Shown piece after piece: positions 1-64,000 of a stretch of 64,000 nucleotides of DNA. Source of the DNA: Paracoccaceae bacterium (GTDB taxonomy: Bacteria > Pseudomonadota > Alphaproteobacteria > Rhodobacterales > Rhodobacteraceae); NCBI GenBank assembly GCA_022448925.1, contig JAKVCP010000008.1, positions 1 to 64,000 of the forward strand, written 5' to 3'. Position numbers and translations under genes: made by a program. Below the pieces are notes generated by a model. The model searched no databases and had not been told where the DNA came from. It saw only the letters and a list, made by a program, of their open reading frames with translations. Within the stretch, counting starts at the first letter, position 1. Every line of letters begins with the position of its first letter.

Positions 1-256
1 CCATCCCCTCTTCGGGCATGACGCCGATTCCTGCAACCTGGCCCTTCCAAGTCATGCACGACAGGACATTGCGGTCGTCTTTCAGGTCGAAATACAAATG
101 ACCAGACCGCGCCAGCGTCACGCGCCCGACTTCACCGCGCACCCGCACCCAGCCCAATTCCGACTCGATCAGACGTTTCACCTTGCCAGCAATCTCTGCC
201 ACCGTGAACTCAGGCGTATTGCTTCCGGGGATTGGATCATCCAACAGATCTGACAT
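1..256 (-). CDS. xseA: Exodeoxyribonuclease VII large subunit, N-terminal part (runs off the window)
   Basis: The minus strand reads MSDLLDDPIPGSNTPEFTVA from an ATG at 256 and stays open to the window edge, about 85 residues. The segment carries the N-terminal OB-fold typical of XseA, with ELGWVRVRGEVG, SGHLYFDLKDD and CMTWKGQV. XseA is the large, DNA-binding subunit of exonuclease VII, which degrades single-stranded DNA in both directions in the cytoplasm. It is divergent from purD with 75 nt between the starts; xseA next to purD is an arrangement I recognise from Rhodobacteraceae. The gene is truncated only by the window boundary. The identification rests on the first 85 residues alone. 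Confidence 0.85.
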   Translation of the reverse strand, partial: MSDLLDDPIPGSNTPEFTVAEIAGKVKRLIESELGWVRVRGEVGRVTLARSGHLYFDLKDDRNVLSCMTWKGQVAGIGVMPEEGM

Positions 257-331
257 CAGCTGCCTCGCTTGCTCTTGCCTCGGCCCAAGCTTAGAACGCG
301 CAGCAACGAAGGAAAAGCAGGAGACGCGCCC

Positions 332-1603
332 ATGAACATTCTCATCCTTGGCGGCGGTGGGCGCGAACATGCCCTGGCATGGGCGGTTATGCAAAACCCC
401 AAATGCGACAAACTGATCGTCGCGCCCGGAAATGCGGGTATCGCGGCGATCGCGACCTGCGCCAAGCTGGACATCGAAGATGGTGGGGCCGTCGCCCAAT
501 TTGCCGAGGCCGAGGCCATCGACATGGTGATCATCGGGCCAGAGGCGCCCCTGGCTGCAGGCGTTGCGGATCGGTTGCGCGATTCTGGTCTTTTGGTCTT
601 TGGACCCTCGCAAGCAGCGGCGCGACTGGAGGCTTCAAAGAGCTTTACCAAAGAGGTCTGTGACGCCGCACATGCGCCCACCGCCGGCTACAGGCACTTC
701 ACCCATCTTGAGGAAGCCAAAGCCCATGTCCGCGCCGAAGGCGCGCCGATTGTGGTCAAAGCGGATGGACTTGCCGCCGGCAAGGGCGTGATCATCGCCG
801 AGACTGTCGCCCAGGCCGAGGCGGCCCTCGATGATATGTTCGGCGGCGAATTCGGCACGGCTGGCGCCGAAGTGGTGATCGAAGAGTTCATGACAGGCGA
901 GGAGGCCTCGTTCTTTGTTCTGGTCGACGGAGAGACAGTCCTGCCAATCGGCACCGCACAGGATCACAAGCGGATCGGCGATGGTGACACCGGCCCAAAT
1001 ACCGGCGGCATGGGCGCATACAGCCCGGCACCCGTCATGACAGATGACGTCACCCAAAAAGCATTGGAACAGATTGTTCGGCCAACCATGGTTGAGATGG
1101 CCAAGCGCGGAACTCCCTATCAAGGGGTGCTTTATGTCGGCTTGATGATCGAAGAGGGTCAACCGCGTCTGGTAGAATACAACGTACGGTTTGGCGATCC
1201 GGAATGCCAGGTTCTGATGATGCGGCTGGGTGCGCAAGCCCTTGATCTGATGCACGCCTGTGCCGATGGACGATTGGATCAAGCGCAGGTAACCTGGGCA
1301 GAAGACCACGCAATGACCGTTGTCCTTGCGGCCAATGGATATCCTGGCGCATACCAAAAAGGCACCGAAATCTTGGGTCTTGAGGCAATGGCGTCCGACT
1401 CATCGCACATGGTGTTTCACGCCGGCACAAAGTCAGAGGCCGGCAAGCTGCTGGCAAATGGTGGTCGGGTCTTGAATGCCACCGCACGTGGCGCGTCTCT
1501 GCAACAGGCACGGGATCGGGCCTATGCACTCGTTGCTCGTGTGGACTGGCCTGATGGCGTGTATCGCCAGGATATTGGCTGGCGTGCCCTGAACAGAGAC
1601 TAG
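332..1603 (+). CDS. purD: Phosphoribosylamine--glycine ligase (GARS)
   Basis: This 423-residue ATP-grasp enzyme joins glycine to 5-phosphoribosylamine, the second step of purine synthesis, in the cytoplasm. It starts MNILILGGGGREHALAW, the signature N-terminus of PurD. It carries GPEAPLAAGVADRL, the ATP-grasp segment VVKADGLAAGKGV, QDHKRIGDGDTGPNTGGMG and the metal-binding YNVRFGDPECQ. Length matches the family (about 420-430). An open frame extends upstream to 269, but the ATG at 332 has an AGGAGA ribosome site just upstream and gives the family N-terminus. No operon partner follows: the next gene converges from the other strand. Confidence 0.97.
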   Translation: MNILILGGGGREHALAWAVMQNPKCDKLIVAPGNAGIAAIATCAKLDIEDGGAVAQFAEAEAIDMVIIGPEAPLAAGVADRLRDSGLLVFGPSQAAARLEASKSFTKEVCDAAHAPTAGYRHFTHLEEAKAHVRAEGAPIVVKADGLAAGKGVIIAETVAQAEAALDDMFGGEFGTAGAEVVIEEFMTGEEASFFVLVDGETVLPIGTAQDHKRIGDGDTGPNTGGMGAYSPAPVMTDDVTQKALEQIVRPTMVEMAKRGTPYQGVLYVGLMIEEGQPRLVEYNVRFGDPECQVLMMRLGAQALDLMHACADGRLDQAQVTWAEDHAMTVVLAANGYPGAYQKGTEILGLEAMASDSSHMVFHAGTKSEAGKLLANGGRVLNATARGASLQQARDRAYALVARVDWPDGVYRQDIGWRALNRD

Positions 1604-1747
1604 CGGCGTTTCAGTGCCCGCCATGCGTCAAACCAGTCTGTATCGCCTCATGTCAGCCTGTCTTTGGCGCACAACGCTCTCGACACCGCCATGGCGAACG
1701 CTTTTGGGTCAGTTGCAGCGCAGGGCCAGGCGCGCGGCAGAGGCGCT

Positions 1748-2505
1748 CTATGGGCCCAAACGACGGGCCTCTAGGGTGCCGTCGACCAGGTCAACGGCCA
1801 ACAGCTTGGACCAACCGCCGTCCGCCACAATGATGGTGGGCTTGGCGCCACAGGTTCGGATCCCACCAATGATAAAGGGCCAGCCGATCTTGTGATTTGA
1901 CACCCCCGCCAATCGCGCCACTTCGCTCAGCGCATCATTCTTGAAGCGCCATATACGCAGGGTTTTTGCCAAATGAGGTCGGTCTACATAGGCAAGCTCG
2001 ATGTGACCATCATTGTCCAGATCTGCAGCACCGGCAGGCGCCAGCCAACGGAACGGCCGCCCAATGTAGGGCGTGGCGCTGATCAAGGCCAGCTGGCCGC
2101 TATCCGTCAGCCGAAAAATCGCCAGCCGGGCGCCCTCCGAAATCGAAGATTGAACCGTCACAATTTCGTCTCGACCATCAAAATCAAGATCGATCAGTCG
2201 CGGCGCGATATCTTCGAAAATCTGGCGGGGCGCAGTGAACACAGAGGGACGCCCTGCAGCCGGGCCGCGAAGCGCACGCACCACAAGTCGTTCCCATTCA
2301 GGAGTGTCACCCAGCACGCCGTGGCCATAGGGCGCGGTACCGGTCACATTTTGGTAGCAGACTTCAGCAAGATGCCCATCGCCACCAGAGACACACCGGC
2401 TGCTGTCTGCACTGGCGTGGCCCGCCAAAAGCGCTGCTGCAAGCCATACGCCGCGGGCAAGACATTGCCAAAAGCGCCCCGGCAGACGCGGCGCCTTTAT
2501 AAACA

Positions 2506-2506
<1 letters not shown>
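1748..2506 (-). CDS. Secreted VCBS/FG-GAP-like repeat protein
   Basis: This is a 252-residue predicted exported protein. A basic N-terminus followed by a hydrophobic stretch (VWLAAALLAGHASA, residues about 20-33) looks like a cleavable signal peptide. The mature part contains two Asp-rich loops typical of FG-GAP/VCBS beta-propeller repeats: DLDFDGRDE near residue 120 and DLDNDGHIE near 165. Such loops bind calcium in related proteins. The start ATG overlaps the ferredoxin stop by one base (TGATG), so the two genes are likely translationally coupled. The mature protein has several Cys residues, which fits the periplasm. The precise function is unknown. Confidence 0.75.
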
Positions 2507-2832
<326 letters not shown>

Positions 2833-2939
2833 CTAGATGCTCCTTGGAATTCCTGTCCTGCCATACCTAGGCGAGGCCTCGCCGTCCTGCCACCCCCAAT
2901 TGCGACATTACAACATGATGTTGAACACGGCGTAATTTT

Positions 2940-2954
2940 GTTCTATTTTTGTTC
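2940..2954 (+). promoter_or_regulatory. LexA (SOS) box, GTTC-N7-GTTC
   Basis: The bases GTTC TATTTTT GTTC form the direct-repeat SOS box established for alphaproteobacteria. It lies two bases before the ATG at 2957, in the AT-rich promoter region between the divergent ferredoxin gene and the dnaE2 remnant. A LexA site in this place is expected for the imuA-imuB-dnaE2 mutagenesis cassette, which supports both calls. The match to the consensus is exact. LexA binding itself is inferred. Confidence 0.75.
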
Positions 2955-2956
2955 CC

Positions 2957-3337
2957 ATGCGCCTTGCCCCTTACAATAGCTGGCCTCGCCCCCCGTCATG
3001 TCTTGTGGCCGCCCGACTGGATGAACCGCCCAGTGGTGCCAGCGTCACCGTGGCGGGACTGGTTATCCTGAGGCAACGCCCCGGGACAGCCAAAGGGGTG
3101 ATCTTTATCACACTCGAAGATGAAACAGGCGTCATCAACGTCGTCGTCTGGAAACCCCTCTTTGAGCGCTACCGCCGCGCGGTCATCGCCGGTCGCCTGC
3201 TGCGGGTGACAGGGCGCATTCAGCGTGAAAATGGCGTGATCCATGTGATTGCAGACATGATCGAAGATGTCTCGTACATGCTGGACGGATTGCTTGAGGT
3301 GCCTGAAATGCTTTCACAGGACACACAAACCGGATAA
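2957..3337 (+). pseudogene. dnaE2: C-terminal OB-fold remnant of error-prone DNA polymerase DnaE2
   Basis: The 126-residue product matches only the extreme C-terminal nucleic-acid-binding OB-fold of DnaE2 (about 1050-1100 residues when intact). Visible family motifs are VTVAGLVILRQRPGTAKGV, FITLEDETGVINVVVW, FERYRR and NGVIHVIADMIEDVS. The PHP, palm and finger domains are missing, and neither imuA nor imuB is present. The ATG sits directly behind an exact LexA box, so a deletion may have joined the SOS promoter of the cassette to the dnaE2 tail. It may be dead, or a domesticated single-OB protein made on DNA damage. The reading frame is intact and its codon use looks normal. Confidence 0.7.
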
Positions 3338-3374
3338 ACTGACAAGCAGAGCAGGAAGAAAAGGCCAACCAGGC

Positions 3375-3899
3375 ATGATCCGACACCTCATCGCCCTGTC
3401 AGCGCTGGCGCTTCTGACTGGATGCGAGGCGACGTCTTTGGCCCCGCAGCCCGGTGTGAGCAGATCAGCCGCACTCGGTGTGACCATCAAAGAAAACGAA
3501 AAAGGAGAGTGCTGGGCGGTTGAAGTCACACCGGCCGTCTATGACACCGTGATGGGCCAGGTCCAGGTTGTCCAGGCAGAGATCGCGCCAGACGGCACTG
3601 TCCTGCGCGCGCCAATCTACCGAAACACACTTGTCCCGCGCGTGGTCAAAGACCGCCAGACGCTTCGGTTTCAAACGCCCTGTCCTGCACAGCTGACGCC
3701 TGAGTTTATCGGTTCTCTTCAGCGTGCCCTGCGCGCACGCGGGTATTTTCGCAGCTTCACCACATCGATTTATGATGATGCCACGCGGCGCGGCGTCTTG
3801 CGCTATCAGACAGAGCGCGGCTTGCAAAGCGGCCGGCTGTCACTCGAAACTGCACGGGACCTTGGTTTGATTGCAGTTGAGCGGTCAGACACCAGATGA
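3375..3899 (+). CDS. Lipoprotein with peptidoglycan-binding-like C-terminus
   Basis: This 174-residue product starts MIRHLIALSALALLTGCEA, a lipoprotein signal with lipobox LTGC, so it should be lipid-anchored in the envelope. The C-terminal part (about 115-170) reads TPEFIGSLQRALRARGYF, TRRGVLRYQTERGLQSGRLS and LETARDLGL, which is the pattern of a PG_binding_1 three-helix domain. The middle region is not recognised. An open frame reaches back to 3267, but the lipobox fixes the start at 3375. It follows the dnaE2 remnant by 37 nt and could share its transcript. A bidirectional terminator lies just after the stop. Confidence 0.8.
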   Translation: MIRHLIALSALALLTGCEATSLAPQPGVSRSAALGVTIKENEKGECWAVEVTPAVYDTVMGQVQVVQAEIAPDGTVLRAPIYRNTLVPRVVKDRQTLRFQTPCPAQLTPEFIGSLQRALRARGYFRSFTTSIYDDATRRGVLRYQTERGLQSGRLSLETARDLGLIAVERSDTR

Positions 3900-3904
3900 C
3901 ACGT

Positions 3905-3940
3905 AAAAGGGCGCCGGCTTTGCGACGCCCTTTTCGTTTT
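3905..3940. terminator. Bidirectional rho-independent terminator
   Basis: AAAAGGGCG at 3905-3913 pairs perfectly with CGCCCTTTT at 3926-3934, with a 12-nt loop and a following T-rich run. It lies between the lipoprotein gene and the convergent DegP-like gene, and the A/T flanks would let it work in both directions. Confidence 0.85.
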
Positions 3941-3961
3941 GTTCGGTTCCGGTCACTCAGA

Positions 3962-5428
3962 TCAGCTGTCAAAGCTCAGAGCGACAAATCGGGGATCCCC
4001 GCCACGGCGCACCAACAACAGGATCGACTTGCGGCCCGCCTCTTTTGCTTCGGCGATACGGCCTTCCAAATCGTCAACCGTCATCACCACCTGCTGACCG
4101 GCCTCGGTGATCAGGTCACCTGCGCGTACGCCCTTCTGATAGGCTTGGGTTGTCTGGTCGATATCGACCACAACAAGGCCCTCCGCATTCCCGGGCAGGC
4201 CCAGTTCTTCACGGATGGCTTCGGTCACTTCGCTGAGCGTCATGCCAAGCACTTGCTGCGGCTCTGGTGCTTGCGGTTCAACTGGCTGCACGGCTGGTAC
4301 GGCGGATTGCGCCTCTTCGCGACGGCCTAGAACCACCTTGAAGGTCTGGGTTTCACCATTGCGGTTCACCACCACACGCACCGATTTGCCGACCGGCGAG
4401 TTGCCAACCGTGCGCACCAGACCGCGTGTGTCCGCGACAGACTGACCATCAAAGCTTATGATCACATCGCCCGCCAACAATCCGGCCTCCTTGGCAGGGC
4501 CCTCCGGAACGTCAGAGATCAACGCCCCCTCGGCTGTCGCCAGACCCAGCGCATCGGCGACATCGGCTGTCACGTCCTGAATGCGCACGCCCAACCAGCC
4601 ACGACGGGTTTCGCCGAATTCTTGCAATTGGTCGACAACACGGGTCACCACATTCGACGCCATCGAAAAACCAATTCCGATCGAGCCGCCATTGGGCGAC
4701 AGAATGGCTGTGTTCACGCCAATAACCTCACCGTTCATATTGAACAGCGGACCGCCCGAATTGCCGCGGTTGATCGCAGCATCGGTTTGAATGTAATCGT
4801 CATAGGTACCGCTGAGCGCCCGGTTGCGCGCCGATACGATGCCGGCCGAAACTGAAAAGCCCTGACCCAGCGGGTTTCCCATCGCCATCACCCAATCGCC
4901 AACCCGGGCTGTGTCGCTGTCGCCAAAGTTGACGAATTTCAGCGGCTGGTCCGTTTCGACCTTCAACAAGGCAATGTCGGTGTTGGGGTCAGTGCCAATC
5001 ACTTTGGCTGGCAATTCCATGCCCTCGAAAAATTCGATGAGGATTTCATCTGCTTCTTCGATGACGTGGTTGTTGGTCACGATGTAGCCGTCTTCGGAAA
5101 TCACAAAGCCAGACCCCAGTGCCGAGCTGCGGCGCGGCCGCTGGCCGTCACCTTGCCGATCCTGGAATTCACGAAAAAATTCTTCGAACGGCGACCCGTC
5201 AGGGACGATGCCCTGTGGACCAGCACGCCCCGCCACAAGTGTTGAGGTGGTGATGTTGACAACAGATGGGCTGATCGTCTCGGCCAGGTCAGCAAAACTG
5301 TCTGGCGCGCCGCGGGCGAACGACATCAGTGATTGGGACAGGATCAGAACCATGGAAAGCGCCGACAGCCAAAACAGCCGAAGGGGTGTCGCGCTTTCCC
5401 GGATCATTGCGGGGGCTTGGGGTCTCAA
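3962..5428 (-). CDS. Periplasmic Do-family serine protease (DegP/HtrA-like)
   Basis: This 488-residue envelope quality-control protease has an N-terminal signal (LRLFWLSALSMVLILSQSLMS). Its trypsin-like domain carries the catalytic triad His (TNNHVI), Asp (NTDIALLKV) and Ser (GNSGGPLF), and two PDZ domains follow. A TTG at 5428 is chosen as the start because AAGGAG lies 7 nt upstream; an in-frame ATG at 5407 is the alternative and leaves the signal peptide intact. It is transcribed in the same direction as DUF2065-hflC-hflK, 220 nt downstream of them. This fits the known link between Do proteases and the HflKC/FtsH system. Confidence 0.95.
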   Translation of the reverse strand: MRPQAPAMIRESATPLRLFWLSALSMVLILSQSLMSFARGAPDSFADLAETISPSVVNITTSTLVAGRAGPQGIVPDGSPFEEFFREFQDRQGDGQRPRRSSALGSGFVISEDGYIVTNNHVIEEADEILIEFFEGMELPAKVIGTDPNTDIALLKVETDQPLKFVNFGDSDTARVGDWVMAMGNPLGQGFSVSAGIVSARNRALSGTYDDYIQTDAAINRGNSGGPLFNMNGEVIGVNTAILSPNGGSIGIGFSMASNVVTRVVDQLQEFGETRRGWLGVRIQDVTADVADALGLATAEGALISDVPEGPAKEAGLLAGDVIISFDGQSVADTRGLVRTVGNSPVGKSVRVVVNRNGETQTFKVVLGRREEAQSAVPAVQPVEPQAPEPQQVLGMTLSEVTEAIREELGLPGNAEGLVVVDIDQTTQAYQKGVRAGDLITEAGQQVVMTVDDLEGRIAEAKEAGRKSILLLVRRGGDPRFVALSFDS

Positions 5429-5650
5429 ATCTCAACTCCTTATCATTGCCGGCAGCCCGCATTGGGCACGGGACTTCTGCTTCGATACTCACTCAAATGT
5501 AGGGGCTTTCCGGCAACAGGCTAGGAGGGAATTCCCTACTCAAGCCAATGTGACTGGAATTTACCAAGGCGCGCGAGCGCCGATCCAGACCAACTTCACC
5601 GCAAATCGGTCGTCTACAACCCACACAAAACGGGCCTGTCTTCATGTATT

Positions 5651-5836
5651 TCAGTGCTTTGCGATCCATAGCACAATGAATCCCAAGACCACCACCAGGG
5701 CACCAAAGCTGCGCCTTGCACTTTCCGGCAAACTTCGCAACGTCTCAAGCATGCGCTCCACAAGCGAAGGGGCCAGTGCGTACACCAGCCCCTCAATTAT
5801 CAGCACCAGCCCAAAGGCGGTGATCACTTCAGTCAT
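5651..5836 (-). CDS. DUF2065 small membrane protein (YjeT-like)
   Basis: This is a 61-residue protein with two predicted membrane segments (TAFGLVLIIEGLVYALAP and FGALVVVLGFIVLWIA). It is the DUF2065 family, commonly encoded directly after hflC in proteobacteria. The ATG overlaps the hflC stop by one base (TGATG); a GTG one codon earlier is also possible. Function is not established; the context suggests an accessory role with the HflKC complex. Confidence 0.88.
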   Translation of the reverse strand: MTEVITAFGLVLIIEGLVYALAPSLVERMLETLRSLPESARRSFGALVVVLGFIVLWIAKH

Positions 5837-6741
5837 CACTGACTTGCCGTCGCTGCGTCTTGTTCAGCTCCTTCGGCGGACTTCAGATAGTTGAAGAACT
5901 CACTGTCAGGCGCCATCACAAGGGTCGAATTGTTGGACTGCAGCGACCGTTGGTAGGCCGTCAGCGACCGATAGAATTCAAAGAACTCTTGGTCAGCACC
6001 AAAGGCGTCTGCAAAGATCGCGTTCCGGCGCGCATCGGCTTCACCGCGGACAATCTCAGAGGTTTTCTTGGCCTCTGACACGATTTCAACCTGCGTCCGG
6101 TCTGCCTGCGCACGAACCCGCTGAGCGGCTTCGTTACCCCGAGCGATTTCGTCGGCGGCTTCGCGCTCGCGCTCTGCGCGCATCCGGGCAAAGGTCGCGT
6201 CGAGGTTTTCACGCGGCAGGTCTGTGCGCTTCAGGCGCACGTCGACGACCTCAATTCCAAGCGCCTGCGCTTCGGAAATTGCGCTGTTGCGGATCCGTAG
6301 CATCAGGGCTGCGCGATCCGATGACAGAATGTCGTTGGAAGATACAGAGCCCAGCACTTCCCGCGTTTCCGCGCGCAGGATCGAATCCAGCCTGCTTCCC
6401 GCGACAAAGATCGCCTGGTCGCCGGATGCGCCGGTTGCCTCGCGGAACCGGTTGACATCAGAGATCCGGTAGCGCGCAAAGGCATCCACCACGAGACGAC
6501 GATCATCCAACGGGGTAATCTCGATCGGGTCAAGGTCGCGGCTGAGAATGCGGTCATCATAGCGCATGAGATTGTCAAACAACGGCAATTTGAAAGCCAG
6601 ACCGGGTTCTTCCTTCACCGCGACGACACGGCCAAAGCGCAGCACCAGCGCTTTTTGACGTTCATCAACGATAAAGACAGAGGACAAAATGCCCACCAGA
6701 GCAACCGCCCCGGCAATGAGAAGTATGGTCAATGCTCGCAT
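5836..6741 (-). CDS. hflC: Protease modulator HflC
   Basis: This 301-residue SPFH/prohibitin-family protein has one N-terminal membrane anchor (TILLIAGAVALVGILSSVFIV) and a periplasmic body. It carries the hallmark FGRVVAVKEEPGLAFKLP, DRRLVVDAFARYRI and the C-terminal coiled-coil rich in Ala/Glu/Arg. With HflK it forms the ring that controls access to the FtsH protease. Its ATG overlaps the hflK stop by one base, so the two subunits are probably translationally coupled. Confidence 0.97.
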   Translation of the reverse strand: MRALTILLIAGAVALVGILSSVFIVDERQKALVLRFGRVVAVKEEPGLAFKLPLFDNLMRYDDRILSRDLDPIEITPLDDRRLVVDAFARYRISDVNRFREATGASGDQAIFVAGSRLDSILRAETREVLGSVSSNDILSSDRAALMLRIRNSAISEAQALGIEVVDVRLKRTDLPRENLDATFARMRAEREREAADEIARGNEAAQRVRAQADRTQVEIVSEAKKTSEIVRGEADARRNAIFADAFGADQEFFEFYRSLTAYQRSLQSNNSTLVMAPDSEFFNYLKSAEGAEQDAATASQ

Positions 6742-7871
6742 CAGTTCGACCCCCGGCGCAGTTCATTCAGCGGCAGATAGGGCACCACACCCTGGCCCGC
6801 CTGTTGTTCGTCGATGATGATCTTGTCGACGCGGCCAAGCACCTGTTCCATTGTTTCAAGATACAGGCGCTTGCGCGTTACCTCAGGTGCCTTGCTGTAC
6901 TCGCTCAGGACAGCTGTGAAGCGGCTTGCCTCACCCTCGGCTTCGTTCACGACCTGTGCCCGGTAGGCTTCGGCTTGCTCGAGGACCTGTGCGGCCTCAC
7001 CGCGGGCTTCGGCCAAGATGCGGTTGGCATAGGCATCAGCCTGCTTTTCCAGCCGGTCCCGTTCCTGTTCGGCGGCCTGGACTTCGCGGAAAGCATCAAT
7101 CACCTGCTCTGGCGGGTCTGCCTTGTCAAAGTTCACACGCACGATGTTTACGCCCGAATTATAGCTGTCAAGCGTGGACTGGATCAGCTCATCCAGACGT
7201 TCAGCAATCACACCACGGTCGCGGTTCAGGATCGGCGCCAGTTCGGACTGCGCGATGATCTCGCGCATCGCCGATTCTGACACAGCGGCAATGGTTTCAG
7301 CCGGATCGCGCAGGTTGAACAGGAACTGCGCCGGGTCATTGATGTTCCAGACCACCTGGAAATCGATGTCGACGATGTTTTCATCCCCGGTCAGCATCAA
7401 ACCAGCTTCGGACCCACGACCGCCAACGCCGATATCCAACGTCTGTTCGCGCGTCACTGGCAGGATCTCAGCTGTGACAATGGGCCATGGCGCAAAGTTC
7501 AGTCCCGGGTTTCCGGTGGTTGAATACTCGCCTAGGAACAATTCGACAGACTGCTCTTCCGGGCGCACGGTATAAAAGCTTGTGAACAGCCACAGCACGA
7601 GAGCGACCAGAAGGCCAATCCCGACTGTGCCGCGTGTCAGCATTGGTCCACCGCCGCCTGCGTCGCCGCCCGGACGCCCGCCGCCAGATCCGCCGCGCCC
7701 GCCCATCAGGACGCGCAAACGCTCTTGGCCCTTTTTGACCAATTCGTCGATCTCTGGGATCTGTGGGTCGTTGTCATCAGGGCGTCGACCGCCGCCGCCG
7801 TTGTTGCCGCGGTTGCCACCGCCCTGGCCGCCTCCGCCGCCGCCCCAGGGGCCGCCGTTGTTACCTGCCAT
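6741..7871 (-). CDS. hflK: FtsH protease activity modulator HflK
   Basis: This 376-residue partner of HflC has a cytoplasmic N-terminal region very rich in Gly and Asn (GGGGGQGGGNRGNNGGGG), typical of HflK. One membrane segment follows (VGIGLLVALVLWLFTSFY), then the SPFH domain (RPEEQSVELFLGEY, GLNFAPWPI) and a coiled coil. It is the first gene of the hflK-hflC-DUF2065 unit, with an AAGGAA ribosome site about 9 nt before the ATG at 7871. HflKC surrounds the membrane protease FtsH and tunes turnover of membrane proteins. Confidence 0.97.
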   Translation of the reverse strand: MAGNNGGPWGGGGGGQGGGNRGNNGGGGRRPDDNDPQIPEIDELVKKGQERLRVLMGGRGGSGGGRPGGDAGGGGPMLTRGTVGIGLLVALVLWLFTSFYTVRPEEQSVELFLGEYSTTGNPGLNFAPWPIVTAEILPVTREQTLDIGVGGRGSEAGLMLTGDENIVDIDFQVVWNINDPAQFLFNLRDPAETIAAVSESAMREIIAQSELAPILNRDRGVIAERLDELIQSTLDSYNSGVNIVRVNFDKADPPEQVIDAFREVQAAEQERDRLEKQADAYANRILAEARGEAAQVLEQAEAYRAQVVNEAEGEASRFTAVLSEYSKAPEVTRKRLYLETMEQVLGRVDKIIIDEQQAGQGVVPYLPLNELRRGSN

Positions 7872-7947
7872 GTGGAGTCGTTCCTTTTGGTTTATCGTCG
7901 TTTAGTCTCTGCGTCATAACCTGTGCAATCTTACGCGGAAATCAAGA

Positions 7948-9306
7948 TTAGCGGACTGGGTGCCGCATTGTGACAATCTCTTCGGACATGGTTGGGTGAA
8001 CCGCGACCGTCGCGTCGAAATCCTCTTTTGTTGCGCCCATCTTGATCGCAATGCCCGCCAGCTGGATCATTTCGCCCGCCGCAGGCGCGACGATGTGACA
8101 GCCCAAAACCCTGCGCGTCGCCTTGGACACGACCAGTTTCATCAAGACGCGGTCGGTGCGACCGATAAAGCTGGTTTGCATCGGTTTGAACGAGGTCGCG
8201 TAGACTTCGATGTCTTCCTGGGCCCGCGCCGCCTCTTCGGACAGACCTACCGTGCCCATCTCTGGCTGTGTGAAAATCGCCGAAGGGATCAGATCATGGT
8301 CAACAGGCGTCGGGTTGCCTTTGAACACAGTTTCGACAAAGGCCATGCCCTCGCGGATCGCCACAGGCGTCAAGTTCACCCGGTTTGTCACGTCGCCAAT
8401 CGCGTAGACCGAAGGCACCGAGGTCTGGCTGTATGCGTCCACCGGCACGGCCCCGCCGCGGGCAAGCTCGATCCCCAACTCTTCCAATCCCAATCCAGTG
8501 GTGTTGGGCGCCCGCCCGGTGGCATACATGACCTGGTCAAAGACCTTTTCATCGCCGTTTGTGGCCTTGACCCAAATACCACCACCATCAGCCTCTTTCA
8601 TCTCCAGCACATTGGTACCTAGGTGGATGTCGATGCCCTTCTGGATCATCGCTTCGCTGACCAGCCCGCGCGCCTCGTCATCAAAGCCGCGCAGGATCTG
8701 CGCACCACGATAATACTGCGTCACCTCGACCCCCAGACCATTCAGGATGCAGGCAAACTCGCAGGCGATATAGCCGCCGCCGACAATCAGGATCGACTTG
8801 GGCAGTTCCGGCAGGTGAAAGATCTCGTTCGAGGTGATGGCAAGCTCGCGCCCCGGCAGATCGGGCACCATCGGCCAGCCGCCCGTCGCGACGAGGATGT
8901 GCTTGGCGGTCTTGCGTGAACCATCGGCCAGTTCGACCGTGTGTGGATCGACCACGATGGCACGCTGATCAAAGGTTTCAACACCGGCGTTCGACAAGAG
9001 AGTGCGATAGATGCCTTCAAGCCGGTCCAACTCGCCGTTCAGTCGCGCCTGAAATTTGCCCCAGTCAAATGCGCCAGCGCTCATTTCCCAGCCATAGTCT
9101 GCGCCCTCGGAGGCCAGAACCGGATAGGTCGAGGCAAAGACCATCAGCTTTTTTGGCACACAGCCCCGGATCACACAGGTACCGCCATAGCGGCTTTCCT
9201 CGGCCAGGCCTACCTTGGCGCCGGTTTCCCCAGCTGCGACACGCGCAGCCCGCACGCCGCCGGATCCGCCGCCAATGACAAATAGGTCGTAATCAAAAGC
9301 CGTCAT
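7948..9306 (-). CDS. gor: Glutathione-disulfide reductase
   Basis: This 452-residue flavoprotein reduces oxidised glutathione with NADPH in the cytoplasm. Visible are the FAD site (DLFVIGGGSGGVRAARVA), the redox disulfide GGTCVIRGCVPKK, the NADPH site (ILIVGGGYIACEFA) and the C-terminal catalytic VHPTMSEEIV with the active-site His. An upstream extension of the frame to 9369 is discarded because the ATG at 9306 gives the family N-terminus MTAFDYDLFVIGGG. It sits between rpiA and hflK on the same strand, an order I recognise from Rhodobacterales genomes. Confidence 0.96.
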   Translation of the reverse strand: MTAFDYDLFVIGGGSGGVRAARVAAGETGAKVGLAEESRYGGTCVIRGCVPKKLMVFASTYPVLASEGADYGWEMSAGAFDWGKFQARLNGELDRLEGIYRTLLSNAGVETFDQRAIVVDPHTVELADGSRKTAKHILVATGGWPMVPDLPGRELAITSNEIFHLPELPKSILIVGGGYIACEFACILNGLGVEVTQYYRGAQILRGFDDEARGLVSEAMIQKGIDIHLGTNVLEMKEADGGGIWVKATNGDEKVFDQVMYATGRAPNTTGLGLEELGIELARGGAVPVDAYSQTSVPSVYAIGDVTNRVNLTPVAIREGMAFVETVFKGNPTPVDHDLIPSAIFTQPEMGTVGLSEEAARAQEDIEVYATSFKPMQTSFIGRTDRVLMKLVVSKATRRVLGCHIVAPAAGEMIQLAGIAIKMGATKEDFDATVAVHPTMSEEIVTMRHPVR

Positions 9307-9396
9307 ATCCGCCCCTTGGGTGGTTGTTGCAAACCGTATCTCACATGGCGCGCCGCTTGGCCAGCGCAAGGGGCGATTGCCAAAGGCCGGTCACGA

Positions 9397-9825
9397 TCAA
9401 GCGAGCTTTCGACTGCGCAGTTGTTCCTGCCAGCTTGCAGTGCAGTCCGGGCGGTGGTGGGTCAGCGCGTCGACGAACTGGTCCCACTCAGAGGGCGTCA
9501 TTCGCTTTCGCTGCAAATCAATGCTGCGCCGTCGGCCATCTACGTCATTGTTCACGAAGGCCTGATCCAACTCAAATGAGCGTATCTGATCCCACGTCCA
9601 CGCCCCTCGCGGGCTGATCGTCAAACCGTCTTCGGAAAGATGGACACTGTCCACACTGAGCAGCAACCGGCGCGTATGACGCACTGTCGCAAAGAGCCAA
9701 ACCCCAATCAATCCAAGTGCCAGCAAACCTTTTATGCTCTGAGTCGCTGCAACAAGCGCAATCCCAAGACCGGAGATGAATCAGAGCAGTCCGAAAAGAA
9801 TACAGGATGGGAAGAGCGGCCACAT
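9397..9825 (-). pseudogene. Small two-helix membrane protein interrupted by an in-frame TGA
   Basis: From a TTG at 9726 there is an open frame of 109 codons starting with a hydrophobic helix (LALGLIGVWLFATV). Reading the same frame upstream gives SIKG and FISGLGIALVAATQ, then a TGA at 9781-9783, then MWPLFPSCILFGLL from an ATG at 9825. Hydrophobic coding on both sides of the TGA, in one frame, suggests a nonsense change, most simply TGG to TGA. The candidate ATG lies inside the hairpin behind rpiA and has no good ribosome site, so the true start is uncertain. The soluble tail contains WTWDQIRSFELDQAF. I do not recognise the family. Confidence 0.45.
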
Positions 9826-9836
9826 TGGTGGCCGCT
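9815..9836 (-). terminator. Perfect hairpin downstream of rpiA
   Basis: AGCGGCCAC (9815-9823) and GTGGCCGCT (9828-9836) form a perfect 9-bp stem with a 4-nt loop, 30 nt beyond the rpiA stop. On the minus strand it is followed by a pyrimidine tract (CTTCCC) but not a clean T run. It may terminate rpiA, or it may hide the ATG at 9825 that lies in its loop and 3' arm. Confidence 0.5.
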
Positions 9837-9865
9837 TAAGCGCAAGATGAAACTCGGAGGCAGGC

Positions 9866-10654
9866 TTAGTCACCCAGATCGCTGAACAGGTTGTCGCCGT
9901 CCTCGACATCAATGCGGTCTTCGCTCACGGACCCCTCGTTGATGTCGCGGGTTTCCACCCGGCCATCGCTGAAGCCGATGATCACCGTGTCGCAAATGTC
10001 GACAAAGATCCCGTTTTCGACCACGCCCGGCATCTGGTTCAGCACCATCGCCATCTGGCGCGCATCGCCGATGCGGCCCAGGTTAAGATCAAGGATATAG
10101 TTTCCCTCATCCGTGATAAACGGCGTTTCGCCGTTCATCCGCAGGGCCGAGTTGCGTCCCATCACGTCCATCGAGATCAGCATTTCCTCGATCAGGGCCT
10201 GCGTGGTCTGCCAGCCAAAGGGGATGACCTCGACCGGCAGGGGGAAGGCGCCCAGCGTCTCGACCTCTTTGGCGGCGTCGGCAATCACGATCATCTGGTC
10301 GCTGGCCGTGGCCACGATCTTTTCCTGCAAGAGCGCCCCGCCGCCGCCCTTGATCAGGTTCAGCTCGCCATCAAACTCATCCGCGCCGTCAATTGTCACA
10401 TCCAGCCAACGCGCCTCATCCAGGGTTATCACGTCAATGCCAACGCTCTTGGCCAATTCGGCTGTGCGTGTCGATGTGGGCACGCCCCGAAACCGCAGCC
10501 CCTCGTCCTTGACACGTTCGCCCAGGCAGCGCACCAACCAGGCTGCGGTCGATCCGGTCCCAAGTCCAACGCGCATTCCCTTGTCCACGAAGCCCGCGGC
10601 GCGTTTGGCTGCGACGTATTTCGCCTTGTCGATGGGTGAAAGTTCTGTCGTCAT
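9866..10654 (-). CDS. rpiA: Ribose-5-phosphate isomerase A
   Basis: This 262-residue cytoplasmic enzyme interconverts ribose 5-phosphate and ribulose 5-phosphate in the pentose phosphate pathway. Family motifs are present: GMRVGLGTGSTAAWLV, the catalytic DEFDGELNLIKGGGGA (Asp and Lys), and VVENGIFVDICD. A GGAG site precedes the ATG at 10654 by 8 nt. The C-terminus is about 30 residues longer than usual and acidic (SVSEDRIDVEDGDNLFSDLGD), a trait I associate with roseobacter RpiA. It lies upstream of gor on the same strand. Confidence 0.96.
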   Translation of the reverse strand: MTTELSPIDKAKYVAAKRAAGFVDKGMRVGLGTGSTAAWLVRCLGERVKDEGLRFRGVPTSTRTAELAKSVGIDVITLDEARWLDVTIDGADEFDGELNLIKGGGGALLQEKIVATASDQMIVIADAAKEVETLGAFPLPVEVIPFGWQTTQALIEEMLISMDVMGRNSALRMNGETPFITDEGNYILDLNLGRIGDARQMAMVLNQMPGVVENGIFVDICDTVIIGFSDGRVETRDINEGSVSEDRIDVEDGDNLFSDLGD

Positions 10655-10972
10655 TGCCTGCGCTCCAAATGCATCCCGCTCTCCTTATAGAAAACCTGTC
10701 GCTGCGACGCGAGAGGCTTTCGCGTTCAAAACACGCACTGCGCGACGGCGTGCCAAGGACGCAACGCCCCAAGGCCCCGCCCGCGGGACGAAACATGCCA
10801 TGACGGGCTTTCCTGCCAACGCGAAACGGCTGTCGCTGCAAAATCCGCAGTGGGATCACCATAGCCCGCGGTGCGCACCGGACAGATGCGCCCAGTGCAC
10901 AGACATCACCCGTCATAGGCGAGCGCGCGCGCCCCGCAAGCTGCCGAAAGCCGGTCCGACTGTGCCCAGAGG
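10655..10972. other. 318-nt intergenic stretch between rpiA and sdaA
   Basis: GC-rich DNA between the rpiA start and the sdaA stop. It must hold the rpiA promoter, but I see no convincing sigma-70 boxes, RNA gene or strong terminator. An open frame running across it on the plus strand is antisense to rpiA and is not supported. Confidence 0.5.
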
Positions 10973-12346
10973 CTAACAGTTGGGAATGTTCACGGCCAGC
11001 CCGCCCAAAGAGGTCTCTTTGTATTTCTCACTCATATCCAAGCCCGTTTGGCGCATCGTCTCTATACAGGCATCGAGAGGCACCAAATGGGTTCCATCGC
11101 CGCGCAGAGCAAGCGACGCGGCCGACACCGCCTTGATCGCCCCCAGGCCGTTGCGCTCGATGCATGGCACTTGCACAAGACCTTTGACCGGATCACAGGT
11201 CATGCCCAAGTGGTGTTCCAGCGCAATCTCGGCTGCATTTTCGACCTGCTCAGGGGTTCCGCCCATGACCGCGCAGAGCCCGGCCGCAGCCATGGCAGAG
11301 GCGCTGCCGACCTCGGCCTGGCAACCCGCCTCAGCGCCACTGATCGAGGCGTTGAACTTCACAAGCCCCCCAATCGCGGCGGCGGTCAACAGAAACTCGG
11401 GGATGTTTGAGCGCGCCGCACCCGGCACATGATCCAGCCAATAGCGCAAAACCGCAGGAACAACACCAGCCGCCCCGTTGGTGGGCGCAGTCACCACCTG
11501 ACCGCCGGCGGCGTTTTCCTCATTCACGGCCATGGCATAAACGCTCATCCAGTCGTTTATCGTATGGGGTGCCGTCAGGTTCATGCCGCGTTCGGCCTGC
11601 AAAGCGTCATGGATCCCCTTGGCGCGGCGCTTGACATTCAGGCCACCCGGCAGAATGCCATCTGTGGTCAGGCCACGCTCAATACAGCCATCCATGACCT
11701 CCCAAAGCCGTGCAATCCCCCGATCCAGCCTATCAGCTCCACCGCGCGCCACCTCATTGGCACGTTTCATCGCTGCAATGGATTTACCGCTGGTCCTGGC
11801 CAGCAACAACATCTCGTCTGCGGTCTTGAAAGGATAGGGCACCGGCGGGCCATCATCAGTGTCATTATCAGCCGCCAATTCGTCCGCAGTCAGGACAAAT
11901 CCTCCGCCGACCGAATAATAGGTTTCCTGGAGGATCACATCGCCCTGAACATCGGTCGCCATCAGAATCATCCCATTGGCATGCCCCGGCAGGTTCGGAC
12001 CGAAATCGAATGTCAGATCTGCGCGGGGATCAAAATGCAATGGCGGCAGGCCTTCGGGCCTCAGGGTCTGCGTCTCTCGGATCTGCTCAAGCGTGGCTTC
12101 GGCCTGAAGGGCATCGTAGGTGTCAGGCCGGAAACCGGCCAACCCCAGAATCGTGGCGCGATCCGTCGCATGTCCCACACCGGTAAAGGCCAAAGAGCCA
12201 TGCAGCGAGGCGCGCACGCCATGTATGGCAAAAGCCGAGGTGCGCAGCGCCTCAAGAAAGCGGGCCGCGGCCACCATCGGGCCCATGGTATGAGACGATG
12301 ACGGGCCAACACCCACTTTGAACATGTCAAAGACCGACAGAAACAT
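10973..12346 (-). CDS. sdaA: L-serine ammonia-lyase (iron-sulfur type)
   Basis: This 457-residue single-chain serine dehydratase converts L-serine to pyruvate and ammonia. The N-terminus MFLSVFDMFKVGVGPSSSHT is the family signature. The C-terminal domain holds SGAEAGCQAEVGSASAM, LEHHLGMTCDPVKGLVQ and PCIERN, whose Cys residues bind the labile [4Fe-4S] cluster. NIPNC at the end is the usual tail Cys. Length matches the SdaA/SdaB type with both domains in one chain. Directly upstream lies a long region without a supported gene, so it is probably transcribed alone. Confidence 0.96.
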   Translation of the reverse strand: MFLSVFDMFKVGVGPSSSHTMGPMVAAARFLEALRTSAFAIHGVRASLHGSLAFTGVGHATDRATILGLAGFRPDTYDALQAEATLEQIRETQTLRPEGLPPLHFDPRADLTFDFGPNLPGHANGMILMATDVQGDVILQETYYSVGGGFVLTADELAADNDTDDGPPVPYPFKTADEMLLLARTSGKSIAAMKRANEVARGGADRLDRGIARLWEVMDGCIERGLTTDGILPGGLNVKRRAKGIHDALQAERGMNLTAPHTINDWMSVYAMAVNEENAAGGQVVTAPTNGAAGVVPAVLRYWLDHVPGAARSNIPEFLLTAAAIGGLVKFNASISGAEAGCQAEVGSASAMAAAGLCAVMGGTPEQVENAAEIALEHHLGMTCDPVKGLVQVPCIERNGLGAIKAVSAASLALRGDGTHLVPLDACIETMRQTGLDMSEKYKETSLGGLAVNIPNC

Positions 12347-13275
12347 GACTAGACAACCGTCCCTTCAGGCGGAGTTGAAAACTGTGGAGCGGTGAACGGT
12401 TGGGCGCTCGGGCCTTCGGCCAATGCCACTGTATCGCGTTTTCCAGCAGTTGCACCATCCCAAGTACAGGGAAAAAAGCCGTTTGTCGCAAAGAGCCTGG
12501 GACACCGTAAACGATAGCGATCCATCCACGATGCCAAAGATGCGACGCAAAGATCAAAACCGCTTGCTGCTGATGCCGTGAACCCGGCCAACACTTGAAC
12601 CAACAGAGCTTGGCGTTGAGCAAAATAAACCATTGGCATTCCTCCCAAAAACTGATGCCTGGAACATATGCGCGATCGCACCCAACGCCTTGGATATGGC
12701 TTCCCAAGAGACGCAGCATGACGCGCATTCAACGCAAACAACACTCTCTGCAAGACGCCGGCCTGATAGGCGGCCTGATCAGCGCTGAGCGCGCACGGCA
12801 TAAGCGCTGCGGCGCGGCGCCCCAGCCACAAGAAAAATGCTGCCACATGCGCCATCAGGCTGCTTGGTGATCCCGAAACCGGGATCAAACCGTGAGCGGC
12901 CCGCGTACGGTATCTGGAGGATGTCTGGCCCGATGCGGCTTTTTCAAGACACGGCATGTCTCGGGTTTGGCCCAGTTGCACCAAAGCGATCAAAACACCA
13001 GTCGAGGCATTGGCGCATGCAAAATGCAGTTCATTGTCTGACACCGCAGCCTCTTTTCGATGCGTCACGTTCAATGTTCATCGGCAGACTAGAAAATATC
13101 ACTGCAAAGCGAACCGCCTGAAAACGACGGCTTTTGCATCATGTGAGCCACGTCAACCCATATAGCGATTGCGACACTGGACGCCGCAAGAATAAATCTT
13201 AGGTTGCACCACTAAAATATAAATTATTCAAAGTTGATATTGATTTTGAAAAACCGCGCACATAGCGTGACGGTC
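12347..13275. other. 929-nt stretch without a supportable gene
   Basis: Both strands contain open frames, the longest being 241 codons on the minus strand (12349-13074) ending just before sdaA. Their products are Cys- and Arg-rich and poor in acidic residues, unlike real proteins in this window, and none matches a family I know. A perfect hairpin, TGATCCCG-AAAC-CGGGATCA, lies at 12868-12887 without a T run. The last 100 nt are AT-rich and probably hold the promoter of the EamA gene. The region may be a decayed gene. Confidence 0.5.
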
Positions 13276-14232
13276 ATGACTTCGACAACGAAACACGACA
13301 AACCACTGCTCGGCGTATTTTTGATGCTTGGGTTCTGCTTTGTCGCTCCGATGGGTGATGCAACGGCAAAACTATTGGGAGACCGCGTTCCTCTGGTGCA
13401 AGTTCTGCTGTGGCGCTTTGGACTGCAGGCATGTTTGTTGATCCCTCTGGTGGCATTGACTGGACGCATTTGGCGCATGCACGGAACGGTTCTTTGGCTG
13501 ACGGCCTTGCGCACCGTTTTGCACATCTTGGGCATTGGTATGATGTTTTCGGCGTTGCGTTATCTTCCTTTGGCGGACGCCGTTGCCATTGCCTTTGTCA
13601 TGCCATTCATCATGCTGCTACTTGGTCACGTTGTGCTGGGCGAAGAGGTCGGGTGGCGCCGGCTTATTGCTTGTCTTGTCGGCTTCATTGGCACCTTGCT
13701 GGTGGTCCAGCCTTCGTTCCAAGAGGTCGGCTGGCCCGCGCTTCTGCCCATCGGCGTTGCAGTCAACTTTTCAGTCTTCATGTTGGTGACGCGCCAAATC
13801 GCCAAAAAGACGGATCCGATCGGATTGCAAGCGGTCAGCGGGGTCATGGCAGTCTTCATCATCCTGCCAATCCTGGTTTTTGTCCCTGCAGGCACAACGC
13901 CCGGTGTCGGATGGATTGCCGCGGATGCACCTTCCCTTGGTTTGCTGGTGGCTATTGGTGCACTTGGAACGCTGGCCCATCTTTTGATGACATGGTCGTT
14001 GCGGTACGCGCCCAGCGCAACGCTGGCGCCGATGCAGTACCTTGAAATCCCGATCGCAACCTTCATCGGCCTGATCGTCTTTGCGGATCTGCCGAACGGT
14101 CTGGCAGCCATCGGGATCATGATTACCCTGGCCGCCGGACTGTACATCGTCATTCGTGAACGGGCCACGAGCCAGTCGCAGGATCAAGCAATGAAGATTG
14201 AAGCGACGGCGCAGCCTCAGGTGGCAGAATAA
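13276..14232 (+). CDS. EamA/RhaT (DMT superfamily) transporter
   Basis: This 318-residue inner-membrane protein has about ten hydrophobic helices in two EamA repeats. The first holds GDATAKLLGDRVPLVQVLLWRF and YLPLADAVAIAFVMPF, and the second holds LRYAPSATLAPMQYLEIP and GLIVFADLP. DMT transporters of this kind export metabolites such as amino acids or nucleosides; the substrate cannot be read from sequence. The ATG at 13276 is preferred over an upstream in-frame TTG at 13234, although its ribosome site is weak. The gene converges on thiN and the coding regions overlap by 83 nt. Confidence 0.9.
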   Translation: MTSTTKHDKPLLGVFLMLGFCFVAPMGDATAKLLGDRVPLVQVLLWRFGLQACLLIPLVALTGRIWRMHGTVLWLTALRTVLHILGIGMMFSALRYLPLADAVAIAFVMPFIMLLLGHVVLGEEVGWRRLIACLVGFIGTLLVVQPSFQEVGWPALLPIGVAVNFSVFMLVTRQIAKKTDPIGLQAVSGVMAVFIILPILVFVPAGTTPGVGWIAADAPSLGLLVAIGALGTLAHLLMTWSLRYAPSATLAPMQYLEIPIATFIGLIVFADLPNGLAAIGIMITLAAGLYIVIRERATSQSQDQAMKIEATAQPQVAE

Positions 14233-14845
14233 GCAACATTCCGGGACGATCGAACGTCAGGCGCACAGGCCCTGTCACCCTGTTCGATGTGCCAATCTGA
14301 CCATCGGGTTGGAACGCAAGCCCATCTATCGGCCATTCAAGCCCGGTCGACGTGCCCCGAACCAGCGCGAGTGGATACAGTGAGAGCCGGGATCCAATCG
14401 GCAGGTCAAGCGATATGGCGGGAGGCGCAACAACAATGACGTCATGGGCACCAAGCAGGATGCAGCGCCTCGATGCATGGCGCACAAGAACCGTCAATGC
14501 GGCCATTGCGTGGTCCATACGCCGACCCTGAAATCCCATTCCAAGAATAAGAGCCGCGTCGATGTTACGAAGGCACTTGTCAAAATCGGTGCTGTTCTGT
14601 TCGGCAATATGATGCGCAACTCCCTGTGGCAGAGAAGACAACACTGCTGGATCAATCGAATCAAAGTCACCGACCACGGCATGCGGTGTGACGCCCAGAT
14701 CCTGCAATCGCATCGCCCCGCCATCCGCAGCGACCACCACATCACTGGTCTTCAATACCCTCAATAATTCGCGATTGTCGCAGTCTCCGCCACCAACCAA
14801 AAGCACTGTTCCTGAAGAGCGAACAATTGGGAATATATCGGACAT
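14150..14845 (-). CDS. Thiamine pyrophosphokinase
   Basis: This 231-residue enzyme transfers pyrophosphate from ATP to thiamine to give thiamine diphosphate. Motifs include ADGGAMRLQDLGVTPHAVVG, the catalytic GDFDSID, STDFDKCL, and the C-terminal LEWPIDGLAFQPDGQIGTSN with VTGPVRLTF. Length is usual for ThiN-type enzymes. The ATG at 14845 is chosen because GGTGATTG precedes it; ATGs further upstream (14857, 14872) give no extra family similarity. The 3' end runs antisense through the last 83 nt of the EamA transporter gene, an unusually deep convergent overlap. Confidence 0.9.
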   Translation of the reverse strand: MSDIFPIVRSSGTVLLVGGGDCDNRELLRVLKTSDVVVAADGGAMRLQDLGVTPHAVVGDFDSIDPAVLSSLPQGVAHHIAEQNSTDFDKCLRNIDAALILGMGFQGRRMDHAMAALTVLVRHASRRCILLGAHDVIVVAPPAISLDLPIGSRLSLYPLALVRGTSTGLEWPIDGLAFQPDGQIGTSNRVTGPVRLTFDRPGMLLILPPEAAPSLQSSLLDPATGSWPVHE

Positions 14846-14977
14846 TTCAATCACCATAGCGAAACAGATCACAATCTAGTCACGAAATGATACGCTCGGT
14901 GGCACAGATTCGGGCGCGTTTCGACGTGTCGGGTATGCTAAACACTAAGGTCTGTATAGTTGGAAGGTGAGTAGCAC

Positions 14978-17209
14978 ATGGTCAGTTCAAGTAAGATCCT
15001 AACTGTATCCTACGGGACGTTCTCTTGCACGCTCGAAGGATTTGACGACTCTTTCGACACCATGAAGGCCATCGCTGAATATTTCCGTGACCTCGCCGCT
15101 GACGACCGGTACTTTGGTGCCGAACCCCCAACCCCTGACGCCGACATGCTTGCCCGCATTGCTGAGCGAGAGATGGAACGCCGTGTCGAAGCACGGATCG
15201 AAGAGCGCGGCGTCGTTCTGCGTCCATCCATCACAGCGCCTCTGCCAGATGCAGCGCCAACCGCGCAAAAAGTGCCGGCTGAAGGCGAAGAGCAAGTCGA
15301 CATGAAAGAGCCCTTTGCAGCCGAGGCCGCCCCCGGTGGTGACCCTGTGGTGCCTGAAAATGTGCCCCCCCTCGAGGCGCAAGCCCCTTTTGTTGATCTT
15401 GGTCCTGTGGCCCCTGCAGACGCAGATCCCGCGGCCGAACAGGACGCCGAGCCGACTGAGGCTGAGCACGCCGAGATCCAGGATCCTCTGTCCGCTGAGC
15501 CAACTTTGCACGATGACAGGCTTCAGCGGGGCGACGAGACCGAGGCCGTAGCAAAGGCCGACGCGCCGGAAATTCAAGACCTGACTGACCCAGATCAGGA
15601 TGTGGATCATACGATTGCTTCGGTGATGCAGACCATTGACGCAGCCCCCGCAGAGGCCCCCTTGCCTGCCACCAAAGACGGCCTAGACGACCACGCCGGG
15701 GATGAACAAGACGCCGCCGTCCATCCCGCTTCAGACCCGTCGAATATCGCAGAAAAGCTGCAGCGCATTCGCGCAGCCGTCGCGCGCGAGCCTGATCCTG
15801 TGGCCGAGCCAGAGCCAGGGCAAGACCAAAACGCTGCCTTCGCGACTGATGCAGCCACTGCGCTTCAGCCGACCGAAGACCTGGCGCAGGCCGAGCCCGC
15901 GTTACAGGCCTTTGATGACACGTCCGATGATCCGGCAGAGGAATCGCCTGACGCGGCCAATGCGGGCCGTCCCCGGATCAAGGCCCGCGTCACCAAGGTG
16001 AAACGCGCGGATTTCGACGCTGCCCTGACAGCCGGGCACCTGGAAGAAGTTGCACCGGACGTGGCAGACAGCTTGCCCATCGCAGAGCCCGTTCCGGGGG
16101 AGTCGACCCTCTCGGCTGATGACGAGGCAGATCTCGCTCGGGAACTGGCCGAAGTCGCATCGGAACTGGACGACCTCCCGAACGATGCCGACGATATCCT
16201 TACCCCGCTTCACGACCCCGATCACCTTGACGAAGCCCAAGCCACACGTTCCGCCGACGACGCTGGTTCGCCCCCCTCACAAGGCGACGCCAGTGAGCAC
16301 GGTGCGGCATCCGACCTGGCCACACAGACAGACGAAGACGATTGGGACGACTGGGATGAAGAAGATGAGGAAGAGGCGCGAAAATGGGCCGAGGCCGAAG
16401 CCCGCATAAAGGCAGAAGCCGCCGAACAGGCTGAAATGGAAGCCACGATTGATCGACTGGCCCGGGAAAGCGTGCGCAAAACTGTTAAGATGTCCAGCCC
16501 CGCACGCGCGATGCTGACCGAGAATGCCGTCGAAGAGGACGCCGAATCAGTCAGCCGTCTTCTTGACGAAACCAACACGCATCTTGACGAACCCGAAGGC
16601 AACCGGCGCCGCAGTGCGATTGCACATCTTCGTGCCGCTGTGGCAGCAACCCGCGCGGACCGCATTCTGGGAGGTGGACGCAAGAATGACAGCACCGAGG
16701 CATACCGCGAGGACCTTGCCAATGTCGTGCGTCCGCGCCGACCTCAGGGCAGTGGGTCAACGTCGGATCGACCGTCCGAAGCAAAGCCTGCGCCTTTGAA
16801 ACTGGTTGCCGAACAGCGCGTTGACACACCTGACGCAGAGGCCCCCGCGCCCGCACAGGCCATTCGACCGCGCCGCGTCAGCGCTGTGGCCGAAGATGAC
16901 GTGCAGCCTGATCCGTCGGATGGCGGTGGGTTCAACGAATTCGCAGAGAGCGTGGGCGCATCACAGTTGCCCGATTTGCTTGAAGCAGCTGCCGCCTACA
17001 TGTCGTTCGTCGAGGGCCGTGAGCAATTTTCTCGCCCCCAATTGATGACAAAGGTGCGTCAAGCCGAAACGCAGGAATCCTCGCGCGAGGATCGCCTGCG
17101 CAGCTTTGGCCAACTGTTGCGGGACGGAAAAATTGAAAAGACCGAAAGTGGCCGCTACGCGGCTTCTGAGACAATCAACTTCAAACCTGGCACCCGCGCC
17201 GCAGGATAA
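14978..17209 (+). CDS. Large acidic protein of unknown function (roseobacter-type)
   Basis: The 743-residue product has three parts. An N-terminal segment (1-80) reads KILTVSYGTFSCTLEGFDD and IAEYFRDLAADDRYFG and looks conserved and structured. A long central region (about 85-590) is very rich in Ala, Asp, Glu and Pro, with WDDWDEEDEEEARKWAEA near 455, and is probably disordered with a short coiled coil. The C-terminal domain (about 640-743) has FAESVGASQLPDLLEAAAAY, FSRPQLMTKVRQ and LRSFGQLLRDGKIEK. There is no signal peptide or membrane helix. I recognise the N-terminus as conserved in Rhodobacteraceae without known function. Confidence 0.85.
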   Translation: MVSSSKILTVSYGTFSCTLEGFDDSFDTMKAIAEYFRDLAADDRYFGAEPPTPDADMLARIAEREMERRVEARIEERGVVLRPSITAPLPDAAPTAQKVPAEGEEQVDMKEPFAAEAAPGGDPVVPENVPPLEAQAPFVDLGPVAPADADPAAEQDAEPTEAEHAEIQDPLSAEPTLHDDRLQRGDETEAVAKADAPEIQDLTDPDQDVDHTIASVMQTIDAAPAEAPLPATKDGLDDHAGDEQDAAVHPASDPSNIAEKLQRIRAAVAREPDPVAEPEPGQDQNAAFATDAATALQPTEDLAQAEPALQAFDDTSDDPAEESPDAANAGRPRIKARVTKVKRADFDAALTAGHLEEVAPDVADSLPIAEPVPGESTLSADDEADLARELAEVASELDDLPNDADDILTPLHDPDHLDEAQATRSADDAGSPPSQGDASEHGAASDLATQTDEDDWDDWDEEDEEEARKWAEAEARIKAEAAEQAEMEATIDRLARESVRKTVKMSSPARAMLTENAVEEDAESVSRLLDETNTHLDEPEGNRRRSAIAHLRAAVAATRADRILGGGRKNDSTEAYREDLANVVRPRRPQGSGSTSDRPSEAKPAPLKLVAEQRVDTPDAEAPAPAQAIRPRRVSAVAEDDVQPDPSDGGGFNEFAESVGASQLPDLLEAAAAYMSFVEGREQFSRPQLMTKVRQAETQESSREDRLRSFGQLLRDGKIEKTESGRYAASETINFKPGTRAAG

Positions 17210-17322
17210 GACATCCACCCAGTCTTCGGAAATCTGGCGGCGCTCGACAAGGCCGACCAGCCCCTGACGTGCTATCCGCGGACAGTCACGACCAAAAAAC
17301 TGGATCTACTCTGCCCAGCAGT

Positions 17323-17347
17323 GTGATGGCACAAGCCCAGCCATCAC
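17323..17347. terminator. Stem-loop between convergent genes
   Basis: GTGATGGC (17323-17330) and GCCATCAC (17340-17347) pair perfectly around a 9-nt loop, between the acidic-protein gene and the DUF2842 gene. There is no T run, so it is a weak or rho-assisted terminator candidate for either strand. Confidence 0.4.
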
Positions 17348-17360
17348 GCGGATATCCGGT

Positions 17361-17585
17361 CTAGTCCTCTGGCTGGTCAGGATCGGCCTGACCAACCCCG
17401 CGAAAAACGAACTTGAAGGGGATGGCCCAGATGATGCCCAAGACAATGTAGACAAGCAGCTCTACCAGAATTGGTGGGCGGTTCAGCAGGGTCACCACAG
17501 TGACGGCGGACACAATATAGACGGGCAGCCCGATCAATAAGATCACGAGCGCCCATCGACGGCGAGCTTTGTATGAAAGGGTCAT
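17361..17585 (-). CDS. DUF2842 small membrane protein
   Basis: This is a 74-residue protein with two hydrophobic segments: RWALVILLIGLPVYIVSAV and LVELLVYIVLGIIWAIPF. It is a DUF2842 family member, which alphaproteobacteria often encode next to purA. The ATG overlaps the purA stop by one base (TGATG), implying coupled translation. The longer frame upstream to 17780 is antisense-like noise inside purA and is discarded. Function is unknown. Confidence 0.85.
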   Translation of the reverse strand: MTLSYKARRRWALVILLIGLPVYIVSAVTVVTLLNRPPILVELLVYIVLGIIWAIPFKFVFRGVGQADPDQPED

Positions 17586-18898
17586 CAATCTGCAAACGGG
17601 TCCGTGACTAGGATGGTGTCTTCGCGCTCGGGCGATGTAGAGAGTAGTGCGACAGGACAATCGATCAACTCTTCCACACGGCGCACGTATTTGATCGCAT
17701 TGGCCGGAAGCTCTGCCCAGCTGCGTGCCCCTTCGGTAGATTCGCTCCAGCCCGGCATCTCTTCGTAGATCGGCGTGCAACGTGCCTGTTGGTCCGAGGC
17801 CGTCGGCAGGTAGTCCAAGCGGGTCCCATCAAGGTCATACCCGGTGCAGATCTTCAACGTTTCAAAGCCGTCAAGGACATCAAGCTTGGTCAGGCAGATG
17901 CCCTTGACACCGGACGTTGCACAGGTTTGACGCACCAATGCCGCATCAAACCAGCCACAGCGACGTTGGCGACCGGTGGTGGTGCCAAATTCATGCCCCC
18001 GCTCGCCCAGGCGGGCGCCATCGGCGTCAGGTGTGCCATCTGCATTCAACAATTCCGTTGGGAAGGGGCCTTCGCCGACACGGGTGGTGTAGGCCTTGAC
18101 GATGCCCAGCACATAGTCGATGCCGCCAGGACCAATGCCGACACCTGTTGCGGCCTGTCCCGCGATTACGTTCGAAGACGTCACGAACGGGTAGGTACCG
18201 AAGTCGATATCCAACAAAGCGCCCTGTGCACCCTCGAACAGGATGCGCTTGCCGGCCTTGCGCTTTTCATTCAGCACCTTCCAAACAGGTGCAGAGAACG
18301 GCAGTATCTGCGGAGCAATCTCTCGCAGCTGGGCGATCAAGGCATCACGATCAATCGGGTCGACATTCAAGCCTCTGCGCAACGGGTCATGATGCTGCAA
18401 CGCCCGGTCTACACGCGCCTCAAGCGTTGCGGGATCAGCCAGGTCGGCCACACGAACGGAACGTCTGCCAACCTTATCTTCGTAGGCTGGCCCGATCCCA
18501 CGACCGGTGGTGCCGATCTTGGTCCCTTTACTGGCCGCTTCTTCGCGTGCGCGATCAAGCTCGCCATGGAAAGGCAGAATGAGAGGTGTGTTTTCCGCGA
18601 TCATCAGGGTTTCGGGGGTAATATCCACACCCTGCGCCTGAACCGTGGCGATCTCTTTCATCAGGTGCCAGGGGTCCAGCACAACACCATTGCCGATCAC
18701 CGACAGTTTCCCCCCCCGGACAACACCAGAGGGCAAGGCGTGCAGCTTGTAAACCTCGCCGTCGATAACCAGCGTGTGACCTGCATTGTGGCCCCCCTGG
18801 AAACGCGCGATCACATCCGCTCGCTCGCTCAGCCAATCCACGATTTTGCCTTTGCCTTCGTCGCCCCATTGGGCGCCCACGACAACCACGTTTGCCAT
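17585..18898 (-). CDS. purA: Adenylosuccinate synthetase
   Basis: This 437-residue cytoplasmic enzyme makes adenylosuccinate from IMP and aspartate with GTP, the first committed step to AMP. The N-terminus [20 protein letters not shown] contains the GTP-binding loop. [49 protein letters not shown] and ATTGR-type [14 protein letters not shown] are all present. Length matches the family. It is the first gene of a two-gene unit with DUF2842. Confidence 0.98.
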
Positions 18899-19046
18899 CT
18901 ATGCAGGCCCTTCTTTCTTGACGGTCCAAAACCGGCCCCCTCTTAAAGGCTGATTGCCCGGGGGGGAACCACATATTTGCCGCAGGGCTGGACAGCAGAC
19001 CCCAGTTCGGGCGATGCAGGGACAGGTTTTTTCACGGAGGCGCCCC

Positions 19047-19442
19047 ATGGGCTTTTTCATTCGCTGGCTTTTTGCCCTGCTCCTGTTGACTGCGACGTAC
19101 AATCCCACCAGCTGGAACTACGTGCGGTGGTCGATGGACAACTATCAAGACCAACTGGCCATGGTGCTCTTGCTTGGGCTGGTATTGACCGCGGGCTACA
19201 TCATCTACCTGCGCGCCACGCTGCGGTCGATCGGCGCGTTCGGCATGGCCCTTGTCCTGGCCCTAGTCGGAACATTGCTTTGGGTGCTGTATGATTACGG
19301 TGTGCTGGACCTGAACAACCGAGACCTGAACCTGTGGCTGGGAATCATAGCCCTGTCTATCGTTTTGGGAATCGGCCTGAGCTGGAGCCTTGTCCGTCGC
19401 AAACTGACCGGGCAGGCCGATGTTGACGACATCGACGCCTAG
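19047..19442 (+). CDS. DUF6524-like membrane protein
   Basis: This 131-residue inner-membrane protein has four hydrophobic segments, about residues 3-18, 38-58, 64-84 and 98-118. The N-terminal NPTSWNYVRW is a motif I associate with DUF6524. An ACGGAGG ribosome site precedes the ATG at 19047 by 6 nt, and the frame upstream of it is not used. It is divergent from purA with 148 nt between starts. Function unknown. Confidence 0.8.
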   Translation: MGFFIRWLFALLLLTATYNPTSWNYVRWSMDNYQDQLAMVLLLGLVLTAGYIIYLRATLRSIGAFGMALVLALVGTLLWVLYDYGVLDLNNRDLNLWLGIIALSIVLGIGLSWSLVRRKLTGQADVDDIDA

Positions 19443-20857
19443 CGCCGAACCCCACTGACCATGCCATTGTTGATCCGGCGGCCCGTGTCGCCGGCTTTTG
19501 GAAAGCACCACTCCTTGTCGCGTACCCAAGTATAGGCGCGACACCTGTCAGTTTCGCGGCAAATACGTTCGCAGGCGCCAAGACTGACTGGCCGGTGACC
19601 GCGTTCGGTCAGATCGCCGCCAACCAGGTCGATGTTGTCCAAACGGTTAAAGCGGGCGCGCGGCACTGTCTGAGGCGCGGCAAAACTCAAACGCGGCAAG
19701 ACGGTTTTTTCAGAGGTCGCGGTGTCCATTTGGCCCGGCAAATCCTTGATCAGCGTGTTGGCGCCGTAGACTGCGTAGTACGGGACGTGATCCGAAACAT
19801 CTGCGGTCGGCAGGGACTGCAGATCCAAAGCCGCAAACGCGGTCCGCGACACCTGCGGAATGTCGTGAAACGTCACCGTGAAAACGCCGCCGTCAAATGT
19901 TTGTCGAAACGCATCGATATCCGCGCCAGACGCCAGGATGTCCTCGAAACCGTGGTCGATTTCGCAAAGCTGCTCGGTCCGGGGTGCAGTTGCGGGATAA
20001 CCCCGCACAAGCGTTACAGGATCGCCACCCCGCCGCGCCTGGCGCACACGGGTCACAGACGCGGCGCCGTTCAATACGCGAGAAGCATCCGCCTGAAGCT
20101 GACGCACCATGCGGTCAACCGATTTGGCTTTGCGGCCAGCCGGTTGGCGTCTGAGATAGGCCAGATCGCAGACCGCAAGCGCATTCTGCTGGGTGAAGGT
20201 CTTGGGATAAGCGACCCCAAATATCTGTAGGTCCGCCATGACGGCTTTGCCCACGCTTTCAATCTGGAACACCGATGGTCCGGACGTGCGCAAAACACGA
20301 TCGTACAGAAACTCGGTCATGGCCCTTTGCCCATTGCGGCTGGTTTGCCGGATGTCGTGCAGGGCCTGTGTCTCGGCCATCACAGCCGCGAACCCGCGCT
20401 CCACTTCCCGCGCAGAATAGGTTCTCCCAGCCTTCACAGGGAAGCCAGGGCTGTGAAACCCAAGCGTGGCGCCGATGTGCAATTCACGCGCAACATGCCA
20501 TCTGTTCCCGGTGCCGCCCCGTTGGCTGCCACCCAGAAAAACCAGCGCACAGGCACCTTCGCAGGATTCACCCGCCAGAACGGCCGCACGCAATCCCTTT
20601 GACCAGAATACATCAAACAGAGCGAGTCCGTCGCTGAACGCACCGCCAGAACTGTTAAGACATACGGTTTTTCCAGAGGAACCGCCCGAGATCGCTGAAA
20701 ACTGTGCAGCATCCCCCTGCGCAATTGGTCCCTCAAACCGGTAGTCACAAAGCGCGCCTGCGCCCTGTCGAAGCCCGAGTGTTTCCTTGCGCAACTCGCC
20801 GGCGTTGGCGGCTGCGACCCAAAAGACCATCGAGATTAGGATGCCCAACCTCTTCAT
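19439..20857 (-). CDS. Secreted ClpP-like fold protein with C-terminal PAN domain, catalytic Ser lost
   Basis: This 472-residue protein has a signal peptide (ILISMVFWVAAANA). Residues about 35-180 resemble the periplasmic ClpP/crotonase-like family (COG3904 type): TVCLNSSGGAFSDGLALFDV, then SCEGACALVFLGG, and the His-bearing LGFHSPGF. In active relatives the second motif is CxSAC; here Gly101 stands where the nucleophilic Ser should be. The C-terminal 65 residues form a Cys-rich PAN/apple-like domain (ACERICRETDRCRAYTWV, EWCFPKAG). A GGGAGG site precedes the ATG at 20857. It is followed upstream by a paralogous PAN protein in tandem. Probably a binding rather than a cleaving protein. Confidence 0.75.
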   Translation of the reverse strand: MKRLGILISMVFWVAAANAGELRKETLGLRQGAGALCDYRFEGPIAQGDAAQFSAISGGSSGKTVCLNSSGGAFSDGLALFDVFWSKGLRAAVLAGESCEGACALVFLGGSQRGGTGNRWHVARELHIGATLGFHSPGFPVKAGRTYSAREVERGFAAVMAETQALHDIRQTSRNGQRAMTEFLYDRVLRTSGPSVFQIESVGKAVMADLQIFGVAYPKTFTQQNALAVCDLAYLRRQPAGRKAKSVDRMVRQLQADASRVLNGAASVTRVRQARRGGDPVTLVRGYPATAPRTEQLCEIDHGFEDILASGADIDAFRQTFDGGVFTVTFHDIPQVSRTAFAALDLQSLPTADVSDHVPYYAVYGANTLIKDLPGQMDTATSEKTVLPRLSFAAPQTVPRARFNRLDNIDLVGGDLTERGHRPVSLGACERICRETDRCRAYTWVRDKEWCFPKAGDTGRRINNGMVSGVRR

Positions 20858-20896
20858 GACGATGCCTCCCGTGCTCACTCCCCCACGGATGCGAGA

Positions 20897-21484
20897 TCAC
20901 AATACCCCAAAAACACGCAAGACTGTTGACGGAATTGCGGCGAATTGGACCAAATTGTGGCAAATTCGGGGCGCGGGGCCGCCGATCAAGCCCCCCGCTG
21001 ACCACCCGTGCGTCCTCGCGTCGCCCTTGATCCCCACTTTTGGGAAACACCATGCCGTGTCTCGCACCCAAGTGTACGCGCCGCACTTCGCGTCGTTGCG
21101 GCATATCTGCTCGCATTGTGTTCGTGAGACGTTGCGGTGACCTGTCTGGGTCAGATCTGCCCCGATCAGGTCTGTGTCTTCCAGCAGGACAAAGCCCTTT
21201 TCCGTGGTTTCGGCGTTCACACCAAGTGGCACCCAAGGCAGCAATGGCAATCCGTCCAGCCGTGTTTGTGCACCATGGACCGCAATCCAGGGAACCGCGT
21301 CGATGTGAAAAACGCATCTCCCCGTTTCGTCGAATTGTGACGCGTCGCCCGATGAAACCTGGCCCGCATAACGAAAATTGCGGGCGACGCCTTCGCTGGG
21401 TTCATCATCAACAAGCGTCAGATCGCCGGCCATGGCGAAACCTGTCCACATCAACATGGCGGCGCAGAACTTGAAACGTGTCAT
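20897..21484 (-). CDS. Secreted PAN-domain protein
   Basis: This 195-residue protein has a signal peptide (FKFCAAMLMWTGFAMAG). Its PAN-like domain (about 105-170) is closely similar to the C-terminus of the neighbouring gene: DTDLIGADLTQTGHRNVS, QCEQICRNDAKCGAYTWV and TAWCFPKVG. It lacks the ClpP-like domain of its neighbour. The pair looks like a tandem duplication followed by loss of one domain; 39 nt separate them and they are probably co-transcribed. PAN domains bind proteins or sugars. The hydrophobic, Cys-free last 25 residues are unlike the rest and may be a frame-shifted tail. Confidence 0.75.
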   Translation of the reverse strand: MTRFKFCAAMLMWTGFAMAGDLTLVDDEPSEGVARNFRYAGQVSSGDASQFDETGRCVFHIDAVPWIAVHGAQTRLDGLPLLPWVPLGVNAETTEKGFVLLEDTDLIGADLTQTGHRNVSRTQCEQICRNDAKCGAYTWVRDTAWCFPKVGIKGDARTHGWSAGGLIGGPAPRICHNLVQFAAIPSTVLRVFGVL

Positions 21485-21635
21485 CCCGGATCCCTGATGT
21501 TTCGCCCTTGATGGCGATTGGATGTCGAGGGTTCGGTACCGGCGCCGCTTTTTGACAGGCTGCACGCGGACAAAGGGTTGCGGCGGGCGTCATCAGGCTC
21601 TAGATAGCCCCGTGATCCGAACTTGAGGCCGCCCC

Positions 21636-22004
21636 ATGGAAAACGTTGTCCTTATCGTCCACCTTCTGCTGGCGCTCGCGCTGATTGGCGTTGTGCTGCT
21701 GCAACGGTCCGAAGGCGGTGGCCTTGGTATGGGTGGTGGCGGAGGCGGTGCCGTCTCTGGCCGCACCGCAGCAACAGCCATGAGCAAATTCACGTGGATC
21801 CTGGCAGTGGCATTTATTTGCACGTCGCTGACCCTGACCATCATTGCGGCGCGCAATGCGTCAAACAGTTCGGTTACCGACCGGATCAATCTTGATGGTG
21901 ACGCGACCGAACAAGTTCCGGGCCTGCCTGAAACGGATGGTCTGCTGCCGCCGCCTGTGGAAAACAGTGACACCACAACGCCGCTGGTGCCGCGCGCCGA
22001 CTAA
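21636..22004 (+). CDS. secG: Preprotein translocase subunit SecG
   Basis: This 122-residue membrane protein has two helices: NVVLIVHLLLALALIGVVLL and FTWILAVAFICTSLTLTII. The conserved loop LLQRSEGGGLGMGGGGG sits between them. SecG stimulates the SecYE translocon during protein export. The C-terminal tail is acidic and Pro-rich. A TTGAGG site lies 8 nt before the ATG. A terminator-like hairpin follows, then pyrG; secG upstream of pyrG is common in alphaproteobacteria. Confidence 0.95.
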   Translation: MENVVLIVHLLLALALIGVVLLQRSEGGGLGMGGGGGGAVSGRTAATAMSKFTWILAVAFICTSLTLTIIAARNASNSSVTDRINLDGDATEQVPGLPETDGLLPPPVENSDTTTPLVPRAD

Positions 22005-22032
22005 CGGCAGCTAGACCTTGACTGTTTGTTGA

Positions 22033-22069
22033 GAACCGCAACAGCATCTTGCGGTTCCCTTGCAATTTT
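22033..22069 (+). terminator. Stem-loop after secG
   Basis: GAACCGCAA (22033-22041) pairs perfectly with TTGCGGTTC (22049-22057) around a 7-nt loop, followed by a short T-rich stretch (TTGCAATTTTG). It lies 29 nt after the secG stop and separates secG from pyrG. Confidence 0.65.
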
Positions 22070-22164
22070 GATCCGAATCCTATATGGCTTAAGTCCCGTG
22101 ATGCGGCGGCAATCGACTTTGCTGTGGGCGCCATAAACGCAATGACTCACGGGGCAAATCCGAC

Positions 22165-23808
22165 ATGGCTCGCTTTATCTTTATCACCGGGGGCGTTGTC
22201 TCTTCGCTTGGCAAAGGCCTTGCTTCGGCGGCTCTTGGTGCTTTGCTGCAGGCACGCGGCTACACGGTACGCCTGCGTAAGTTGGACCCCTATCTGAACG
22301 TTGATCCAGGTACGATGAGTCCTTTTGAACATGGCGAAGTCTTTGTCACCGATGACGGCGCTGAAACGGACTTGGACCTGGGCCATTACGAACGATTTAC
22401 AGGTGTGTCAGCCCGCAAGACAGATTCGATTTCTTCGGGTCGCATTTATTCAAACGTTTTGGAAAAGGAACGCCGCGGGGATTACCTTGGCAAAACGATT
22501 CAGGTCATTCCCCACGTCACGAACGAAATCAAGGATTTCATCAAAATCGGTGAAGATGAAGTCGACTTCATGCTGTGTGAAATCGGCGGGACGGTCGGCG
22601 ACATTGAGGGCCTGCCCTTTTTTGAAGCCATTCGTCAGTTCAGCCAGGACAAGCCACGTGGCCAATGCATGTTCATGCATCTGACTTTGCTGCCCTTTAT
22701 CGCGGCCTCGGGGGAGCTTAAGACCAAGCCAACCCAGCACAGCGTGAAAGAGCTGCGCTCGATCGGTATCGCGCCGGACATTCTGGTCTGCCGGTCCGAA
22801 GGGCCTATCCCCGCCAAGGAGCGTGAAAAACTTGCGCTGTTTTGCAATGTACGACCCGAGTCGGTGATTGCTGCACAGGACCTGAGTTCGATCTACGATG
22901 CACCACTCGCATACCACCGCGAGGGTTTGGACCAGGCCGTGCTTGATGCGTTCAATATCGCTCCGGCCCCCCGGCCTGACCTGCGCACCTGGGAAGATGT
23001 GTCAGACCGGGTTCACAATCACGAAGGTCAGGTTCGCATCGCCATTGTCGGCAAATACACGCAGCTGGAAGATGCCTACAAATCCATAGCCGAGGCTTTG
23101 ACCCATGGCGGCATGGCCAACCGGGTCAAGGTCAAGGTCGAATGGGTCGATGCCGAGGTCTTCGACAAGGAAGATGCAGCACCATACCTCGAAGGCTACA
23201 ACGCCATTCTGGTGCCAGGCGGCTTTGGCGAACGCGGCACCGAAGGCAAGATAAAGGCCGCTCAGTTTGCCCGAGAGCGCAAGGTTCCTTACCTGGGCAT
23301 TTGTCTGGGCATGCAGATGGCCGTCATCGAGGCCGCACGCAATGTCGCCGGCGTGGCAGATGCAGGGTCAGAGGAGTTTGACCATGAATCTGGTAAAAAG
23401 CGTTTTGAACCAGTCGTCTATCACTTGAAAGAGTGGGTACAAGGCAATCAGAAAGTGACCCGCAAGGTCGAAGATGCCAAGGGCGGAACCATGCGCCTTG
23501 GCGCCTATGACGCGGCCCTGACCGAAGGATCACGTGTGGCCGAAGTTTACGGCACTTTGGCGATCGATGAACGCCACCGCCATCGCTATGAGGTCGCGAT
23601 CAAGTACCGGGACCAGCTTGAACAGGCAGGGCTCAAATTTACTGGCATGTCGCCCGATGGCAGCCTTCCCGAGATCGTGGAATGGTCCGATCACCCGTGG
23701 TTCATTGGCGTACAGTTCCACCCAGAGCTGAAATCAAAGCCGTTCGATCCCCATCCCTTGTTCCGTGATTTTGTGCGCGCTGCCAAAGAGATGTCGCGAC
23801 TGGTCTAA
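22165..23808 (+). CDS. pyrG: CTP synthase
   Basis: This 547-residue enzyme aminates UTP to CTP with glutamine and ATP in the cytoplasm. The N-terminal synthase domain shows [20 protein letters not shown] and the [19 protein letters not shown] signature. The C-terminal glutamine amidotransferase domain has [17 protein letters not shown] with the nucleophilic Cys, and the distal His-x-Glu in GVQFHPEL. Length matches the family exactly. A strong intrinsic terminator lies 20 nt after the stop. Confidence 0.98.
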
Positions 23809-23828
23809 ACCGGCGCGTCTTGCCAGAC

Positions 23829-23856
23829 CTGTGCGAGCCTTGCTCGCGCAGCTTTT
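23829..23856 (+). terminator. Rho-independent terminator of pyrG
   Basis: CTGTGCGAGC (23829-23838), loop CTT, and GCTCGCGCAG (23842-23851) form a 10-bp stem with a single T-G pair, followed by CTTTT. It begins 20 nt after the pyrG stop. Confidence 0.85.
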
Positions 23857-24013
23857 GCCCCCACAAGGCTGCCGGCGATAGGCAGAGCTGCGCCGGGGGC
23901 CGCAAGACAGCCGATCGGGCTGTTTTGCATTACGTAAGATACGGCAGGTCGTCGCTGGGGCCTTTGTGTTTCTTTGCGTGACAACAGTGCCCGCGCATCC
24001 TATGTCCGGCCGC

Positions 24014-24793
24014 ATGCTCAGCTATCAACACATATATCACGCGGGCAATCCGGCAGACGTGCACAAGCACGCTCTTTTGGCGGCCTGCCTTGACTACATG
24101 GTCCAGAAGGAAAAACCGCTTAGTTATCTCGAAACGCACAGTGGACGGGGTCTGTACGATCTGGGCTCAGCAGAGGCACTGAAGACCGGCGAATACAGTC
24201 AAGGCATTGACAGGCTGCGTGAATCTCTGGCGCCTGCAAGTCCCTATCTGCGCGCCCTTCGCCAGATCGAGGCCCAGCATGGCCCCAAGGCCTATCCAGG
24301 GTCGCCTCTGATTGCGCAAGCGCTGTTGCGCGACTGTGACACCGCGCATTTCGCTGAATTGCACCCAAAGGAATTCTCGGAACTTTGCGCGGCTCTCCGA
24401 GGCACCGGAGCGCATTGCCACAAGCGCGATGGCTTTGAGATGGCACAGGCGCTGTGTCCCCCGACACCGCGTCGGGGCATGATGCTGATAGATCCATCTT
24501 ACGAATTGAAGGACGATTTTGCGCGGCTGCCAAAAATAATTGCTCAGCTGCATCGCAAGTGGAACGTGGGCGTGATTGCGCTGTGGTATCCCATACTGAC
24601 CACCCATGCCCAGACCACGATGGTCAAAGCCTTGTGCCGGGCCCATCCGCAAGCCCTGTCCCATGAGGTGCGGTTTGCGCCCGTGCGCAGCAATCATCGC
24701 ATGATTGGCTCTGGCCTTTTTGTTCTAAACCCGCCCTTCGGGCTGACAGAGGCAGCTGCACCTGTGACTGCGCTGTTCCGCGCAGTCGAGTGA
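24014..24793 (+). CDS. rlmJ: 23S rRNA (adenine(2030)-N6)-methyltransferase RlmJ
   Basis: The 259-residue product starts MLSYQHIYHAGNPADVHKHA, the RlmJ family N-terminus. It carries YLETHSGRGLYDL (AdoMet-binding region) and the catalytic LIDPSYELKDDF, a variant of the usual DPPYE. RlmJ methylates A2030 of 23S rRNA before ribosome assembly. The ATG at 24014 is chosen from similarity; in-frame ATGs at 24002 and earlier give residues not found in the family, and no ribosome site is clear. It is transcribed alone between the pyrG terminator and the glycerate kinase gene. Confidence 0.92.
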   Translation: MLSYQHIYHAGNPADVHKHALLAACLDYMVQKEKPLSYLETHSGRGLYDLGSAEALKTGEYSQGIDRLRESLAPASPYLRALRQIEAQHGPKAYPGSPLIAQALLRDCDTAHFAELHPKEFSELCAALRGTGAHCHKRDGFEMAQALCPPTPRRGMMLIDPSYELKDDFARLPKIIAQLHRKWNVGVIALWYPILTTHAQTTMVKALCRAHPQALSHEVRFAPVRSNHRMIGSGLFVLNPPFGLTEAAAPVTALFRAVE

Positions 24794-24866
24794 TCGACGT
24801 TTTCTTTTGTGACATGAGCAAATCGAGATACTAGGCTTGCTGATAGTCATTCCCTGGAAGGTTGCA

Positions 24867-25064
24867 ATGTTTAAACAGCTGCCGGTCGTGCCAATGGTCT
24901 CTAAGCCGCAACAGGCGCCCTGCCGATTTGGTTCTGGCCCAGTCAAGCGCGCAGCCGCCCGCGAAACGGTCCCGCGATACCTGATGGAAAGCCCGCGTGG
25001 CACCGCTGGACCCAGGCCCCCGCATGCTGTGCCGGTAGCGGCATCCATTCGCAAGGATCTCTGA
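24867..25064 (+). CDS. Possible small coupled ORF upstream of glycerate kinase
   Basis: A 65-codon frame has a good GGAAGG ribosome site 5 nt before its ATG, and its TGA overlaps the next gene's ATG (TGATG). That geometry favours a real, coupled gene or leader. The product is Pro- and Arg-rich (GSGPVKRAAARETVPRYL) with no motif I recognise, and an antisense frame of similar size exists. It remains doubtful. Without it, the 270 nt between rlmJ and the kinase holds nothing I can name. Confidence 0.3.
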   Translation: MFKQLPVVPMVSKPQQAPCRFGSGPVKRAAARETVPRYLMESPRGTAGPRPPHAVPVAASIRKDL

Positions 25065-26329
25065 TGTCCGACACCCAAGACCTTCGGACCATCGCCCGAA
25101 CCCTGTACGATGCTGCCGTGACGGCTGCGGACCCTGCGCTTGCCCTGCGGCGCGAACTACAGGGCGCGCCTCTGCCACCTCCGGCACATGGCGGCAGAAC
25201 AGTGCTTGTTGCAATCGGCAAGGCGGCCCCTCGGATGATGGCCGAAGCGCTTGCCCATGTTCACGGCCCGCATGAGGCATTGGTCGTGACCCATCATCAA
25301 AACACAGACACCGTGCCGGGCGCGCGGTTGATGAAAGCAGGCCATCCGGTTCCGGATGACGCTGGCGCAACTGCTGCGCGGGCCCTCGTAGATTTGCTGC
25401 AGCGCTGCACAGTGCAAGATCGGGTGATTGCGCTGATCTCAGGAGGGGGATCCGCGTTGATACCGGCGCCGGTCGACGGTTTGACACTGAGCGACAAAGC
25501 CCATGTCAATTCTGCCCTTCTGGCCAGCGGTCTTGAAATTCAGCACATGAACCTCGTGCGCCAACAACTTTCGCGCCTCAAGGGCGGCGGCTTGCTGCAA
25601 GTCGCGGCGCCTGCCACGGTCACCGCCTACATCCTGTCGGATGTGATTGGCGACGATCTTCGGGCGATTGCATCAGGCCCCACAGTCGGACCGATAGGCA
25701 CGGCATCGGACGCGATTGATGTGCTGCAAACGGCTGGGATCTGGAGCGCAATGCCACCGAATGCGCAGCGCCACTTGGAAAACCGGCGTGCCAATCCGCC
25801 CGTGCCAGAGGCAACCAATATCCTGATCGGATCCAACAAACAGAGTCTGGAGGCGATGCTGTCGGCCACCCCCAAGGGCTGGATATCCCAGATCGCCTGC
25901 GATGCCCTGATCGGTGATGTGGGCACTGCCGCTGCCCAGGTCTGTCGCCTGATTGCCACAGCCGACAAACCCCGGATTTTTCTTTTCGGCGGCGAAACAA
26001 CCGTGGCGCTGACCGGCTCTGGGCGCGGCGGGCGCAATCAGGAAATGGCGCTGAGGGTCGCCATGACTGCACCAGACGTGGCGGGCCGCTGGCTGTTTCT
26101 AAGCGGTGGCACCGACGGGCGCGATGGCCCGACCATGGCCGCGGGCGGCTATGCAGACGCTCATACGGTTGCGCGTATCAGCGCAGCTGGATCGAATGCG
26201 CGGGCGCTGTTGGACAACAACGACAGCCATGCCGCGCTGGCCTGTGCAGGCGATCTGCTGATCACAGAGGCCACAGGCACCAACGTCGCAGATGTCCAAG
26301 TGCTGCTTTTGGCACCCCAAACGCACTAA
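25064..26329 (+). CDS. Glycerate 2-kinase (MOFRL family)
   Basis: The 421-residue product is a type-II glycerate kinase, which phosphorylates D-glycerate to 2-phosphoglycerate in the serine and glyoxylate routes. Members are often annotated hydroxypyruvate reductase TtuD. Motifs seen are VAIGKAAPRMMAEAL, GHPVPDD, LISGGGSALIPAP, LSDVIGDDLRAIASGPT and the C-terminal MOFRL segment LFGGETTVALTGSGRGGRNQ with FLSGGTDGRDGPT. The start has AAGGATC just upstream. It converges on pxpA with stop codons overlapping by 4 nt. Confidence 0.93.
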   Translation: MSDTQDLRTIARTLYDAAVTAADPALALRRELQGAPLPPPAHGGRTVLVAIGKAAPRMMAEALAHVHGPHEALVVTHHQNTDTVPGARLMKAGHPVPDDAGATAARALVDLLQRCTVQDRVIALISGGGSALIPAPVDGLTLSDKAHVNSALLASGLEIQHMNLVRQQLSRLKGGGLLQVAAPATVTAYILSDVIGDDLRAIASGPTVGPIGTASDAIDVLQTAGIWSAMPPNAQRHLENRRANPPVPEATNILIGSNKQSLEAMLSATPKGWISQIACDALIGDVGTAAAQVCRLIATADKPRIFLFGGETTVALTGSGRGGRNQEMALRVAMTAPDVAGRWLFLSGGTDGRDGPTMAAGGYADAHTVARISAAGSNARALLDNNDSHAALACAGDLLITEATGTNVADVQVLLLAPQTH

Positions 26330-27096
26330 CGAGCCCCGCGAAACTGCTGAACGGATACTCCTGCAAACTCAAGCGCGGTGCGCACAGAGCGGGCAATTTC
26401 CAAAGCTGTCTGGCCATCGCCGTGCAGGCAGATCGTATCGATCCGTGCAGGGATACGGGTGCCGTCCTCGGTATGGATGGCGCCATCCATGACCATGGCC
26501 GCAATGCGCGGTCCCGCGATGTCTGGATCATGGATCACGGCCCCCGGCTTGCTGCGATCAACCAGGGTGGCATCGGCGTTGTAGGCCCGGTCGGCAAAGA
26601 TTTCTCCGGCCCAGCGGGCACCCAGAGCCCTGGCTGCGCGTTCCTGTGCGGTGCCGGCCAGAACCACAAGGATCATCTCTGGATCGACAGACAGGACCGC
26701 CTCATAGGCGGCCTTGGCCATTGCCTCATCTTCGGCCGCCATGTTGGCCATTGCGCCATGTAGCTTGACGTGCCGCACCTCGCCGCCAGCTGCCCGCGCC
26801 ACCGCGATCGCAGCTCCAACTTGATACCGCACCAGGTTCGCAAGGCTCTGGCCCGACATGGAAACACGCCGCCGCCCAAATCCCTGCAGATCGGCAAAGC
26901 CCGGATGCGCGCCGATCCCAACGCCTTTGCGCGCGGCATCTGCCATTGTGGTGGCCATCACATCCCAATCGCCCGCGTGAAGCCCGCATGCGATATTGGC
27001 CGAACTCACAATCTTCAAGAGTTCAGCATCATTGCCCATCACCCACGGGCCATAGCTTTCGCCCATATCGGCATTCAGATCGACGGTTTGAGTCAT
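26326..27096 (-). CDS. pxpA: 5-oxoprolinase subunit A (LamB/YcsF family)
   Basis: This 256-residue subunit of the bacterial ATP-dependent 5-oxoprolinase opens 5-oxoproline to glutamate together with PxpB and PxpC. The N-terminus VDLNADMGESYGPWVMGND and SSANIACGLHAGDWDVM are family signatures. GAHPGFADLQGFGRR and LHGDGQTALEIA follow. AAGGAG precedes the ATG at 27096. It is the last gene of an operon with a deacetylase-fold gene, pxpB and pxpC, 9 nt after pxpC. Confidence 0.95.
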   Translation of the reverse strand: MTQTVDLNADMGESYGPWVMGNDAELLKIVSSANIACGLHAGDWDVMATTMADAARKGVGIGAHPGFADLQGFGRRRVSMSGQSLANLVRYQVGAAIAVARAAGGEVRHVKLHGAMANMAAEDEAMAKAAYEAVLSVDPEMILVVLAGTAQERAARALGARWAGEIFADRAYNADATLVDRSKPGAVIHDPDIAGPRIAAMVMDGAIHTEDGTRIPARIDTICLHGDGQTALEIARSVRTALEFAGVSVQQFRGAR

Positions 27097-27105
27097 GGAG
27101 GCTCC

Positions 27106-28116
27106 TTATGTGTCTTCATCTCCGGCAACCACACCGCTGATGAGTTGATAGGACAACAAGTCTGAAATGTCGTGGGGATCCCGTATCAGCGGGGTCAGCC
27201 CCAGCGCCAAGGTGCTGCGGGCAGTCTGTACGCGACGCTCGATGTCGACCGCCTCGTCCAGCGTGACAAATTCAAAACATACCTTGGCCCCCAAAGGTGT
27301 TTGCGCGACACGTGGCAGATCCGCTGGCAGCACGGTGGCAATGCGCGGATAACCTCCGGTGGTCTGGCATTCCGACATCAGGACATAGGGCGCGCCATCA
27401 CCCGTGACCTGTATGTCACCCGGGGTGATGACCTCTGAGAGAACGCTCAGACCGCCTTCGACAAGGAAGCCTTCGCCATCGGAGTTCAGGCGCACACCCA
27501 TGCGGTTGGCACGCGTATCGCGCGTGAATATGGTCTTGGCAAAGCGGTTGACGGTTTCCGCGCCATACATCGATGTCTGCAAACTGGACACCACGCGGAC
27601 GGTTCCGCCATTGAACCGGGGAGTGACATCCAGAGCGTACCCCGTCGTGGCGGCACCGTCCGCCCCAAGACGCACCCGGTCACCCGCCTGAAGCGCTGTT
27701 CCAAGACCGGCGGTGAACTGTGCCGCCCGCCCTCCCAGACTTGGGGGCGCGTCGAAACCGCCCCCGCCATGAAGATACCCATAGACCCCCGCCCGTATTG
27801 CTCCAAGCGTCAGGGGGGCGCCTGAAGGGACCAGATGGCTGGCATTCCAAGCCATGGACCGCCCCCCGACCGAGGCATCCATCGGCGCCCCGGTCAGGGC
27901 CACGCGCGTGTCCTGTTCAAAGACAAAAACGCCCCCGGCACCGGGCAGCTCCAGCGCCGCCAAGGCTGCAGACTGCCCCAACAGGGCGGCGCCCTCATAC
28001 ACGGCCAAACGATCCGCTGCACCCCCCCGAGACAGCCCTTGCGCCAACCAGCCAGGCCTACCCAGATCCTGCAGGCTGGCCCCCGGTCCGATCCGCGTGA
28101 TTTGCATGGTGCCCAT
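27106..28116 (-). CDS. pxpC: 5-oxoprolinase subunit C (biotin-dependent carboxyltransferase family)
   Basis: The 336-residue product belongs to the KipA/PxpC family. Motifs are ASLQDLGRPGWLAQGLSRGG near the start, LELPGAGGVF, LHGGGGFDAPPSLGGRA and CQTTGGYPRIATVLPADL. The ATG at 28116 overlaps the pxpB stop by one base (TGATG) and has GAGGTGAT 7 nt upstream; it is preferred over the in-frame ATG at 28104. PxpC with PxpB forms the complex that acts on 5-oxoproline presented by PxpA. Confidence 0.94.
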   Translation of the reverse strand: MGTMQITRIGPGASLQDLGRPGWLAQGLSRGGAADRLAVYEGAALLGQSAALAALELPGAGGVFVFEQDTRVALTGAPMDASVGGRSMAWNASHLVPSGAPLTLGAIRAGVYGYLHGGGGFDAPPSLGGRAAQFTAGLGTALQAGDRVRLGADGAATTGYALDVTPRFNGGTVRVVSSLQTSMYGAETVNRFAKTIFTRDTRANRMGVRLNSDGEGFLVEGGLSVLSEVITPGDIQVTGDGAPYVLMSECQTTGGYPRIATVLPADLPRVAQTPLGAKVCFEFVTLDEAVDIERRVQTARSTLALGLTPLIRDPHDISDLLSYQLISGVVAGDEDT

Positions 28117-28847
28117 CAAATCACCTCGTAGGTGGCGCCCCCCATGGGGTCCGCCTGCAACGATTCAAAGGTGTCGCGGTCAACCGGCGTGAACCGCGCC
28201 TCATCGCCGGGCCGCAAAACAAAGGGAGGATCTGCCTGCGGCTGAAAGAGCTGCAAAGCGGTCTGTCCAACATGCCGCCATCCCGTTGGCGTGGTGACAG
28301 AAAACAACACAAGCTGCCGCACCGCCACCACAAGGGCTCCCGCCGGAACAGTCGGGCTAAGATCTTGCTGGCGCGGGATATCCCAAACCTCTGGCAGATG
28401 GCCAAGATAAGGCATGCCCGGCGAGAATCCGATGGTCTGAACCCGCACCGGCTTTTCAGACAATGAGGCGACAGCCTCAGACCGGGTCAGTCCCGCCACC
28501 TGGGCGGCCTCGTCCAGTTGTGGCGCAAGCTCGGTGCCATAGACTGTGGGCACATTCCAGCGGCGGCGGCCCTCGGGCAAGACCGCCGAAAACCAGTCGC
28601 GTTGCCCGATCAACGTCCACAACTGTGCCTCAAGCTTTGCATGAGGCAACTCAAGCGGATCAAACACAACGCAGGCAGAAACCAGAGATGTTGTTGTTTC
28701 GGTAACGCCCGGCCAGGCCTGTGTTTCTATGGCCGCACGCAGGGCAAGCGCCGCCCGATTGGCGCGCTCTGACAACGAGGCGCCAAAACTGACCAGGATC
28801 CGGTCAACCCCAACCGTGCGGACCACAGGCCAGCTTTCATCAGGCAT
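28116..28847 (-). CDS. pxpB: 5-oxoprolinase subunit B (KipI family)
   Basis: This 243-residue protein shows the allophanate-hydrolase-subunit-1/KipI fold. RTVGVDRILVSFG and IETQAWPGVTETTTSLVSACV stand in the N-terminal part, and IGFSPGMPYLGHLP, VPAGALVVAVRQ and TPTGWRHVGQT in the C-terminal part. It overlaps the deacetylase-fold gene upstream by 8 nt and pxpC downstream by 1 nt, so all four genes of the unit are tightly coupled. The acyl-phosphate step of 5-oxoproline opening is its likely role. Confidence 0.94.
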   Translation of the reverse strand: MPDESWPVVRTVGVDRILVSFGASLSERANRAALALRAAIETQAWPGVTETTTSLVSACVVFDPLELPHAKLEAQLWTLIGQRDWFSAVLPEGRRRWNVPTVYGTELAPQLDEAAQVAGLTRSEAVASLSEKPVRVQTIGFSPGMPYLGHLPEVWDIPRQQDLSPTVPAGALVVAVRQLVLFSVTTPTGWRHVGQTALQLFQPQADPPFVLRPGDEARFTPVDRDTFESLQADPMGGATYEVI

Positions 28848-29859
28848 CCTGCACCCCCGTCAGAAACGCAGACAAATTCGCGCCAAGATCATCGCAAAGG
28901 TAGCCGCCTTCCTGCACAATCAGCAACGGCAGGCCGGTTGCCGCAATACGTTCACCCATGCGACAGAACCCCGATGTGGTGATCTTAAGCGCCTGAAAAG
29001 GATCGCCCTCGAACGCATCAAGGCCAAGCGAGACCACCAGAACATCAACGTTGAACGCGGCAATTGCCGCAAGCGCGGTATCCAATACCGGCATATACGC
29101 GGCATCATCAGTCCCAAATGGCACAGGCAGGTTCAGATTGCAGCCTGCGCCCTCGGCTGCGCCGCGCTCGGACGTGTGCCCCCAGAAGAACGGATAAAAA
29201 TCCGACGGGTCCGCATGGATCGAGACGGTCAGCACGTCGCCACGCTCATAGAAAATTCCCTGCGTGCCGTTGCCGTGATGCACGTCCACATCGAGGATCG
29301 CAGGACGCCGGCCAGCCGTGCACAGGACCTGCGCAGCAATCGCTGCATTGTTCAAAAAGCAAAACCCCCCGGCCTTGTCTGAAAATGCATGATGTCCCGG
29401 GGGCCGCGACAATGCATAGGCAGTTTCACCATCCAGCACAGCCTGCGCCCCGCTGACTGCCGTTTGTGCCGACCAATAGGCCGCCGTCCACGTACCCGCA
29501 GCAATTGGACAGGCCGTATCCGCCTGGTGATAGCCCGCCTGCCCAACTGCCCCTGTCGGATAGCTTGCGGGATGCCAGATCGGATGCACATTCGGGATCA
29601 CCTCGTCTGTGGCATTCGGCAAACGCTGCCAGCGGCCATGAATGGTCTGCAAAAACCAAAGATATTCGGGACTGTGCACCGCAACCAAAGGCGCCATTCC
29701 ATAGTGACTGGGCGTTTCAAAGACCGCACCTGCAGCCTCTGCCCCGGCCCGAAGCACCCGCGCGCGCTCTGGCTGTTCGGGGTTCGGCATCATGGCGCCT
29801 GACTTGATGAACATCTGCGGATCATGGTCAAGCTGGCGAGGATCAAAAAATGCGCGCAT
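28840..29859 (-). CDS. Histone deacetylase superfamily protein, acetylpolyamine amidohydrolase-like
   Basis: The 339-residue product has the arginase/deacetylase fold with all zinc and catalytic elements: LSRPPGHHAF (tandem His), LDVDVHHGNGTQGIFY (zinc Asp and His), SLGLDAFEGDPF (zinc Asp) and QEGGYLCDDL (transition-state Tyr). The N-terminus MRAFFDPRQLDHDP and HPIWHPASYPTGAVGQAG resemble bacterial acetylpolyamine amidohydrolases. The frame upstream to 30066 is antisense to mnmH and is dropped. It is the first gene of the pxp operon, overlapping pxpB by 8 nt. This suggests an amide substrate related to glutamate or polyamine breakdown. Confidence 0.9.
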   Translation of the reverse strand: MRAFFDPRQLDHDPQMFIKSGAMMPNPEQPERARVLRAGAEAAGAVFETPSHYGMAPLVAVHSPEYLWFLQTIHGRWQRLPNATDEVIPNVHPIWHPASYPTGAVGQAGYHQADTACPIAAGTWTAAYWSAQTAVSGAQAVLDGETAYALSRPPGHHAFSDKAGGFCFLNNAAIAAQVLCTAGRRPAILDVDVHHGNGTQGIFYERGDVLTVSIHADPSDFYPFFWGHTSERGAAEGAGCNLNLPVPFGTDDAAYMPVLDTALAAIAAFNVDVLVVSLGLDAFEGDPFQALKITTSGFCRMGERIAATGLPLLIVQEGGYLCDDLGANLSAFLTGVQDA

Positions 29860-29953
29860 ATGGGTCCCAGTGTTGCCTGGGCACGCTAGCCTTTGCGCCC
29901 TGCCAATGGCAACATGCTTTCCTCTTGTCGCGTAGCAGGCTACCTGTGCCGGT

Positions 29954-31009
29954 ATGGCCCAGACATTTGACACACTGAACGCGCTTTTGAACCACGGCTT
30001 TGATACTGTTATCGACGTCCGCAGCCCAGCCGAATTCGCCGAGGACCATATCCCGGGCGCAATCAATCTGCCCGTGCTATCGAACCAAGAGCGCGCTGAC
30101 GTCGGGACGACCTACAAGCAACAAAGCCCCTTCATGGGCCGCAAGACCGGTGCGGCGCTGGTGTTTCGAAACGCAGCAGACCACATCGCTGGTCCCCTGC
30201 GTGACCGGGATGGCGCATGGCGACCTTTGGTCTATTGCTGGCGTGGCGGGCAGCGATCAGGCGCATTTTCCTGGATGCTGGGTCAAATCGGTTGGCGTGC
30301 CGACGTTATCGCGGGTGGCTACAAGACCTACCGTTGTCTCGTGAATACACTGTTGTATGACGGCGTGATTCCGCATCGGGTTGTGCTGCTTGACGGCTAC
30401 ACAGGGACCGCCAAGACAGAGATCCTGCACCATCTGGCCACGCTGGGCGTACAAGTTCTGGATCTGGAAGGGGCCGCGGGGCATCGCGGCTCGTTGCTTG
30501 GTGGTCTGGGCGAGCAGCCCAGCCAGAAAATGTTCGAAAGCCGGCTGGCCGCTGTGCTGCACGGTCTTGATCCGAGCCGCCCGGTTGTTGTCGAAGCGGA
30601 ATCGAGCAAAATCGGTGACCGGCTCATCCCCCCGGCCCTATGGGAGGTCATGAAAACGGCACCCCGGATCGAGATTGCGGCACCGATCGAGGACAGAACC
30701 GCCTATCTTGTAGAGGCCTATGCCGATGTTCTGGCCGATGCCGAGCGGTTACGCACCGCCTTGGCACCCCTGCACAAATTCCGGGGACATGATGTGATTG
30801 ATGGTTGGTTTGAACAGATCGCCCAGGGTGATCTGCCCGGGCTGACCCGCGCCCTGATGGTGCAGCACTACGATCCCGCATATGCCAAATCCCGCAGTAT
30901 TTCGGGACAGCAACCCGCCCGGATCGTACAGGCCGATTCCCTGGACGCGACCGGTATCAAGAGGGTCGCCACAAAGGTGGCCCAGGCACTTCAGGACACC
31001 GTGATCTGA
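29954..31009 (+). CDS. mnmH: tRNA 2-selenouridine synthase
   Basis: This 351-residue enzyme replaces sulfur with selenium in 2-thiouridine at the wobble position of certain tRNAs, using selenophosphate. The N-terminal rhodanese domain has DVRSPAEFAEDHIPGAINLP and the catalytic Cys in VYCWRGGQRSGAFSW. The C-terminal P-loop-like domain has LDGYTGTAKTEIL. Its partner selD, which makes selenophosphate, converges on it with a 19-nt overlap, giving a physical pair. It is divergent from the deacetylase-fold gene. Confidence 0.95.
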   Translation: MAQTFDTLNALLNHGFDTVIDVRSPAEFAEDHIPGAINLPVLSNQERADVGTTYKQQSPFMGRKTGAALVFRNAADHIAGPLRDRDGAWRPLVYCWRGGQRSGAFSWMLGQIGWRADVIAGGYKTYRCLVNTLLYDGVIPHRVVLLDGYTGTAKTEILHHLATLGVQVLDLEGAAGHRGSLLGGLGEQPSQKMFESRLAAVLHGLDPSRPVVVEAESSKIGDRLIPPALWEVMKTAPRIEIAAPIEDRTAYLVEAYADVLADAERLRTALAPLHKFRGHDVIDGWFEQIAQGDLPGLTRALMVQHYDPAYAKSRSISGQQPARIVQADSLDATGIKRVATKVAQALQDTVI

Positions 31010-33147
31010 CCCACGTTTTCCGTCACGGTGCCGATCTGTGCTGCTGGAAATCCAAGCGCTCGAAGCCTGGCCAACACGGACTGCGCGGCATTTGGAGCGA
31101 CAGCGGCCATCAGGCCTCCGGCGGTTTGAGGATCGAACAGCAACTCGGTCAACGGATCCTGTGCGAGGCCGGGTACCAGCGCGGCATTGTCGCCAAACAA
31201 CGTGGACCTGTGCCCCTCTGAGGCCAGTTCCAAGGCGCCTTGCAAAACGGGAATGTCCCGAAGGGTCAGGCAGGCACCAACGCTGGATGCCTCGCAGATG
31301 CCAAGCAGATGACCTGCCAGGCCAAAACCGGTGACATCAGTCATAGCATTGGCCTCGGTCAAAACCTGTGCCGCCTCTGCCTGCGGGCGAGCCATCGATG
31401 CAAGCGCAGCCGCGACCCACGCACCACGTGCTGCGCGTTGCATTTCGGCAGCCAGAATGACACCTGTGCCCAAAGGCTTTGTCAGGATCAAGGCATCGCC
31501 GACCTGTGCGCCCGACAGCGTGATCTGCGCCTTGTCACACAGGCCTGTCACGGTAAAGCCGATCGTCAGTTCGGCGCCGACCGTGCTGTGCCCCCCAACA
31601 ATCACCGCACCAGCCTGCGTCATGATCTCGTTGGCAGAGATCATTATTTCGTCCAAGGTCCGTGCCTGCAGTGCAGGGCTGAGACGTGGCAGCGTGACAG
31701 AGGCGAGAGCCGCCTGCGGTGCCGCCCCCATGGCCCAAATGTCGCCCAGCGCATGTACCGCGGTGATCCGGGCCATCACAACCGGATCATCGGTAAATGC
31801 GCGCAGATGATCTGTGGTCAGAACCTGCCGTGTGCCCGCAAACTGCAAGGTTGCGGCGTCATCGCCCGGCAACGACAGAACATCAGCCCGCGCCGTGGCA
31901 GGCAAGCGGGTCAGCGTTGCCCCCAGAACCCCGCGCCCCACCTTGGCGCCGCATCCGCCACACAACGGCTTGGGCCCAAGCGCCTCGGACATGCCAAGCG
32001 CGTGACGCTTCGGCATCGTTGGGGGTGGCATGGACGGCAACTCACGAAATTTGCGCATAAAGCGCTGGTCGATCCGGTCTTTCAGTCGCCAAACCGCCGC
32101 ACCCTGAACACAAACACCGAAACGATGCCCCAAGGCCCGTTTCGCACCCAACGAAATCAGCTTGAGATAGTTTTTTTGAGGCGCAAAAGCGCGCATGGAT
32201 CCGCCAGATAAGCCTGCCACCAGATTGTCGTACAGCACCGGTGCGGCCCGCACGGCAAAGACTCCGGCCTTGGGGCGCGGAGCATAAGCCAGATCTGCAC
32301 AGTCACCGGCTGCGAAAATGGCAGGGTCACTGGACTGAAGTGTCGGCGACACGGTGATGAACCCCCCCTTCAGGGTCAACCCTGTTTTACGCAGCCAAGG
32401 GTGCGCGCAAGCGCCGGCGGCGCCAACGATGAGGTCGGCCTCGATAGGTCTGCGCCCGGTCAGGTGAACCATGCCGGCATCAATCTGGCTGACCTGCGCC
32501 CCGGCAACAAGTGCCACTTTGTTGCGCTGCATTGCCGCCAAGAGCGCCCGGCGTTTGCGGGCGGGCAACTCCTGGCCGATCTCGGCCCGATCGATCACGG
32601 TCACCTGCGCGTCCATTCCGCGCGCCCGGAGGGCAAAGTGCATGGCCAAGGCCAGTTCACATCCCGCAATACCTCCGCCAATCACTGCGATCCGCGCCCG
32701 GCCTGGGCTTGCAGAGAAGTCTTCCCACCGCTGCACGAAACGTCCCAATGGCTTGGCCGGCACAGCGTGATCGGCAAACCCGGGAATGTTTGTGATCCGG
32801 GATGTGACACCGACATCAACCGAGGCCAGATCATATCCAATCGGCGGCCGCCCGGGCACCTCGATCAACCCGGCGTGACGATCAATGCCAGAGGCTGTTC
32901 CGATCACCATGCGGGCCCCGGCAAAGCGGGCGAGACGGATCAGATCAATATCGAGATCGTCTCGGGTGTAGTGACCAGCCACAAACCCCGGCAACATGCC
33001 CGAATAGAGCGCAGTTGGGCCGGGGTTGATCACGGTCACACGCACGCCCGGCAAGGGGGACATCCCCCATTTGCGCAGCACCAACGCATGGGTATGCCCT
33101 CCCCCGATCAGCACCAGATCACGCGTGAAAGGCAATCTGTCATTCAT
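30991..33147 (-). CDS. selD: Fused FAD-dependent oxidoreductase / selenide, water dikinase
   Basis: The 718-residue protein is a fusion. Residues 1 to about 370 are a pyridine-nucleotide-disulfide oxidoreductase-like flavoprotein (DLVLIGGGHTHALVLRKWG, ALYSGMLPGFVAGHY, VIGGGIAGCELALAM, IFAAGDCADLAY). From about 390 on it is SelD, with LCGGCGAKVGRGVL (catalytic Cys and Lys), LPGDDAA, TDHLRAFTDDP, IVGGHSTVGAELTIG and TDVTGFGLAGHLLG. SelD makes selenophosphate for MnmH. The active residue is Cys, not selenocysteine. Such fusions occur in other alphaproteobacteria. The ATG overlaps the AttH-like gene's stop by 8 nt, placing selD last in that operon. Confidence 0.93.
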   Translation of the reverse strand: MNDRLPFTRDLVLIGGGHTHALVLRKWGMSPLPGVRVTVINPGPTALYSGMLPGFVAGHYTRDDLDIDLIRLARFAGARMVIGTASGIDRHAGLIEVPGRPPIGYDLASVDVGVTSRITNIPGFADHAVPAKPLGRFVQRWEDFSASPGRARIAVIGGGIAGCELALAMHFALRARGMDAQVTVIDRAEIGQELPARKRRALLAAMQRNKVALVAGAQVSQIDAGMVHLTGRRPIEADLIVGAAGACAHPWLRKTGLTLKGGFITVSPTLQSSDPAIFAAGDCADLAYAPRPKAGVFAVRAAPVLYDNLVAGLSGGSMRAFAPQKNYLKLISLGAKRALGHRFGVCVQGAAVWRLKDRIDQRFMRKFRELPSMPPPTMPKRHALGMSEALGPKPLCGGCGAKVGRGVLGATLTRLPATARADVLSLPGDDAATLQFAGTRQVLTTDHLRAFTDDPVVMARITAVHALGDIWAMGAAPQAALASVTLPRLSPALQARTLDEIMISANEIMTQAGAVIVGGHSTVGAELTIGFTVTGLCDKAQITLSGAQVGDALILTKPLGTGVILAAEMQRAARGAWVAAALASMARPQAEAAQVLTEANAMTDVTGFGLAGHLLGICEASSVGACLTLRDIPVLQGALELASEGHRSTLFGDNAALVPGLAQDPLTELLFDPQTAGGLMAAVAPNAAQSVLARLRALGFPAAQIGTVTENVGQITVS

Positions 33148-34186
33148 AACCTGTCATCTCCAGGTATCCGCGTCCCTGATGGGACCCCGAGACAGTCAGT
33201 GGGCCTTCCCAGTAGGCAATGGAGAGATCCATCCAACTGTTGGGGTTCAGCGCTGAGACTTCTACGTCCACACCGTAAAGCGGCACCTGCAGACGCCAAC
33301 GCACCGGTATGTCGCGGCCCGCCACAGCAACAAGGTCAAGCGGTGTGGCCACAATCTGGTCATCGCCAAGGCGCTGCACCTGTCCATCCGCGCTTATCCA
33401 GGTCCCCGATCGAAAACCCGCACCGCCATCTCGCAAGCGAAAGGCCATCAGTTTGTCACCGCTGTCAAAGCTTAACGAAAACCAGTCCCAACCGGATTGA
33501 TCCTCGGCCAGAGGCTGACTTGACCACTCGCGGTCCAGCCAGCCCTTGCCTGTCACTGCAACCGGGCCGTCGGGCAGGGTCAGGACACCGGAAACCGCAA
33601 AGAACGGCTGTGAATAGTAGTGACTGGCCTGTCCTGACGGCGACTTGACGGAATAACCGCCCTCTCCATGCGCAACAAGGGGGCCATTGGCTGTCAATGA
33701 AACCTCGTAGCCCCAGGTGCTGGCCCCTGCGCGTGCGCGCATCACCTCGAACTCTGCGTCATCTGAAACCAGCTGCCAGTCGTCGATCCATGCATCAAAC
33801 GGATCCCCGCTGACGCCAGCCTGCCCAATTCCGCCGCGCGCGAACTTTTCTGCTGCGAAATGGCGATCCGGAGTGGTCACGGCCGCGTGACCCAACCAGA
33901 CATGCGGTGAAGACCAGCCGACATCCTCTCCAGGTTCCATGGCGGTTCGAAACAAAGTCCACTGCAAACCGTAGTCCCGGCCATCGGCACCGTCCAGCGT
34001 GGCCGTCAGATACCACCACTCAATCCGAAACGCGTCATGGGAAAGATGATCCCGAGGGAACGTCAACGCCTTCTGCGCATCAGGCATGGCAAAGCCCTGC
34101 GTGGTTGTGCCCAGACCGGCAAACCCCTGCGCCCCCACGGCAGAGGCAGACAGGCTGGCCAGCAGGATCAAGCATCTAGCGATCAT
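33140..34186 (-). CDS. AttH/CrtC-like secreted lipocalin-type protein
   Basis: The 348-residue product has a signal peptide (CLILLASLSASAVGAQG). It shows the AttH/carotenoid 1,2-hydratase-like motifs FPRDHLSHDAFRIEWWYLTA, YGLQWTLFRTA, GKGWLDREWSSQPLAEDQ and WDWFSLSFDSGDKLM. Proteins of this family are regularly encoded with an ABC ATPase and an FtsX-like permease, as here, and are annotated secreted hydrolase or lipocalin-like. The gene overlaps the permease by 11 nt upstream and selD by 8 nt downstream. The true substrate is unknown; a lipid-type ligand is my inference. Confidence 0.85.
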   Translation of the reverse strand: MIARCLILLASLSASAVGAQGFAGLGTTTQGFAMPDAQKALTFPRDHLSHDAFRIEWWYLTATLDGADGRDYGLQWTLFRTAMEPGEDVGWSSPHVWLGHAAVTTPDRHFAAEKFARGGIGQAGVSGDPFDAWIDDWQLVSDDAEFEVMRARAGASTWGYEVSLTANGPLVAHGEGGYSVKSPSGQASHYYSQPFFAVSGVLTLPDGPVAVTGKGWLDREWSSQPLAEDQSGWDWFSLSFDSGDKLMAFRLRDGGAGFRSGTWISADGQVQRLGDDQIVATPLDLVAVAGRDIPVRWRLQVPLYGVDVEVSALNPNSWMDLSIAYWEGPLTVSGSHQGRGYLEMTGYE

Positions 34187-36569
34187 TGGCGAAAACCTTC
34201 AACAATTCAGCGGGTGTAACACGCGCCATGCGCCATGACGGCCAGCCAGCAGCCAGCGCCGCGGCAAAAAGCGCAAGCCCCGCAAGGATGGCCCAATCGG
34301 CAGGAAACAGGAACATCGGCAATCGCCAGCCAAAGGCCTCGACGTTGATGACGTTCAACAGCACCCATGCCAATCCAAGCCCGACGGGAACAGCCACCAA
34401 GGCTGTGAAGGCCGCCAGCAAGAGACTGCGAACCAATTCGACCATGGCTATGGTCTTCCGCGTCAGGCCCATCGACCAAACCGGTGCAATCTGAGGCAAA
34501 CGACCTGTCCAAAGGGTCAAGAGACTGGTCAGGATTGCAAACCCCGCCACCCCCAGCGTCAAAGCATTCAACGCTCCGGTGACCACAAAGGTGTTTTCGA
34601 AAACCGCCTTTGAAAACTGTTTGACCTCAGTGTTGGCCCGCACCCCCCCGGGCGGCAGGTCAAAGCGCTCTGCTATGGCGGCACGCAGGGCGTCGACCTC
34701 TTGTGCAGGGATACGGATGGCAAACCTGTAATTTGGTACGTCGCCGTAGAGCGACAGCAGCAGGTCCATCCCAACAATGGCCTGTGGCCTGGGATTGCCA
34801 TAGTCAGAGTAGACGCCCACGACGGGCAAGCTTTGTCCAGCAAACGGCAAGATATCATCCAGCGACACATCCTGCCGAAGTGCCATTTGCTCGTTGATCA
34901 AGACCCCCTGACCCTTGGCAACGCGCGCCCAGACATCGGGGACGGCGTCCAGCAAGGGCCAGTTAAGGCGATAGGTCTGATGATCGATAATCCCGAAAAT
35001 CGTCGCCGATTGCCCATTCAACTGATCAGTCGCAGACCGGATCGGCAACACGGCCTGCACGCGTGGTGCCAGCCAGGACGTGATCTCGGCGCCTTGTGTA
35101 TCATCGCGCGCGGTAACATAGATTTCGGCCGCCAGACGCTGGTCAAGCCACCCGGTAAAGGTCAGCCGAAAGCTGGATACCATGGTTGAAACACCAACGT
35201 TTGTTGCCAAGGCCAACATCAGCGCCATCAGCGCCAGTGACAGGCCCGGAAGCTGCGCACGAGCATCGGCCCAGACCCACTGCGCGACAGGTCCCCGTGC
35301 TACGACCTGGCCCAGTTTCAGCACGCCCGCAAGACACAGGGGCAAGCACAGCGCAGCACCCAACAAGAGCCCGGCCAGAAGCGCGAATCCCGCCACCAAA
35401 CCATCAGCAACCACGAATACCAGGGCCCCCAAAGCGGCCAGAAACACCCCGCCCATGGCCTGTCGCCGGATGCCCACGCGCCCGACCTCGGCCCAGACCG
35501 AAACGGTGGATCCCGCGAGGATCGGCAGGTGTCGCAACTTGACAAGAGCACTGGCGCCCGCCACGACGGCGCCTCCGACAGCCATGGACAGCCCTGCAAC
35601 GGCCCAGTGCCAGCGAAATCCAAGCGCACCCTCGACCGGCGCGCCATACAGTCCGCGCAACGTCGCCGCGACATCGGGCAACAGCGCTGCCGCCAAAACG
35701 TGCCCCAGGACCAACCCAGCCGCCCCCGCGAACACAGCCAGCCCCAGAAGTTCAAAGCTTAGAACCAGCACCAGCTTTTGCAGCGGCACGCCAAGCGCGC
35801 GCAACGTCCGAAACAACGTACGGCGCTGTTCAAACGCAAGACCAATAGCCCCGTGGACGATGAACAAGCCAACGCCAAAAGCCAGAAACCCGAAGGCTGT
35901 CAAATTCAAGTGAAAACTGCGGGTCAGCTGGGCGGTGTCCTGGCTGCCTTCGGGACGCAGTCGCAGGCCCGAGGCGAAGCTTTCTGGTTCAAGAGCCTCG
36001 TGATCGGACTGCAGCACCAACACATGTGAAAGCCGCCCCGCCCGGTTTAGCAGCCGCTCTGCCACGGACAAATCCGTCCAGACCTCGCCGGGTGGAATCG
36101 CGGGGTTCGACACTATCGGTGGCAAACCCGGTGTGGTCGCCAACGCAGTTTGCAGATCCGGCCGCGCGAAAAGCCGGCCCTCGCCTGTCACGCTCTCGCT
36201 CAGATCTGCGGTGTCGCCCAATATGACCGCCGCTGCGGGATGGGTCAGAACGTCGATCCCCACCACCGTAAGCTGGCGGCCCGCGACGGCAATCCGCCCC
36301 TGCAACACTGGCGCAACATCCCAGCCGGCACGGCGCATTCTGGCGTAGGTCTCAACCGCGATGTCGCTGCCCGGACGATCAATAACCGCCCCAGTACCTG
36401 CCGCCAGCTGCTCAGAGGCCTGGCTGTAGGATGCCCGCGCCTCAGCGTTGATCGCCTGTACCGCTGACCAAAGCGCTGTCGCCAAAGCAAGACCAAGACC
36501 CAGGATGACCAATTGCAGCGGCTGCCGGCGCCAGTGCGACATCAACGCCCCCCAGGCAATCCAGGTCAC
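34176..36569 (-). CDS. FtsX-like ABC transporter permease
   Basis: This 797-residue inner-membrane protein has an N-terminal anchor (LQLVILGLGLALATALWSAVQ), a periplasmic MacB-type domain, and two FtsX-like blocks of three to four helices, one near 230-440 and one at the C-terminus near 680-790. A GTG start at 36569 is chosen because it overlaps the ATPase stop as GTGA; the residues further upstream are antisense noise. With the ATPase and the AttH-like protein it forms a MacB/LolCDE-type mechanotransmission ABC system, which moves lipids or proteins in the envelope rather than importing solutes. Confidence 0.9.
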   Translation of the reverse strand: MTWIAWGALMSHWRRQPLQLVILGLGLALATALWSAVQAINAEARASYSQASEQLAAGTGAVIDRPGSDIAVETYARMRRAGWDVAPVLQGRIAVAGRQLTVVGIDVLTHPAAAVILGDTADLSESVTGEGRLFARPDLQTALATTPGLPPIVSNPAIPPGEVWTDLSVAERLLNRAGRLSHVLVLQSDHEALEPESFASGLRLRPEGSQDTAQLTRSFHLNLTAFGFLAFGVGLFIVHGAIGLAFEQRRTLFRTLRALGVPLQKLVLVLSFELLGLAVFAGAAGLVLGHVLAAALLPDVAATLRGLYGAPVEGALGFRWHWAVAGLSMAVGGAVVAGASALVKLRHLPILAGSTVSVWAEVGRVGIRRQAMGGVFLAALGALVFVVADGLVAGFALLAGLLLGAALCLPLCLAGVLKLGQVVARGPVAQWVWADARAQLPGLSLALMALMLALATNVGVSTMVSSFRLTFTGWLDQRLAAEIYVTARDDTQGAEITSWLAPRVQAVLPIRSATDQLNGQSATIFGIIDHQTYRLNWPLLDAVPDVWARVAKGQGVLINEQMALRQDVSLDDILPFAGQSLPVVGVYSDYGNPRPQAIVGMDLLLSLYGDVPNYRFAIRIPAQEVDALRAAIAERFDLPPGGVRANTEVKQFSKAVFENTFVVTGALNALTLGVAGFAILTSLLTLWTGRLPQIAPVWSMGLTRKTIAMVELVRSLLLAAFTALVAVPVGLGLAWVLLNVINVEAFGWRLPMFLFPADWAILAGLALFAAALAAGWPSWRMARVTPAELLKVFANDR

Positions 36570-37219
36570 GACAGGACACCACTGCTCAGATGCACACGCC
36601 GACCCACCCGGCGAGCGACAGCATCGGAATGCGTGACCAACCACAATGCGGCACCCGTTTCCCGCACCAGGTCAAGCATCAGATCAAGCACCCGCGTTCC
36701 CGTATCCTCATCAAGGTTTCCGGTGGGTTCATCAGCCAGCAAAAGTTGTGGGCGCGCAGCCAGCGCGCGGGCAATGGCCACACGCTGCTGTTGGCCACCA
36801 GACAAGGCCTCGGGCCAGCGCTGGGCCAAAGCCGCAAGTCCAAGACGCTCGGTCACCTCGGCCGCCCAGGAGGGATCAGGACGTCCCGCCAAACGCGCGT
36901 GAAACAGGATGTTTTCCGCCACTGTCAGACTGGGAACGAGGCTGAATTGCTGAAATACAAGCGCAAGTGTTTCGCGGCGCAACCGCGCCCTGCCGCGATC
37001 ATCCAGACCCGAATAGGCAATCCCATTCAGAACGATCTCTCCGCTGTCAAAGCCATCCAGCGCCGCGGCAAGGTGCAGGAGTGTGCTTTTGCCGCTGCCG
37101 CTTTCGCCGGTCAGCGCCAGCGTCTCACCCGCAGCCAGCTCAACGCACACGCCGCGCAGAACCTCATGCTTCTGCGCGGCATTGCCATAAGATTTTGTAA
37201 CTGTGTCTATTTTCAGCAT
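36566..37219 (-). CDS. ABC transporter ATP-binding protein (LolD/MacB type)
   Basis: This 217-residue ATPase has Walker A (LTGESGSGKSTLLHL), a Q-loop (LVFQQFSLVPSLTV), the signature EALSGGQQQRVAIARALA, Walker B (LLLADEPTGNLDEDTG) and the switch His (WLVTHSDAVA). The DEPTGNLD form is typical of the LolD/MacB/FtsE clade. The ATG at 37219 gives the family N-terminus MLKIDTVTKSYG; the frame beyond is discarded. It begins a four-gene operon with the permease, the AttH-like protein and selD. Confidence 0.95.
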   Translation of the reverse strand: MLKIDTVTKSYGNAAQKHEVLRGVCVELAAGETLALTGESGSGKSTLLHLAAALDGFDSGEIVLNGIAYSGLDDRGRARLRRETLALVFQQFSLVPSLTVAENILFHARLAGRPDPSWAAEVTERLGLAALAQRWPEALSGGQQQRVAIARALAARPQLLLADEPTGNLDEDTGTRVLDLMLDLVRETGAALWLVTHSDAVARRVGRRVHLSSGVLS

Positions 37220-37298
37220 ATATCCTGCCCGCCTTGCGCCAAGCAGATAGCACGTCACGCTGGAAGTCCAGCAAAGCCCCCTTGACCGCAGGGGCGCA

Positions 37299-38783
37299 TC
37301 ACACGTCCAGCGTGGCCTGCACAGCCCGCTGCCACGCAGCATAGCGGCGTTTACGGGTCTGCGGATCCATCATCGGGTCGAACTTGCGCTCTAACGCCCA
37401 GGTCGCGGCGAACTCTTGCGGACCGGGATAGACGCCCGCGCGATACCCCGCCAGCCATGCAGCCCCCTTTGCAGTCGTCTCAAGCACCTTGGGCCGATCC
37501 ACCGGCGCGCCCAGGATATCGGACAGAAACTGCATGGCCCAATTGTTGGCGCTCATCCCGCCATCGACGCGCAACTGGCTGTTGCCAACACTGCCCATAT
37601 CCCCCTGCATCGCCTCAAGCAGATCGCGTGTCTGGAAAGCCACGCTTTCAAGCGCAGCCCTCGCAAACTCTGCCGGACCGGAATTCCGTGCCAGGCCGTA
37701 AATCGCCCCGCGACAGTCCGCATTCCAATAGGGCGCGCCCAATCCGGTAAATGCAGGCACCAGGATCAATTCTTGCGCCGGGTCTGCACCCTCGGCGAGG
37801 TCCTGTGTTTCAGCCGCCGAGGCGACGACACCCAGCCCGTCACGCAGCCATTGCACGACCGCCCCGGCAATGAAAATTGACCCTTCCAGCGCATAGGTCG
37901 GTTTGCCATCCAACTGATACGCAATCGTTGTCAGCAAACGATTCTTGGAAACCACCGGAGCATCGCCGGTGTTCAACAAGGCAAAGCACCCGGTGCCATA
38001 GGTCGATTTCAGCATCCCGGGCTGAAAACAGGCTTGCCCAACCGTCGCCGCCTGCTGATCGCCGGCAACGCCAAGGATGGGAATCTCACTCCCGAACAGC
38101 TCTGCCTCGGTCTGGCCAAACTCGGCAGCGCAATCCTTGACCTGCGGCAGGACCGACATCGGAATGTCCAGCAGCGCACACATTTCCGTCGACCATGCAC
38201 CGGCATGGATGTCATAGAGCATCGTGCGCGCGGCATTGGTGGCATCGGTCACATGCGCGGCACCACCGGTCAGGTTCCAGATCAACCAGCTGTCAACGGT
38301 GCCAAAGGCAAGCTCTCCGGCATCGGCTTTGGCGCGTGCGCCGTCCACATTGTCCAAAAGCCATTTCAGTTTGGTGCCGCTGAAATATGGGTCCATCAAC
38401 AAGCCCGTCGTTGCGGTCACCAACTCTTCGTGCCCGTCGGCTTTCAGGGTTTGGCACAGGTCAGAGGTGCGCCTGTCCTGCCAGACGATCGCGCGGTGCA
38501 ACGGTTCCCCCGTAGCGCGATCCCAGATCAAGGTCGTCTCGCGTTGGTTGGTGATGCCGATCGCCGCAACATCCCCCGCGGAAATCCCTGCCTTGGTCAG
38601 GGCGGTCTTGCATGTCGCAAGCGTGGTTGTCCAAAGATCGCTTGCCTCATGCTCGACCCAGCCACTGGCAGGAAAATGTTGATCGAACTCTTGCTGTGCA
38701 CTGGCAACCACGCCAAGCGCACCGTCAAAGACGATTGCCCGGGTTGAGGTCGTTCCCTGATCGATGGCCAATACGAATGTCAT
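37299..38783 (-). CDS. glpK: Glycerol kinase
   Basis: This 494-residue FGGY-family kinase phosphorylates glycerol to glycerol 3-phosphate. It shows [15 protein letters not shown] at the N-terminus, [20 protein letters not shown], the glycerol-contact AIVWQDRRT, and [16 protein letters not shown] in the ATP domain. The ATG at 38783 has GGGAG 7 nt upstream. The glpD/glpR pair lies 16 kb away in the window, so the glycerol genes are split. It shares a 231-nt divergent promoter region with the Anbu cluster. Confidence 0.97.
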
Positions 38784-38912
38784 GTGAGCGCTCCCATTTT
38801 CTGCTGTTCTAGGACGGTCAGAGCCGACAGGAAAGCCCCGTTGACCCGTCCAGGTGTCACATTCCTCAACGGGCGCATGCCTACGATCCACGGATCTGCC
38901 CAAAAAATAGGC

Positions 38913-38928
38913 GTGTCATTTTTGACAC
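38913..38928. promoter_or_regulatory. 16-nt palindrome in the glpK/Anbu-cluster divergent promoter region
   Basis: GTGTCA-TTTT-TGACAC is a perfect inverted repeat with a 4-nt spacer, 87 nt before the ATP-grasp start and 130 nt before glpK. A third GTGTCA half-site lies at 38854-38859. It looks like a dimeric repressor or activator site, but I cannot name the regulator. The right arm also contains TTGACA, a possible -35 element for the plus strand. Confidence 0.4.
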
Positions 38929-39014
38929 CCTGGGCATTTTGGACTGGCCTCTGGCCAAGCTTATCGTGTTACGGTTCTTTTGACATTGAAGACGTTGATA
39001 GAAAAAGACAGCGA

Positions 39015-40433
39015 ATGACAGAGTATTTCGACGAAATGTGGGGGCTGACCGGACAGACCCGGGCGCCCTACAAGAAATTCTCAGATTGGTTCGACGGTGA
39101 ACAGCCCGCACGCCTGCGCGCCAAACAACGCGAGGCAGAAGAGCTGTTTCGACTGACCGGCATCACCTTTAACGTATACGGCCGCGAAGAGGCGGAAGAG
39201 CGCTTGATCCCGTTCGACATCATTCCTCGGGTCATATCGGCGCGCGAATGGAAAAAGCTGTCAAAGGGCATTGACCAGCGTGTGCGCGCAATCAATGCCT
39301 TTCTGGATGACATTTATCACCGCCAAGAGATCATTCGCGCCGGACGTATCCCAGGCGAAATGATCGAAAAAAACGAAGCTTATCTGCCCCACATGATCGG
39401 CGTGCGCCCACCCGGCGGGATCTATACCCACATTGTCGGGATCGATCTGGTGCGGACCGACGAAGACACGTTCTATGTGCTGGAAGACAACGCCCGCACG
39501 CCGTCGGGTGTCAGCTACATGCTGGAAAACCGCGAAACCATGTTGCAAATGTTTCCCGAGCTGTTCAGCCAAACCCGGGTGCAGCCTGTTTCGGGCTATC
39601 CGCGTGCTCTGCAACAGTCGCTGGCAGCCTGCGCGCCCGAGGGCTGCAACGGCCCTCCTACCGTGGCGGTTCTGACCCCGGGGATCTACAACGCAGCCTA
39701 CTACGAACATTCCTTTCTTGCTGACAAAATGGGCGTGGAATTGGTCGAAGGTTCGGATCTTCGAATCGTCGACGGCCATGTCGCCATGCGCACAACACGG
39801 GGATATCAGCCGATTGATGTGCTGTACCGGCGCATTGACGACGATTTCCTTGATCCGCTGAACTTCAACCCTGACAGCATGCTGGGCGTGCCCGGCATCA
39901 TGGATGTCTATCGTGCCGGCCGGATCACAATTGCCAATGCGCCAGGCGGAGGCATTTCGGATGACAAGGCAATCTACAGCTACATGCCTGAGATCGTCGA
40001 GTTCTATACCGGGGAAAAGGCCATCCTTGAAAACGTCCCAACATGGCGCTGCAATGAACCTGACAGCTTGAAATATGTGCTCGACAACCTGAAGGATCTG
40101 GTCGTCAAAGAAGTGCATGGATCCGGTGGCTATGGGATGCTTATCGGTCCGACCTCGTCCAAAAAGGAATTGGCCGCATTTGAATCCAAGCTGCGGGCGC
40201 GCCCAAACAACTACATCGCGCAACCCACACTCAGCCTGTCGACGGTGCCGATCTTCACCAAGTCGGGGCTCGCGCCCCGCCATGTCGACCTGCGGCCTTA
40301 TGTTCTTGTCTCGCCTGATGGGGTGAACATCACCCCCGGAGGCCTGACGCGTGTTGCCTTGAAAAAGGGCTCGCTCGTGGTGAATTCGTCACAGGGTGGC
40401 GGCACCAAGGACACCTGGGTGCTGGAGGACTAG
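39015..40433 (+). CDS. Circularly permuted ATP-grasp ligase of the Anbu cluster
   Basis: This is a 472-residue protein of the circularly permuted ATP-grasp type 2 family (old DUF404/407). Motifs are FNVYGREEAEERLIPFDIIP, FLDDIYH, FYVLEDNARTPSGVSYMLEN, VLTPGIYNAAYYEH, EVHGSGGYGMLIGP and PYVLVSPDGVNITPGGLTRV. It lacks a signal peptide, so it acts in the cytoplasm, probably forming peptide-like amide bonds. It opens the four-gene Anbu cluster with alpha-E, transglutaminase-like and Anbu genes, at spacings of 4, 4 and 15 nt. The ATG at 39015 gives the family start; the 77 codons upstream are promoter DNA. Confidence 0.92.
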   Translation: MTEYFDEMWGLTGQTRAPYKKFSDWFDGEQPARLRAKQREAEELFRLTGITFNVYGREEAEERLIPFDIIPRVISAREWKKLSKGIDQRVRAINAFLDDIYHRQEIIRAGRIPGEMIEKNEAYLPHMIGVRPPGGIYTHIVGIDLVRTDEDTFYVLEDNARTPSGVSYMLENRETMLQMFPELFSQTRVQPVSGYPRALQQSLAACAPEGCNGPPTVAVLTPGIYNAAYYEHSFLADKMGVELVEGSDLRIVDGHVAMRTTRGYQPIDVLYRRIDDDFLDPLNFNPDSMLGVPGIMDVYRAGRITIANAPGGGISDDKAIYSYMPEIVEFYTGEKAILENVPTWRCNEPDSLKYVLDNLKDLVVKEVHGSGGYGMLIGPTSSKKELAAFESKLRARPNNYIAQPTLSLSTVPIFTKSGLAPRHVDLRPYVLVSPDGVNITPGGLTRVALKKGSLVVNSSQGGGTKDTWVLED

Positions 40434-40437
40434 GACG

Positions 40438-41379
40438 ATGCTTGGAAAAACCGCAGGCGGCCTGTTCTGGATGTCGCGTCAGCTGGAACGGTCGGAAAAC
40501 ACAGCACGGATGATCGAAACCGGACAGCGCATTGCTTTGACCCGTGGGTCTGACAGCGATGGCGAATGGGCCTCTATCTTGCGGACCGCCGCAGTAAGCG
40601 CCGGCCATGCCCAAAAATACGAAACCGCCACGCGTGAAAATGCCATCGATTGGATGCTGCGAGACAAGGACAATCCCTCCTCGGTCTTGTGCTCGGTCGA
40701 GACAGCACGCAACAACGCCCGGATGGTTCGCACGGCATTGACTCATGAAAGCTGGGAAGCCGTGAACGCAGCCTATCTGAAGATCAAGGACTTGCTGTCC
40801 CGTCGTGTCAGTGAACGCGACCTACCGCAGGTTCTGTCTGCCATCCGCCAGCGCAGTGCATTTGTGCGGGGGGCCATGCACGGAACGCTCTTGCGCAACG
40901 ACATCTACGACTTCATCCGCATCGGCACCTTTATGGAGCGCGCCGACAACACCGCACGCATCCTTGACGTCAAATACTATGTGCTGCTGCCCATGGCCTC
41001 GTCCGTGGGATCACGGTTGGACAACGTCCAATGGGAAACGATCCTGCGGTCCGTCAGTGCCGAGGGTGGCTATCGTATGACCCATGGCCACAAGATCCGG
41101 CCGCGTGAAATTGCGCAGTTCCTTTTGCTGGACAAACGGATGCCGCGCAGCCTGAACTTTTGCTGTTCGAAGATCCGGGCGAACCTGAGTTATCTGGCCA
41201 GTGACTACGGACAACAACTGGACAGTCATGCCCGCATAGATACCCTGTGTCGCCGCTTTATGTCCCATGACATCGACGCCATTTTTGACTACGGACTGCA
41301 CGAATATATTCAGGACTTTCTGGCCGCACTGGCAGACCTGTCTCGCCAGATCGAAATCGACTATCGCTTTTATGAGTGA
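40438..41379 (+). CDS. Alpha-E domain protein
   Basis: The 313-residue all-helical protein carries the alpha-E signature: GLFWMSRQLERSENTARMIE near the start and FIRIGTFMERADNTARILDV in the middle, with conserved Glu and Arg pairs. The alpha-E family is always found next to permuted ATP-grasp ligases and transglutaminases and is thought to work with them in making or trimming a peptide; the chemistry is not established. The gene starts 4 nt after the ATP-grasp stop. A longer frame beginning inside the previous gene is not used. Confidence 0.92.
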   Translation: MLGKTAGGLFWMSRQLERSENTARMIETGQRIALTRGSDSDGEWASILRTAAVSAGHAQKYETATRENAIDWMLRDKDNPSSVLCSVETARNNARMVRTALTHESWEAVNAAYLKIKDLLSRRVSERDLPQVLSAIRQRSAFVRGAMHGTLLRNDIYDFIRIGTFMERADNTARILDVKYYVLLPMASSVGSRLDNVQWETILRSVSAEGGYRMTHGHKIRPREIAQFLLLDKRMPRSLNFCCSKIRANLSYLASDYGQQLDSHARIDTLCRRFMSHDIDAIFDYGLHEYIQDFLAALADLSRQIEIDYRFYE

Positions 41380-41383
41380 CGCC

Positions 41384-42199
41384 ATGCTTTTGCGAATTTC
41401 CCACGTCACGAAATACAACTACGATCAGCCGGTTGACTACGGCTTGCAACAAGTGCGCCTGACACCCAAATCAACGCGCGCGCAGACTGTGCTGCAATGG
41501 TCGACAACCGTCGACGGTGGCAAACGAGAGCTTGGCTTTGAGGACCACAACCGCAATACCGTCGAACTGTTCAGCTTTGAACCCGGCGCGCAATCGTTGG
41601 TGGTGCGGGCCGAAGGCTTGGTGCAGTTGTCAAACACCCACGGCGTTGTGGGGCCTCATGAGGGCCATACCCCGTTGTGGCTATTCCAAAGAGACACGCC
41701 CCAAACCAAGGCAGGAAAAGCCTGCCGCGACCTGGCGAAACTGGCCACAGGGGAAACGGACCTTGGCCTGCTCCACGATCTCTCTGCCCGTGTGCTGGCG
41801 GCCGTACGCTATGAAACCGGTGCGACAAACAGCACATCCAGCGCCGAAGAGGTCTTGGCTGCCGGCAAGGGCGTGTGCCAGGACCATGCCCATGTTTTTA
41901 TCGCCTGCGCCCGCCACCTTGGGTTTCCGTCTCGCTATGTCTCGGGCTATCTGATGATGCAGGACAACGAAGAGCAGGAAGCAACACATGCCTGGGCCGA
42001 GGTCCATGTGGACGCGCTGGGTTGGGTTGGGTTCGATGTGCCCAATGAAATATCCCCGGATGAAAAATACGTTCGTGTCGCAACAGGGCTGGACTATTCC
42101 GAGGCAGCCCCTGTATCCGGGCACCTCTATGGCTCTACCGCTGAGAACCTGACCGTGTCCCTGACGGTGTCGTCGCAACAGCAGAGCCAGAGCCAGTAA
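41384..42199 (+). CDS. Transglutaminase-like Cys protease of the Anbu cluster
   Basis: The 271-residue product starts MLLRISHVTKYNYDQPVDYG, the usual N-terminus of bacterial transglutaminase-like proteins. The catalytic triad is visible: Cys in GKGVCQDHAHVFIACAR, His in ATHAWAEVHV, and Asp in GWVGFDVPN. There is no signal peptide. It may cleave or transfer the amide bonds made by the ATP-grasp partner. The start at 41384 has GAGTGA 5 nt upstream; an ATG at 41372 overlapping the alpha-E stop is the alternative. Confidence 0.93.
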   Translation: MLLRISHVTKYNYDQPVDYGLQQVRLTPKSTRAQTVLQWSTTVDGGKRELGFEDHNRNTVELFSFEPGAQSLVVRAEGLVQLSNTHGVVGPHEGHTPLWLFQRDTPQTKAGKACRDLAKLATGETDLGLLHDLSARVLAAVRYETGATNSTSSAEEVLAAGKGVCQDHAHVFIACARHLGFPSRYVSGYLMMQDNEEQEATHAWAEVHVDALGWVGFDVPNEISPDEKYVRVATGLDYSEAAPVSGHLYGSTAENLTVSLTVSSQQQSQSQ

Positions 42200-42214
42200 C
42201 GAAAGGGCAGTCTG

Positions 42215-42958
42215 GTGACCTATTGCGTGGGAATGCGGTTGGACCGCGGTCTGGTTTTCATGTCCGACACGCGGACAAATGCCGGTGTCGACAACGTGTC
42301 GACGTTCCGCAAAATGACCACATGGGAGCTTCCCGGAGAGCGGGTCATCACCCTGATGTCATCGGGCAATCTGGCAACGACACAGGCGGTTGTCAGCCTG
42401 CTTGAAGAACGCACCAAGGCGCCGGATGATCGCGATCCGTCGATTCTGCAGGTGCCATCAATGTTTCAGGCTGCCCAGCTTGTCTCGGGGCTTCTGCGCG
42501 AGGTGATCGACGGTCATTCCCGCAATGGCCAACAGGCGGATGCCGGCTTTGGCGCGACGCTGATCTTGGGCGGTCAGATTGCGGGCAGCGATCCCCGTTT
42601 GTTTCTGATCTATCCCGAGGGCAACTTTATCGAAGCTGGCGAGGACACGCCCTATTTCCAGATCGGCGAGACCAAATATGGCCGTCCCATTCTGGTTCGG
42701 GCCTATGATCCCTCAATGCATTTCGAAGACGCGGTAAAGCTGTTGTTGGTCAGCTTTGATTCAACGATCAAGGCGAACCTGTCAGTTGGCTTGCCCTTGG
42801 ATCTTCAAATCTATGAAGATGGCAGCTTTGTGCGTGGCACAGAGCGAAGGATCAGCAGAGACGACCCCTATTTCAACACGATTTCCACAGGTTGGGGCGA
42901 CGCGCTAAAACTGGCCTTCGACAGTTTGCCAGATTTTGAATTCGACCCTGACCGCTGA
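42215..42958 (+). CDS. Anbu, proteasome-related peptidase
   Basis: This 247-residue Ntn-hydrolase starts, from a GTG, with MTYCVGMRLDRGLVFMSDTR. Thr2 becomes the catalytic N-terminal nucleophile after Met removal, without a propeptide, and Asp18, Arg20 and Lys33 match the proteasome active site. FGATLILGGQIAG and LIYPEGNFIEA are family motifs. Anbu assembles into an open helical ring and is encoded with exactly these ATP-grasp, alpha-E and transglutaminase genes in many proteobacteria. Its substrate is unknown. GAAAGGG lies about 8 nt before the start. Confidence 0.95.
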   Translation: MTYCVGMRLDRGLVFMSDTRTNAGVDNVSTFRKMTTWELPGERVITLMSSGNLATTQAVVSLLEERTKAPDDRDPSILQVPSMFQAAQLVSGLLREVIDGHSRNGQQADAGFGATLILGGQIAGSDPRLFLIYPEGNFIEAGEDTPYFQIGETKYGRPILVRAYDPSMHFEDAVKLLLVSFDSTIKANLSVGLPLDLQIYEDGSFVRGTERRISRDDPYFNTISTGWGDALKLAFDSLPDFEFDPDR

Positions 42959-43198
42959 CCTGACCCAATGGCGGCTTGACCAGACGATAACGTGGCCCGG
43001 CATGGACGTCACAGTCGCTAAACGTCACATGGCTGCACGACGCCGACCGCAAGCTTGAATGACCACCGTCCATCGCAGAGCAACACGCGATACCCAGGGC
43101 ACGTGACCGCGACATGCGGGTGCCAAGATGTCTGTTGGCGGGGATATCCTTGCCAAACGGTTGCACACTGGCTCAGCAGGACCGGCAGAGATCACACG

Positions 43199-44872
43199 TC
43201 AAGGGGCCGGCTTTTGCCCCGTCGCTTGGTTCCGCAGATACCGTCCGTAGGACCAACCAGAGATCCCGCCCCAAGAGACCGCGCACCAGCGCATCCGATA
43301 GCCTTTTTCGACCTGGCAATCGGTCACATAGATACCATTGGCCGTCGGCGGCAGTTCTGCGACGATTTGATAGTCGGTTCCAGGACCAGAGCGTACGTTC
43401 AGGGCCTCATCCATCGGATGGTCGGTGACGCGGTAGTTTCCAGAAAACCGCGACCGGGCCGCAGAGCTGGACCTGTCGCTCAGATATCTGCCAAACGAGT
43501 ATCCCTTGATGCAGCCATAGACCACTTCACACCAACCAGAGCTTTGGCAGGAAACATGGCTGACACCTTGCGCATTGAACGGCAGTTCACCGATCGGGGC
43601 GTACTGTGTGCCCGGTCCGGCACGCACAAACAACGTGTCATTGGACTTGATCGACGTCACCACCCAAGGCCCGGTCTGTGATGGACACTGGCTTCGGATG
43701 CCAACCATGTCGGTCGCCACACCACTCTCTCCGCGGTTTACCTGAGGCGGTTTGGGTGGCTGCAGAGGCTGCTCGGGCGCGACAGGTTTTTCCAGCGCCG
43801 CGATCCGCGCTGCAGCGTCATCGACATATTGACCGTTTGAGAAGGCCAGCAGGTAAGTTCGGTAGGCGGTGGCCGTGTTCTTTTTGACTGTGATCTCCCA
43901 GAAATCACGGTCGGCGAAAGCATCCACCAGTTTTCGCGCATCCGGTGCTCGGGAATGGTTGGGATATCGGGCCAGAAAATCCTCTAGCGGGCCCCGTTCG
44001 CCACTTGCAACAGCGTCCAAGTATACGACAAGCGGGTCTTCGCGCACGACCGGAGCATCCTCCACCTTGGGGGCAACGGGCGCGACAGGCTGCTGCACGA
44101 CCGGCCCTGTGGCAGCCCCCGCCAGGTAGATCGCTTCGTCTGGCAGCTGCATGCGTTCAATCGGAACCTGGCGGTCATCTGTAAGTTCGCGCACTGTTGC
44201 GCGCACGCGACGGAACAGGCGGCCTATCTCAAGCCCAGGTTCATCCAATGACGCAAGCAGGGCCTCAGTATAGGGGCTGTGGAACCCGTCTCCGTCATCT
44301 GCTGTGCTGCCCTCTTGGGCGGCGAAGCTGACGACAATCCCACTTTCTCCTTCGACAGAGACCGGGGCCAACCCGCGTGACAGTGACCGTGTCCCATTGT
44401 TGCGCACCATCGCCGCACTGAAAGGATTATCCCGGCACGCGTCCAGCATGACGATCCCCAGCTTGGATGCCAACCGCACGGTCGACAAAGCCTGCTCCAA
44501 CGAGATCGTTTCGAATTGCGCCGTAGCCTCTGAGCGCATCATGGCATCAACGGGGATCAGGTAATTCTGACCATTCATCTCAATTCCGTGACCCGCATAG
44601 AAAATCGCGGCAATGTCAGCCCGAAGCGCCTTTTCGGTGAACATTCCCAAGGCGATGCGAAATGCTTGCCCTGTCAGGTTCTCATGGTGTTCGACCTCAA
44701 ATCCAAGCCCGCGCAGTTTTTCCGCCACGGCACGCGCATCATTGGCAGGATTGCGAAGCGCGGTCGCGTTCTGGTAGGCCGAGTTTCCGATCACCAGGGC
44801 AACACGCACTTCTGCCACCACAGAGGTGCACCAAAGAAAGGCCATAACAAAAGCCAAAGTGATAAACCGCAT
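43199..44872 (-). CDS. Secreted caspase-like protease with two SH3-like domains
   Basis: The 557-residue product has a signal peptide (1-20). The C14 caspase-like domain (22-250) has catalytic His95 in IFYAGHGIE and Cys146 in VMLDACRDNPF. A helical repeat module (about 280-360) has DFLARYPNHSRAPDARKL and AYRTYLLAFSNGQYV, also present in the next protease upstream. Two bacterial SH3-like domains follow (about 403-467 and 475-547), each with VR-GPGT-Y and ending GRYL, which usually bind peptidoglycan. AAGGAGG lies 6 nt before the ATG. It is the last gene of the six-gene redox-caspase operon, 23 nt after its neighbour. Confidence 0.9.
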   Translation of the reverse strand: MRFITLAFVMAFLWCTSVVAEVRVALVIGNSAYQNATALRNPANDARAVAEKLRGLGFEVEHHENLTGQAFRIALGMFTEKALRADIAAIFYAGHGIEMNGQNYLIPVDAMMRSEATAQFETISLEQALSTVRLASKLGIVMLDACRDNPFSAAMVRNNGTRSLSRGLAPVSVEGESGIVVSFAAQEGSTADDGDGFHSPYTEALLASLDEPGLEIGRLFRRVRATVRELTDDRQVPIERMQLPDEAIYLAGAATGPVVQQPVAPVAPKVEDAPVVREDPLVVYLDAVASGERGPLEDFLARYPNHSRAPDARKLVDAFADRDFWEITVKKNTATAYRTYLLAFSNGQYVDDAAARIAALEKPVAPEQPLQPPKPPQVNRGESGVATDMVGIRSQCPSQTGPWVVTSIKSNDTLFVRAGPGTQYAPIGELPFNAQGVSHVSCQSSGWCEVVYGCIKGYSFGRYLSDRSSSAARSRFSGNYRVTDHPMDEALNVRSGPGTDYQIVAELPPTANGIYVTDCQVEKGYRMRWCAVSWGGISGWSYGRYLRNQATGQKPAP

Positions 44873-44895
44873 GGGCCCCTCCTTCTTCGTCGAGC

Positions 44896-46689
44896 CTAGG
44901 GCTGGAGTGCGTTCACCCGCAGCGCTGTCATTGACGCAATGCACAGCGCGATGGCTGCGCCCGCCCGCTGGCATCGCGCATTGCGCTCTTTCAACCAACG
45001 GCGCTGATCCTCAACCGTTACCCTGCCTCGATTTTTGGCGTTTTTGTATGACTTTAGCAAGAATTGATCTTGCTGGGCCAAGGTGTCATCGCCACAAAGC
45101 GCCAATTCGATCGCAGTCGTCGCTTTGGCACAATTGAACGAGGGTTTGATACGACCACTGAAGCGACCGCTGTCAAGTGCCGCGATCCGGACACTGATCA
45201 CGGTTTGCAGACAACGCTTTAGCCGATCGCCCTGATTTTCGCAGATCGCGTCGCGCAGTTTCAGCCAGTCCCGCTGGTTCGATACTGTCACCCAGCCTGC
45301 CGCCGATGCACGTTCAAAAGATGCGCTCAATCTTTGATCCAGCTGCGCCAAAGTCCTGCTGTCGCAAAGTGCGTGCTCAACCAGAGTGCGCGCCTTGCGG
45401 CAGTCAAATGAGGGCGAGAAATCAGATTCTTCCTGCACCTCTGTATCTGGATCGGGCCGGTCTATCGGTTCTGGCTCTGGCTTTTGGTCGGGCTCGGGTT
45501 GCGGGATAGGATCTGGCTTTATCACGGGGTCAGGCTTGGTGGCAGGGTCTGGCTTGGTCGCTGGGTCAGCAATGACAACCACCCGCTGTCGAAGCGCTGC
45601 AATCCTTTGTGTCGCTTCACTAACATATTGGCCCGAAGAAAAGGCAATCATGTAGCGGCGATAGGCGGCGATTGTATTCTGCTCCACGGTTTTGGCCCAA
45701 AACGCATCATCTTCATAGGATTCCAGCAAGGCCCGCGCGTCCGCCGCCTTTGCATGATCGGGATAGCGCCTCAGGAAATCTGCCAACAGAGCGGGCTCTC
45801 CGGAAGTGACAGCCGCGAGAAAAAGAACATAGGGGTCTTCGTTAAGCGCATCTGGTTCTGGGGCTTGTTCGGGATCGGGCTTTGGGTCGGGTTCGATCTT
45901 GGCTTGAGGCGCCAGAAAAATCGCTCGGTCCGGCAGTTGCATCCGCTCGATCGGAACTTGACGGTCGTTTGTCGCAGCCCTGACCTTGGCACGGACTTTG
46001 CGGAAAATGCGCCCGACTTCCAGTCCGGGTTCGTCGATCACGTCAAGTACAGCCTGAGTGTATGGACTGTGCGCGCCCACACCGTCATCGGCCGTACGCC
46101 CCTCTTGGGCTGCAAAGCTGACAACAAGGCCACTTTCACCTTCGATCGAAACAGGTGCAAGTCCGCGCGTGATCGCCCGCGTGCCGCTGTTGCGGACCAT
46201 GGTGGCCCCAAAGGGGTTGTCACGGCAGGCATCCAGCATGACGATGCCAAGAGCACTTGCCTGGCGCACGGCGGACAGAACGTCCTCCAGGGCGATGGTT
46301 TCAAACTTTGCCGTCGCCTCAGAGCTCATAGAGGCGTCGGTCGGGATCAAGTAATTCTTTCCACTCAGCTCGATACCGTGTCCGGCATAATAAAACAGCG
46401 CGATGTCGGCGCGCAGCGACTTTTCGGTGAACTGTCCCAGGGCAACGCGGAAATCCTGCCCGGCCAGATCCGCTTCCAACGCAACGTCGAACCCCAGACC
46501 CCGGAGTTTTTCAGCAACAGCACCCGCATCATTTCCAGGATTGGCCAACTGTGCGGCATTGTCATACTTTGCGTTACCAACGACCAAGGCAACGCGCGTT
46601 TCGGCCGAAGCAGAAAGCGCGAAAGATGCGGCAAACAAGGCCGCCTGCAGTCTTAAGATCCAACGGGTCACAGGCGATGGTCCCCCCAC
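44896..46689 (-). CDS. Secreted caspase-like protease with two LprI-like domains
   Basis: This is a 597-residue protein with a signal peptide (LQAALFAASFALSASA). The C14 domain has His104 in YYAGHGIELSG and Cys155 in VMLDACRDNPF. It is followed by the same helical repeat module as in the downstream protease (DFLRRYPDHAKAADARAL, AYRRYMIAFSSGQYV) and a Pro-Asp-Lys repeat linker (KPDPATKPDPVIKPDPI). Two C-terminal LprI/DUF1311-like domains (about 440-515 and 520-597) have FDCRKARTLVEHALC, FNCAKATTAIELALC and paired Cys. LprI-type domains inhibit lysozyme in known cases. The GTG at 46689 has AAGGTG upstream; a GTG at 46671 is an alternative start. Confidence 0.88.
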   Translation of the reverse strand: MGGPSPVTRWILRLQAALFAASFALSASAETRVALVVGNAKYDNAAQLANPGNDAGAVAEKLRGLGFDVALEADLAGQDFRVALGQFTEKSLRADIALFYYAGHGIELSGKNYLIPTDASMSSEATAKFETIALEDVLSAVRQASALGIVMLDACRDNPFGATMVRNSGTRAITRGLAPVSIEGESGLVVSFAAQEGRTADDGVGAHSPYTQAVLDVIDEPGLEVGRIFRKVRAKVRAATNDRQVPIERMQLPDRAIFLAPQAKIEPDPKPDPEQAPEPDALNEDPYVLFLAAVTSGEPALLADFLRRYPDHAKAADARALLESYEDDAFWAKTVEQNTIAAYRRYMIAFSSGQYVSEATQRIAALRQRVVVIADPATKPDPATKPDPVIKPDPIPQPEPDQKPEPEPIDRPDPDTEVQEESDFSPSFDCRKARTLVEHALCDSRTLAQLDQRLSASFERASAAGWVTVSNQRDWLKLRDAICENQGDRLKRCLQTVISVRIAALDSGRFSGRIKPSFNCAKATTAIELALCGDDTLAQQDQFLLKSYKNAKNRGRVTVEDQRRWLKERNARCQRAGAAIALCIASMTALRVNALQP

Positions 46690-46708
46690 TTACCCAGTCA
46701 CCTTAGGA

Positions 46709-48277
46709 TCATCTGGCCTTTGTATAAAGCCCCACGACCCCAACCTGACAGGATCGTGGTTGCAAAGCGACTTTCAAGGTCTCGTTCCGGGGAACAGTTC
46801 TGCCATTGAAAGCCTGCATCGTCTTTCGAAGGTCCAAGGGGGGGCGCTTGCAGAAAACCGCAACGATCTGGTCGGCCCCAGTGGGTGCGACAACGTCAAA
46901 GCGCATGCTGATCCCAAGCATATCAACCGGATCATCACGCGCCCCGGGCGCTGGATGGAGGTACTGCAAAGTGCCATCACTTGCGATATTGAAAAGCGTC
47001 AGAAAACGCATGTCTTCTGCTGGTGGTTTGAAGACATAGCCGACCCGCTCGCCAATGGGCACCACCTTGTTTTCGTGCAAAGCTTCAACAATAACCGGGG
47101 GAATGCCCGGCTTTTTGGCCTTGAGCACGTCATCAAGCGCTCGCGCCCGCGAGATCAGACGCTGGGCGCCTTTGTCGATCGTGGTGATCTGATCACCTGT
47201 ATGGTTAAACACATCCCATTTTCCGCCTGTATTCTCAAACACAAGCGACGGGCTGGTCGTAACCTCTACGTAGGACCGGCGATCCAGTCCGGGCGGTTTG
47301 GCCCCTTTGAACTTGACCGCAACGGCCTGCTTTTCCTGGGGTTTGGGTGGCACCAAAGGCAATAATGACAACAGCGCCTGGCTGTCACCCCGGGGCAGGA
47401 TGCGTGGCTGCTGATTTTGGTTCATATGCGTGAAGACGCGATCCTGAAGGTACTCTGCGATTTCAGAGCGGGACACCGATTTGTCGCCGTCCAGATCCGC
47501 CGCTCCGGTCAGCGCCTCAGCAAAATACCACGACAACGCGCCATGTGCTTTGCCGTCAAAGCGTGTCTCGGTCACCAGACGGTCTTCGGATGCTGTCGCA
47601 AGAATTTGCGTCACATGTGGAAGGTCGTCCTTGCCGGTGTCGCCCTCGCCTGCCTTGATCTCGCCCTCTATGGGCTCAATCGGTATGTCCCAGATGCCCC
47701 CGTTGCGGGTCAGTCCCATGTTTTCACGGTTGACCTGACGGGTCAGACCGGCCGAGTGACAGCTGTCCATCACCCAGATCACCCGAAACGCGGAAGCCTT
47801 GACCAACATATCCCGCAATTGATCGTCTGATAGGCGCCCAATCCGTGGGTTGCGCGGATCGAATTCATGAAACATGATCGTTTCATCAAGTCCATCTGTA
47901 ATCTCATCGAAGGGTTCGTCGATCTCGCGCTCTTGAGCGCCATGGCCCGAGAAACTGACAATGATGGTATCGCTGGACTTTGCCTTGGCCAGCATCTCGT
48001 TCCAACCCTTCTGAAAGTTTTCCAACGTTGCGCGATCATCCAGAAGAATGCGATGATCCGGCAAATCAATACCAGTCTGACGCATTGCGCCGGCAATGCG
48101 CGTGGCATCATTTACGGCGCCTTCCAGATCAGACAACTCGCCCGGTGGGGCGGGAAACTTCTGAAAGTGCAAGTAATCATCTACACCAACCACCATGCCC
48201 CATTGCTTGGCTATCGCGGGCAACCCCGCGAGGGCCAAACATACAGCCATCGCAGCCGTTTTACTGATGAAGGACAA
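46709..48277 (-). CDS. Secreted caspase-like protease with EF-hand-like loop
   Basis: The 522-residue protein has a signal peptide (AVCLALAGLPAIA). Its metacaspase-like C14 domain has His112 in VSFSGHGAQEREID and Cys173 in WVMDSCHSAGLTR. An EF-hand-type loop, DLDGDKSVSRSE (261-272), follows the catalytic core, suggesting calcium control as in metacaspases. The C-terminal half resembles a DUF4384-like region (YVEVTTSPSLVFENTGG, PIGERVGYVF). The TTG at 48277 is chosen because GGAGGG lies 7 nt upstream and the next ATG (48250) would cut the signal peptide; the gene then overlaps the OmpA-type gene by 17 nt. Confidence 0.87.
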   Translation of the reverse strand: MSFISKTAAMAVCLALAGLPAIAKQWGMVVGVDDYLHFQKFPAPPGELSDLEGAVNDATRIAGAMRQTGIDLPDHRILLDDRATLENFQKGWNEMLAKAKSSDTIIVSFSGHGAQEREIDEPFDEITDGLDETIMFHEFDPRNPRIGRLSDDQLRDMLVKASAFRVIWVMDSCHSAGLTRQVNRENMGLTRNGGIWDIPIEPIEGEIKAGEGDTGKDDLPHVTQILATASEDRLVTETRFDGKAHGALSWYFAEALTGAADLDGDKSVSRSEIAEYLQDRVFTHMNQNQQPRILPRGDSQALLSLLPLVPPKPQEKQAVAVKFKGAKPPGLDRRSYVEVTTSPSLVFENTGGKWDVFNHTGDQITTIDKGAQRLISRARALDDVLKAKKPGIPPVIVEALHENKVVPIGERVGYVFKPPAEDMRFLTLFNIASDGTLQYLHPAPGARDDPVDMLGISMRFDVVAPTGADQIVAVFCKRPPLDLRKTMQAFNGRTVPRNETLKVALQPRSCQVGVVGLYTKAR

Positions 48278-49439
48278 GTTCAACCCTCCGCGCAATCGCC
48301 CGACGTTCGTCATCTGAATAGGCGGCGATGTCAGTGTATTGTGGCGGGTGACGCTCACCCACGCCCTCTACGTAGATCTGCGCATAAACGCCCTTTGTCT
48401 GCAGATGCTTTCGTACCGATGCCGCGCGTTTGACCGACAAATCCAGGTTGTACGCGTCTGAGCCCTTTTCGTCGGTATGGCCGACAAGTGTCAGGGACTT
48501 AACCCCCGACTTGATCAGGAAGTCCGCGACCGTATCCGCCGCCTGAAGACCGACAGGGTCAAGGTCAGAGCTGTCAAAACCAAACCGGATTGGAAGATAA
48601 ACTATCTTGGCCGCTTCGGCAGCCTTGTCGGCCACGACGTAGTCTTCTTTGGGTTTGCTCTCCTGATAGACGGGCTCTTGCTTGATCAGGGGCTCATAGT
48701 AGTCCGGCTCCGGTGCGATCGGCTGGACATAGTCTATCTTATTGTCCTTCAGGCTGTCTTTGTAGACGGGCTCTGGCTCTACATACGCGATGTCATCATA
48801 GCCCGTGTCTTTTTGGTCATCCACATAGGTCGTATCCTGTTTGACCTCTTTGATCTGGGGTTTGGTACCAACAGCTTCGATGGCAATGCCGCGCATCGCG
48901 GATTTCAAGACGCCCGAAGCACCACCCGATCTGGTCACGATCGGTTCGAGGGATCCCGCCAACATCAGGTTTTCCTGGCCCAAGCGTGTGATTCGGTCCG
49001 CAATCGGTACAAGAGCCGGATTGGGTTTGGTAATTGCCGGGTCTGTGATGGTGTCCAGCGCCGCGTTGTACAGCTTGGCCGCTTCCAGGCGGTCCCCCCG
49101 TTTCACGGCGATTTCGGCCCTGGTCACCTGAACCGCCCAATGTAGCCCGGGGGCGTCTTTCAACATCTCATCGGCGCCATCGATGTCACCGGCGGCAAAC
49201 AGCTGCTGAGCCATCCGCGCCAGAATACCTGAGGCATCCGACAAAGCCCGCACGACCGTAGGTTCAGAGCACGTGGAATTTGCGCGAAAGGTTTCGACCG
49301 CTTGCAGGATGGTTTCTTTGGACCCTGAATCGTAGGAACTTTTCAGGACGCCAAGTTCGCCAGCGCAATCCGCCGCCGCAGCGGTGGGGAGGGCCAATAC
49401 GGCCCCCGCCATAACTGTGGAGAGTAGAGTTCGTTTCAT
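48261..49439 (-). CDS. OmpA-family peptidoglycan-binding protein
   Basis: This 392-residue protein has a signal peptide (TVMAGAVLALPTAAAA). A helical N-terminal part (25-170) contains Cys residues and TPR-like repeats. An acidic, Tyr/Pro-rich linker follows (YVEPEPVYKDSLKDNKIDYV). The C-terminal OmpA domain (about 275-392) has RFGFDSSDLDPVG, LTLVGHTDEKGSDAYNLDLS and KRAASVRKHL; its Asp and Arg contact diaminopimelate in relatives. There is no beta-barrel, so it anchors something to the cell wall. AGGAGG precedes the ATG by 8 nt. It sits in the operon between the cytochrome and the first caspase. Confidence 0.9.
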   Translation of the reverse strand: MKRTLLSTVMAGAVLALPTAAAADCAGELGVLKSSYDSGSKETILQAVETFRANSTCSEPTVVRALSDASGILARMAQQLFAAGDIDGADEMLKDAPGLHWAVQVTRAEIAVKRGDRLEAAKLYNAALDTITDPAITKPNPALVPIADRITRLGQENLMLAGSLEPIVTRSGGASGVLKSAMRGIAIEAVGTKPQIKEVKQDTTYVDDQKDTGYDDIAYVEPEPVYKDSLKDNKIDYVQPIAPEPDYYEPLIKQEPVYQESKPKEDYVVADKAAEAAKIVYLPIRFGFDSSDLDPVGLQAADTVADFLIKSGVKSLTLVGHTDEKGSDAYNLDLSVKRAASVRKHLQTKGVYAQIYVEGVGERHPPQYTDIAAYSDDERRAIARRVELVLHQ

Positions 49440-49462
49440 TGTTTCATCCTCCTCTCGTGCGA

Positions 49463-52400
49463 TCAATCAAAGACCGTGAAGGTGACATGGTTGGTCGCGG
49501 ACTGACCTGCGTCAACCTGAACCTTTTTGGCCGCCTCGATGGTGATACCACGGGTCAATGGCTGGCCGCGGGACTTGGCGTAATCAAGCACCTCGTCTGC
49601 CTTCATGCCCTTGTCGGCCAATCCACCCTCACGGCAGAACGCCAGCATGGTTTCCCCTTCGCCCGGCTCGTCAAAGCGGATCTGAAGGCCCGATCCTGCA
49701 TAGGGAATGCGCCGGGTTTCACCCGCCTCGAGGAACCGAGGCCCAAGGATTTCCGATGGCATTTCCACGATCTCCTTGCTCTCCTCGACGTAGAACACCT
49801 GCAGCTCGCACCGCTTGTTTGCACTGACGTCAAACTCAAGCAGATCATCGACGTAAACATCGGTGTAGGGTACGCTTAGGGCCAGCTTCAGACGATCTTG
49901 GCGCGGCTTGTAGGCCGGGTCCTTTGCGATCGGCTTGATTGTTGCTGGTTGATAAGGCTCTTCGCGTTTCTTCACGCTGGCCTTGATCGCCACGTCCACC
50001 TTGGCCTCGTAGTCGTTCAACGCCACGCCGCGCTGCACGGTGTAGATGCTTTCCGACGGAATGTATGGCTCTAGGTCCGTCAGACGCGGCAGCAGTGAGG
50101 CGTAGTAAGTTTCCACCTCAGAGCGGTGAATCTTGCCGCCCGCATCGAGACGCGACAGCCAATCAAGGGCAACCACCGTCAGGACCGGGTCGCCCAGACG
50201 ACGGGCCCGCGACCGGAAGGTGTCTTCGTCCATGAAAAACTCACGCGCCAGCTCTTCGACGTCAAGGCTCTCGAAGTGCTTGTCGGCCAGATAGGTCACG
50301 ATCTCACCGCCTCCGACGCTTTCGGGGGCCCGAAGACTGGTCAGCTTGCCAGAAACGCCAGTTTCGACTGCGTTTAACATCTGCAAACGGCTCAGGAAGA
50401 ACTGGCTGTCTTTCTCGTAGTAGTCAGACAGCGTGTCGTTGTCGACGTACATCGTCAACAGCACTTCCAGTTCGTCCCTCGAAAACATCGAGGACGACAG
50501 CAGCGTGTCACGCAGTTGGTCTTTCTTGCGGATCATGCCGTCATGGTGGCAGTCAAAGCAGGACCGCGCATTCACGACCTCTACACCCTTGCCGATCGGC
50601 TTGGTCCGGAAGGACACAATCGATGCCGGGCCAACCAGCAGCCGCTCGCCCAGGTTTGTCGAGAGGTAGTAGCCCTGCAGACCATTGGGAAGTGAAAAGA
50701 TCATTTCACCGCCATCATGCTCAAACGGAGCAGTGCCAGACGCGGTCCGCCCGATTTCACGCGGTCCATCCGGATGCAAGGTCAGCGACTGTTCACCGCT
50801 GTCGCCTGCAAAGTCATAGGACTTCCAGTAGTAACCGCCAAACGGCAGGTCGAAACGTTCCAGCATGCGGTTGTGATCTGACACGCCCGAATTGCCCGGC
50901 AGCATAGCTGCACGCACGGCACGGCGCGACAGGATTTCACGATCCACATCAATGCCCATCCGGTACTCAAGGTCACGAATGTCATCCGTCAAGCCCAGGA
51001 ACATGTCGTAGTAAGGTGATTCAGAGGCAAACCGGACAAACCAGTCGGCGCGCATCATTGGAACCACAGCACCGGTGGCCTGCGCCACAACCGACAGCAG
51101 CGGATCGCTGTTGGGGTCAACCGCATAGGGATACACTTTGGCCAGATCTTCCCAAGCCTCACGGGTAAAGCTGGCATCTTTTGCGCCCTGGGTGAAGACA
51201 CCTGTAGAGATCGCGTCCCAATCGTCCTCGGTCCAGTTGTAGTCGCGGATATCGATACGAACCAGCGCGCCTTCGGTGGCCGGGATCGGCGTCACGGGAA
51301 CGACCCGCGGACCATTCGAGATCGAGTTGATGAACTTGTTCAAAGCCGAATGCAGATAGTGCGTCGGATTGCGCAGCGCGCCGTCTTGATTGCAATCCAC
51401 CTTGGCAAGCGTCGTGCGGCCAAAGCTGAGATAGCGCATATAGGACCGATCAAAGGCGTCTACCTTGTTGATGTCCGACACCATCGCCAACACAATGGCT
51501 TCGCGCGAACCACCGGCAAAACGCGGCATTGGCACGTCGATCACGGGACGTTGCGGTGCCGCGGATTGCTGAACAACCGCAGGCTGAAGAGCGGCCGCAG
51601 CGGGTTGCTTGCGTGCCTCGCCCTCGGCAACAATCCAGCGGCGCAACACATCAAGCTCTTCTGCATTCGGCTTTTTGCCGGTCGGCATCCGGTTGTTTAC
51701 AATCGATTCATACAATGGAGATCCATCCGGATCGCCAGGAATCATGATGGCCTTGTCAAACGGCAGATCGTCGATCGAGCCGGTGTTAAACACCCCAGAG
51801 TAGGTCTTGCCTGGACCATGGCAGGCCCGGCAGTAGGTTTCGATGAACTGATCAGCCTCTTTTTTCAAAGCCGGATCCACAGGTTTGGGACCAGAGGCAA
51901 CTGCGTTTTGAACAACCGCGGGGGCCACTTCGACCTCAAGTGGGGCATTCTTTGCTTCGCAATGCGCGTCAACTTTGGACATCAACGCCGGTGCACCGGT
52001 CAGGTCGTCGATCGCGGCAGCCACGGCCAAGGCTGTTTCGCCCGGATTCTTACCGCCGGGAAGAACCGGATCCTTGCCAACGATTTCTTCGATCTCTTTT
52101 TCCGTTGTTTTCTTCGCCACCACGCCTCGGAATGGCGTTGGATCGATCGCCTTGCCAGTCAGGTAGGCATACATCGCGACACGATCATCTATCGACAGGC
52201 TGGACGTCGACCGGGCGATCCGTCGCATCGAAGCGCTGACCATCGGGTTGCCGTTCAGCTTTTTGGATTCGGCCATTGCGCCGATGATGAAGGCCTCTGG
52301 GCCAAACTGCTCCAACCTGCTTCCTGCAATCGAAGGCGAATAATCCCCCAGCAAGCCGGTTTCGCCCTGATAGGCGCGCGTTGTGTCCAGTTTGTAGGTA

Positions 52401-53011
52401 AAGCCGAAACCGGTGTCGCGGGGGGTGTGGCATTCCGCGCAGTGGCCTACGGCCTCAACCAGATATTGTCCTCGCTCAAGCTGTGCGTCGTTCTTGGCTG
52501 GCAGTGGCTCGCGCCCTGTTGACCAAAGATCAAGGATCGTCTGGCTGAGATAACTGATGTTATGCTCCTTGGACTCCGCATCGCTTTGCGGCAGGGTGGC
52601 AATGTAGCCGCGCAGGTCAAGAACGTCCTCGGGCTTCATCCGGGCGTAGGACGGATAGGGAAACACCGCACCGAAATACGTGCGCCCGTCCGGTGATTGA
52701 CCTTTCAGCACAGCATTCAGAAAGTCCGCGTTGGACCATTGACCCAGACCTGCCGTCGGGTGCGACGTGATATTGGGTGCGTAAAGCTCTCCGAATTTGG
52801 TGCGAATTTCGCGTCCGCCGGCCAGGATGTCGTCAGCCCCGTCAACCGCGTGACAGGTGCCGCATCCCGCAGCAGCAAAAATGATCTGCCCGTTGCTGAC
52901 ATCGGGCTGGTAGTCGCTGTAGGCCCCTTGCGCGAACAAATCCTGCGCGACCGCAGGCGCGCCAAGACTCAGAGCGACAACTGAGGTGCCGACCAAATAC
53001 AGGTTCCTCAT
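49463..53011 (-). CDS. Large secreted tetraheme cytochrome c protein
   Basis: This 1182-residue protein has a signal peptide (VVALSLGAPAVAQ). Four c-type heme sites are visible: CGTCH (50-54), CAECH (191-195), CRACH (394-398) and CFDCH (818-822). The first two lie in class I cytochrome domains like those of alcohol-dehydrogenase cytochrome subunits (GAVFPYPSYARMKPEDVLDL). The third is a planctomycete-type cytochrome domain (ITPGDPDGS-like MIPGDPDGSPLYESIVNNRM). The C-terminal 350 residues are not recognised. The product must be periplasmic. It lies 13 nt after the flavocytochrome-like gene, its likely electron partner. Confidence 0.9.
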   Translation of the reverse strand: MRNLYLVGTSVVALSLGAPAVAQDLFAQGAYSDYQPDVSNGQIIFAAAGCGTCHAVDGADDILAGGREIRTKFGELYAPNITSHPTAGLGQWSNADFLNAVLKGQSPDGRTYFGAVFPYPSYARMKPEDVLDLRGYIATLPQSDAESKEHNISYLSQTILDLWSTGREPLPAKNDAQLERGQYLVEAVGHCAECHTPRDTGFGFTYKLDTTRAYQGETGLLGDYSPSIAGSRLEQFGPEAFIIGAMAESKKLNGNPMVSASMRRIARSTSSLSIDDRVAMYAYLTGKAIDPTPFRGVVAKKTTEKEIEEIVGKDPVLPGGKNPGETALAVAAAIDDLTGAPALMSKVDAHCEAKNAPLEVEVAPAVVQNAVASGPKPVDPALKKEADQFIETYCRACHGPGKTYSGVFNTGSIDDLPFDKAIMIPGDPDGSPLYESIVNNRMPTGKKPNAEELDVLRRWIVAEGEARKQPAAAALQPAVVQQSAAPQRPVIDVPMPRFAGGSREAIVLAMVSDINKVDAFDRSYMRYLSFGRTTLAKVDCNQDGALRNPTHYLHSALNKFINSISNGPRVVPVTPIPATEGALVRIDIRDYNWTEDDWDAISTGVFTQGAKDASFTREAWEDLAKVYPYAVDPNSDPLLSVVAQATGAVVPMMRADWFVRFASESPYYDMFLGLTDDIRDLEYRMGIDVDREILSRRAVRAAMLPGNSGVSDHNRMLERFDLPFGGYYWKSYDFAGDSGEQSLTLHPDGPREIGRTASGTAPFEHDGGEMIFSLPNGLQGYYLSTNLGERLLVGPASIVSFRTKPIGKGVEVVNARSCFDCHHDGMIRKKDQLRDTLLSSSMFSRDELEVLLTMYVDNDTLSDYYEKDSQFFLSRLQMLNAVETGVSGKLTSLRAPESVGGGEIVTYLADKHFESLDVEELAREFFMDEDTFRSRARRLGDPVLTVVALDWLSRLDAGGKIHRSEVETYYASLLPRLTDLEPYIPSESIYTVQRGVALNDYEAKVDVAIKASVKKREEPYQPATIKPIAKDPAYKPRQDRLKLALSVPYTDVYVDDLLEFDVSANKRCELQVFYVEESKEIVEMPSEILGPRFLEAGETRRIPYAGSGLQIRFDEPGEGETMLAFCREGGLADKGMKADEVLDYAKSRGQPLTRGITIEAAKKVQVDAGQSATNHVTFTVFD

Positions 53012-53024
53012 TTCTCCAATCCTT

Positions 53025-54317
53025 TCATCTGAATTCAAACTCTTCAAAGTGCACGCTTTTCGGTCGGTTCCCCGAGGCCTTGAGATCCTTGAGGACCGCC
53101 TCACGCATGGGCGCCGGTCCGCAGAACCACAATCCCGCATCCTTCATTTCAAAGGGAACAAGCTCAGTAAGCTTTTCTGCCGAAAAACGGCCCTCCTCCT
53201 TGCTGACGTAAAGCCGGAACTTGAAGCCCGGACACCGAGCCTCGGCTGCGCGGAACCGGTCGAGGCCGACAGCCTCTTCCGGTTTGTTCACGCAGTAAAC
53301 CATCTGAAAACGCCGCGTGTCCTCAGCCGTTAGGCTGTCAGCAAAGGTCAGGAACGGAGTGACCCCGATCCCGCCCGCAAGCCAGACCTGACGATCCGGA
53401 CCCCGACGGTAATCAAACGCGCCATAACCGCCTTCGACGGTCATCTTGTCACCGACCTCTACCAAGTCGCGTACACGACGTGTGTAATCCCCAAGGCCTC
53501 GTATGGAAAACTGGATCGAGCCATCCTCGCCAAAGCGCGACACGGTAAAGGGATGCGGCTCACGCAGTCCCCGGCGAGCGATCGAGATTACGGCAAACCT
53601 GCCCGGCTTGATCTTGCGGAAACTCCGCACGGGCTCCGCGTCGATGATCGTCGCGGCGGGGTGCTTTTCCACCTTCGAAATGATGTAGGCCCGTGGGCGC
53701 ATTGGCGCCAGAAATTGCGTGTAGACAAAGCTGACTGCGCCCACGATGGCCCAAAAATTCAGGTACTGTGCTGCAAGGGCATTCATATTGAACGGCACTT
53801 TGACAAACAGCTGGTGGAAAACGATGCCGAGGAACAGCACACCAAGCGCGCGATGCGACCATCGCCACCAGTGATAGGGGATCAGATCCCCGCGAAAACG
53901 CTTGAGCCCCGGAATTTTCGAACCAAACGGGATTTTTTTCAGCCAGCTTGCAAGCAGCAAGACCAGCAGTGGAATAAAGACCAGTTCTGCCACGTCCACA
54001 GAGGTCTTGGCCAGCCCCGTTGCCGCGATCTGGCCTTCGATATCCAGCATGCCGACATTTTTGTGAAACAGGATCAAAGGCAGCACCAGAATGCCAATCC
54101 ACTTGTGGCTGACATAAAGGCGATCCAACCCGCCGAACCAACGCTCGACATACTTCGGACGCGTGGCAAGGAACAAGTTCAGGCCCATCAGGGTAAACGC
54201 CGAAGCGCCAGCCGACAAGGCAACCAGGCTTTGCAGGCTTGTGTTTCCGCCGCCCAAGAAAATCAGAGCTGTTGGAACAAGTACACCAAGCAGGAGTGGG
54301 ACTGGCAGACCAAGCAT
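53025..54317 (-). CDS. Ferric-reductase-like transmembrane flavoprotein
   Basis: The 430-residue product has about six membrane helices with His pairs (LYVSHKWIGILVLPLILFHK; WWRWSHRALGVLFLGIVFHQ) suited to two b hemes, as in the NOX/ferric reductase family. A ferredoxin-reductase-like domain follows, with the FAD motif EPHPFTVSRF, the NAD(P) site WLAGGIGVTPFLTF and WFCGPAPMREAV. It could pass electrons from NAD(P)H across the membrane. The ATG at 54317 is preferred over a TTG at 54341 that has no ribosome site. It is the first gene of the six-gene operon. Confidence 0.9.
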   Translation of the reverse strand: MLGLPVPLLLGVLVPTALIFLGGGNTSLQSLVALSAGASAFTLMGLNLFLATRPKYVERWFGGLDRLYVSHKWIGILVLPLILFHKNVGMLDIEGQIAATGLAKTSVDVAELVFIPLLVLLLASWLKKIPFGSKIPGLKRFRGDLIPYHWWRWSHRALGVLFLGIVFHQLFVKVPFNMNALAAQYLNFWAIVGAVSFVYTQFLAPMRPRAYIISKVEKHPAATIIDAEPVRSFRKIKPGRFAVISIARRGLREPHPFTVSRFGEDGSIQFSIRGLGDYTRRVRDLVEVGDKMTVEGGYGAFDYRRGPDRQVWLAGGIGVTPFLTFADSLTAEDTRRFQMVYCVNKPEEAVGLDRFRAAEARCPGFKFRLYVSKEEGRFSAEKLTELVPFEMKDAGLWFCGPAPMREAVLKDLKASGNRPKSVHFEEFEFR

Positions 54318-54445
54318 GATCGTTTCGCTACCCGATATCAAAAATGTTTAAGTCTCTCTGTTAAGGCAGCCTACCCATTCGCAAAACAAAAACAAGGTTG
54401 GAGACGCACAGGCAGGCACCCATCTCGGGGTCAAAATGACGCGAA

Positions 54446-54457
54446 GTCACTTGTGAC
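54446..54457. promoter_or_regulatory. Inverted repeat upstream of the redox-caspase operon
   Basis: GTCAC-TT-GTGAC lies 129 nt before the first gene of the operon and 42 nt past the glpD stop, in the only intergenic space that can hold the operon promoter. A regulator-binding dyad is plausible; no matching regulator gene is nearby. Confidence 0.3.
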
Positions 54458-54498
54458 GCCAGTCAGGTATACCCGCCTTCACTGCTGCAACGCCGGGC

Positions 54499-56067
54499 TT
54501 AGCCCGCTTTGGCATCCAGAATATATGCATCAAGGCGATCAATCTGCGCCTCCGTCAGACGCAATCCCAGCTTGTTCCGCCGCCAGACAATATCGGACGC
54601 TGTGCGGGCAAACTCCCGCGTGACAAGCCAGTCGACCTCGCGCGCGGTCAATGTGGCACCAAAATGTTCGCCGAGGTCTTGCTCGGTGGTGGTCCCGGCA
54701 AGGATATCTTGCGCCTCGGTGCCGTAGGCGCGCACAAGCCGCCATGCCCAGTCCGCGGTCAAGAATGGATAGGCCGCCTTGAGGTCGTCTACCAAGGCGT
54801 CGAACCCATCGACCGGGAACTCTCCGCCCGGCAGCGCCACACCTGCTGTCCAATGGCCCGAGGTGCCGGGGAAATAGGGCACAATCATCTCAAGCGCGGA
54901 TTCCGCCAGGCGCCGATACGTGGTGATCTTGCCGCCAAAGACGTTCAGAACCGGTGCACCGCCAGTTTCATCAACCTTCAGGGTGTAATCCCGCGTCGCC
55001 GCAGTGGCTGAGCTGGCCCCGTCATCATACAACGGACGCACGCCGGAGTAGGTCCAGACCACGTCGTCCGCGGACACATCCCTTTTGAAATAGGACGAGG
55101 CGAAATCAAGCAAATAATCGCGCTCTTCATCGGTGCAGACCGGACGTTCAGACGGGGTGGTGTGCTCTTGATCGGTGGTGCCAATCAGGGTGAAGTCCCG
55201 TTCATACGGAATTGCGAAAATGATGCGACCGTCTGTGCCCTGAAAAAAGTAGCACTTGTCATGGTCATAAAGGCGCTTGGTCACGATATGACTGCCGCGC
55301 ACCAAACGCACATTTTCCCGCGAATTCAGTCCAAGTTTCGCGTGGATCACATCGCCAACCCAGGGCCCAGCGGCATTGACCAGCATGCGCGCCAGAACCT
55401 GCCGTGTTTCACCGGTATCGACATCTCGCAGGTCGATCGTCCAGTGCCCATCGGTTCGGCGCGCCGAGGTCACCTCGGTCCGGGTCATCACCTGAGCACC
55501 CCGCGCTTCGGCATCACGGGCATTCAACACAACCAGACGGGAATCCTCGATCCAGCAATCAGAATATTCATAGGCCTGTGCAAAGCGGTCCTGCAGCGGC
55601 GCACCCTCGTCACCGCTGTTCAGATCGACAGTCGTGGTGCCTGGCAGGATCTTGCGGCCACCAAGGTTGTCATAGAGAAACAATCCCAGGCGGATCAACC
55701 AGGCCGGACGGCGCCCCTTCATCCAAGGCATCACAAAACTCAACAGGCGCGACGTGGGGGTCGAATTCTCAAACCGCATGTCGCGGTGATAGGGCAGCAC
55801 AAAGCGCATCGGCCAGCTGATGTGCGGCATGGCCCGCAACAAGGTCTCTCGCTCGATCAACGCCTCGCGCACCAGACGGAACTCAAAATACTCAAGATAG
55901 CGCAAGCCGCCATGAAACAGCTTTGTCGAAGCGCTTGAGGTCGCCGACGCAAGGTCATCTCTTTCCGCGAGGGCCACGCTCAACCCTCGTCCCGCGGCGT
56001 CGCGTGCGATACCGCAGCCGTTGATGCCACCGCCAATGATAAAAAGATCGCGAATGTCCTGCGTCAT
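54499..56067 (-). CDS. glpD: Glycerol-3-phosphate dehydrogenase (aerobic, FAD)
   Basis: This 522-residue membrane-associated flavoenzyme oxidises glycerol 3-phosphate to dihydroxyacetone phosphate and feeds electrons to quinone. The FAD site DLFIIGGGINGCGIARDAAG and STKLFHGGLRYLEYFEFRLV are family signatures, as are IGTTDQEHTTP and NVFGGKITTYRRLAE. The ATG at 56067 gives the family start. It is divergent from glpR across 188 nt that should hold its promoter and the GlpR operator. The short GC-rich hairpin at its stop has no T run. Confidence 0.97.
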   Translation of the reverse strand: MTQDIRDLFIIGGGINGCGIARDAAGRGLSVALAERDDLASATSSASTKLFHGGLRYLEYFEFRLVREALIERETLLRAMPHISWPMRFVLPYHRDMRFENSTPTSRLLSFVMPWMKGRRPAWLIRLGLFLYDNLGGRKILPGTTTVDLNSGDEGAPLQDRFAQAYEYSDCWIEDSRLVVLNARDAEARGAQVMTRTEVTSARRTDGHWTIDLRDVDTGETRQVLARMLVNAAGPWVGDVIHAKLGLNSRENVRLVRGSHIVTKRLYDHDKCYFFQGTDGRIIFAIPYERDFTLIGTTDQEHTTPSERPVCTDEERDYLLDFASSYFKRDVSADDVVWTYSGVRPLYDDGASSATAATRDYTLKVDETGGAPVLNVFGGKITTYRRLAESALEMIVPYFPGTSGHWTAGVALPGGEFPVDGFDALVDDLKAAYPFLTADWAWRLVRAYGTEAQDILAGTTTEQDLGEHFGATLTAREVDWLVTREFARTASDIVWRRNKLGLRLTEAQIDRLDAYILDAKAG

Positions 56068-56133
56068 GAACCATGCCCCATGTGATGTCACGCGAAGCGA
56101 AAGCACAGATCGGGGTGAGTCGTCAATTTTTTG

Positions 56134-56152
56134 TTTCGAATTTATTCGTTTT
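56134..56152. promoter_or_regulatory. Candidate GlpR operator between glpD and glpR
   Basis: TTTCGAATTTATTCGTTTT contains the dyad CGAAT-TT-ATTCG and repeated TTCG units in an AT-rich stretch, 67 nt before glpD. DeoR/GlpR-family repressors often bind TTCG-containing repeats, and the divergent glpD/glpR layout predicts a site here. The assignment is inferred from position and pattern only. Confidence 0.4.
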
Positions 56153-56255
56153 GTGTTCTTTATAGGTCAAATCGAACATTATTACCGCGTTTCAATCAGG
56201 GTACTGGTCCAGATCTGCCGGAATTCAGGTCAACACGAGCGAAAAAGAACATAAG

Positions 56256-57026
56256 ATGAGCCAACTCTTGCGCCATCCGCAAATCCTTCAGCTTGCCCGC
56301 GAACAGGGGCGCGTCATGGTCGAAGATCTGGCCAGTCATTTCAGTGTGACGGTCCAAACCATAAGACGCGACCTGACCGAGCTTGCCGACGCAGGCAAGC
56401 TTGACCGTGTACATGGGGGCGCCGTTTTGCCCTCGGGGGTGCGCAACATCGGCTATGAAGAACGTCAGACACTGCACGAAAGCGCCAAGGCGGCTATTGC
56501 AGCAGCCTGTGCACGGCACGTGCCAAATGGCGCTTCGCTGTTTCTCAACATCGGCACCACAACCGAAGCCGTTGCGCGCGCCTTGTCAGAACATCGTGAT
56601 TTGCTGGTTGTCACCAACAACATGAACGTCGCCCGGCAACTTTGGGGGCACGCAGATTGCAAAGTTGTGGTGACCGGCGGCTCTTTGCGCGTGGCGGATG
56701 GCGGCCTGACCGGCCCGCTGGCAGAGGCCGCCATTCGACAGTACAAGCTGGATTTCGCGATTATCGGCTGCTCTGCACTTGATGAGGACGGCGACCTGCT
56801 GGATTTCGACAGCGCAGAGGTGCAGGCCAGCCAGGCCATCTTGACGCAAGCCCGGCACCGCATCCTGGTGGCTGATCAAACCAAGTTTCAACGCAAGGCC
56901 CCGGCCCGCATCACCTCGATGCGGGACCTCGACCTTGTCATTGCAGACGCCCCCCTGCCCGACTCTTTGCACCACCTTTGCCGCACATGGGACACAACGG
57001 TCGAACTGGCAAAGACCGCGACTTAG
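56256..57026 (+). CDS. glpR: DeoR-family glycerol-3-phosphate regulon repressor
   Basis: The 256-residue product has an N-terminal DeoR helix-turn-helix (VEDLASHFSVTVQTIRRDLT, then KLDRVHGGAVLPSG). The C-terminal sugar-phosphate sensor domain has LFLNIGTTTEAVARAL and DFAIIGCSALDEDGDLLDFD. The divergent glpD makes GlpR the natural call, with glycerol 3-phosphate as the probable inducer. No good ribosome site precedes the ATG at 56256. Its stop overlaps the convergent cobT stop by 4 nt. Confidence 0.9.
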   Translation: MSQLLRHPQILQLAREQGRVMVEDLASHFSVTVQTIRRDLTELADAGKLDRVHGGAVLPSGVRNIGYEERQTLHESAKAAIAAACARHVPNGASLFLNIGTTTEAVARALSEHRDLLVVTNNMNVARQLWGHADCKVVVTGGSLRVADGGLTGPLAEAAIRQYKLDFAIIGCSALDEDGDLLDFDSAEVQASQAILTQARHRILVADQTKFQRKAPARITSMRDLDLVIADAPLPDSLHHLCRTWDTTVELAKTAT

Positions 57027-58039
57027 GCCCCGGAAACTGCGGCCTCGGCAAAGGTTGCCATGCCATTATGACACTCAAGCGCGGCGCGCAGAATATTCAG
57101 CGCCAACGCCGCGCCCGAGCCTTCGCCCAAGGCCATCTCGAAATCCAGTATGGGATCCTTGCCCATCGCCTCCAGCAACCTGCGATGTCCCGGTTCCGCG
57201 CTGCGATGACCCACAAGACAATGGGCCAAAAGCTCAGGGTCGGTCTTGAACAGCGGCGCTGTTGCAGCAGTGCAAATGTATCCGTCGAGGATCACCGGAA
57301 TGCGATGGGCGCGCGCCGCGAGAACCGCGCCACAGATCGCTGCCTGCTCACGTCCGCCCAGCGCTGCAAGCTGATCCAAGGCCCCCAGTCCGCCATGCAA
57401 GGCCACGGCTTTGGCAATGACCTGCGCTTTCAAGGACACGCCATCGGCATCCGCACCTGTCCCCCGTCCCGCCCAGTCGGCGGCCTGACCTCCGAATGCG
57501 CCAAGCGCCAAGGCCGCTGCAATGGTCGAATTGCCAATGCCCATTTCGCCAAGAATCAACACATCCGCATCTGTTGCGACAGCACCAGCACCCTGCGCCA
57601 TCGCATTCAGGCACTCTTGGGCGGTCATGGCAGGCGCGATGGTGATGTCAGCTGTTGGACGGTCCAGGTCTATGGCCACCACGCCCAGCTCTGCACCCGC
57701 TACACGACACAGTTGGTTGATCGCAGCACCACCGGACTGGAAATTCGCAACCATTTGCGCGGTCACTTCCTGCGGAAACGGATTCACCTTTTGCGCACAA
57801 ACCCCATGGTTCCCGGCAAAAACCAGCGCCTGCGCCTTGGTGATCACCGGGCGCGGATCGCCCCGCCAACCGGCCATGAACTCTGCGAGTGTCTCAAGAC
57901 GGCCCAACGCACCCGGCGGTTTTGTCAAATCCATCTGCCGGGCATGGGCTGCCTGTGCTGCCGACACGTCAAAGCCCGGCTGTGCCGCTGTGGACGCCAA
58001 AAGCGCATCAAAAGACGAAAAATCAGGATAGGTGGTCAT
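57023..58039 (-). CDS. cobT: Nicotinate-nucleotide--dimethylbenzimidazole phosphoribosyltransferase
   Basis: This 338-residue enzyme makes alpha-ribazole phosphate, the lower ligand of cobalamin. Motifs are PPGALGRLETLAEFMAGW, VFAGNHGVCAQKVNPFPQEV, GAAINQLCRVAGAE, LGEMGIGNSTIAAALA and the catalytic-Glu region near LDFEMALGEGSGAALAL. The ATG at 58039 lies inside the cobU coding region, a 17-nt overlap, so the two cobalamin genes are coupled. There is no cobalamin riboswitch upstream that I can see. Confidence 0.96.
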   Translation of the reverse strand: MTTYPDFSSFDALLASTAAQPGFDVSAAQAAHARQMDLTKPPGALGRLETLAEFMAGWRGDPRPVITKAQALVFAGNHGVCAQKVNPFPQEVTAQMVANFQSGGAAINQLCRVAGAELGVVAIDLDRPTADITIAPAMTAQECLNAMAQGAGAVATDADVLILGEMGIGNSTIAAALALGAFGGQAADWAGRGTGADADGVSLKAQVIAKAVALHGGLGALDQLAALGGREQAAICGAVLAARAHRIPVILDGYICTAATAPLFKTDPELLAHCLVGHRSAEPGHRRLLEAMGKDPILDFEMALGEGSGAALALNILRAALECHNGMATFAEAAVSGA

Positions 58040-58544
58040 TGGGTTTCACTTTTATCGGGTATCCAGAGACAGTCAGAAACACTTCATCGCTGCCTGCTGC
58101 AATGGTCTGGTTCATCCAGCCCGCCGCATCGCGAAAACGGCGTGCGAGGGCGTTTTCGGGCACGATCCCCGCGCCAACTTCGTTGGTCACACACACCACA
58201 GAGGCCCTGAGGTCCGGCAACAGGGCCGCAAGCGCCAGAACCTCGGTCCGCCAATCGCGGTCGGCCAGCATCATGTTTGACAACCAAAGCGTCAGGCAAT
58301 CCACAAGCCGCGGCTGCGCATCGCTGTCGCGCAGGGCAGTACACAGCTCGAGGGGCGCGTGCAGATTGGTCCACTCGGCTCCGCGCCGCGCCTGGTGCAA
58401 AGAGATCCGCTCTGCCATTTCGTCATCGAAGGCTTCTGCGGTTGCAATGTAGGTCGCACGGCCAGTCAGCCCCAGTGTCATACGCTCAGCAAAAGCGCTT
58501 TTGCCTGATCTTGCGCCGCCAGTTATCAGAACGGATTTGCCCAT
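58023..58544 (-). CDS. cobU: Adenosylcobinamide kinase / guanylyltransferase
   Basis: The 173-residue bifunctional enzyme phosphorylates adenosylcobinamide and then adds GMP, in nucleotide-loop assembly of cobalamin. It starts MGKSVLITGGARSGKSAFAE with the P-loop, and carries YIATAEAFDDEMAERISLHQ, VDCLTLWLSNMM and VTNEVGAGIVPEN. The ATG at 58544 gives the family start; codons upstream are dropped, although no clear ribosome site is visible. It overlaps cobT by 17 nt and lies 63 nt after the metallophosphoesterase gene. Confidence 0.95.
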   Translation of the reverse strand: MGKSVLITGGARSGKSAFAERMTLGLTGRATYIATAEAFDDEMAERISLHQARRGAEWTNLHAPLELCTALRDSDAQPRLVDCLTLWLSNMMLADRDWRTEVLALAALLPDLRASVVCVTNEVGAGIVPENALARRFRDAAGWMNQTIAAGSDEVFLTVSGYPIKVKPNDHLS

Positions 58545-58607
58545 GGGATGCACAAAAACCACGTTTGACAGCAGGACGAAACCCCGGAAACGACGCAAGT
58601 TGGACAG

Positions 58608-59435
58608 TTACGCCGCGGTTCCAAGTTCGACCACCGTCAATTCCGGAGGCACTCCCCAACGGAACGGGACCCCCGAACAGCCAAGCCCTCCGGACACGAC
58701 AAGGTCGCGCTGGCCAATCCGATGGTGGCCATAGGCAAACCGTGTGCCATGCCGCGACGGTACGATACGAGGACGTCCGCCGATCAGGATCTGCCCCCCA
58801 TGCGTATGCCCGGACAAGGTCAGGTCGACGGCATCGCTGAGGTCGGTGAAAACATCGGGCTCATGCGCCAGCAAGATGGTGAAGTGCTCAGACGGAGCCG
58901 TCCCCAAGGCCTTGACCACATCATGCGCCCCCAAGATCGGTCGCTTGAACCGACGGTGAAAGGCGCGCTGGCTGTCAAGACCGGCCAAAATGACGGGATG
59001 ACCCTGCACATTCAACGTGACATGCCTGTTGTCGAGGGTCGGCACACCGGCGTTTCGGAACGCGCGGTGCCACCGGGTTTCTGACAGCTTGCCGCGTTTG
59101 GCATCCGGGTCGTCATGCCAATCATGGTTGCCAAAAACCGCGTAACGGCCCAGTGGCGCCTCAAGCCGCGACAGCGCATGTGCCACCTCTTCGGGCACTA
59201 CGGCGTGGCGGTTGATCCCAAGGCCCAGCAGATAGTGGGCGACATAATCACCCATCAGGCAGATCAGGTCCCCCCCAAGCTCATTTGCCTGATCAACGAT
59301 GCGCGCAATCTTGTCCCCGCGCATCCATGGCCAAGAGGCATGCAAATCCGCGACCATGACTATTTTCAACCGCGCACCGACAGGCCAGCGCGGCAAAGAC
59401 AGGCGATAGCTTTTGACATGCAGGCGGTCAGTCAT
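58608..59435 (-). CDS. Calcineurin-like metallophosphoesterase (YkuE-like)
   Basis: The 275-residue product shows the five metallophosphoesterase motifs: VMVADLHASWP, LMGDYVAHYL, FGNHDWHDDP, LLAHEPDVF and LTLSGHTHGGQILIGGRP. It lacks the twin-arginine signal of YkuE proper and seems cytoplasmic or membrane-peripheral. The two metal ions would sit on the Asp, His and Asn residues listed. The substrate is unknown. Its ATG overlaps the stop of the Lin0512-family gene upstream by 4 nt (ATGA). Confidence 0.9.
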   Translation of the reverse strand: MTDRLHVKSYRLSLPRWPVGARLKIVMVADLHASWPWMRGDKIARIVDQANELGGDLICLMGDYVAHYLLGLGINRHAVVPEEVAHALSRLEAPLGRYAVFGNHDWHDDPDAKRGKLSETRWHRAFRNAGVPTLDNRHVTLNVQGHPVILAGLDSQRAFHRRFKRPILGAHDVVKALGTAPSEHFTILLAHEPDVFTDLSDAVDLTLSGHTHGGQILIGGRPRIVPSRHGTRFAYGHHRIGQRDLVVSGGLGCSGVPFRWGVPPELTVVELGTAA

Positions 59436-59785
59436 CGGCCCTTAAGCACATCGGGGTCCAAAAATGCCTCGACCGCTGCGGTGGCAATCACGGTCACGGC
59501 GCCATTGTCGGGATTGATCACATCCAGCCCACCCGATACCGCCTTGACCGTGACAGTCCCACGCGGCAATTGCGCCCGCAGCGCTGCACAATCAACCTGG
59601 TCGGGGGCCTGAACACCTACAGTGACCGAGACCTGCATTGCCTCGTGCGGGATATCCAAAGTCCCAAACATCGGAATCGAACTATGACGGATCGCATCTT
59701 CGATCGCACGAGATGCGGCCTTTGTGTAGTCTTGGCCATACTGGCTGTTGCCCATACCCATTTCGATGATGAAGCGTTGGGTCAT
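59432..59785 (-). CDS. Lin0512-family protein, paralogue B
   Basis: The 117-residue protein begins MTQRFIIEMGMGNSQYGQDY and has AIRHSSIPMFGTLDIP, VSVTVGVQAPDQVD and LRAQLPRGTVTVKAVSGGLD. It is similar along its whole length to the gene just upstream, and both match what I know as the Lin0512 family of unknown function. It overlaps its paralogue and the metallophosphoesterase gene by 4 nt each. The pair probably forms a two-subunit protein. Confidence 0.82.
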   Translation of the reverse strand: MTQRFIIEMGMGNSQYGQDYTKAASRAIEDAIRHSSIPMFGTLDIPHEAMQVSVTVGVQAPDQVDCAALRAQLPRGTVTVKAVSGGLDVINPDNGAVTVIATAAVEAFLDPDVLKGR

Positions 59786-60132
59786 TCTGTGCCCTCCAAC
59801 TCGAAGCTGACAGAGATCGCGACATTGGCAATCACGGTAGGCTTGCCGCCATCGGCGCGCGGGATATCAAGTCCTCCGTGCCGCGCCTGCACCTGTACCT
59901 GGCCGTAGGGAAAGACCTCTGCAACCCTGGCGACCTCGACAGCCTCGGGCTGCTGTACGCCGACGTCGACATCGATCAACATGTCTGTCTTGTCACGCCC
60001 CAGCAGCTCGGCCAGGTTTATGGAGTTGTGCCACAATGCATCCCGAACCGCGCGCATCGCGGCCTCTGTATAATCCTGCCGACGCAGGGACGTACCCATC
60101 CCAAATTCGGTCAGAAATCGTGTCTTGGGCAT
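59782..60132 (-). CDS. Lin0512-family protein, paralogue A
   Basis: The 116-residue protein begins MPKTRFLTEFGMGTSLRRQD and has ALWHNSINLAELLG, IDVDVGVQQPEAVE and FPYGQVQVQARHGGLDIP. It matches the following paralogue position by position (EMGMG/EFGMG, GV-AP/GV-QP, GGLD). It is the first gene of a tightly overlapping set with paralogue B and the metallophosphoesterase, then cobU and cobT. GGAG lies 7 nt before the ATG. The 248 nt upstream, towards the divergent maoC-pta gene, hold no feature I can name. Confidence 0.82.
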   Translation of the reverse strand: MPKTRFLTEFGMGTSLRRQDYTEAAMRAVRDALWHNSINLAELLGRDKTDMLIDVDVGVQQPEAVEVARVAEVFPYGQVQVQARHGGLDIPRADGGKPTVIANVAISVSFELEGTE

Positions 60133-60380
60133 CCTTCCACTCCGCGCAATTCATATGTGTTGACCACCTGCGTAAGACCTATTGCGCGCTGCCGCCACCA
60201 GGAAAAGCGCGCAACATGCAGGTTGTAGGCCAGGATCCGTCATGTCTGCCGCCCCAATCCGGGCGGGCTGCGGTGCCGTAGTCGGCCAAATTCTCGCTTC
60301 ATGCGACCATAGGGGTTTGATCCCCGCGCACCAGTGGTCCAAACAGGGCGGAACATGCGCGCAGAAAGGGGCCGTTTGCG

Positions 60381-61763
60381 ATGCTGAGCAACAGAACATT
60401 CGATGACATCAAGCCGGGCGACACCGCCGAAATCCGGCGCCTTGTGACGATCGACGACCTGATCGCCTTTGCCAATGTCTCGGGCAATCACAACCCGATG
60501 CACCTGCACGATCTGGATGGCGATGGCGATGGCACCCCCGAGGCCGTGGCTCCCGGGCTTTTCACCGGGGCCCTGATCAGCGCGGTTCTGGGGAATGTGA
60601 TGCCCGGCGCGGGAACGCTTTATCGCAGTCAATCCCTTGAATTCGTTCAGCGCGCCCATGCCGGCGATGAGGTCACAGCCCAAGTCACCGTGATCAGCAA
60701 GAATGATCAGGATGGCACGGTCACCTTAGAGACACAGGTCCGGCGCTGTGCGGACAATGCAATTCTGGTGACAGGCCACGCCGTGGTCGAGGCGCCACGT
60801 CACAGGATTGAGATCGACGACCACGCGCTGCCCGGACTCATCGTTCATAGGCACCGGCATTTCGAGGCGCTGCTTGCACAGGCACAGCCGCTGCGGCCAC
60901 TCAAGACAGCTGTGGTATGTCCAGATGAACCCAATGCGCTGGGTGGCGCCTTGTTGGGCCGCCGACACGGGCTGATCGAGCCGGTTTTGGTCGGGGACGC
61001 GGCAAAGATCTCTGAAACAGCTAAAAAGATGGGCGCCGACATCGCAGGTGTCGAGGTTGTACACGAACCAGATGATCAAACCGCGGCCGCACGCGCCGTC
61101 GCGCTGATCAACGACGATAAAGCCGAAGCCTTGATGAAAGGTCATCTCCACACCGATGAACTTCTGAAACCCGTCCTGCAGCGCGATACAGGGCTGCGGG
61201 GACGCCGTCGGTTGAGCCATGTTTTTGTCATGGACGTGCCGGGGCTGGACCACCCCCTGCTGGTCACCGATGCCGCGATCAATATTGCACCCGACCTGCG
61301 GACCAAGGCGGACATCGTACAAAACGCCATTGATCTAGGCCGCTCGATCGGACTGCATACGCCAAAGGTCGGTATTCTTTCGGCTGTCGAAACCGTGAAC
61401 CCGGACATACCGTCTTCGATCGATGGCGCGCTGTTGTCCAAAATGGCACAGCGCGGCCAGATCAAGGGCGGGGTCGTAGATGGCCCCCTGGCGATGGACA
61501 ACGCGGTCAACATGGCCGCTGCCAGGACCAAGGGCATCAGCTCGCCTGTGGCGGGTCAAGCCGAAATTCTGGTCGTACCAAACATTGATGCTGGCAATAT
61601 GCTGGCCAAGCAACTGGCCTATATTAGCCATGCCGAGGGGGCCGGGCTGGTCATGGGCGCGCGCGTTCCAATTATCCTCAACAGCCGCGCGGACGATGAA
61701 ATGGCCCGGTTGGCAAGTTGCGCCGTGGCCGCCCTGCACCACGCGCGAATCAGCGGAGCATGA
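60381..61763 (+). CDS. Bifunctional MaoC-like hydratase / phosphate acetyl(butyryl)transferase
   Basis: The 460-residue protein is a fusion. Residues 1 to about 140 are a MaoC hot-dog domain with the hydratase motif VSGNHNPMHLHD and AVAPGLFTGALISAVLG. Residues about 160-460 are a Pta/Ptb-type transferase (EPNALGGALLGRRHGLIEPV, ALMKGHLHTDELLKPV, AAARTKGISSPVAGQAEILV, GLVMGARVPIILNSRADD). It would exchange CoA thioesters for acyl phosphate. Acetate kinase follows after 3 nt, so the pair gives ATP from an acyl-CoA. The fusion is known in rhodobacteria; acetyl versus butyryl preference cannot be told from sequence. Confidence 0.93.
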   Translation: MLSNRTFDDIKPGDTAEIRRLVTIDDLIAFANVSGNHNPMHLHDLDGDGDGTPEAVAPGLFTGALISAVLGNVMPGAGTLYRSQSLEFVQRAHAGDEVTAQVTVISKNDQDGTVTLETQVRRCADNAILVTGHAVVEAPRHRIEIDDHALPGLIVHRHRHFEALLAQAQPLRPLKTAVVCPDEPNALGGALLGRRHGLIEPVLVGDAAKISETAKKMGADIAGVEVVHEPDDQTAAARAVALINDDKAEALMKGHLHTDELLKPVLQRDTGLRGRRRLSHVFVMDVPGLDHPLLVTDAAINIAPDLRTKADIVQNAIDLGRSIGLHTPKVGILSAVETVNPDIPSSIDGALLSKMAQRGQIKGGVVDGPLAMDNAVNMAAARTKGISSPVAGQAEILVVPNIDAGNMLAKQLAYISHAEGAGLVMGARVPIILNSRADDEMARLASCAVAALHHARISGA

Positions 61764-61766
61764 GAC

Positions 61767-62945
61767 ATGTCGCACGTGCTGACCCTGAATGCCGGGTCAT
61801 CCTCTTTGAAGTTCGGGCTATTCACCACGGATCAAACCCCGGTCGCAGTTGCCACCGGCCTGATTGACGCCATCGGTGGCGCAACGAGCTTTAGGCTGGA
61901 AGACGCCGAGGGCACGGTCCTGAGCGCAGGGGACATGTCGACCCGGGATGGCGCAACACATGCTTCGGCCCTGTCGGCAGCCCTGACGGAACTGCTGGCG
62001 CTGTTTCCCAATTCCGATATCCGCGCAGTCGGAGATCGGGTGGTGCACGGTGGTCAGCATCACGCTGAGCCGGTGGTCCTTGATGAGGCCGGCATTGCCG
62101 GGTTAGAGGCGTTGACCCCATTTGCGCCGTTGCACCAGCCCCACAACCTTGCCGGGATACGGGCCGCCCAAAGCGCCTTTGGCCAGGCGGTTCAGATCGC
62201 GTGCTTTGACACTGCGTTTCACCGCAACCATCCCTTTGTCAACGATACCTTCGCCATCCCTCGGCGATTTTACGACAAGGGTGTGCGCCGCTATGGGTTT
62301 CACGGACTGAGCTATGATTATATCTCTGGCGAGATGGCCCGTATCGCGCCGCATTTGCATGCCGGTCGTGTGGTGGTCGCCCATCTGGGCAACGGGGCAT
62401 CCATGTGTGGCATGCTGAGCGGGCGCAGTATGGCCTCGACCATGGGATTTTCCGCGCTGGACGGGCTGCCGATGGGCACGCGATCGGGGCAGCTTGATCC
62501 CGGTGTCATGCTGTATCTGCTGGACCAAGAAGGCCTGAGCACGTCTGAGGTTTCGGACCTATTGTACAAGCAGTCGGGCCTGCTGGGACTGTCGGAACTG
62601 TCCAACGACATGCGCATGTTGCTGACCTCGGATGACGCAAAAGCCCGCGAGGCCGTCGAGTACTTTGTGTTCCGTATCCGCCGCGAACTCGGCGGGTTGG
62701 CGGCAGCCCTTCAGGGGCTGGATGCACTGGTCTTTACCGGAGGCATCGGCGAAAATGCGCGTGAAATCCGTGCCCGGGTCTGTGCCGGCATGGCCTGGCT
62801 GGGGATCGAACTGGATGAGGCCCGGAACATGGCCAATGACACTCTGATCAGTTCCGACTTCAGCCGGACGCGGGTCATGGTTGTGCCAACCAACGAAGAA
62901 CTGGTCATCGCCCGTGCCGCCGTCCACCTCATGAACCGCGTTTGA
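61767..62945 (+). CDS. ackA: Acetate kinase family protein
   Basis: This 392-residue ASKHA kinase makes ATP and acetate from acetyl phosphate, or the reverse. It shows LTLNAGSSSLKFGLF, AVGDRVVHGGQHHAEPVV, CFDTAFHRNHPF, RRYGFHGLSYDYIS, VVAHLGNGASMCGMLSGRSM and ALVFTGGIGENAREIRARV. GGAG lies 8 nt before the ATG. It is coupled to the MaoC-Pta gene just upstream, so the two share substrate flow. Length matches the family. Confidence 0.95.
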   Translation: MSHVLTLNAGSSSLKFGLFTTDQTPVAVATGLIDAIGGATSFRLEDAEGTVLSAGDMSTRDGATHASALSAALTELLALFPNSDIRAVGDRVVHGGQHHAEPVVLDEAGIAGLEALTPFAPLHQPHNLAGIRAAQSAFGQAVQIACFDTAFHRNHPFVNDTFAIPRRFYDKGVRRYGFHGLSYDYISGEMARIAPHLHAGRVVVAHLGNGASMCGMLSGRSMASTMGFSALDGLPMGTRSGQLDPGVMLYLLDQEGLSTSEVSDLLYKQSGLLGLSELSNDMRMLLTSDDAKAREAVEYFVFRIRRELGGLAAALQGLDALVFTGGIGENAREIRARVCAGMAWLGIELDEARNMANDTLISSDFSRTRVMVVPTNEELVIARAAVHLMNRV

Positions 62946-63051
62946 TCCCATTCCGCGCGACCTGGTGGATGCAGACCATGACCACAACACGCCTGTTCGC
63001 CGGCTCGACCGATGGCCAACTTGCCCATTTCCATGCAGAGCAGGCGCAGAC

Positions 63052-64000
63052 ATGATCGATTGGAAACCTGCCAAGACCCATGACAGCTGGTTGGCGCATT
63101 TTCATGTGACCTTCTTTGCCTGCATCATGGGTTTGTCGGGTCTTACACTGGCCCTCCAGAAGGCCGAATTGCATCTCGGTCTCGTGCAGGGTGCCTCTCT
63201 GATTGCGCTGACCCTGACCTTGATCGCCTTTGCGATTGTGGCCCTACTCTTTTGTCTCAAGGCGATACGCCATCCGCAAGCGCTGCGCGACGAATGGTGC
63301 CATCCCGTGAAAATGGCGTTTTTTCCGGCGATCTCCATCTCGCTCTTGCTGGTGGCTAAGGCGCTGCGTCCGGTCCATTCGGAAACCGCCGAAATGATGT
63401 GGCTATCGGGTGTGTCGCTGCAGGCCATCCTGACATTCGCCGTGATCAGCGGCTGGATGGGGTCGCGCCGCTTTGAGCCCGTTCAAATGACGCCAGCCTG
63501 ATTCATTCCCGCTGTTGGCAACGTGGTTGTGCCGCTGTCTGGCGTGAGTTTTGGCTACATAGAGCTGTCCTGGTTCTTTTTCTCGCTTGGCCTGATGTTT
63601 TGGGTGATCTTGCTGACACTTGTCATGAACAGGTTGATCTTTCACACTCCGATGCCAGACAGGCTGGTGCCGACATTGGTGATCCTGATTGCGCCGCCGG
63701 CATTGGCGTTCCAGGACTGGATGCTTTTGACCGGTGACCAGCTCACGCCTTTGGCACGCATGCTCTACTATTCAGCGCTGGCCTTTGCAGTCGTTGTAGC
63801 GATCCAGGCCCGCGCCTTTACCTCACTGCCCTTTTCCCTGTCATGGTGGGCGCTCAGCTTTCCGGTCGCAGCCCTTGTGGTGGCAACGCTAAGCTTTGCA
63901 GAGGCCACCGGTCTTGCCTTTTTCGATGGGTTGGGCCTGCTCTTGCTGGCCGTTTTGCTTTGCATTGTGTCAGGCCTTGTCGTACGTGCGGCGCTTGCCT
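63052..64000 (+). pseudogene. SLAC1/TehA-type anion channel, interrupted by TGA and cut by window end
   Basis: The first frame gives 149 residues (MIDWKPAKTHDSWLAHFHVT, then four hydrophobic helices, FEPVQMTPA) and then a TGA at 63499-63501. The same frame continues without a further stop to the window end: FIPAVGNVVVPLSGVSFGYI, ELSWFFFSLGLMFWVILLTL, SLSWWALSFPVAALVVATL. Relatives read NPAWFIPxVGN here, so the TGA replaces a conserved Trp codon (TGG). Family members export or import small anions, malate or tellurite-type oxyanions. It is either a fresh nonsense mutation, a read error, or a read-through. Confidence 0.8.

What the first reader, a model, noticed from the sequence alone, without database searches (positions are those of the whole stretch)
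43199..54317. Six-gene operon joining a transmembrane flavocytochrome and tetraheme cytochrome to three secreted caspases
Seen: six same-strand genes with gaps of 13, 23, -17, 19 and 23 nt. They encode a NOX/ferric-reductase-like protein, a 1182-residue four-heme secreted cytochrome, an OmpA-type wall anchor and three distinct C14 caspase-like proteases, five of six with signal peptides. Known: each family on its own. Inference: electron flow across the membrane, or the redox state of the hemes, may control periplasmic caspases at the cell wall, as an envelope-stress, cell-death or anti-phage/predation module. I do not know any described system with these parts.
Basis: partly seen in the sequence, partly recalled or inferred. 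Interest (0 to 1): 0.88.

Follow-up and report, generated by a model that had tools for sequence, protein, structure and literature searches.

The report
Electron-transfer operon carrying secreted caspase genes
In some alphaproteobacteria a membrane NADPH-oxidase-like protein, a large secreted haem protein, usually a wall-anchor protein, and secreted caspase-type proteases are encoded together, and relatives keep the haem protein and anchor but use a trypsin-type protease instead, which points to an undescribed module that couples electron flow to proteolysis at the bacterial cell wall.

Summary
In detail: six minus-strand genes, gaps 13, 23, -17, 19, 23 nt, encode a NOX-like flavocytochrome, a 1182-residue tetrahaem cytochrome, an OmpA-domain protein and three C14 caspases. 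It is a conserved unit. All nine loci found with the four-haem cytochrome (eight genomes of the window's family, one Neorhizobium plasmid) carry a NOX-like gene and one to five caspase genes, in differing orders. Fifteen other genomes of the family carry a shorter two-haem relative with no NOX-like gene or caspase at the locus, but with a trypsin-type protease and an OmpA protein. So the protease class is exchanged while the cytochrome core stays. The NOX-like protein has the NOX motifs, and its best solved relative is SpNOX. The cytochrome's central region has no Pfam or significant Foldseek match. Most likely reading: electrons cross the inner membrane to a secreted cytochrome whose redox or ligand state controls envelope proteases. 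Linkage is shown; control is inferred, and the shared-domain evidence for it is thin. I found no description in the open-access papers searched.

The parts
54318..54498 (-). Intergenic region between the upstream glpD-like gene (name recalled; its stop is at 54499) and the first operon gene; possible promoter region, no motif established
   Evidence: Sequence; partly conserved with L039; the consensus scan found no promoter-like site there and no excess over shuffles
53025..54317 (-). NOX-like transmembrane flavocytochrome, 430 aa: four haem-b His (H71/H85, H155/H168), FAD motif HPFT, NAD(P)H motif GGIGVTPF
   Evidence: Pfam Ferric_reduct, FAD_binding_8, NAD_binding_1; best solved relative SpNOX 8qt6, E 1.4e-37; the four His invariant in 9 of 9
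49463..53011 (-). Secreted tetrahaem cytochrome c, 1182 aa: N-terminal dihaem region, third haem domain, unassigned central region with fourth haem, sub-threshold C-terminal DUF4384
   Evidence: Pfam, CXXCH count, PDB profile hit of the N-terminus to fructose/alcohol dehydrogenase cytochrome subunits, model of the central region pLDDT 84
48261..49439 (-). OmpA-domain protein, 392 aa, probable peptidoglycan anchor
   Evidence: PF00691 above cut-off; D323 and R338 invariant in the 10 OmpA proteins aligned
46709..48277 (-). Caspase 1: metacaspase-like C14 protease, TTG start, sub-threshold C-terminal DUF4384
   Evidence: Pfam; dyad motif GHG / DSCH; PDB metacaspase-1 4f6o E 8.3e-9
44896..46689 (-). 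Caspase 2: C14 protease with C-terminal LprI domain
   Evidence: Pfam; dyad motif GHG / DACR
43199..44872 (-). Caspase 3: C14 protease with two SH3_3 stretches
   Evidence: Pfam; dyad motif GHG / DACR

Best explanation
The operon encodes an envelope module that couples trans-membrane electron transfer to proteolysis at the cell wall. Step 1 (family knowledge): the NOX-like protein takes electrons from cytosolic NAD(P)H through FAD and two b haems to the periplasmic face. Step 2 (inferred): the acceptor is the secreted tetrahaem cytochrome, through its N-terminal dihaem region, which among the 24 loci is fused only in the version that has the NOX-like gene. Step 3 (inferred): the cytochrome's shared part, with its third and fourth haems, is the sensing or catalytic part. 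Step 4 (inferred): its state is passed, by contact or by a product, to secreted caspases (or, in the short version, a trypsin-type protease), with the OmpA protein as peptidoglycan anchor where present. The output is protease activity at the wall set by the redox or ligand state of the haem protein, probably as a response to oxidative or nitrosative damage of the envelope.
For: Linkage: 9 of 9 four-haem loci have a NOX-like gene and caspase(s); 15 of 15 two-haem loci have a trypsin-type protease within three genes and an OmpA protein next to the cytochrome (by BLAST, Pfam-confirmed as trypsin in the 3 scanned). Rearranged order (caspase-OmpA-NOX-cytochrome) on a Neorhizobium plasmid. The fused N-terminal dihaem region and the NOX-like gene occur together in 9 of 9 long loci and in 0 of 15 short ones. 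In L092 a separate dihaem gene (36% identity to that region) ends 22 nt before the short cytochrome, so the long form looks like a fusion. Of 14 caspases scanned by Pfam, 6 carry SH3_3, LprI or PG_binding_1 above cut-off and 2 more Sel1 repeats; the 3 trypsin-type proteins scanned carry SH3_3, Sel1 or SPOR. L094 has an amidase gene between protease and cytochrome. All 23 caspases of the long loci have the His and Cys motifs. SpNOX in detergent reduces cytochrome c partly without superoxide (PMC5676040, passages; the authors also allow direct reduction by FAD).
Against: No experiment. Co-location does not show that the cytochrome acts on the proteases. The two halves also live apart. A shared DUF4384 domain would have been a direct tie, but it is weak: of three long cytochromes scanned, only the window's shows it, below cut-off (22 against 27 bits), and L047 and L098 show none at E 0.001; in caspase 1 it is below cut-off in the window protein (14.8 bits), and caspase 1 itself is in only four of nine long loci. 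6 of 14 caspases scanned have no wall-related or Sel1 domain above cut-off. No OmpA protein was recognised near L095, L097 and L098. In L098 the NOX-like gene is on the opposite strand. Ligand binding by haem 4 rests on one weak structural match, and the profile test for it failed its controls.
Confidence: 0.37

Rival explanations
1. The cytochrome is a secreted redox enzyme or electron conduit of its own and the proteases only mature, remodel or turn over it and its wall anchor. No signal passes from haem to protease.
For: Either protease class serves (caspase or trypsin), as expected of a processing enzyme; the cytochrome core is the constant part of all 24 loci.
Against: Up to five caspases at one locus (L042), with different accessory domains, are more than a processing step needs; but L047 has only one.
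Confidence: 0.23
2. Regulated cell death or defence: on attack (phage, predator, competitor) the NOX-like protein and cytochrome produce or sense oxidants and the caspases destroy the envelope.
For: Caspases are effectors in known bacterial conflict systems (recalled). Patchy distribution, 23 of 394 family genomes with a strong match, one plasmid copy, and transposase-like genes around the G056 cluster (seen by eye) suit a mobile module.
Against: No recognised defence gene or sensor NTPase among the neighbours scanned; PADLOC hits only partial and generic; the proteases look secreted, whereas the defence caspases I know are cytosolic (recalled).
Confidence: 0.15
3. Quality control of the envelope comparable in logic to MsrPQ: electrons delivered to the periplasm repair or detoxify, and the proteases clear damaged proteins, in parallel and not as a switch.
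For: A related E. coli membrane protein feeds electrons to periplasmic MsrP (PMC5676040, passage); wall-bound proteases suit clearance.
Against: No repair enzyme is recognised; the central region of the cytochrome is unassigned.
Confidence: 0.19
4. Co-transfer without functional link: a redox pair and a caspase cluster happen to share one mobile segment.
For: Plasmid location in Neorhizobium and transposase-like genes around the G056 cluster (by eye).
Against: Retention in 9 of 9 loci at down to 29-35% identity with differing order and flanks, tight gaps, and a protease of another class in the sister systems.
Confidence: 0.06

Closest known systems
Bacterial NOX (SpNOX of Streptococcus pneumoniae)
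   Same: Sequence similarity over most of the chain, four haem-b His with the spacing of SpNOX, FAD and NAD(P)H motifs
   Different: Here it is encoded with a likely periplasmic acceptor, a tetrahaem cytochrome, and with proteases
MsrPQ (membrane haem protein feeding a periplasmic enzyme)
   Same: Trans-membrane electron delivery to a dedicated periplasmic partner
   Different: Partner is a multihaem cytochrome, not a molybdoenzyme; proteases and wall anchor are part of the unit
Metacaspase operons with OmpA, and the Rhizobium protease plus protease-inhibitor operon (Asplund-Samuelsson et al. 2012, PMC3501461; passages and the text part with the operon section read, supplements not seen)
   Same: OmpA occurs in 14 of their 217 caspase operons; a Rhizobium operon of that kind (L129) has a caspase-1 relative beside DUF4384, trypsin-like and serpin genes
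   Different: 'cytochrome' does not occur in that paper's main text; no electron-transfer gene is annotated in L129
Quinoprotein alcohol / fructose dehydrogenase cytochrome c subunit
   Same: N-terminal dihaem region of the cytochrome (7w2j, E 6.2e-30)
   Different: No dehydrogenase subunit recognised at the locus; different third and fourth haem regions
Mitochondrial apoptosis (cytochrome c, caspases, HtrA/Omi, AIF flavoproteins)
   Same: A cytochrome c, a caspase or trypsin-type protease and a flavoprotein in one alphaproteobacterial envelope unit
   Different: Analogy only: a multihaem cytochrome, no apoptosome part, no homology of the circuit shown; comparison with HtrA not made

Membership tests
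Bacterial NOX family | Four His ligands of two b haems, spacing as SpNOX H69/H83 and H129/H142 | tested here: met
   H71/H85 and H155/H168, invariant in 9 of 9; SpNOX positions from a PMC5676040 passage
[quoted passage not shown]
   HPFTV and GIGVTP in the window protein; motifs as in PMC5676040
Bacterial NOX family | Number of transmembrane helices (at most seven in the published filter) | not tested
   No topology prediction was run
Bacterial NOX family | Superoxide production from NAD(P)H | not testable with these tools
   Biochemical
Peptidase family C14 (caspase/metacaspase) | C14 domain above cut-off | tested here: met
   3 of 3 window proteins: 132.4, 129.2, 47.5 bits against 21.4
Peptidase family C14 (caspase/metacaspase) | Catalytic His and Cys | tested here: met
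   23 of 23 caspases of the nine long loci have GHG or GHA and D[SA]C (a text motif, not a structure check)
Peptidase family C14 (caspase/metacaspase) | Proteolytic activity, specificity, Ca dependence | not testable with these tools
   Biochemical; only sub-significant EF-hand matches in caspase 1 (best E 0.02)
Trypsin-type protease of the short loci | Trypsin domain and catalytic His and Ser motifs | tested here: inconclusive
   Trypsin_2 above cut-off in 3 of 3 scanned of 15; His and Ser text motifs in 4 of 5 examined, not found in L094
Multihaem c-type cytochrome | CXXCH motifs and export signal | tested here: met
   4 motifs in each of the nine long proteins, 2 in each of the 15 short ones; signal by crude scan only, on three long ones
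OmpA-like peptidoglycan-binding protein | OmpA domain with the Asp and Arg that bind peptidoglycan | tested here: met
   PF00691 51.8 bits against 27.2; D323, R338 invariant in 10 of 10 aligned, of 21 seen; the role of these residues is recalled
DUF4384 | Score above curated cut-off of 27 bits | tested here: not met
   Window cytochrome 22 bits, caspase 1 14.8 bits; none listed for L047 and L098; met by the 3 short cytochromes scanned, L043, L092, L094
Cytochrome P460 / cytochrome c'-beta (for the haem-4 region) | Fold, with C-terminal CXXCH | tested here: inconclusive
   VIA-align: the four top rows are cytochrome c'-beta, Z 4.9-4.2, next row 2.9; profile comparison 37% and 23%, but two of the control pairs give 35% and 39% from the CXXCH region alone
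Known anti-phage caspase systems (PADLOC models) | Full-length model match | tested here: not met
   Only positions 2 or 5 to 130 of the 453-position caspase model match; partial hits of the OmpA protein to ZorB; none for the cytochrome or NOX-like protein

The most novel reading that the evidence does not exclude
A periplasmic cytochrome c, fed by a NOX-type enzyme, switches caspases (or, in sister systems, trypsin-type proteases) on or off at the cell wall of alphaproteobacteria: a bacterial cytochrome-c-to-caspase circuit in the compartment that corresponds to the mitochondrial intermembrane space. It could be an independent invention of, or conceivably a relic related to, the logic of mitochondrial apoptosis.
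Probability: 0.2. Interest if true: 0.95.

Novelty: categorically new. Interest (0 to 1): 0.78.

Why it matters
I found no described bacterial system that joins a trans-membrane electron-transfer chain to secreted proteases in one conserved unit (library searches; open-access PMC only, listings capped). If the haem protein controls the proteases, it is a new kind of envelope signalling and makes testable, in culturable bacteria, the old question of why cytochrome c and caspases came to work together. The exchange of caspase for trypsin-type protease while the cytochrome core stays gives a natural experiment that separates sensor from effector. It also offers a context for caspase homologues of Alphaproteobacteria, which are abundant there (PMC3501461) and mostly without known function.

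Tried and rejected
Assembly artefact: rejected, same order in other genomes, one of them a single contig.

Tetrahaem cytochrome as an ordinary quinoprotein dehydrogenase subunit: only the N-terminal dihaem region fits, and no dehydrogenase gene was recognised among the neighbours I looked at. This region is why the first full-length search matched 57 of 101 genomes: most of those hits cover only that region and were dropped; six genomes (three full-length, the window's own among them, and three by the later part) were kept.

NOX-like gene in other contexts: the nearest relatives outside the clade score 494 bits and below against 575 and above. The profile contains those top sequences, so the gap is inflated (83 of 394 genomes match at E 1e-30). 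Fifteen such loci (L107-L121) were inspected with about 1.5 kb flanks: no neighbour resembled the cytochrome, caspases, OmpA or trypsin-type queries. In 13 of them (L107-L118, L120) a response-regulator-like gene is present (by eye). The rest of the 83 were not inspected.

Haem-4 region as cytochrome P460: no significant sequence family match (0 families for the window member, two chance-level ones among 24 members); the best PDB sequence matches by profile are nitrite reductase haem sites at E 0.04 and above; structural lead only; controls showed the profile signal to be unspecific.

Foldseek of the modelled region against the PDB: 0 matches with E up to 0.001, best 0.6. This is not proof of a new fold; the model is 504 residues, and the haem-4 domain alone was not refolded. 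The first structure job (six sequences, 846 residues) gave pLDDT 42 and was discarded.

Promoter and terminator scan: no excess over shuffles. Ten upstream regions of long loci show no shared inverted repeat. Wider search: the genome-contig scan found one full-length relative plus two loci matching the N-terminal part only. Class sample: 2 of 385 genomes with a strong match (3 more weak); phylum sample: 3 of 398 (2 more weak); the strong ones are all of the window's own family, and the samples overlap. PF00656 missed caspase 1 of G481, which the locus shows, so its counts are lower bounds.

Full report
Observation. The six genes are as described. Coordinates and gaps reproduce exactly. Pfam assigns C14 to the three downstream proteins, OmpA to the third gene, Cytochrom_C to the second and Ferric_reduct, FAD_binding_8 and NAD_binding_1 to the first. 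The second gene has four CXXCH motifs. The flanks are a glpD-like gene (name from recall) and, on the other strand, a Proteasome-family, a transglutaminase-like and an Alpha-E gene.

The unit is conserved. Full-length relatives of the cytochrome were found in G001 (same genus, 90%) and G056 (another genus, 63%). L039 (the named contig of the G001 genome), L042 (G056) and later L093 (G481) carry all six genes in the same order. Among the loci compared, the window's own flanking genes were found only in L039. A plasmid of Neorhizobium petrolearium, in another order of Alphaproteobacteria, has caspase, OmpA, NOX-like and cytochrome genes in a row, in a different order. It was the only one of 72,556 plasmid records with a match to the cytochrome.

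Distribution. A profile of the cytochrome's C-terminal two thirds (A2) gave strong matches (E 5e-119 or better) in 23 of 394 genomes of the family; 28 had any match, the other five being weak. In the class sample 2 of 385 and in the phylum sample 3 of 398 were strong, all in the window's family, and the samples overlap. The family is unnamed in the tool. I read neighbourhoods for all 23, with the Neorhizobium locus making 24.

Two forms. Long, four haems: window, L039, L042, L047, L093, L095, L096, L097, L098. Nine of nine carry a NOX-like gene and one to five caspase genes; an OmpA protein was recognised in six of nine. Short, two haems: 15 loci, 0 of 15 with a caspase or the NOX-like gene at the locus, 15 of 15 with a trypsin-type protease within three genes and an OmpA protein next to the cytochrome (by BLAST; 3 proteases checked by Pfam). 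A tree of the shared part puts the 15 short proteins together (100/100) and eight long ones together (94/98), with L098 on a very long branch of uncertain place. The short form lacks the N-terminal dihaem region. In L092 a dihaem gene stands alone 22 nt upstream of a short cytochrome, as if the long form arose by fusion.

Chance. The eight family genomes with the long form have 2 to 20 caspase hits each. In G574 2 of 2, in G624 2 of 3 and in G056 7 of 7 lie at or near the operon; in G056 they span about 24 kb, with transposase-like genes around, recognised by eye. A rough placement estimate for at least one caspase within 20 kb in all eight gives about 10^-12, under assumptions of independence that do not fully hold.

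Parts. The NOX-like protein is closest to SpNOX among solved structures (1.4e-37). Its four His ligands, FAD motif and NAD(P)H motif meet the motif filters of the 2017 mBio paper on bacterial NOX (PMC5676040, passages); helix number was not tested. Its identity to the window protein falls in step with that of the cytochrome across the loci. The N-terminal dihaem region of the cytochrome resembles cytochrome subunits of fructose and alcohol dehydrogenases. The central region, modelled at pLDDT 84 from 23 sequences, has no significant Foldseek match in the PDB and no Pfam match at E 0.001 in the window protein (its haem-4 part also at E 10). A second structural look ranks cytochrome c'-beta first at Z 4.9, 106 residues aligned, over a range that spans the fourth haem motif; the tool notes that Z under 8 may be a common arrangement. 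A profile comparison with 11 P460 domains gave 37%, but control pairs gave 35% and 39% from the CXXCH region alone (other controls 8% and 58%), so this lead stays open. All 23 caspases of the long loci have the His and Cys motifs. Of 14 scanned by Pfam, 6 carry SH3_3, LprI or PG_binding_1 above cut-off (one of them also Lectin_C), 2 Sel1 repeats and 2 an NADase-translocation-type domain. Caspase 1 is metacaspase-like, with weak DUF4384 matches in 5 of 5 members scanned, one of them the Rhizobium relative, and EF-hand signals.

Mechanism. Shown: gene linkage, presence of another protease class in the sister systems, correlation of the fused dihaem region with the NOX-like gene, and intact catalytic and cofactor motifs. 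Inferred: electron flow from the NOX-like protein to the cytochrome, and control of the proteases by the cytochrome. I give the control reading 0.37: the cytochrome core is the constant part while proteases vary, which is what a sensor or scaffold with exchangeable effectors would look like. Against it, the shared DUF4384 tie is weak and not seen in two of three long cytochromes scanned, and processing of the cytochrome by the proteases would also explain much.

Literature. Asplund-Samuelsson et al. 2012 (PMC3501461; passages and the text part with the operon section) reported OmpA in 14 of 217 metacaspase operons and a Rhizobium protease and protease-inhibitor operon, of the kind seen here in L129. 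The word cytochrome does not occur in its main text; its supplements were not seen. Klim et al. 2018 (PMC5982838; abstract, outline and one section) discuss protomitochondrial origins of apoptosis. PMC7159879 and PMC6710368 were seen in passages. I found no description of this module in searches, which cover open-access PMC papers only and gave capped listings.

Verdict. A real, conserved and, as far as I could search, undescribed module.

Noticed in passing
window 40396-42958 (+): Alpha-E, transglutaminase-like and Proteasome-family (Anbu-like, recalled name) genes side by side, next to the operon on the opposite strand; conserved in L039.
   Followed up: no
G000:C94:11701-20101 and G001:C31:91525-100100: A second cluster of four caspase hits in each of the two genomes of this genus; neighbours not examined.
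   Followed up: no
L129 (Rhizobium leguminosarum pSK02) 6097-15845: DUF4384 protein with an OmpA-like end, caspase-1 relative, trypsin-like protease, serpin family protein and Ser/Thr kinase in a row: an arrangement of similar parts without an annotated electron-transfer gene.
   Followed up: partly
L131 and L132 (G056:C1:962501-1005500): All seven caspase hits of this genome lie in about 24 kb with transposase-like genes (by eye) in and around, suggesting a genomic island.
   Followed up: partly
L107-L118, L120: More distant NOX-like proteins of the family sit near a response-regulator-like gene and small, apparently secreted proteins (by eye).
   Followed up: partly
L095 6017-7507 and L097 11484-13028: Caspases of two long loci carry a C-terminal NADase_transloc (F5/8 type C) domain.
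   Followed up: no
literature: PMC6710368 (passage): A caspase family gene (bll3611) is listed among genes changed in an nnrR mutant of Bradyrhizobium diazoefficiens; a possible lead for nitrosative stress.
   Followed up: no
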